NCBI GenBank assembly: GCA_004298675.1
Contig: SCRI01000061.1
Coordinates: 1-24,959 of the forward strand
DNA from: a bacterium
GTDB taxonomy: Bacteria > Vulcanimicrobiota > Vulcanimicrobiia > Vulcanimicrobiales > SCRA01
Direction: 5' to 3'
DNA: 24,959 bases
Made by a program: the position numbers and the translations under genes. The notes beneath the pieces were generated by a model, which did not search any database, had not been told where the DNA came from, and saw only the letters and a list, made by a program, of their open reading frames with translations. Below are positions 1 to 24,959 of the stretch, piece by piece. Every line of letters begins with the position of its first letter. Position 1 is the stretch's first letter.

Positions 1-599
<599 letters not shown>

Positions 600-625
<26 letters not shown>

Positions 626-1568
626 CGCCGCCGCCCCCCATGCTGAGAAACGCGCGCCGGAGCAGCGGACCCAGCTCCCAGAGCCCGCCGCGCAAGAACA
701 GGACGATGCAGCAGAAGAGCACACCCAGCAGCAGCGGCCAGCGCGCCCAGATCGTACTAAGGAAATTTGCCAACACCGTGTAGATGGCCGCACCCAGGAT
801 CGGCCCGTAGGGCGAGCCCACGCCGCCCAGCAGCCCCATCACCACGATGTTCGTTGACGTGTTGAAGTCGATTGCTTCCAGCGGCACGAACTGATAGAGC
901 AGCGCGTAGAGCGCCCCCGCCAGTCCCGACAGCGCGCCGGAGACGGCGAAGGCCGCCACTTTGAAGCGGCGCACGTCGTAGCCGATGGCCTTGGCGCGCT
1001 GCTCGTTTTCACGGATCGCGCGCAGGACGTGACCGAACGGCGAGTCGACGATCCGCAGCACCAGGTAGAACGCGAGCGCGAAGACGACCGCCACCACATA
1101 GTAGTAGGCGAGCTCGCCGTTCAGGTGGATGCCCAGGAAATCCGGGCGCACGAAGCCGCGCAGGCCGTTGTCGCCGCCGGTGATACCTTTCAGCTCGAAG
1201 GCGGCGTAGAATGCCATCTCGTTCAACGCAAAGGTGAGCATGACGGCATAGACGCCGGTCCCCATGATCGAGAGCGTTCCCACAACGAGCGCGGAGACGA
1301 CGCCGCCGGCGATGCCGGCTAACAGCAGCAGCGGCAATGCGGCGTGCCAGTGCAACGCGGCCAACGCCGCGGCGTAGGCGCCGGCGCCGTTGAACGTGGC
1401 TTGGCCGAAGGAGAGAAAGCCCATCTGCCCCAGCAACAGGCTAAAGCCAAGCGCCAGCATCCCCGCCGTGAGAATCTGCGCCTCCAGTGTAGGGTAGCGC
1501 ACGACCAGCGGCACCACGGCGACGATGGCGATGAGCGCGGCAAACGGCAGATAGGAGCGGCGGCTCAT
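600..1568 (-). CDS. livM: Branched-chain-type ABC transporter permease LivM
   Basis: A 322-residue inner-membrane permease, the LivM half of the channel of importer 1. It is strongly hydrophobic with several predicted membrane spans, and has the LivM-specific loop TGGDNGLRG at residues 130-138. The cytoplasmic coupling segment RAIRENEQRAKAIGYD, followed by VSGALSGLAGAL, lies at about 183-220 and is the part expected to dock on the ATPase. Its ATG overlaps the livH stop as ATGA (1565-1568), and its stop lies inside the start of livG, so livH-livM-livG is one operon. The length is normal for the family. Substrate specificity cannot be read from the permease; neighbouring catabolic genes leave amides, ureido acids or amino acids open. 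Confidence 0.95.
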
Positions 1569-2425
1569 CGCGTTCCGAAGAGCCCTTGCGGGCGCACCAG
1601 CAGCACCAGCACCATCGCCGCGAAGATCGCCACCTCCGATGCCGAGGGATAGTAGATCGTCATCACGGCCTGCGTGAGGCCGACGACGAGGCCGCCCACG
1701 ACCGCGCCCGCAAAACTACCGAGGCCGCCGATCACCACGACGACGAAACTGATCGCAGTCAGCTCCTCACCCATTGCCGGCTGACCGCCGCGGACCGGCA
1801 GGATCAAGGCGCCCGCCACCGCCGCCAGCGCTACGCCTAGGCCGAAGACCAGCGTGAAGAGGCGCTTGACGTTGAAGCCGATGCAGTCCACCATCGCCGG
1901 GTCTTCGATGCCGGCGCGGATGATGGCGCCGTACTTCGTGCGCTCCAAGCCGACCCAGACCGCGGCGATGAGGGCCGCCGCCACACCCACCAGGAAGAGC
2001 CGATAGAACGGAAACGTCACCAGACCCAACGAGAGGCCACCGTCGAGATGGGGCGGGACGTTGACGCTCGTGGGATCGGCGCCCCAGATCAAGACGATCG
2101 CTTCCTGGGCGATGAGCACCAGGCCGAGCGTGAAGAGGATCTGGTAGACGTGACCGAAGCGGGCGAGCCGGCGGATGAAGAGCGCGTCGATCACCAGACC
2201 CAAGACGCCGACGACGACGGGCACGAGCACGATCGCGGCCCAAAAGTTGTTGCTGCGCACGATCACGGAGTATGCGACGTAGGCGCCCAGCGCGTAGAAG
2301 GCGCCGTGCGCGAAGTTCGGGATGTCGAGCATGCCGAAGATCAGCGTCAAGCCGGCCGCCAGTAGCGCGTAGATCATGCCGAGCACAATGCCGTTGAGCA
2401 ACTGGATTGCAACGAGTGGCTCCAT
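1565..2425 (-). CDS. livH: Branched-chain-type ABC transporter permease LivH
   Basis: A 286-residue inner-membrane permease, LivH partner of the downstream LivM. The sequence begins MEPLVAIQLLNGIVLGMIYAL and has the family hallmarks LTLIFGMLDIPNFAHGAFYALGAY near the N-terminus and RAGIEDPAMVDCIGFN in the coupling loop, ending in VRPQGLFGTR. I chose the ATG at 2425 because homologues begin at this point and a GAGG lies just upstream; the longer reading from 2482 adds a charged, non-conserved tail. It is the first gene of the importer 1 operon and is transcribed away from the amidohydrolase at 2534. No substrate-binding protein gene adjoins it here, so that component is either beyond the left edge or elsewhere. 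Confidence 0.93.
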   Translation of the reverse strand: MEPLVAIQLLNGIVLGMIYALLAAGLTLIFGMLDIPNFAHGAFYALGAYVAYSVIVRSNNFWAAIVLVPVVVGVLGLVIDALFIRRLARFGHVYQILFTLGLVLIAQEAIVLIWGADPTSVNVPPHLDGGLSLGLVTFPFYRLFLVGVAAALIAAVWVGLERTKYGAIIRAGIEDPAMVDCIGFNVKRLFTLVFGLGVALAAVAGALILPVRGGQPAMGEELTAISFVVVVIGGLGSFAGAVVGGLVVGLTQAVMTIYYPSASEVAIFAAMVLVLLVRPQGLFGTR

Positions 2426-2488
2426 ACACCTCGTGCCCCTGCCGACGAGCAAGTGGGGGCGAGAGTTTCGACGGAGGAACACCCTTCC

Positions 2489-2505
2489 CTGTCGACAATA
2501 GACAG
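2489..2505. promoter_or_regulatory. Small palindrome in the divergent livH/amidohydrolase intergenic region
   Basis: CTGTC (2489-2493) and GACAG (2501-2505) form an inverted repeat with 7 bases between them, and TGTCGACA (2490-2497) is itself a perfect 8-base palindrome. It sits in the 108-base gap between two divergent start codons, the usual place for a shared operator. The site is short, so chance cannot be excluded, and no regulator for it is visible nearby. Confidence 0.25.
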
Positions 2506-2533
2506 ACGCAACTCGTTACGCGGAGGAGGCCAG

Positions 2534-3403
2534 ATGGCTCGCGTCGTGCGTTGCGGTTTGGTGCAGATGGCGGCCGTGGGCGATCCCGCCGGCCCGATCG
2601 CGGAGCTGAAGGAGCGCAATACCCGTCAAGCGCTCGCGCTCGTCGACCAGGCCGCGGAACGCGGCGTGCAGATTCTCTGCCTGCAAGAAGTCTTCAACAC
2701 GCCGTACTTTTGCGCGGAGCAAGATGCGCGCTGGTACCAGGCCGCCGAGCCGGTTCCCGACGGCGCGACGACCCGGCTGATGCAAGAGGTAGCGCGCCGC
2801 CATCAGATGGTGCTGGTGGTGCCGCTCTACGAGCGCGAGCAGGCGGGCGTCCTCTATAACACGGCCGCGGTCATCGATGCCGACGGCACCTACCTGGGCA
2901 AGTATCGCAAGAATCACATTCCCGATCTGCCGCCCGGCTTCTGGGAGAAGTTCTACTTCCGTCCCGGCAACCTCGGCTATCCAACGTTTCAGACGCGCTA
3001 CGCGCGCATCGGCGTGTACATCTGCTACGACCGCCACTTTCCGGAAGGTGCGCGCGCCCTGGCGCTGGGCGGCGCGGAGATCGTCTTCAATCCGTCGGCC
3101 ACGGTCTCCGGACTCTCCGAATACCTGTGGAAGCTGGAGCAACCGGCACATGCCGTGGCCAACGGATACTTCATCGCCGCCATCAACCGCGTCGGCGTCG
3201 AGGCGCCGTGGAAGATGGGTGAGTTCTACGGGCAGAGCTACATCTGCGATCCGCGCGGACAGATGCTTGCGGTTGGTCCGCGAGACGCCGACGCCGTCGT
3301 AGTGGCGGATGTAGACCTTCAGCAAATCGACAACGTGCGATCGGCGTGGCAGTTCTTTCGCGACCGGCGGCCCGAGACGTACGGCGCACTCGTAGCGCCC
3401 TAA
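2534..3403 (+). CDS. Beta-ureidopropionase-like amidohydrolase (nitrilase superfamily)
   Basis: A 289-residue cytoplasmic carbon-nitrogen hydrolase with the Glu-Lys-Cys triad visible: E52 in LCLQEVFNTPYF, K126 in KYRKNHIP and C164 in VYICYDRHFPEG. Stretches such as GNLGYPTFQT, AEIVFNPSAT and AINRVG follow eukaryotic-type beta-ureidopropionase (N-carbamoyl-beta-alanine amidohydrolase) closely. From family knowledge the reaction would be hydrolysis of an N-carbamoyl amino acid to the amino acid, CO2 and ammonia; N-carbamoylputrescine amidase is the alternative. The start at 2534 follows a strong GGAGGAGG at 2522-2529; an in-frame start at 2453 is rejected. It is divergent from importer 1, and the next gene, an SDR, follows after 9 bases. 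No dihydropyrimidinase is visible here. Confidence 0.88.
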   Translation: MARVVRCGLVQMAAVGDPAGPIAELKERNTRQALALVDQAAERGVQILCLQEVFNTPYFCAEQDARWYQAAEPVPDGATTRLMQEVARRHQMVLVVPLYEREQAGVLYNTAAVIDADGTYLGKYRKNHIPDLPPGFWEKFYFRPGNLGYPTFQTRYARIGVYICYDRHFPEGARALALGGAEIVFNPSATVSGLSEYLWKLEQPAHAVANGYFIAAINRVGVEAPWKMGEFYGQSYICDPRGQMLAVGPRDADAVVVADVDLQQIDNVRSAWQFFRDRRPETYGALVAP

Positions 3404-3412
3404 GGAGTAACG

Positions 3413-4210
3413 ATGGCCAAGGGATATGTGGAGAAGTTTCGTCTGACCGGGCGCGTGGCGCTGGTGGTGGGGGCGGGATCCGGCATCGGCGAGGCGACGG
3501 CTCATGCTCTCGCGGAGTGCGGCGCGGCCGTGATCTGCGCCGATGCCAACGGCGATGCCGCGCAGGCGACCGCGAGCGCTATTGCAAACGCCGGCGGGAG
3601 CGCCGAAGGGGTGGCCGTTGACATCGTCGATGGAGCCGCCGTAGCGGCAGTTGTCGACGGCATCGTCAAGCGTCATGGCCGGCTCGACGCCGCGGTGACG
3701 ACACCCAGCATCAACATCCGCAAGCGGCTGCTGGACTACAAGTCTGATGAGATCGACCGCGTGTTGGCGGTCAATCTCAAGGGCACCATCCACGTGCTGC
3801 AGCAGGCCGGCCGCGTGATGGCCGAGCGCGGCTCCGGAAGCATCGTCGCGTTCTCTTCGATCCGTTCCGTGACCACCGAAGCCGGGCAAGGCGTCTACGC
3901 GGCGACGAAGGCCGGCACGGTGCAGTTGGTGCGGACGCTGGCGGCGGAGCTAGGGCCGCGCGGGGTGCGCGTGAACGCCGTGGCACCCGGCGCGATCGAG
4001 ACACCGCTGACGGCACAGATCAAGAAGATTCCAGAGTGGTACGGAGCCTACGCCGCCAAGAGCGCGCTTGCGCGCTGGGGACGCCCGGATGAGATGGCCA
4101 GCGTGGTTGCGTTCCTGGTATCTGATGCTGCCAGCTTCGTGACCGGCTCCGTGCTCTTCGCCGACGGCGGCTGGACGGCCATCGACGGCCGCTACGAGCC
4201 TAGCGTGTAA
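3413..4210 (+). CDS. Short-chain dehydrogenase/reductase with atypical NNAG motif
   Basis: A 265-residue classical-type SDR oxidoreductase, cytoplasmic and NAD(P)-dependent. The cofactor loop GAGSGIG is at 20-26, structural N121 is in VNLKG, and the catalytic Ser149 (FSSIRS), Tyr162 and Lys166 (VYAATKAG) have the usual 13-residue Ser-Tyr spacing. The C-terminal FVTGSVLFADGGWTA is typical. The oddity is at 96-99, where the usual NNAG is replaced by TTPS. An AAGGAG overlapping the previous stop provides the ribosome site, so it is co-translated with the amidohydrolase. The substrate is unknown; an alcohol or hydroxy acid linked to the amidohydrolase product is a guess. It is the last gene before a region of different character. 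Confidence 0.9.
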   Translation: MAKGYVEKFRLTGRVALVVGAGSGIGEATAHALAECGAAVICADANGDAAQATASAIANAGGSAEGVAVDIVDGAAVAAVVDGIVKRHGRLDAAVTTPSINIRKRLLDYKSDEIDRVLAVNLKGTIHVLQQAGRVMAERGSGSIVAFSSIRSVTTEAGQGVYAATKAGTVQLVRTLAAELGPRGVRVNAVAPGAIETPLTAQIKKIPEWYGAYAAKSALARWGRPDEMASVVAFLVSDAASFVTGSVLFADGGWTAIDGRYEPSV

Positions 4211-4219
4211 ATGTCGGGG

Positions 4220-4248
4220 TTGCGTGCCTTGCTTTATTCATTTAATAT
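4220..4248 (+). promoter_or_regulatory. Predicted hipBA promoter, apparently leaderless
   Basis: TTGCGT at 4220-4225 and TAATAT at 4243-4248 are separated by exactly 17 bases and lie in an AT-rich patch of an otherwise GC-rich window. Transcription would start about 7 bases after the -10 box, that is at or next to the hipB ATG at 4255. No Shine-Dalgarno precedes that ATG, which agrees with a leaderless transcript. Confidence 0.5.
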
Positions 4249-4274
4249 ACGTCTATGCCTCAACGAATAAAGCA
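4230..4274. promoter_or_regulatory. 10-base inverted repeat over the hipB promoter and start (candidate HipB operator)
   Basis: TGCTTTATTC at 4230-4239 is repeated as its exact reverse complement GAATAAAGCA at 4265-4274, with a 25-base spacer that contains the -10 box and the hipB ATG. Arms about 35 bases apart centre to centre suit two DNA-binding contacts on nearby helical faces. HipB proteins are known autorepressors that bind inverted repeats, so autoregulation is the natural inference. The arms could also pair as RNA if transcription starts upstream. Confidence 0.5.
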
Positions 4275-4575
4275 TAAAACAGTGCGATGGGGCCCCGCCG
4301 GGCTCCCGATCGGCGAGTACCTCGCGAGTTCCAGGCGCGCCCGAAAGCTGACGCTCGCGCAATTGGCTAGCCGTCTCGGCGTCTCAGCCGCAAACATCTC
4401 GCGCATCGAGCACAGCGCTGACTTGAGACTCTCGACCCTCCTGGACCTCGCGCGCGTGCTCAAGCTGGAGCCGATGCTTGTCGCGAAAGAGCACGTGCCG
4501 GCCGTGCGTGCACTGCTTGCGAGCTTGGAGCAACCCGATGTTGGGCATCCAAACGACCGGGCACGGTTCGCGTAG
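4255..4575 (+). CDS. hipB: HipB-like antitoxin, Xre-family DNA-binding protein
   Basis: A 106-residue helix-turn-helix protein. Residues about 20-75 (EYLASSRRARKLTLAQLASR and onward through the VSAANISRIEH recognition helix) form a Cro/C1-type domain. It would bind and neutralise the HipA kinase and repress its own promoter. The gene ends TAG at 4573-4575, and the hipA GTG starts at the very next base, a classical coupled antitoxin-toxin order. The start at 4255 lacks a ribosome site but fits the leaderless promoter described separately. The tail after residue 75 (VPAVRALLASLEQPD) resembles the C-terminal extension of HipB proteins. Confidence rests mainly on the hipA partner. Confidence 0.85.
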   Translation: MPQRIKHKTVRWGPAGLPIGEYLASSRRARKLTLAQLASRLGVSAANISRIEHSADLRLSTLLDLARVLKLEPMLVAKEHVPAVRALLASLEQPDVGHPNDRARFA

Positions 4576-5802
4576 GTGCCGGGGTCCCTCGCCGTCTGGT
4601 TTGGAGAACTGTACGTCGGCCTGCTGGTGAATCTCCCCGGCGACTACAACGTCTTCAGCTTCGACGAAGAGTATCTCGCGGATAACGAGCGCCCGGTCCT
4701 AAGCCAAAGCCTCCTCGATCGAAGCGGACTCCCACGCCTTTCTATCCCCCAGACGCACCGGGTCGCGCCACCGTTCTTCTCCAACCTCCTCCCCGAAGAA
4801 GACGGCCTGCTTCGTACGTTGATTGCGCGGCAGCACGCGCTCAAGCGCACCCGCGACTACCCGTTCCTGCACGTGCTCGGCGAGGATCTTCCAGGCGCAG
4901 TGATCCTTCGCCCAATGGGCGCTCTCGTGCAGCAGCCTCTGCAGCAAGAGCTCCATGCTGGCCCAGAGCCAAATCCGCGGTTGCGATTCTCGTTAGCTGG
5001 CGCCCAACTAAAGTTCAGCGCGAGCATGCGCGACAGCCGCTTGACGATCCCGGTGAATGGCATCGGCGGCTCGTGGATCGTCAAACTGCCGGCCAACGCC
5101 TTCTCTCGACTGCCCGAGAACGAGCACGCGATGATGTCGTTCGCGGCGGCCATTGGCCTGAACGTACCGGAGGTGCGCCTTCTGCACTTGGACGATATCG
5201 GCGGTCTACCGCATGATCTCCCGGCACTACGTGCCGGCGAGCCGCGATTAGCCTACGCCATTCGGCGCTTCGACCGTCTCCCAGACGGACGGCGCATCCA
5301 TGTCGAGGACATGAACCAGGTGGCCGACCAATACCCAGACGACAAGTATGGGCATCGGACTACACACTGGATCGCCAATGTCGTACAGACGCTGTGCGAG
5401 CCCGAAGACGTCGACGAATTCGTCGCCCGTTTGGTCTTCGGCATCGGCATCGGCAATCACGACATGCACCTAAAGAACTGGGCCCTCACGTATCCCGACG
5501 GACGCCACGCCCAGCTGGCTCCACTCTACGACTACGTGTGCACGACGCTTTACATGCCCAAGAGCGACCTCGCCCTAACAATCGCCGGTGAGCGCGACCC
5601 CGCCGCGATTGACCTACGCGTTATAGAGCGCTTTGCCGCCCTGGCGGAGATATCCGTGGCGCGTGCCGTGGTGGTCGCACGGAAAACCGTCGCAAGGATG
5701 CGCGACGCCTGGCCGGGCGTGCGCGCCGCCCTACCGGACGCGGAACTCGTCAAGGCCGTCGAGCTGCGCCTCCGCACGGTCCCGCTGATGCGCGGACATT
5801 AA
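4576..5802 (+). CDS. hipA: HipA-like serine/threonine kinase toxin
   Basis: A 408-residue protein of the HipA kinase family, near the usual family length. The N-terminal lobe begins LAVWFGELYVGLL. S139 in FSLAGAQLK aligns with the regulatory autophosphorylated serine of E. coli HipA (SVAGAQEK), K170 in WIVKLPAN is the expected ATP-contacting lysine, D296 in GNHDMHLKN is the catalytic aspartate, and D319 in LYDYV is the metal-binding aspartate. All key residues are present, so it looks active. E. coli HipA phosphorylates glutamyl-tRNA synthetase and causes growth arrest; the target here is unknown. The GTG start directly abuts the hipB stop, and I see no separate promoter. It is part of an accessory island. 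Confidence 0.93.
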   Translation: MPGSLAVWFGELYVGLLVNLPGDYNVFSFDEEYLADNERPVLSQSLLDRSGLPRLSIPQTHRVAPPFFSNLLPEEDGLLRTLIARQHALKRTRDYPFLHVLGEDLPGAVILRPMGALVQQPLQQELHAGPEPNPRLRFSLAGAQLKFSASMRDSRLTIPVNGIGGSWIVKLPANAFSRLPENEHAMMSFAAAIGLNVPEVRLLHLDDIGGLPHDLPALRAGEPRLAYAIRRFDRLPDGRRIHVEDMNQVADQYPDDKYGHRTTHWIANVVQTLCEPEDVDEFVARLVFGIGIGNHDMHLKNWALTYPDGRHAQLAPLYDYVCTTLYMPKSDLALTIAGERDPAAIDLRVIERFAALAEISVARAVVVARKTVARMRDAWPGVRAALPDAELVKAVELRLRTVPLMRGH

Positions 5803-5908
5803 GGTCGCCGAGGCAGGATTGCCAGAGAGCGAAAGGCACGAGTACATGGCTCAGACGCGTTAGCGGCTAGGGCATATCCGAGGATGCGCTCGTGGAGCAG
5901 CTAGCCCT

Positions 5909-6751
5909 TCACGAACCGAGGGCAGCAAGCAATTCCTCGGTCAGTAGCCGCGTCGCTTCGACCACTTCGGCCTTGATAGGATATGGGTCGAGGTATTGTT
6001 CTAGAAGTCTGAGAGCGCGCGCTGTGTCGCCTGTGAACTCGTCGTGCATACATGTAACCGCCTCGACGATGATCGGTCCCGCGATCTTATGGTCCCGAAA
6101 CAATCGGAGCGTTTCAGCTAAAGCCGCAGCGTCACGCGAAGACAAGATCCTGTAGACGTCCAGGACGTCCTTCGGCTCGACTCGCCCGCTTCTTAAGCGC
6201 TCGCCTATTTTGATGAGCTTTGCTGCGAGAAGCGCAGCCGGACCGGCAACTAACGCCTCGACCGTACGCGTGTCCCTGGGGTCAAGCGAGTGAATGATCA
6301 GGGTGGAGCGGTCGATTATGGCCAGTTCCAGTCCGCGCTGCCTACGTGCAGCGCCCGGGTCGCCCGGGATATTCGCGTCGCGCCGATGCTTTCCGATGGC
6401 GTCAGCTGCGGGGACGAACAGATCGACTCCCCCAGCCGCTTGAGCTTCTTTCGGCAGATTGGGGGCTTGATAAAGGCCAGGTTGACCATCGCGGAGGGAA
6501 TACCCGAGGGTCTCGAGATGCGTTTTGATCGGTGCGTGACTGATGCAGTGCTGGAGGTCAAGCACTAAGTCGGAATCGATCGTAAACGGTGGAACGATAC
6601 TCACGTCATCTTCACATCGCAGATAGATGGTTTGGGCGCCGACTACGATGACAGCCTCAGATCCATACGGCTTAAGCGCACTCAATGCGTCTAGCAATAT
6701 GTTCCGAGCGATAACGTATCCAGGGTCAAGATTGGCGCCAGACGTTCTCAT
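5909..6751 (-). CDS. AbiEii-like nucleotidyltransferase, toxin-position partner
   Basis: A 280-residue protein with a nucleotidyltransferase core: VIVVGAQTIYL at 34-44 as the glycine-containing loop, D59 and D61 in TIDSDLVLD as the paired metal-binding acids, and a possible third acid D112 in GVDLFVP. After about 165 it is mostly helical (ALLAAKLIKIGERL, then KDVLDVYRIL), as in AbiEii/MenA-type toxins. Such proteins transfer nucleotides to RNA or protein targets; the target here is unknown. It overlaps the upstream gene by 26 bases, so the two are co-expressed. Base composition is visibly less GC-rich than the liv genes, in line with transfer. The fold is fairly clear; the toxin role is inferred from context. 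Confidence 0.75.
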   Translation of the reverse strand: MRTSGANLDPGYVIARNILLDALSALKPYGSEAVIVVGAQTIYLRCEDDVSIVPPFTIDSDLVLDLQHCISHAPIKTHLETLGYSLRDGQPGLYQAPNLPKEAQAAGGVDLFVPAADAIGKHRRDANIPGDPGAARRQRGLELAIIDRSTLIIHSLDPRDTRTVEALVAGPAALLAAKLIKIGERLRSGRVEPKDVLDVYRILSSRDAAALAETLRLFRDHKIAGPIIVEAVTCMHDEFTGDTARALRLLEQYLDPYPIKAEVVEATRLLTEELLAALGS

Positions 6752-7952
6752 TCTTCTTCATCCAAGCTTCGAACTCGGTCGCTTCATCAGTACTACGCAG
6801 CGGCAATGTGAAAAGGTCGGCTAGAATCTGCGTGGGCGCGGCAGTGACAATACCGCTGCGATTTGTCGTTCTTTCGAAAGCGACGCGATCGTAGGCCTCT
6901 ACCAGCCGAACGTTGGTCACGCGTTCCGAGGTTTTAAGACCCAACACTTTAGCGGCTGCCGGAATGTCACGTACGTAGACGAATGCTTCACTTGGAGGAG
7001 CCACAAGTACGTAGAGAGAGCTAGCCCAGGAGCCGCTGACACTATAAGTTAACCCGGTCTTTGCCAGCCTCGATACAAGCTCAGCGGTCCCGCGCGGTAG
7101 AAAGAAGAGCTGCTGCTCACGCTTCTTCGCCAAGTCTTCGGCCCAGCGTCGTAGCAATGCAGGCCACTCCACCGACTCTACCGTACCAGCCTTGTTGCGC
7201 GTAATGTATTTCTCGCGATCGAGAAAATCGAGGATGCGCGATACGGCTCCAGCGCTCACGTTGGTTTTCCGTGCAATCTCGCGTACGCCGAGCGGAGGCC
7301 TGAAGTCGCACAGAAAACGGACGACGCGGCCAGTGATGGGGCCGACCAAAGAGCGTCGCGGCTTCTTCGATGGTTCGGTCGGCTTAGCATCGCTTTGAAG
7401 TCGCAGCAACACCGCCGGACGATCGAATTCTATGGAGAGGTTGCCGCGCCCGTCCATGAACGAAATGCGGCGTTCTCGCAGAAGCGACTGGGAGCGCTCG
7501 CTTATGAACGGCGCAATCAGCAACGGTTCCCCAAGGCGACGCATGGAATCGAGCTGGGCCGCGATGGCAGGCACGTCCCTCGGCTCGAATCGACTTTTAG
7601 CCTCGACGACCACGGTTGTGCCAGATCCGTCAGGACCACGAAGTCTCCAGAGGACGTCGGGCTTGGCGAGCTGATTAGGCCGTGCTCTTTGGGCGGCTGG
7701 TTTAACCGACCACCGTTTCGGCAGCAATGAAGAAAGCCAGGCCAGCGCCTCTCGGACGGCCGCATTAGGGGTGTTGTCTGAGGTAACCGTGTTTTCCACA
7801 GCGGTAAACATAGCATTTTTAGGCAACGGAGGCAAGTCTCGAGTGTCCGGCCTCATGAGCGCCCAGTCCATCTGCGACAGTTCGAGCAAATGACAAGACC
7901 AGGATGGATGGGACGCCACAGGGATAATTGGCTTGGGCTCTGGAACCTCCAC
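6726..7952 (-). CDS. AbiEi-like protein: PD-(D/E)xK-like domain plus winged helix
   Basis: A 408-residue protein in the antitoxin position upstream of the nucleotidyltransferase. Three parts are visible: residues about 65-185 with a restriction-endonuclease-like pattern (D99 in KPDVLW and E117-x-K119 in VVVEAKSRF, then FMDGRGNLSIEF); about 205-258, a winged helix (LGVREIARKTNVSAGAVSRI, then REKYITRN); and a C-terminal domain of about 140 residues with PTQILADLF near the end. Type IV AbiEi antitoxins have a winged helix plus a C-terminal domain; the nuclease-fold N-terminus is extra. The GTG at 7952 gives the longest frame and has no clear ribosome site; M28 (near 7871) or M33 (near 7856) are alternatives. 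The substrate or target is unknown. Confidence 0.7.
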   Translation of the reverse strand: MEVPEPKPIIPVASHPSWSCHLLELSQMDWALMRPDTRDLPPLPKNAMFTAVENTVTSDNTPNAAVREALAWLSSLLPKRWSVKPAAQRARPNQLAKPDVLWRLRGPDGSGTTVVVEAKSRFEPRDVPAIAAQLDSMRRLGEPLLIAPFISERSQSLLRERRISFMDGRGNLSIEFDRPAVLLRLQSDAKPTEPSKKPRRSLVGPITGRVVRFLCDFRPPLGVREIARKTNVSAGAVSRILDFLDREKYITRNKAGTVESVEWPALLRRWAEDLAKKREQQLFFLPRGTAELVSRLAKTGLTYSVSGSWASSLYVLVAPPSEAFVYVRDIPAAAKVLGLKTSERVTNVRLVEAYDRVAFERTTNRSGIVTAAPTQILADLFTLPLRSTDEATEFEAWMKKNENVWRQS

Positions 7953-7957
7953 TCATA

Positions 7958-7980
7958 CAACCTGCAATGCATGCAGGTTG
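7958..7980. promoter_or_regulatory. 9-base inverted repeat between divergent AbiEi-like and DUF234 genes
   Basis: CAACCTGCA (7958-7966) and TGCAGGTTG (7972-7980) are perfect reverse complements around a 5-base spacer. The repeat lies 5 bases upstream of the GTG of the minus-strand AbiEi-like gene and 18 bases upstream of the GTG of the plus-strand ATPase. AbiEi antitoxins are known to autorepress through inverted repeats in their promoters, so it is a good operator candidate, possibly controlling both directions. Confidence 0.55.
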
Positions 7981-7998
7981 CACTGATGGTGGGTATCT

Positions 7999-9360
7999 GT
8001 GCGATTTATCGGCCGGCGCATAGAGCTGGAAGCGCTTGAGCGGATCGCCGGGCGACAGGGCGGCCAGATGGTACTCGTCTACGGCCGCAGGCGGGTCGGA
8101 AAGTCATACCTGTTGGAGCGGTTCAGCCGCGAGCGCCACGCCCTCTACTACCAAGCTACCCAGCAGGCCGAGGCAGTCGAGCTCGCGGCGTTCTCCGAGC
8201 TCGCACGCTCGCTGACCGGGCTCCCCGCAGGGGTGGCCTTTCCCGGGTGGGAGGCAGCGCTCGATGCCGTTGCCGCGGCAAGCAAAGGGCGGCGCCTTGT
8301 CGTCATCCTCGACGAGTTTCCCTATTTGTGCGACTCCACTACCGGCCTGCCGTCCATCGTTCAGCGCTGGTGGGACCATCGGGGCCGAACCTCCGGTGTG
8401 ATGCTGATCCTGTGCGGATCGGCTCAGACCTTTATGGAGGAGTTGGAGGCTCACGCAGCCCCACTGTTCGGCCGCTTCACCGGTAAGCTCCCAATCCGCC
8501 CGCTCTCATACCGGGAAGCGGCCGAGTTCACCCCAACCTTGAGCACGACGGAAAAGGCGCTCACATTCGGAATCCTCGGCGGAACGCCGTTCAACTTAGA
8601 CCAATGGGACACTGCCCTCGGCGTCCGCGACAACCTGCTAGGGCTATTCGGTGATCCGATGAGCTCTCTCATCGACTCAGCCGAACACATCCTCACGTCT
8701 GATCTTCCCGATCCGCGCGTCGCCTACCGTGTGCTGCAAGCGATCGCGCTCGGCCATAGCCGCTGGACGGATATCCGCGATTACGCGAAGGTGCACGACC
8801 GAGTACTTCCGCGACTGATCGAGATCGGCCTGATCGAGCGGCGAACGCCGGCCACCGAGGATCCGGCGAAATCCCGGCGCAGCGTCTACCGGATCCCCGA
8901 CCCTTACCTACGATTCTGGTTCCGATTCATCGCGCGCAATCGCGGCGCGATCGAACGCGGTCTCGGCCAGAGCGTGATCGATGAACAGGTGATGCCTTTT
9001 CTCGATCAGCATATGGGTCAGACATTCGAGGACATGGCCCGGGAGTTCGTTCTCGATCTCGTTCGTCGCAGAGCGTTGCGCGCGGACGACGTCGGATTCT
9101 GGCAGTCGCCGGACGGTCAACATGAGATCGACATCGTGGGCGTCGTTCGGCGCAAGCCAACGTTCATCGGCACCGTGAAGTGGCGGCAGGCGCCGCTCGA
9201 TGCGGGGGTACTTCTCAATCTTGAAACTCATGCGCGGGCGCTCGGCGTCGGCACGGAATTGCCATGGCTGCTCATCGGCCGCGGCGGGGTCGACCGCGCG
9301 ATCCTGACGCGTTCAACCCTGCACGGCTACTCGGTAGCGGATCTGTACGAAACGGAGTGA
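7999..9360 (+). CDS. ATPase_2/DUF234 family ATPase with altered nuclease motif
   Basis: A 453-residue P-loop ATPase of the archaeal-type family that ends in a DUF234 domain. Walker A is GRRRVGKS at 29-36, Walker B VVILDEFPYL at 101-110, and LILCGSAQTF near 137-145 is the sensor region. A winged helix follows at about 240-300, and then the DUF234 region from about 305 (YLRFWFRFIARNRG). DUF234 proteins normally carry a PD-(D/E)xK-like site ending in GECKW; here EID (376-378) is kept but the second motif reads GTVKW (391-395), so the catalytic acid is replaced by Thr. It starts with GTG at 7999, without a clear ribosome site. Function of the family is unsettled. It converges on the liv fusion with an 11-base gap. 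Confidence 0.85.
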   Translation: MRFIGRRIELEALERIAGRQGGQMVLVYGRRRVGKSYLLERFSRERHALYYQATQQAEAVELAAFSELARSLTGLPAGVAFPGWEAALDAVAAASKGRRLVVILDEFPYLCDSTTGLPSIVQRWWDHRGRTSGVMLILCGSAQTFMEELEAHAAPLFGRFTGKLPIRPLSYREAAEFTPTLSTTEKALTFGILGGTPFNLDQWDTALGVRDNLLGLFGDPMSSLIDSAEHILTSDLPDPRVAYRVLQAIALGHSRWTDIRDYAKVHDRVLPRLIEIGLIERRTPATEDPAKSRRSVYRIPDPYLRFWFRFIARNRGAIERGLGQSVIDEQVMPFLDQHMGQTFEDMAREFVLDLVRRRALRADDVGFWQSPDGQHEIDIVGVVRRKPTFIGTVKWRQAPLDAGVLLNLETHARALGVGTELPWLLIGRGGVDRAILTRSTLHGYSVADLYETE

Positions 9361-9371
9361 GTCACGAGCTG

Positions 9372-11864
9372 CTACACGCCCAAGAGGCGAACCTGAAGCT
9401 CGCGATCCTGCTGCAACGCGCCGGCCGCACTCTCGCAGGCGATGCTCCCGTTTACCATGATGTAGGCGCGGTCGGCGATCTCTAAGGCGAGATCGACCCG
9501 TTGCTCCACGATCAAGATGCTGGCGCGCGCGCGTAGCCGTTCCACGGCGGCTTTGACTTCGGCGACGACGGCCGGGGCCAGGCCCTCAAAGGGTTCGTCC
9601 AAGAGGATGAGCCGCGTGGGCGCCATCAACGCTCGCGCGATGGCCAGCATTTGCTGCTCGCCGCCGCTGAGGTTTTGCCCTAAGGCCCCCATCCGCTCGG
9701 CTAAGCGTGGAAAGACGTCGAAGGCCTCCTCGAGCGCCCACCCGCCGGGGCGTTGCGCCAGCTTCAGATTGTCGACGACGGTCAAGTTCGGAAAGACACG
9801 CCGCCCCTGCGGCACCACGGAGATACCCAGGCGATTGATGCGATCGGGCGACCAGTGCGTGACGTCGGAGTCCTCGAAGCGCAGCGTGCCGGCACTCGCC
9901 TTGACGATCCCCATGATGGTGTACACGGTGGTCGTTTTACCGACGCCGTTGCGCCCCAACAGCGCGACCGCCTCGCCCTCCTTCACGACCAGGTTCACCT
10001 GGTTGAGAACGCGGCTGCCACCGTATCCCGCATCGATCCCATCCAGCGCCAACAGCACTTTACCGGCGCTTTCCAAGCTACGGACCAGTGCTGCCGGTTG
10101 CGCCGGACTCTTCTCGTACTCGTGGCCCAGATAGGCGCTGACGACGTCCGGGTGGTTGACGATCTCCGCCGGCGCACCCTCGGCAATCACCCGCCCTTGA
10201 TGCAGGACCGTGATGCGATCGGAGAGCGAGATGACGCGGTCGATGTCGTGCTCGATCAAGAGGATCGTATGGCTGCCGGCGAGATGGCGGATGAGGGCGC
10301 TAATGCGCTCTCGATCCGCATCGGTGAGGCCGGCCAACGGCTCGTCGAGCAGCAAGAGCTCCGGCTGACAGGCTAGTGCCATCGCGATATCCAGCAGGCG
10401 CTTCTCGCCGTGGGGCAGATTGCCAACCACCTCGGCCGCCTTAGCGTCGAGCCCCACGGTCCGCAGCAGCGTCCACGTGCGCTCGACCACGTCGCGCAGG
10501 GTGTAGGCATCGCGCAACAGCGACGCGCGATGCGGCGAGCGGCTCTGCACGGCAATGCGCAGCGTCTCGAAGACGGTGAGATTCTTACCGACGCTCACCA
10601 CCTGGAACGAGCGCGACATACCTTTCATCGCCCGCTCGTAAGCCGGCTGCGCGCTCACGTCCTCGCCCTTGAAGATGACACTGCCGCCGTCTTGATCGAG
10701 CAGCCCCGACAGCATGTTGAAGAGCGTCGTCTTGCCGGCACCGTTCGGGCCGATGATGCTGTGAATCTTGCCCGGCTGCACCTTCAGGTCGATGCGATCG
10801 GCGACGATCAGGTTACCAAAGCGCTTCTCCAGGCCATGGACCGAGAGGATCGGCCCAGCACCCGCCCACGCACGGTGAAACGTCGTGACGTCGCCGGATC
10901 CGGCCGGCGGTGGCGGCACACTCTCCGTCGTCAGACGCCAGCGCACCTCGGCGCGGCGCAGCCGGGCCCAGATTCCGGAGAGCCCTTCGGGCGAGAAGAG
11001 CACCACCAGCACGAGGATCGCACCGAAGATCAGGTACCAGTGCTCCGTATAGGCGCTGAGCTGATCGCTCAGCCAGATGTAGATGATCGCGCCCCAGAGC
11101 GGCCCTAGGAAATAGTTCATCCCGCCCAACAGCGTCATCATCACGGGGTCACCGGCGTGCTGCCAGTTCAGGTTGTCGGCGTAGACGCCGCGAATCAGAT
11201 ACGTCAGCAGCCCGCCCGCCAAGCCAATGAAGGTAGCCGAGATGATGAATGCGCCCATTTTATACCAGAACGGGTTATAGCCCAGACACTGCACGCGTTG
11301 TTCATTATCGCGTATGGCTTGGAGGACGCGTCCGAAAGGCGAGTGGACGATACGGAAGAGCGCGAACGTCGCCAGATAGACGATGATCGCGCTGAAGACG
11401 TAGAAGGCTCCGTCGCTTGCGACGATGCCGCGGCTCACGCCCTGCAGGCCGTTCTCGCCTCCCGTCAGCGGCGTCCAATGGAAGGCGATCTCGTAGAAGA
11501 GCTGCGTGAAGGCTAGCGTCAGCAGCGCGAAGTAGAGACCGCGCCGGCGCAAGATGAGGAAGCCGAGCATCACCCCCAGCAGTGCCGCGGCGACGGTAGC
11601 CAGCAGCAACCCCAAGGCCAGGCCCTGCGTCAGGTGGAGCGCCGTCAGCGCCACGACGTAGCCGGAAACGCCGAAGAACACCGAGGATCCAAACGATGTC
11701 ATGCCGGTAAAGCCCAACAGCACATTGAACGCGATGCCGTAGAGCACGTAGATGACGATCTGCGTCGCCAGGCTCAAGGGCGAGCCCAGCACGTGGAAGA
11801 GCAGCGGCAGCAGCACGAACGCGGCGCCGAGAATGACCATCGGGTGTCTGTAACCGCGCATCAC
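9372..11864 (-). CDS. livM-livG-livF: LivM-LivG-LivF triple fusion: permease plus two ABC ATPases
   Basis: One uninterrupted 830-residue frame carries three importer subunits that are usually separate. Residues 1-310 are a LivM permease (TGGENGLQG at 134-142, RAIRDNEQR coupling loop); 311-337 are a Pro-rich linker; 338-580 are LivG (Walker A GPNGAGKT 372-379, signature LPHGE 483-487, Walker B LLLLDEP 503-509, IEHD); 581-602 are a linker; 603-830 are LivF (Walker A GRNGVGKT 637-644, signature LSGGEQ 732-737, Walker B LILLDEP 752-758, VEQR). Every nucleotide-binding motif is intact. The start is GTG 11864 or ATG 11861, both overlapping the livH stop. It would form the importer with LivH (11861-12736) and the Tat-type binding protein upstream. 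The fusion fixes LivM and both ATPases at 1:1:1. Confidence 0.95.
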   Translation of the reverse strand: MMRGYRHPMVILGAAFVLLPLLFHVLGSPLSLATQIVIYVLYGIAFNVLLGFTGMTSFGSSVFFGVSGYVVALTALHLTQGLALGLLLATVAAALLGVMLGFLILRRRGLYFALLTLAFTQLFYEIAFHWTPLTGGENGLQGVSRGIVASDGAFYVFSAIIVYLATFALFRIVHSPFGRVLQAIRDNEQRVQCLGYNPFWYKMGAFIISATFIGLAGGLLTYLIRGVYADNLNWQHAGDPVMMTLLGGMNYFLGPLWGAIIYIWLSDQLSAYTEHWYLIFGAILVLVVLFSPEGLSGIWARLRRAEVRWRLTTESVPPPPAGSGDVTTFHRAWAGAGPILSVHGLEKRFGNLIVADRIDLKVQPGKIHSIIGPNGAGKTTLFNMLSGLLDQDGGSVIFKGEDVSAQPAYERAMKGMSRSFQVVSVGKNLTVFETLRIAVQSRSPHRASLLRDAYTLRDVVERTWTLLRTVGLDAKAAEVVGNLPHGEKRLLDIAMALACQPELLLLDEPLAGLTDADRERISALIRHLAGSHTILLIEHDIDRVISLSDRITVLHQGRVIAEGAPAEIVNHPDVVSAYLGHEYEKSPAQPAALVRSLESAGKVLLALDGIDAGYGGSRVLNQVNLVVKEGEAVALLGRNGVGKTTTVYTIMGIVKASAGTLRFEDSDVTHWSPDRINRLGISVVPQGRRVFPNLTVVDNLKLAQRPGGWALEEAFDVFPRLAERMGALGQNLSGGEQQMLAIARALMAPTRLILLDEPFEGLAPAVVAEVKAAVERLRARASILIVEQRVDLALEIADRAYIMVNGSIACESAAGALQQDRELQVRLLGV

Positions 11865-12736
11865 TCGAAGCGCTCCCAGCGCTCACCGAAGAGGCCGCGT
11901 GGCCGTGCCAGGAGCACCAGCGCCATCAAGAGATACATCACCGCGTTGGCCGCGGCCGGCATGAACTGAATCGTCAATGCCACCGCGATTCCCACCACGA
12001 GACCGCCAACCACCGCTCCGCGCAGGCTGCTGAGGCCCCCGATCGTCACCACGACGAAGGCCGGCATGATCGCGCTCTCGGCCATCGAGGGCACGACACT
12101 CCATAACGGCGCCGCCAGCACACCGGCCACCCCCGCCAGCAGCGTGCCCATACCGAAGACCAGCGTGAACACGCGCGGAAGGTTGATGCCGAGCATACTG
12201 ACCATCTCCGCGTCACGGCTCCCCGCGCGAATGACGCGGCCATACGGCGTGCGCTCCAGAAAGAGCCAAATTGCGAAGGTCAGCAACGCGGTGATGGCGA
12301 GGACGACGAGCCGGTACTTGGTGACCAGGATCGGCCCGAAGACCAGGAAACCCGAGAGATAGGCCGGAGCGTCGAAGGGGTGGCCCGCGGCTCCCCATAC
12401 CGTTCGGATCAGCTCTTCGATGAAGAGCGCCAAGCCGAACGTGAGCAAGAGCCCCAAGAGCGGCTCTTTATCGTAGAGCGGGCGCAGCATCGTGGCCTCG
12501 ATCAGCATACCGACCACGGCAACCAGCACCGGCGCCACCACGATGATGCCGGCATCGCCGATGTGGGGGCGCAGCGTCAACGCGAAGTAGGCACCCAGTG
12601 CGAAGAGCGCGCCGTGCGCGAAGTTGACCACGCCGAGCATACCGAAGATGATCGAGAGCCCAACCGCGATCAACACGTAGAGGAATCCGAGCACCAGGCC
12701 GTTGATGATCTGTGAAGAGATCACACCGAAATCCAT
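11861..12736 (-). CDS. livH: Branched-chain-type ABC transporter permease LivH (importer 2)
   Basis: A 291-residue inner-membrane permease. It has SIIFGMLGVVNFAHGALFAL near residue 30, the coupling loop RAGSRDAEMVSMLGINLPR and the C-terminal ARPRGLFGERWERFE. The ATG at 12736 follows GGAG at a good distance. Its stop overlaps the start of the triple fusion, so the two membrane components are translationally coupled. It lies 87 bases downstream of the binding-protein gene, and that gap holds a strong hairpin. It is clearly diverged from the LivH at 1565-2425, so the two importers are not a recent tandem duplication. Confidence 0.95.
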   Translation of the reverse strand: MDFGVISSQIINGLVLGFLYVLIAVGLSIIFGMLGVVNFAHGALFALGAYFALTLRPHIGDAGIIVVAPVLVAVVGMLIEATMLRPLYDKEPLLGLLLTFGLALFIEELIRTVWGAAGHPFDAPAYLSGFLVFGPILVTKYRLVVLAITALLTFAIWLFLERTPYGRVIRAGSRDAEMVSMLGINLPRVFTLVFGMGTLLAGVAGVLAAPLWSVVPSMAESAIMPAFVVVTIGGLSSLRGAVVGGLVVGIAVALTIQFMPAAANAVMYLLMALVLLARPRGLFGERWERFE

Positions 12737-12778
12737 GCTGGCTCCATATCCACGGATAGGCCGTGCGCGGGGTGCGAA

Positions 12779-12804
12779 GCCGGCCGCCCTGACGGACGGC
12801 CGGC
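12779..12804 (-). other. GC-rich hairpin between binding-protein and livH genes
   Basis: GCCGGCCG (12779-12786) and CGGCCGGC (12797-12804) are perfect complements; in the minus-strand RNA the stem extends to about 10 pairs with one G-U pair and a 6-base loop. It lies 19 bases past the binding-protein stop and has no U tract. It therefore looks like an mRNA-stabilising or partial-attenuation element that keeps the binding protein in excess over the permeases, not a full terminator. Confidence 0.55.
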
Positions 12805-12823
12805 AATCCCGCTCTGCGAGACG

Positions 12824-14086
12824 TTAGAGCGAGGTGAGCTTACATTCGCTGCTAGCGCGCTCGCCATAGAACGCGTCCAGCGATCCGCCGTGCCCCGGCT
12901 CTTCCGCCATGACGTTGAAGTAGTCGAACTTGTCCGTGATCTTCGGTTTGACTTGTGCCACCAGGGTGGGCTGGATCAGTTGATGATCCCACGAGCGGAA
13001 GTAGATCGGCTGGTCCTTGTAGCCGTCGAACTTGTGGTCTTCCAAGAATTCGACGAGCCGCTTGGAGTCCGTCGACTTCGTCTCACGGATCGCCGTGAGG
13101 ATGGCGATGCAGCCGAAATAATCCTGGAAGCCTTCCACCTCCGGCGGGGTCCCGAACTGCCGTTGGTACTCCTCAGCGAACTTCTTGCCTTTGCCGCCGC
13201 GATACGGCCCGGTGTAGTTCCAGAGCTTGGGATAGATGCCGGTTGCCGCTTCGGGGCCCGCGGCCCACAGATCGCTGTCGTTGACGATCGGCGAGGAGAT
13301 GGGGATCTTCCCCGTCAGCCCGACCTGCTGGTACTGCTTCAGGAAGTTCGTGATGTCGCTGCCGCCCAAGCCCAGGAAGACGACATCCGGCTTGGCCGCA
13401 CGTACTTTGAGGATGAAGGAACTGTAGTCCGTGGTGCCTAGCGGCGCCTGGTCGTAACCGACGGCCTTCCCGCCGTTGCTAACCAGGACGTCCTTCATCT
13501 GGTTGAACGCATCGATACCCCAGGCGTACGACGCCGACACGAAGTACCAGTTCTTGCCGTGTTGCGACAGTGAGGGGTAGACGGTGCGCACGGTCACGCG
13601 GTTCGGAAGATCGACGCGGAAGGTGTAGCGATTGCACTTCGCGCCGGTGATCTCGGTGGCGTTTGGTCCGGTCGCCATCAAGAGCGTCTTGGTGCGCTCC
13701 GCGATGGGCATGATCGCCAAAACGTCGCCGCTGCTGATCCCGCCCTGAACCGCGACCACCTTACGAACTTGGATCAGCTCGTTCATGTTCTGCACGGTGG
13801 TCTGCGGATTGGCCTCGTCGAGCCACACCAGCTCGATGGGGCGGCCTAGCACCTCTCCGCCAAACTCCTTGACGGCAACCTGCGCGCCGTTATGACCGTT
13901 CTCTCCCTGCACCGCGTAGGGACCGGACTTGGGCAGCAACACGCCGATGCGAATCGGTTCGGCTGCGAGAGCCCGACTGATAAAGGGCCCGACACTCGCC
14001 GCGAGACCGGTCCCGATGCCGGCCTGAAGGACGGTGCGGCGAGAGATAGCACGCCCCGGGGAGTTCTCCAGTGATGAGCCAGCCAT
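12824..14086 (-). CDS. Tat-exported substrate-binding protein of Liv importer 2
   Basis: A 420-residue periplasmic-type binding protein (Peripla_BP_6/LivK family). The N-terminus has a twin-arginine signal, SRRTVLQ at 15-21, then a hydrophobic stretch and ALAA before the mature start EPIRIGVLLPKSGPYA. The fold markers GENGHNGAQVAVKEFGG, VVAVQGGISSGDVLAIMPIA and FEEYQRQFG-like FAEEYQRQFG follow in order. I chose ATG 14086 because AAAGGAG lies 4 bases before it; an in-frame start at 14185 adds an Arg-rich tail ahead of the signal. It is the first gene of the importer 2 operon, divergent from the LacI-type regulator. Tat export of a solute-binding protein is less common than Sec. The ligand is unknown; coupling to the downstream catabolic operon suggests a small hydroxy acid or amino acid analogue. 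Confidence 0.92.
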   Translation of the reverse strand: MAGSSLENSPGRAISRRTVLQAGIGTGLAASVGPFISRALAAEPIRIGVLLPKSGPYAVQGENGHNGAQVAVKEFGGEVLGRPIELVWLDEANPQTTVQNMNELIQVRKVVAVQGGISSGDVLAIMPIAERTKTLLMATGPNATEITGAKCNRYTFRVDLPNRVTVRTVYPSLSQHGKNWYFVSASYAWGIDAFNQMKDVLVSNGGKAVGYDQAPLGTTDYSSFILKVRAAKPDVVFLGLGGSDITNFLKQYQQVGLTGKIPISSPIVNDSDLWAAGPEAATGIYPKLWNYTGPYRGGKGKKFAEEYQRQFGTPPEVEGFQDYFGCIAILTAIRETKSTDSKRLVEFLEDHKFDGYKDQPIYFRSWDHQLIQPTLVAQVKPKITDKFDYFNVMAEEPGHGGSLDAFYGERASSECKLTSL

Positions 14087-14142
14087 TGCACTCCTTTCGA
14101 ATAGCCTCGCGCGTCCGCGGCATTCATTCAAGGCACTGCGTT

Positions 14143-14157
14143 GGGTAAACGTTTTCC
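14143..14157. promoter_or_regulatory. Candidate LacI-type operator 1
   Basis: GGTAAAC followed by GTTTTCC (14144-14157) is a 14-base palindrome centred on CG with 6 of 7 pairs matching. A CG-centred even palindrome is typical of LacI-family operators. It lies between the divergent binding-protein gene and the LacI-family gene, within the predicted 5' leader of the liv operon, where bound repressor could block elongation. Confidence 0.5.
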
Positions 14158-14159
14158 TT

Positions 14160-14176
14160 CGAACGCCAAACGTTCG
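14160..14176. promoter_or_regulatory. Candidate operator 2, inverted repeat next to operator 1
   Basis: CGAACG (14160-14165) and CGTTCG (14171-14176) form a perfect 6-base inverted repeat with a 5-base spacer; the right half also overlaps the palindrome AACGTT (14169-14174). It directly adjoins operator 1, so the pair may bind regulator cooperatively. The repeat is short, and either the inverted repeat or the inner palindrome could be the real unit. Confidence 0.35.
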
Positions 14177-14220
14177 TTTTTCCACCCCCTTTGCAGAGAC
14201 TGGCCTCTCCTTTGCGGAAG

Positions 14221-14249
14221 ACTATAACATGGACGCTAGGGGAAGACAA
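14221..14249 (-). promoter_or_regulatory. Predicted sigma70-type promoter of importer 2 operon
   Basis: On the minus strand TTGTCT (14249-14244) and TATAGT (14226-14221) are separated by exactly 17 bases. Transcription would start near 14214 and leave a leader of about 130 bases before the binding-protein ATG at 14086. Both candidate operators lie in that leader. The same TATA-like core could in principle serve the opposite direction. Confidence 0.5.
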
Positions 14250-14287
14250 CTGCGCTCGTTGCTCGCCATGCGGAAACCGCCCGCGGT

Positions 14288-15307
14288 ATGAGCGCGCCCC
14301 GGCGTAAGGGCGCGCCGCGCGCCACCATTGACGACGTCGCGGCGGCCGCCGGCGTCTCGATCGCCACGGTTTCGCGCGTCCTCAACGGCATCGAGCACAA
14401 GGCTTCATCTGAAACGCGCCACCACGTGCTCGCCGCCGCCGCGCGCCTGGGTTATCGCCCCGTCCACGCGGGCCGCGCGCTACGCACCATGCGTTCCGCG
14501 CTGGTCGCGCTCTTCGTCCCGGATACGTCGAACCTGTTCTACGCCACCATCGCCGACGCCATCGCCTCGCACCTAAAAGACAGTGGCAGCTCGATGATCC
14601 TGTGCAACACGCGCGACGAGGCCGCGATTCAAGACCGCTTGTTGGAAGAGATGGAGTCCCACCTGGTCAATGGGATCGTGCTGCTGGGCGCCTTGGATTC
14701 CCCCGGTCTACGGCAAGCGATCAACAACGGGCTGCCGATTATCTTCCTCAACCGCAAGCCGCCGGCCGGCATCGCTGCGCCGTACATCGGGGTCGACAAT
14801 CGTCTGGCCGGCCGCCAGGTGGCCGAGCACTTCCTAGAGCGAACCTGGAGCCCGGTTGGCGCGATCCACGGGCCACTGGCCTCATCCGCGAGCCGCGGCC
14901 GCTATGAGGGCTTTCGCGCGCGGCTCACCCGCGCCGGCATCAGGCTCGAGCCGCGCTTGGTCCGCGGCGCGGAGCTGACGATTCAGTCGGGCTACCAAGC
15001 GGCCACGGCCATGCTCGCGCAGCGCCCCTACCCGCGCGCCGTCTTCTGCGGCAACGACCTCATCGCATACGGCCTGCACGAGCGCTGTGGGGAGTTGGGG
15101 ATCAGCGTGCCCGAGCAGATGGCGATCTTCGGCTTCGACGACAACCCTCTGAACGCGTGGCTGGCACCCTGGCTCGACACGATCCGCGTGCCCTACGATC
15201 AATACGGAGCGACGGTGGCGGGGGCGCTAGCGCGCCTCGCCGAGACGCCGCGCCGGCGCGTTCCGCGCGAAACGATCCTGCCCCACCGCGTCGTGATCCG
15301 GCGCTGA
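14288..15307 (+). CDS. LacI-family transcriptional regulator
   Basis: A 339-residue regulator of full family length. The N-terminal helix-turn-helix TIDDVAAAAGVSIATVSRVL is at 13-32, followed by the hinge region LGYRPVHAGRALRTMRS. The rest is a sugar-binding-like effector domain with IGVDNRLAGRQVAEHF, RYEGFRARL, AVFCGNDLIAYGL and FGFDDNP. It is divergent from the binding-protein gene and just upstream of the SDR-BKACE operon, and CG-centred palindromes lie on both sides of it. It is the obvious candidate regulator of uptake and breakdown of one substrate. The effector is unknown; despite the family name it need not be a sugar. The ATG at 14288 lacks a strong ribosome site. Confidence 0.93.
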   Translation: MSAPRRKGAPRATIDDVAAAAGVSIATVSRVLNGIEHKASSETRHHVLAAAARLGYRPVHAGRALRTMRSALVALFVPDTSNLFYATIADAIASHLKDSGSSMILCNTRDEAAIQDRLLEEMESHLVNGIVLLGALDSPGLRQAINNGLPIIFLNRKPPAGIAAPYIGVDNRLAGRQVAEHFLERTWSPVGAIHGPLASSASRGRYEGFRARLTRAGIRLEPRLVRGAELTIQSGYQAATAMLAQRPYPRAVFCGNDLIAYGLHERCGELGISVPEQMAIFGFDDNPLNAWLAPWLDTIRVPYDQYGATVAGALARLAETPRRRVPRETILPHRVVIRR

Positions 15308-15342
15308 CATTCGCGGGCGCTGGGGCGGGGCTCGACACGCGT

Positions 15343-15360
15343 AGGGAAATCGATTACCCT
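15343..15360. promoter_or_regulatory. 18-base palindrome upstream of the SDR-BKACE operon (candidate LacI operator)
   Basis: AGGGAAATCGATTACCCT is a palindrome centred on CG with 16 of 18 bases symmetric. It lies 49 bases before the TTG start of the SDR gene, in the 102-base gap after the LacI-family gene. The outer GG and inner AA/TT resemble operator 1 on the other side of the regulator, although the half-site spacing differs by one base. Confidence 0.55.
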
Positions 15361-15409
15361 GTCATCAGCACATACTCGTTAGTCACGGTCGCGGCGAGGA
15401 GGTTGGGCT

Positions 15410-16165
15410 TTGCGAGTCATGGTCACCGCAGGTGCGAGCGGCATCGGCCGAGCGATCGCCGACGCCTTCGCCACGCAAGGTGCGCGCGTGCACGTGTGCG
15501 ACATCGACGAGAACGCACTGGCCGCGTGCAGCAGGGAGCACCCGGAGTACACGCTGACGCATTGCGATGCCTCCGACGAGCGGCAGGTGGGCGTACTCTT
15601 CGATCAAGTGCAACGCGCCATGGGCGGCCTCGACGTGCTGGTGAACAACGTGGGGATTGCCGGGCCCACGGCGCGCGTGGAAGAGATTGCGCCGGCGGAG
15701 TGGCGGCGCACGATCGACACGAATCTCAACAGCTACTTCTACTGCACGCGTCTGGCCGTGCCGATGCTGCGCCAGGCCGAAGGCGACGGCGCGATCGTCA
15801 ACATCTCCTCAGTGGCGGGGCGCCTGGGCTACGCCTACCGCACGCCGTACGCCGCTACCAAGTGGGCGATCATCGGCTTCACGCAGAGCCTGGCGAAGGA
15901 GCTGGGCCCCGACGGCATACGTGTCAACGCGGTGCTGCCCGGCATCGTGGAAGGGCCGCGTATCGACCGCGTCATCACGGCGCGCGCGCGCGAGGTTGGC
16001 GTCGACTACGAGGAGATGAAGCACCGCTATCTCGAGCATGTCTCCCTGCGGCGGATGGTGAGCGCGCAAGACGTCGCCAACACGGTAGTCTTCCTCTGTT
16101 CGCCGGAGGGGCGGAACATCTCAGGTCAATCACTCAGCGTCTGCGCAAACGTGGAGACGCTGTAA
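15410..16165 (+). CDS. Short-chain dehydrogenase/reductase, first gene of BKACE operon
   Basis: A 251-residue classical SDR. The cofactor loop is TAGASGIG at 6-13, the NNVG motif is at 79-82 (a common NNAG variant), catalytic S134 is in NISSVAG, and Y147 and K151 are in TPYAATKWA. NISGQSLSVCANVETL closes the chain. The TTG at 15410 is preferred because AGGAGG ends 7 bases before it; the ATG at 15419 would leave too long a spacing and cut into the cofactor strand. The gene after it starts 12 bases past the stop with its own AAGGAG. The likely role is oxidation of a hydroxyl group on the imported substrate or an intermediate of the BKACE route; the substrate is not readable from sequence. Confidence 0.9.
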   Translation: MRVMVTAGASGIGRAIADAFATQGARVHVCDIDENALAACSREHPEYTLTHCDASDERQVGVLFDQVQRAMGGLDVLVNNVGIAGPTARVEEIAPAEWRRTIDTNLNSYFYCTRLAVPMLRQAEGDGAIVNISSVAGRLGYAYRTPYAATKWAIIGFTQSLAKELGPDGIRVNAVLPGIVEGPRIDRVITARAREVGVDYEEMKHRYLEHVSLRRMVSAQDVANTVVFLCSPEGRNISGQSLSVCANVETL

Positions 16166-16177
16166 GGAGCATCAACC

Positions 16178-17113
16178 ATGGCCAAGGGAACGCGGAAAGT
16201 CATCATCACGTGCGCCGTTACGGGTGCGATCCATACCCCCACCATGTCGCCCTATCTGCCGGTCACGCCGGACGAGATCGCCGAGGCGGCCATCGGCGCG
16301 GCGCAGGCGGGCGCGGCGATTCTGCACCTGCATGCGCGGGACCCCAAAGACGGCCATCCCACCCAGGACCCTGAGATCTTCAAACAGTTCCTGCCCAAGA
16401 TCATGGCCGGGACCGGCGCCGTGATCAATCTCACCACGGGCGGCAGCCCACACATGACCGTCGACGAGCGGCTGCGCCCGGCCGCCGAGCTGAAGCCTGA
16501 GGTGGCCTCGCTCAACATGGGCTCGATGAACTTCGGCCTCTATCCCATGCTCAAGCGTCACCAGAGCTTCAAGTATGAGTGGGAGCGCGAGCACCTGGAA
16601 AAGAGCCGCAATCTCGTCTTCAAGAACACCTACGCCGACATCGAGCGCATTCTGGGCCTCTGCAGCGAGAACGGCACCCGCTTCGAGTTCGAGTGCTACG
16701 ACATCGGGCACTTGTACAACTTGGCGCACTTCTTGGAGCGCGGCGTCGTCAAGCCGCCGCTGTTCGTGCAGACGGTACTGGGCATCTTGGGCGGCATCGG
16801 CCCGCATCCTGAGGATCTGCTGCACATGCGGCGCACCGCCGACCGTCTCTTCGGCCAAGACTACGTCTGGTCGGTGTTGGGTACGGGGCGCAATCAGATC
16901 CCGCTCGCCACGATCGGCGCGGCCATGGGCAGCAACGTACGCGTGGGCCTGGAGGACTCGCTGTGGAACGGGCCCGGTACGCTGGCCGAGTCGAACGCGG
17001 TGCAGGTGCGGCGCATCCGTCAAGTGATCGAGGCGCTCTCGCTCGAGGTGGCCACGCCGGATGAGGCGCGCACGATGCTGCAGCTCAAAGGACGCGAACG
17101 GGTAACCGCCTGA
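16178..17113 (+). CDS. Beta-keto acid cleavage enzyme (BKACE, DUF849 family)
   Basis: A 311-residue zinc-dependent TIM-barrel enzyme of the family of 3-keto-5-aminohexanoate cleavage enzyme. The family converts a beta-keto acid plus acetyl-CoA to acetoacetate plus a new acyl-CoA. Zinc ligands are visible: H50 and H52 in ILHLHARDP, and E259 in VRVGLEDSLW. Other family marks are the ITCAVTGAIHTP start, NLTTGG, SLNMGSMNFG and FECYDIGHL. The ribosome site AAGGAG (16164-16169) overlaps the previous stop. The stop shares its A with the next ATG (TGATG), so the BKACE and the dehydrogenase are coupled. The order dehydrogenase plus BKACE recalls carnitine catabolism, where 3-dehydrocarnitine is cleaved; other beta-keto acids are equally possible. 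Confidence 0.95.
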   Translation: MAKGTRKVIITCAVTGAIHTPTMSPYLPVTPDEIAEAAIGAAQAGAAILHLHARDPKDGHPTQDPEIFKQFLPKIMAGTGAVINLTTGGSPHMTVDERLRPAAELKPEVASLNMGSMNFGLYPMLKRHQSFKYEWEREHLEKSRNLVFKNTYADIERILGLCSENGTRFEFECYDIGHLYNLAHFLERGVVKPPLFVQTVLGILGGIGPHPEDLLHMRRTADRLFGQDYVWSVLGTGRNQIPLATIGAAMGSNVRVGLEDSLWNGPGTLAESNAVQVRRIRQVIEALSLEVATPDEARTMLQLKGRERVTA

Positions 17114-18054
17114 TGGCGGAGCGCACTTCCGTCCTCGGCACCGGATTGGTCGGATGCGGGTGGGCGATCGTCTTCGCCCGCGCCGGCTTCGAGGTGACGC
17201 TCTACGACGAGAGCCCGGAGGCACTAGACCGTGCCCAGGCCCAGATAGCCAGCTCGCTTGCAGATCTGGCGTCGGCCGGATTGATCGATGATGCCGCCAC
17301 GGTTCGCGCACGTATTAGGCCGGCGCCAACTTTGGCCGATGCCGTGCGCAACGCGCGCTACATCCAGGAGAGCGTCTTCGAAGACGCGGAGGTGAAGCAC
17401 CGCCTCTTCGCCGCGCTCGACGAGCTGGTAGGCGCGCAGACGCTCATGGGCAGTTCCACCTCGGCGATTCCTCCTTCTCAACTCACGCGCGACCTAGCGA
17501 CGCGCGAGCGCTGGTTGGTGGCCCATCCAGTGAACCCACCGTATCTCGTGCCGCTGGTGGAGTTGGTTCCGGCACCGTGGACCGCGCCGGCAACTGTTGC
17601 GGGCGTGCGAGCCCTGATGCAGCAGATGGGGCAGGTCCCCGTCGTCGTCAAACGCGAGCTGGAGGGGTTCGTCCTCAACCGCTTGCAGGGGGCACTGCTC
17701 AACGAAGCGTGGCGGCTCGTGGAAGAGGACTACATTAGCGTCGAGGATCTCGACAAGACCGTTTCCGATGGCCTTGGGCTGCGCTGGTCCTTCATGGGGC
17801 CATTTGAGACGATCGACCTCAACGCACCGCGCGGCGTGCGCGAGTACGCCGAGCGCTTCGGCCCCTTCTACCACAGCCTGGCTAACAGCCGCACGACACC
17901 GCCGGCACCGTGGGGGGAGGCACTGGTGAGCCATGTGGAGCGGCTGCGCCGCGAACAACTGCCCGCGGAGGAGCTGGACGCGCGGCGCGCTTGGCGCGAC
18001 CGCCGATTGATGGCGCTGGTGCGCCACAAGCGGGAGATGGAGCGAGCCACGTGA
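17113..18054 (+). CDS. Lambda-crystallin-type 3-hydroxyacid dehydrogenase (L-gulonate/carnitine dehydrogenase family)
   Basis: A 313-residue NAD-dependent dehydrogenase of the 3-hydroxyacyl-CoA dehydrogenase superfamily. The Rossmann loop GTGLVGCG is at 9-16, SSTSAIPPSQL carries the catalytic serine region, and VAHPVNPPYLVPLVELVP carries the catalytic histidine in the lambda-crystallin form rather than the acyl-CoA form. GFVLNRLQGALLNEAW carries the asparagine, and MGPFETIDLNAP follows. The family oxidises free beta-hydroxy acids such as L-gulonate and L-carnitine. It overlaps BKACE by one base at the start and the MaoC gene by 4 at the end (GTGA). The logical order is hydroxy acid to keto acid to cleavage. 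Substrate is not determined. Confidence 0.92.
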   Translation: MAERTSVLGTGLVGCGWAIVFARAGFEVTLYDESPEALDRAQAQIASSLADLASAGLIDDAATVRARIRPAPTLADAVRNARYIQESVFEDAEVKHRLFAALDELVGAQTLMGSSTSAIPPSQLTRDLATRERWLVAHPVNPPYLVPLVELVPAPWTAPATVAGVRALMQQMGQVPVVVKRELEGFVLNRLQGALLNEAWRLVEEDYISVEDLDKTVSDGLGLRWSFMGPFETIDLNAPRGVREYAERFGPFYHSLANSRTTPPAPWGEALVSHVERLRREQLPAEELDARRAWRDRRLMALVRHKREMERAT

Positions 18055-18473
18055 CGAACATGCGCGACCGTCTCGCGATCGGCACGACGATCACGTTCAG
18101 CAAGACCGTGGGCGAGAGCGACGTCTACCAATTCGCCGGCATCAGCGGCGATTTCAGCCCAAACCACGTCAATCACGAATACATGGCCCGGACGCGCTAC
18201 GGTCAGCGCATCGCCCATGGCGCCCTGATGATCGCCTACATGTCAACCTGCTCGACGAAGCTGATCGAGATGAACGGCAACAAACCGATGGTCTCCTACG
18301 GCTACGACCGCATCCGTTTCACGAAGCCCGTCTTCTTCGGCGACACGGTCACCGTCGAGTATAGGATCGAGGAGCGCGACGATACAACGGGTGTGGTACG
18401 CTCACGGATCGAGGTTACCAACCAGCGCGGCGAACTGGTGGCGGTTGCGACGCATATCCTCAAAGCGGTGTAG
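18051..18473 (+). CDS. MaoC-like hotdog hydratase
   Basis: A 140-residue hotdog-fold protein with the catalytic pattern of (R)-specific enoyl-CoA hydratases: FAGISGDFSPNHVNHEYM, with the conserved aspartate and histidine, then RIAHGALMIAYMS. VFFGDTVTVEYRIEE and LVAVATHILKAV finish the fold. The GTG at 18051 overlaps the dehydrogenase stop and has GGAG upstream; ATG 18060 is an alternative. It closes the four-gene operon. In Pseudomonas carnitine operons a hotdog thioesterase sits in the matching position; here the residues fit a hydratase better. It may hydrate an unsaturated acyl-CoA made from the substrate or release the acyl-CoA product; this is not decidable from sequence. Confidence 0.88.
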   Translation: MTNMRDRLAIGTTITFSKTVGESDVYQFAGISGDFSPNHVNHEYMARTRYGQRIAHGALMIAYMSTCSTKLIEMNGNKPMVSYGYDRIRFTKPVFFGDTVTVEYRIEERDDTTGVVRSRIEVTNQRGELVAVATHILKAV

Positions 18474-18503
18474 GCGGAAGGCCCCAACAGGCTTGGCGCG
18501 TTC

Positions 18504-18521
18504 GATGAGGGGAATCTCATC
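18504..18521. promoter_or_regulatory. Inverted repeat upstream of AAA_14 gene
   Basis: GATGAG (18504-18509) and CTCATC (18516-18521) are perfect complements with a 6-base spacer, 23 bases before the ATPase ATG. A second, imperfect pairing joins GGGGAAT (18510-18516) with ATTCCC (18535-18540). The site may be an operator or an RNA hairpin near the ribosome site; the arms are short. Confidence 0.3.
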
Positions 18522-18543
18522 ACGGCATGGTGAAATTCCCGCC

Positions 18544-19773
18544 ATGTACCCCAGGTTGCTCATGTCTAGCGTGGTCGCGGCTCTCGATGACACACCGGTA
18601 ACCCTGCTCATCGGCCCACGCCAAGCTGGAAAGAGCACACTTGCGCGGGAGCAACTCGCCTGTACCCGCGCACTGACCTACCTGACCCTGGATGATGCCG
18701 CAACGTTGGCTTCCGCTCACGCCGATGCCACCGGGTTCGTGAACAGCCTTCGCGGGCCGGCGGTCATCGACGAAGTTCAGCGGGCAACCGGCCTGTTTCC
18801 CGCGATCAAGGCAAGCGTCGATCGAGATCGAAGTCCCGGCCGCTTCCTCCTCACTGGTTCAGCCAACGTCTTGATGTTACCGCATCTCTCCGAGTCCTTA
18901 GCGGGACGAATGGAGGTACTCACCCTCTGGCCGCTTGCGCAATCGGAGATCGAACGAACCTCGCCGCAATTCCTGGACGATCTCTTCGCGCCGCAGGCTC
19001 CGTCTTGGCATGGCGGCGACCGCCGTGACGGCATTATCGAACGCATTCTACGCGGCGGTTACCCCGAAGTCGTCAGCCGCACCGATACGAGGCGCAGAGA
19101 GCGATGGTTCGGCTCCTACCTCACGACGATACTGCAACGCGAAGTGCGCGACATTGCAAACGTCACGGATCTGGCGGTGCTCCCGCGTCTCCTCCAATTC
19201 GCCGCTGCGCGCGCGGCATCACTACTCAACATGAACGAGCTCGCTCGCGATAGCGGCATCGCCCACGCCACGCTGAAGCGTTACCTGGCGCTACTCGAGG
19301 CAACCTATCTCATTCAGCGCCTTCCGGCATGGGCACGCAACACCACAACACGCCTGGTGAAGTCGCCAAAGATCCTGATCGTGGATTCTGGCCTCATGGC
19401 GTACCTTCTTCACACGACCCAGGCAGCGACGCTCGGAGACGACCCGCGGGTAGGGTCACTCGTCGAAAACTTCGTCGGCACTGAGCTGCTGAAACTCGCC
19501 GCCTCCGCGCGCGATCGTTATGCTGTTTCGTACTTTCGAACGCAGCATGGTAACGAGGTTGACTTCGTCATCGAAGACGCACGCGGTCACGTCGTCGGCA
19601 TCGAAGTCAAGGCGGCCGCCACCGTAACCGCACGCGACTTCAGAGGGCTGCGGGCGCTAGCGGGTACGGCCGGCAAAGACTTTATGCGTGGGGTCGTGCT
19701 CTACTCAGGCACCGCGACACTGCCCTTCGGCGATGGATTACTTGCCGCACCGATCTCGGCGCTCTGGGCGTGA
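18544..19773 (+). CDS. AAA_14/DUF4143 family ATPase
   Basis: A 409-residue P-loop ATPase with Walker A GPRQAGKST at 24-32, Walker B AVIDEVQRA at 73-81 and sensor FLLTGSANVL at 101-110. A DUF4143 region follows (about 190-350), and the end carries a PD-(D/E)xK-like pattern with EVD at 338-340 and IEVKA at 353-357. Unlike the DUF234 protein at 7999, this one keeps the acid-x-lysine pair. The ATG at 18544 starts at the conserved MYPRLL; the longer frame from 18391 overlaps MaoC and is Arg-rich. The ribosome site is weak. These proteins are widespread and often move with accessory genes; their biochemical role is unsettled. The gene follows the catabolic operon with a 70-base gap and is not obviously part of it. 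Confidence 0.85.
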   Translation: MYPRLLMSSVVAALDDTPVTLLIGPRQAGKSTLAREQLACTRALTYLTLDDAATLASAHADATGFVNSLRGPAVIDEVQRATGLFPAIKASVDRDRSPGRFLLTGSANVLMLPHLSESLAGRMEVLTLWPLAQSEIERTSPQFLDDLFAPQAPSWHGGDRRDGIIERILRGGYPEVVSRTDTRRRERWFGSYLTTILQREVRDIANVTDLAVLPRLLQFAAARAASLLNMNELARDSGIAHATLKRYLALLEATYLIQRLPAWARNTTTRLVKSPKILIVDSGLMAYLLHTTQAATLGDDPRVGSLVENFVGTELLKLAASARDRYAVSYFRTQHGNEVDFVIEDARGHVVGIEVKAAATVTARDFRGLRALAGTAGKDFMRGVVLYSGTATLPFGDGLLAAPISALWA

Positions 19774-19819
19774 TCAAGCGGACCACAGGGCTCAGGTCAC
19801 TCCCAGGCCATAAGGATAG

Positions 19820-19897
19820 AACGTCGGCACGGTGAAGTGGGGGCAGGCGCCGCTCGATGCGGTAACGGACCTGTACGAGATGGAGCGAGCTACATGA
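19820..19897 (+). pseudogene. Degraded 3' fragment of a DUF234-family ATPase gene
   Basis: The 40 bases at 19823-19862 match 37 of 40 bases of the intact DUF234 gene at 9166-9205, and 19861-19889 match 24 of 29 bases of its 3' end at 9333-9361. In the same frame this reads VGTVKWGQAPLDA then VTDLYEME, against IGTVKWRQAPLDA and VADLYETE in the intact gene. The middle 43 codons are missing exactly in frame. A TAG at 19817-19819 closes the frame upstream, so no full protein remains. Its final TGA overlaps the GH88 ATG as ATGA, and its GGAG serves as the GH88 ribosome site. The parent gene was probably a second DUF234 ATPase in this locus. Confidence 0.8.
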
Positions 19898-21054
19898 CCA
19901 CGGAGGAAGCCTGGCAGGCCTACCTAGACGTCGCAGCGCGCGAGCTGACATCCGATAGCGGTGAGGCCGTCTCGTGCTTCCCGCATTACGCGCAGGATGG
20001 CCGCTGGGTGCGGCTCTCTGTCGCCGCGCGCAGCAGCTGGGACGGCGACCTTTACGAGCACGGCAATTGGACCGCCGGCTTCTGGTTCGGCGTCAGGTGG
20101 CTGCTTGCACACGGAACGGGACAGCAGGAAGCCGCTGACGTTGCGCGAGTACGCTTACCGCTGCTCGCCGAGCGCGCCAGCGACACCACGACGCACGACC
20201 TGGGTTTTCTCTTCTATCCCAGCTTCGCGCTCGGTCACGTGCTTGGCGCGATCGGCGATGATGCCGCGGAGCCGGCGCTGGCGGCGGCGCGGACGCTCGT
20301 CCGGCGCTTCAACCCACACGGCGCGTACATTCAGGCCTTCGGCGAGATCGGGGATCCGCGCGGTGCCGGGACGAGCACGATCGACACGATGATGAATCTG
20401 CCGCTGCTTTGGTGGGCCCACAAGCGCACCGGCGACGACGTTTTCGCGCAGGTGGCGCGTGCCCATGCACTGACCTCCGCCCACGCTTTCGTACGCGAGG
20501 ACGATTCCACCAGCCACCTCGACCACTTCGATCCACAGACGGGGGCATTGCTCAGCCGCGGCACGTTCCAAGGCGCCGGTGGCGACTCGTGCTGGTCACG
20601 CGGGGAGGCGTGGGCGATCTGCGGATTCGCTTGGGCCTATGCGGCGACGGGCGAGCCCGCCCTCCTAGCTGCGGCGGAACGTACTGCGGCCTACTTCTGG
20701 AGGCATCTGCCAGCGGATGGTGTGGTCCCATGGGACTTCTCGGACGGGTCGCCCGACGCCACGCGCGATGCTAGCGCAGCGGCCATCGCCGCCTTGGGTG
20801 CGCTCGTGCTGGCGCACGCGCACCCGGACTCTGGCACACGCACAGGATATGCGGAGCGCGCGGCGCGACTGCTGGGTGACCTAGGCGCGCACGCACTCGA
20901 ACGCAACGGGCGCGAGGACGGTATCCTGCTGCATTCGTGCTACTCCAAACCACATGGCCTAGGCGTCGACGGCGCGACGGCTTGGGGCGACTTCTTCTTC
21001 GGCCTGGCATTAGCGCTGGCCACGGGGCGCATCACCTTCGACGCACTGCGCTAG
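19894..21054 (+). CDS. GH88 unsaturated glucuronyl/galacturonyl hydrolase
   Basis: A 386-residue alpha/alpha-barrel glycoside hydrolase of family 88, the usual length. The two catalytic aspartates are visible: D102 in THDLGFLFYPS and D164 in STIDTMMNLPLLWWA. WSRGEAWAICGFAWAY (usually WSRGQAW) follows. The enzyme hydrates the 4,5-double bond of unsaturated uronic acids at the non-reducing end of oligosaccharides produced by polysaccharide lyases. No signal peptide is seen, so it acts in the cytoplasm on imported products. ATG 19894 has GGAG 8 bases upstream. No polysaccharide lyase or uronate genes are near, so it appears isolated. Its last bases overlap the convergent SCO gene stop. Confidence 0.92.
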   Translation: MTTEEAWQAYLDVAARELTSDSGEAVSCFPHYAQDGRWVRLSVAARSSWDGDLYEHGNWTAGFWFGVRWLLAHGTGQQEAADVARVRLPLLAERASDTTTHDLGFLFYPSFALGHVLGAIGDDAAEPALAAARTLVRRFNPHGAYIQAFGEIGDPRGAGTSTIDTMMNLPLLWWAHKRTGDDVFAQVARAHALTSAHAFVREDDSTSHLDHFDPQTGALLSRGTFQGAGGDSCWSRGEAWAICGFAWAYAATGEPALLAAAERTAAYFWRHLPADGVVPWDFSDGSPDATRDASAAAIAALGALVLAHAHPDSGTRTGYAERAARLLGDLGAHALERNGREDGILLHSCYSKPHGLGVDGATAWGDFFFGLALALATGRITFDALR

Positions 21055-22103
21055 GCCCGGCCGCGATCGGAGAAGACTCGGCGCCAGATCTGCCAGAGCG
21101 CGAATGTGGTGAGCGGGATACCGATAATCAAAATCCAAAAGCCTACCGTGACTGTCGCCTCCCCGACCAGGAAACCGCCGCAGATCGAGTAGACCAGTGA
21201 GGTAGCCGCAAGCTCGAACCGCTTGAGGCCATTGGAGGCTAAACCGTCGTCGTGACGTGCCTGTGCCACGATCTCGCTGGGCGACACCGCTGCGTTCTGG
21301 ATAATCGACCCGATGCGACCGTTCTTGTCGATGATGACCAGAGGCTCGCTGTGGTCGATCAGGGTGTCGCTGGCGCCCACCTGCTGATCTCCGGCAACGG
21401 TGACATGATCGCTACCATGTACGCTCGATATCCCCAGTTGCGCCAGCAGCCGCCCTACCTCGCGCGATTCCCCCGTCAGGAACGTCCACCGAGAGTCGTT
21501 TGCCCCGTATTTCCGTGCGTACGCCTGCAAAACGCTTGGCGTGTCGTAGTTCGGATCGATCGTCAGCTCGACGAAATGAAACTCCTTGGGCGACACGGTG
21601 GACGCAATGGAGACGAACTTGCGGGTGATGACGGGGCAGATGTCGGTGCACCGCGTGTAGATGACGGTGAGCAGCGTCGTCTTTCCGCGAAAGTCCGAGA
21701 ACCGCACTGGCTGGCCGCGCTGATCCACGAACGGTACGTTGGGAAGCTCGTCCCCCGGCTTGAGAAAACGGGTCACGTCAGGGAACCCCTGCCCCACGGC
21801 GTAGCGGCTACCGGGGCTCACATCCTTGAGCGTCCACGGAGAGGTCGCCGTCTCGAGATAGGCATCGAGCTCCTCGCCGGGGTGGAGGCGGGCGCCCCGC
21901 GGGATGCGGTAGACGCGCGTCTGCGCAGGCAGCATCGACGGGACGGCATCGTTACGCACAATCGCTTCATCCGCGGAGGTTTGCACCAGTACGACGCCGT
22001 GCATCGGGATGAGCGGCTGAAGCGGGGCTGCACCGGCTGAAGCGAGGCTCCCGCCGAACAGTATGGCGCTGATCATGCATGCGTGGATGTGGAACGGCTT
22101 CAT
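21051..22103 (-). CDS. SCO1/SenC-type copper chaperone-like protein, membrane anchored
   Basis: A 350-residue exported protein. Residues 1-26 are a signal peptide or anchor ending AGAAP. About 30-95 form a small domain (MHGVVLVQTSADEAIVRNDAVPSMLPAQ) resembling the CusF-like domain fused to some SCO proteins, but without obvious His/Met metal ligands. About 110-285 is the SCO/thioredoxin fold with C152-x3-C156 in TRCTDICP and H251 in IDHSEPLV, the three copper ligands. A transmembrane helix lies near 315-342 (TVGFWILIIGIPLTTFALW). SCO proteins deliver copper to the CuA centre of cytochrome oxidase or act in redox maintenance. The ATG at 22103 has AGAGGG upstream. It stands alone, with no oxidase genes nearby. 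Confidence 0.88.
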   Translation of the reverse strand: MKPFHIHACMISAILFGGSLASAGAAPLQPLIPMHGVVLVQTSADEAIVRNDAVPSMLPAQTRVYRIPRGARLHPGEELDAYLETATSPWTLKDVSPGSRYAVGQGFPDVTRFLKPGDELPNVPFVDQRGQPVRFSDFRGKTTLLTVIYTRCTDICPVITRKFVSIASTVSPKEFHFVELTIDPNYDTPSVLQAYARKYGANDSRWTFLTGESREVGRLLAQLGISSVHGSDHVTVAGDQQVGASDTLIDHSEPLVIIDKNGRIGSIIQNAAVSPSEIVAQARHDDGLASNGLKRFELAATSLVYSICGGFLVGEATVTVGFWILIIGIPLTTFALWQIWRRVFSDRGRA

Positions 22104-22260
22104 TGCCCTCTAGTATACGGTAACACGCCTCCGGCCGGATTGGACGCGAAGCACCACTGGATCAGATTTTCGCGTTGCGGACGCCCTCATCGCTGGTGAG
22201 AGCTAGCGGCTATGCGAGCGACGGAAGGCTGGCATCGGGCTACAGCCAATTCTTGCCTGC

Positions 22261-23055
22261 ATGGGACTTTCCGGCGACCAGCAGACCGCGGCATCGGATC
22301 TGCTTTACCGGACGTGGCGCGCAGGCGGCGCAATCGAAGCGCTGCCGGAGCCGCTACGCCCGGCCACGCGGCCCGAAGGATACGCCATCCAAGCGCTGCT
22401 CGAACGCTATACGCGCGCGCCGATCCTGGGCTGGAAGATTGCGGCCACGAGCCTGGCGGGGCAGCGCCATATCAGCGTGGACGCGCCACTGGCGGGGCGC
22501 CTGCTGGCGGAGCACACGCTGGAAAGCGGCGCGCAGCATCGGCTGGGCGCCAACCGCATGCGCGTGGCCGAAGCTGAGTTCGCCTTCCGCATGGCGCGCG
22601 GTCTTGCGCCGCGGCCGGCGCCGTACACAATCGACGAAGTGATGGACGCCGTCGGCGCGCTTCACCTTGCCATCGAGATTCCAGATTCGCGCTACACCGA
22701 GTTCACGCGCGCCGGCGCGCCGCAGTTGATCGCCGACAACGCGTGCGCCGACTGGTTCGTCCTGGGGCCTGAGGCACCGCCAAAGTGGCGCGATATCGAC
22801 CTCGCGACGCACCGCGTCACCGCGACGATCTCCGGCAAAGCGCCGATCGAGGGGTGCGGCGCGAACGTGCTAGGCGATCCTCGCATCGCCCTGGCGTGGC
22901 TCGTCAACGAACTCTCCAGCCTCGGCACTGTGGTACGCGCCGGCCAAGTGATCACCACCGGCACCTGCGTCACGCCCGTCGCCATCGCACCCGGCGATCT
23001 TCTGCATGCGGACTTCGGCGAGCTCGGCAGAGTGAGCGTGCGTTTCGCGGCCTGA
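22261..23055 (+). CDS. 2-keto-4-pentenoate hydratase-like enzyme (FAH superfamily)
   Basis: A 264-residue enzyme of the hydratase/decarboxylase branch of the fumarylacetoacetase superfamily (MhpD, HpcG, DmpH group). Typical segments are PILGWKIAATS, RVAEAEFAFRMARGL with the metal-binding acids, LHLAIEIPDSRY and the C-terminal GQVITTGTCVTPVAIAPGDLLHADFGELGRVSVRF. These enzymes add water to 2-hydroxypenta-2,4-dienoates from aromatic meta-cleavage or decarboxylate 4-oxalocrotonate; the sequence alone does not choose between them. No aldolase or dioxygenase lies nearby, so pathway placement is open. The ATG at 22261 has no clear ribosome site, but no better in-frame start exists upstream. It is divergent from the SCO gene by 157 bases, where I see no strong promoter. 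Confidence 0.85.
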   Translation: MGLSGDQQTAASDLLYRTWRAGGAIEALPEPLRPATRPEGYAIQALLERYTRAPILGWKIAATSLAGQRHISVDAPLAGRLLAEHTLESGAQHRLGANRMRVAEAEFAFRMARGLAPRPAPYTIDEVMDAVGALHLAIEIPDSRYTEFTRAGAPQLIADNACADWFVLGPEAPPKWRDIDLATHRVTATISGKAPIEGCGANVLGDPRIALAWLVNELSSLGTVVRAGQVITTGTCVTPVAIAPGDLLHADFGELGRVSVRFAA

Positions 23056-23078
23056 TCGCGCCTTGACGCAGCATGCGT

Positions 23079-23094
23079 GCCAGGAGCTCCTGGC
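23079..23094. promoter_or_regulatory. Perfect 16-base palindrome before the PabB-PabC gene
   Basis: GCCAGGAGCTCCTGGC is perfectly symmetric and lies in the 64-base gap after the hydratase-like gene, 25 bases before the GTG of the folate gene. Flanking GCGT (23075-23078) and ACGC (23097-23100) extend the symmetry with a 2-base offset. It may be an operator, or an RNA hairpin between the two genes; the lack of a T run argues against a terminator. Confidence 0.45.
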
Positions 23095-23119
23095 TGACGC
23101 CTCCAACGGATAACCGCCC

Positions 23120-24862
23120 GTGGAACTCGTCTTCGCAGGCACGCCATCGCGTGCTTTCTACAACCCACTGCACATCGTCACTGCCGAGCGGATCGACGAC
23201 GTCGTGCCCGCACTCGAACGTGTCGAGCAGGCACTCGACGCCGGGCGATACGTGGCCGGCTTCTTGTCCTACGAGCTGGGCACGGCGTTCTTGCCGCGCT
23301 TAGCTGAACTGCCGCGCAGCGAGCTTCCGCTGCTGATGCTCGGCATTTACGACCATCCGGTCGACCCTCCAACGGCAGACGGTGGCCCGTATCGGCTCAC
23401 GCCGCTGATCAGCGGCATCTCGCGCAGCCGCTACGACGCCGATATCGCCGCGCTGCTCGCAGCGATCTTTGAAGGCGAGCTCTACCAAGCCAACTACAGC
23501 GTGCCGTTTCACTTTGGCTTCTCCGGCGACCCATGGGCGCTCTTCCAAGCGCTGCGCCGGGGAAACACCGCACCGCACGCCGCCTACGTACGCTGGGGCA
23601 CGCGCGCGCTGCTGTCGTGCTCGCCCGAGCTCTTCCTAACACTCGAGCCCCTGCGCATAACTGCGAAACCCATGAAAGGCACGGCCCCACTCGACGCAAT
23701 AGAGGCGCTAGATTCCGCGAAGAACCGCGCCGAACACGTGATGATCGTCGATCTCTTACGCAACGATCTCCACCGGATCTGCAGCAGCGTGCGCGTGGAG
23801 CGTCTCTTCGAGATCGAGCGCTATCCGACGTTTGCCACCATGACCTCGATGATCGTCGGCGACCTCCACCCCGGTGTCGACCTGCGCGAGCTCCTCACCG
23901 CGACCTTTCCGTGCGGGAGCATCACAGGCGCGCCCAAGATCGCGGCGATGCAGCACATCGCGCGCTTGGAGCGGCGCGCACGCGGGCCGTTCACCGGCAG
24001 CATCGGCTACCTAGCGCCGGATCGCAGCGGGATCTGGAACGTTGCCATCCGTACCGCGCATCTCGACCTTGCGCGCGGGCGCGGGCTGCTCGAGATCGGG
24101 GGCGGTATCGTCGCTGACTCGACCAGCCAAGGCGAATGGGATGAAGTGCTCGTCAAGCGCCGCTTCTTCGACCAGGTAACGCCGCGCTTAGACCTGATCG
24201 AGACGCTGCGTCGCGAGGCGGACGGCACCTACCATGCCCTTCAGGCCCATCTCGAGCGCATGGAGCGCAGCGCCAACGTCTTGGCCTACCCGTTTGACCG
24301 CGAGCTAGTCGAGCGTAGGCTGCGCGCTGCCACCCCCCTGCCGGAGAGGTGCGCCGTGCTGACACGCCTAGCCCTCGATGCCCAAGGCGGGCTCACGGTC
24401 ACGATGCGGCCGCTCAATACGCGGCCGCAACCCGTGGCTATTGCGCTGGCTCCGGAAGTATTTGCGAGTAGCGATCCGCTCCTGATCCACAAGACGTCTT
24501 GGCGCCCGCGCCACGACGCCGCCTCGCGCTGGGCAGCGGAGGGCGGCCTCTTCGATGCAATCCTTCGCAACGAGCGCGGCGAGATTGCCGACGGGGCGCG
24601 TACCACATTTTTCGCACACATTGATGGCAGACTGCTGACGCCGCCCGTCGAGAGCGGCGCGTTGCCGGGTATCTTGCGCGCGCGCTTGCTGGCGGATGGG
24701 AAAGCCGAAGAACACACGCTTATGCCCAGCGACCTGGCTGCGGCCGACGCACTCTATGTTGGGAACAGCGCGCGCGGCTTACTACGCGCCGCACTACAAC
24801 TGGGCGCCGCAGACCCCCGCCCAAGACACCGTCGCCAAGCTGACCTGAGCCCCGGAAAGTAG
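23120..24862 (+). CDS. pabB: Bifunctional aminodeoxychorismate synthase component I / lyase (PabB-PabC fusion)
   Basis: A 580-residue fusion for p-aminobenzoate synthesis in folate formation. Residues 1-345 are PabB: GELYQANYSVPF, KPMKGTAP, HVMIVDLLRND, FPCGSITGAPK and EIGGGIVADS are all standard. From about 350 on lies PabC, an aminotransferase class IV lyase with HKTSWRPRHD (the PLP lysine region), FDAILRNERGEIADGARTTF and ESGALPGILRARLL. The protein would aminate chorismate and then eliminate pyruvate, with ammonia from a separate PabA that is not present here. The GTG at 23120 is the first start after an in-frame stop. The last residues (QADLSPGK) appear to be read into the left end of an IS3-type element, so the C-terminus is probably altered beyond the conserved domain. 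Confidence 0.93.
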   Translation: MELVFAGTPSRAFYNPLHIVTAERIDDVVPALERVEQALDAGRYVAGFLSYELGTAFLPRLAELPRSELPLLMLGIYDHPVDPPTADGGPYRLTPLISGISRSRYDADIAALLAAIFEGELYQANYSVPFHFGFSGDPWALFQALRRGNTAPHAAYVRWGTRALLSCSPELFLTLEPLRITAKPMKGTAPLDAIEALDSAKNRAEHVMIVDLLRNDLHRICSSVRVERLFEIERYPTFATMTSMIVGDLHPGVDLRELLTATFPCGSITGAPKIAAMQHIARLERRARGPFTGSIGYLAPDRSGIWNVAIRTAHLDLARGRGLLEIGGGIVADSTSQGEWDEVLVKRRFFDQVTPRLDLIETLRREADGTYHALQAHLERMERSANVLAYPFDRELVERRLRAATPLPERCAVLTRLALDAQGGLTVTMRPLNTRPQPVAIALAPEVFASSDPLLIHKTSWRPRHDAASRWAAEGGLFDAILRNERGEIADGARTTFFAHIDGRLLTPPVESGALPGILRARLLADGKAEEHTLMPSDLAAADALYVGNSARGLLRAALQLGAADPRPRHRRQADLSPGK

Positions 24863-24959
24863 GCCAGCGGAATTTGTGGGCTCTTGGGCTAAGTGCCCAG
24901 CAAGGAGACCACCGCGTGAGGAAATCGCGCTTCACGGAGGCTCAGATCGTCGGGATCCT
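24841..24959 (+). mobile_element. Left end of an IS3-family insertion sequence (continues past window)
   Basis: The sequence starting TGACCTGAGCCCCGGAAAGT at 24841 has the look of an IS3-family terminal repeat: it begins TGA, has a C-rich run about 8 bases in, and is followed within about 75 bases by a ribosome site and the transposase OrfA start. The exact boundary is not provable without the right end. It overlaps the last codons of the PabB-PabC gene. Confidence 0.6.
24916..24959 (+). CDS. IS3-family transposase OrfA, N-terminus only
   Basis: The first 14 complete codons read VRKSRFTEAQIVGI before the window ends, which matches the very conserved beginning of IS3-family OrfA helix-turn-helix proteins (HTH_Tnp_1; commonly KKSRFTEEQI). 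The GTG at 24916 is preceded by AAGGAG at 24902-24907 with a normal spacing of 8 bases. In this family OrfA binds the element ends, and a frameshift with OrfB gives the full transposase. Nothing can be said about integrity because the rest is outside the window. Confidence 0.85.
   Translation, partial: MRKSRFTEAQIVGI

Follow-up and report, generated by a model that had tools for sequence, protein, structure and literature searches.

In the canonical LivFGHM and UrtABCDE importers (HAAT, TC 3.A.1.4), LivM, LivG and LivF are encoded by separate genes. The stretch of DNA analysed here (24,959 nucleotides, hereafter the window) contains a single open frame in which the three are joined. This raises the questions of whether the frame encodes a genuine protein, whether its architecture is unusual, and what the corresponding importer may carry. 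The sequence-only reading had described one 830-residue frame with LivM, LivG and LivF parts and all motifs intact, and both statements were borne out. It named no strand; the frame lies on the minus strand. The gene and its parts are as follows.

9372..11864, minus strand: LivM-LivG-LivF triple-fusion gene, 830 aa, GTG start, without internal stop
10962..11864, minus strand: LivM-type permease domain, residues 1-301 (Pfam BPD_transp_2 at 30-288, E 1.3e-35)
10851..10961, minus strand: linker 1, residues 302-338, about 37 residues (gap between domain matches, and alignment)
10116..10850, minus strand: LivG/UrtD-type ATPase domain, residues 339-583 (TIGR03411, 336 bits; PF12399)
10056..10115, minus strand: linker 2, residues 584-603, about 20 residues (domain matches and alignment)
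9375..10055, minus strand: LivF/UrtE-type ATPase domain, residues 604-830 (TIGR03410, 321 bits)

Pfam identified one BPD_transp_2 domain, two ABC_tran domains and the LivG C-terminal domain BCA_ABC_TP_C (558-583) in the fusion, and NCBIfam models of the UrtD/LivG type matched residues 339-581, those of the UrtE/LivF type residues 605-820. Walker A (GPNGAGKTT and GRNGVGKTT) and Walker B (LLLLDEP and LILLDEP) are intact in the two ATPase domains, and the catalytic Glu of Walker B is present in both. The first domain has the signature LPHGE, a switch His at residue 539 and the BCA_ABC_TP_C tail. The second has the signature LSGGE, with Gln 788 (9501-9503) occupying the position of the switch His. 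The two linkers had been estimated at about 20-27 residues, which holds for linker 2; linker 1, spanning from the last permease segment to the first ATPase strand, is longer. An AlphaFold2 model built from a two-sequence alignment of the fusion had a mean pLDDT of 37 and was unusable.

The host genome is a draft of 87 contigs, and a frameshift or assembly artefact might have joined three ordinary genes. However, a full-length homologue of equal length and 59% identity is found in another assembly, a Salinisphaera-labelled MAG (L009). The same frame and order recur in over 30 other fusions drawn from independent records, several of them on complete plasmids. Such an artefact is hardly conceivable, and an assembly error or chance frame is excluded because the whole open frame is conserved among independent homologues. 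If the chain were cut, or re-initiated at starts within the linkers, an ordinary four-subunit LivHMGF importer would result. The linkers do contain GTG/TTG codons with weak Shine-Dalgarno-like sequence (residues 316 and 603), and a related set is known in which the genes are split and abut (L118, genome G721). Nevertheless, the linkers are in frame in 36 of 36 fusions, and the codons in the window linkers that resemble starts are not kept as such across the subclade to which the window fusion belongs. Cutting or re-initiation is therefore considered very unlikely.

The fusion gene overlaps its upstream gene, livH, by four bases, and belongs to a transporter operon with a divergent regulator.

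11861..12736, minus strand: LivH-type permease, 291 aa, partner of the fusion (BPD_transp_2, 4e-36; UrtB/LivH models)
12824..14185, minus strand: substrate-binding protein, Peripla_BP_6 (PF13458, 3.4e-75)
14288..15307, plus strand: LacI-family regulator (PF00356/PF13377), divergent from the transporter operon

All parts of a HAAT-type importer are present, namely two BPD_transp_2 permeases, two LivG/LivF-type ATPases and a Peripla_BP_6 binding protein, and the four modules and the operon logic are those of the canonical systems. The binding protein carries a twin-arginine-type signal (SRRTVLQ, from the translation), and its real start is probably downstream of the listed GTG. The proposal that one chain supplies LivM and both ATPases, leaving only LivH and a binding protein to be added, is supported by the finding that both are encoded directly upstream. 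The operon is conserved: the order of binding protein, LivH and fusion is constant in every examined homologous locus whose contig reaches upstream.

Another importer is encoded at one end of the window.

2..793, minus strand: importer 1 LivG, separate gene
600..1568, minus strand: importer 1 LivM, separate gene
1565..2482, minus strand: importer 1 LivH

The LivF of importer 1 is expected past the contig end. About 20 other HAAT sets are readable in the host genome and all are split, in agreement with the earlier suggestion, drawn from importer 1, that the host also uses the normal form. Elsewhere in the window are a HipA-family kinase-like gene (4576-5802, plus strand; HipA_C, Couple_hipA) and a PabB-PabC type fusion (23120-24862, plus strand; Chorismate_bind and Aminotran_4), for which, of three congeners, G001 alone has a 71% homologue.

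The triple architecture had been taken as unusual and undescribed, and this is not borne out. A tblastn search against plasmids returned full-length fusions from Roseomonas, Paracoccus, Methylobacterium, Burkholderia, Rhizobium, Paraburkholderia, Neorhizobium, Skermanella, Ponticoccus, Salipiger and Microvirga; the triple fusion thus recurs across many soil and marine bacteria. Where annotated by NCBI, such plasmid fusions are mostly named 'branched-chain amino acid ABC transporter ATP-binding protein/permease'. Among 385 Alphaproteobacteria genomes (a species-level sample of the class of a Bradyrhizobium), at least 9 gave strong matches, as did 12 of 399 Burkholderiales genomes (a species-level sample of the order of a Burkholderiaceae MAG). 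One of the latter twelve (G721/L118) is split, leaving about 11 of 399 with the fusion. Within the phylum of the window, 1 of 149 genomes has the fusion, the window genome itself; the second match in the phylum, from G071, joins only LivM and LivG and leaves LivF on its own. Samples of the classes of the Acrocarpospora (L080) and Hahella (L016) genomes, with two to three candidates scored per genome, yielded nothing at the cut-off, which is a weak negative result.

The Proteobacterial fusions, for example WP_099781204.1 from Roseomonas, WP_205295438.1 from Paracoccus methylovorus and WP_027513123.1 from Rhizobium sullae, have the order LivM-LivG-LivF as in the window. Those from Alpha- and Betaproteobacteria are of similar length (about 835-860 aa), have LivH directly upstream and the binding protein upstream of LivH, and fall in the same clade. 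They differ in sequence (39-59% identity across the aligned fusions) and in that the window protein keeps Gln at the switch position of the second ATPase domain (NBD2). An Azospirillum 'protein fusion consisting of two ATP-binding domains and permease' appears in a table published in 2014 (PMC4295147). The protein, from Azospirillum brasilense AZOBR3 (gi 392379334), is described with the same domain content, and the table assigns it no function. A search of the literature for work devoted to the triple fusion returned this table entry only. The architecture is therefore recurrent rather than common, occurring in a few percent of the genomes sampled, and annotated but not studied; the outcome that the sequence-only reading had named as refuting it, an architecture both common and already described, has thus largely come about. 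The window fusion is a divergent new member of an existing annotated clade spread over Alpha- and Betaproteobacteria, and the architecture itself was already known.

Trees were first built from 35 fused and 20 split systems, and a later concatenated tree included 65 taxa. In the first set the fusions grouped together in the LivM (support 0.88), LivG (0.90) and concatenated (0.99) trees, and the LivF tree alone left this grouping unresolved (0.27). The 65-taxon concatenated tree separated the triple fusions with support of 0.999. The sample was chosen by similarity to the query and separate fusions may exist elsewhere; within it, the triple fusions form a single clade, which from these trees looks to be of single origin. 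The clade holds two subclades, and the window fusion and that of L009 make up the first branch of subclade A. The modules fuse repeatedly, since double fusions with the same modules and one left separate also exist. In G071 (L091:2200-4782), from the same order as the window genome, fused LivM-LivG precedes a LivF gene of its own, and a 506-aa LivG-LivF double fusion is encoded on a Natrinema halophilum plasmid (L177:1321-2841). In the Burkholderiales genome G721 (L118/L166), LivM, LivG and LivF are three nearly abutting genes, which group with the split systems.

The H-loop of the LivF-type domain shows a second pattern. Outside the triple-fusion clade, the switch residue was His in none of 35 domains (32 Gln, 2 Lys, 1 Ser), and Gln is likewise found in most sampled canonical LivF proteins. 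In contrast, 34 of 36 triple fusions have His at this position; the two exceptions, the window protein (Q788) and L009, both have Gln. The Walker A Lys, the Walker B Glu and the switch His of the first ATPase domain (NBD1) do not vary among the first 35 fusions examined. The LivF switch residue thus varies within the clade; it is a common feature and does not decide membership. On the tree, its pattern requires a gain and a reversal, or two gains. A literature search on this pattern returned nothing. The fusion may have been accompanied by a change in ATPase symmetry.

On the other side of the LacI-family regulator are three genes for catabolic enzymes.

15410..16165, plus strand: SDR-family dehydrogenase, TTG start as listed (PF13561, 1.3e-59)
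16178..17113, plus strand: beta-keto acid cleavage enzyme (BKACE), 3,5-dioxohexanoate-type (PF05853, 6e-110)
17113..18054, plus strand: 3-hydroxyacyl-CoA dehydrogenase family (HCDH) / lambda-crystallin-like dehydrogenase (PF02737, 4.8e-51)

The BKACE passes NF053538 (3,5-dioxohexanoate:acetyl-CoA acetone transferase) with 551 bits against a cut-off of 430, and shares about 62% identity with BKACE15 (PDB 8RIO). The window genome has no second close BKACE; one other locus reaches 41-42%. The HCDH passes NF004783 (444 bits against a cut-off of 347) and matches 3ado (E 1.5e-71). The best solved relative of the SDR is 5unl, deposited only as a 3-ketoacyl-ACP reductase. Two genes for AAA ATPases flank the transporter/catabolic module (7999-9360 and 18391-19773, both plus strand); they are of the ATPase_2/DUF234 and AAA_14/DUF4143 types.

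Linkage of these enzymes to the fusion is recurrent. BKACE, HCDH and mostly SDR adjoin the fusion in the window and at ten other loci (L090, L092, L094, L095, L149, L154, L155, L157, L162 and L164), and SDR and HCDH also adjoin it in L009. The Paracoccus denitrificans locus (L092, 9141-10088) has BKACE15 itself beside the fusion (100% identity to 8RIO over 304 aa). Substrates tested with BKACE15 include 3,5-dioxohexanoate, and its physiological role was stated as unknown (PMC11961710). The catabolic neighbours of the fusion cassette differ by locus, being SDR/HCDH/BKACE, AroE/SDR/FAD/Gfo or a ThDP enzyme. Most members of subclade A, which includes the window fusion, adjoin the AroE/SDR/FAD/Gfo or ThDP enzyme genes, and for this reason the substrate may vary among members; catabolic neighbours have been swapped.

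Homologues of the importer are named branched-chain amino acid transporters by automatic annotation, and LivG, LivF and LivH models do give matches. Both points favour an ordinary branched-chain amino acid importer, fused by chance, to which the BKACE, HCDH and SDR neighbours would be unrelated. However, the best models are of the urea type: the fusion passes the curated cut-offs of the UrtD and UrtE equivalogs TIGR03411 and TIGR03410 (336 against 304 and 321 against 286 bits), and the LivG, LivF and LivH equivalog cut-offs are all missed, including those of the E. coli-type LivG and LivF models NF008449 and NF008626 (306 against 362 and 264 against 441 bits). The UrtB and UrtA partner models are also below cut-off (189 against 250 and 101 against 493 bits), and the importer is therefore not classed as a urea transporter. 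The presence of about 20 other HAAT sets in the genome and the co-location of SDR, HCDH and BKACE in about ten independent loci also argue against an ordinary importer, which is considered unlikely. Branched-chain amino acids are probably not what the importer carries.

Instead, a small 3-hydroxy or 3-oxo acid is suggested as the substrate because the SDR, BKACE and HCDH genes adjoin the cassette, as in several homologous loci; this is an association, not proof. In Clostridium, phloroglucinol degradation is finished by 3-hydroxy-5-oxohexanoate dehydrogenase and triacetate lyase (PMC10470551). The C. scatologenes TfD/TAL enzymes, like BKACE15 of P. denitrificans, are homologous to the BKACE and HCDH-like pair of the window. 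The Clostridium system also has a major-facilitator transporter and a cyclohydrolase (PMC10470551), neither of which was identified in the window. With no dihydrophloroglucinol cyclohydrolase-type gene identified among the window genes scanned, and with 5unl as the best solved relative of the SDR, the BKACE operon was rejected for now as a complete phloroglucinol pathway. The deoxyribonate pathway combines an SDR and a BKACE and uses MFS transporters (PMC6365646); by analogy it possibly shares its logic with the window genes, the type of transporter differing.

The explanation that we favour, and consider fairly probable, is a fused HAAT importer of single ancestral origin which supplies a BKACE pathway with a small keto or hydroxy acid. 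LivM, LivG and LivF would have fused once in an ancestor, and the fusion would then have been inherited and spread as a cassette with the binding protein and LivH. The fusion product would be the larger subunit of a LivHMGF-like ABC importer, and one such chain with one LivH would provide two permease halves and two ATPases, a complete transporter supplied by the Tat-type exported binding protein. The single-chain architecture would fix a 1:1:1 ratio of the fused parts, and it is plausible that the fusion locks stoichiometry in this way; as the sequence-only reading proposed, it may also set the order of assembly. The imported acid would be a small 3-hydroxy- or 3-oxo-carboxylic acid of the 3,5-dioxohexanoate / 5-hydroxy-3-oxohexanoate class. 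The SDR and the HCDH-like enzyme, encoded by the divergent LacI-associated genes, would oxidise it, and BKACE would then split it with acetyl-CoA.

A broader reading, to which we give little credence, would combine altered HAAT energetics with a dedicated BKACE-linked carrier. A non-fused LivF with a non-canonical switch residue would form part of an asymmetric ATPase pair; the fused clade would have gained the switch His and with it a two-site motor, the window protein and L009 being intermediate or reverted. In BKACE-linked loci, the fused importer would be the dedicated carrier of the beta-keto or beta-hydroxy acid degraded nearby.

As a compact, two-polypeptide HAAT importer, the fused system of the favoured explanation may be easier to purify than the four-subunit form. 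The clade also allows naturally occurring LivF ATPase domains that have the switch His to be compared with others that lack it. It represents an uncharacterised, recurrent group of transporters tied to BKACE15, a structurally solved enzyme of unknown role, which would obtain its missing physiological role if the broader reading were true.
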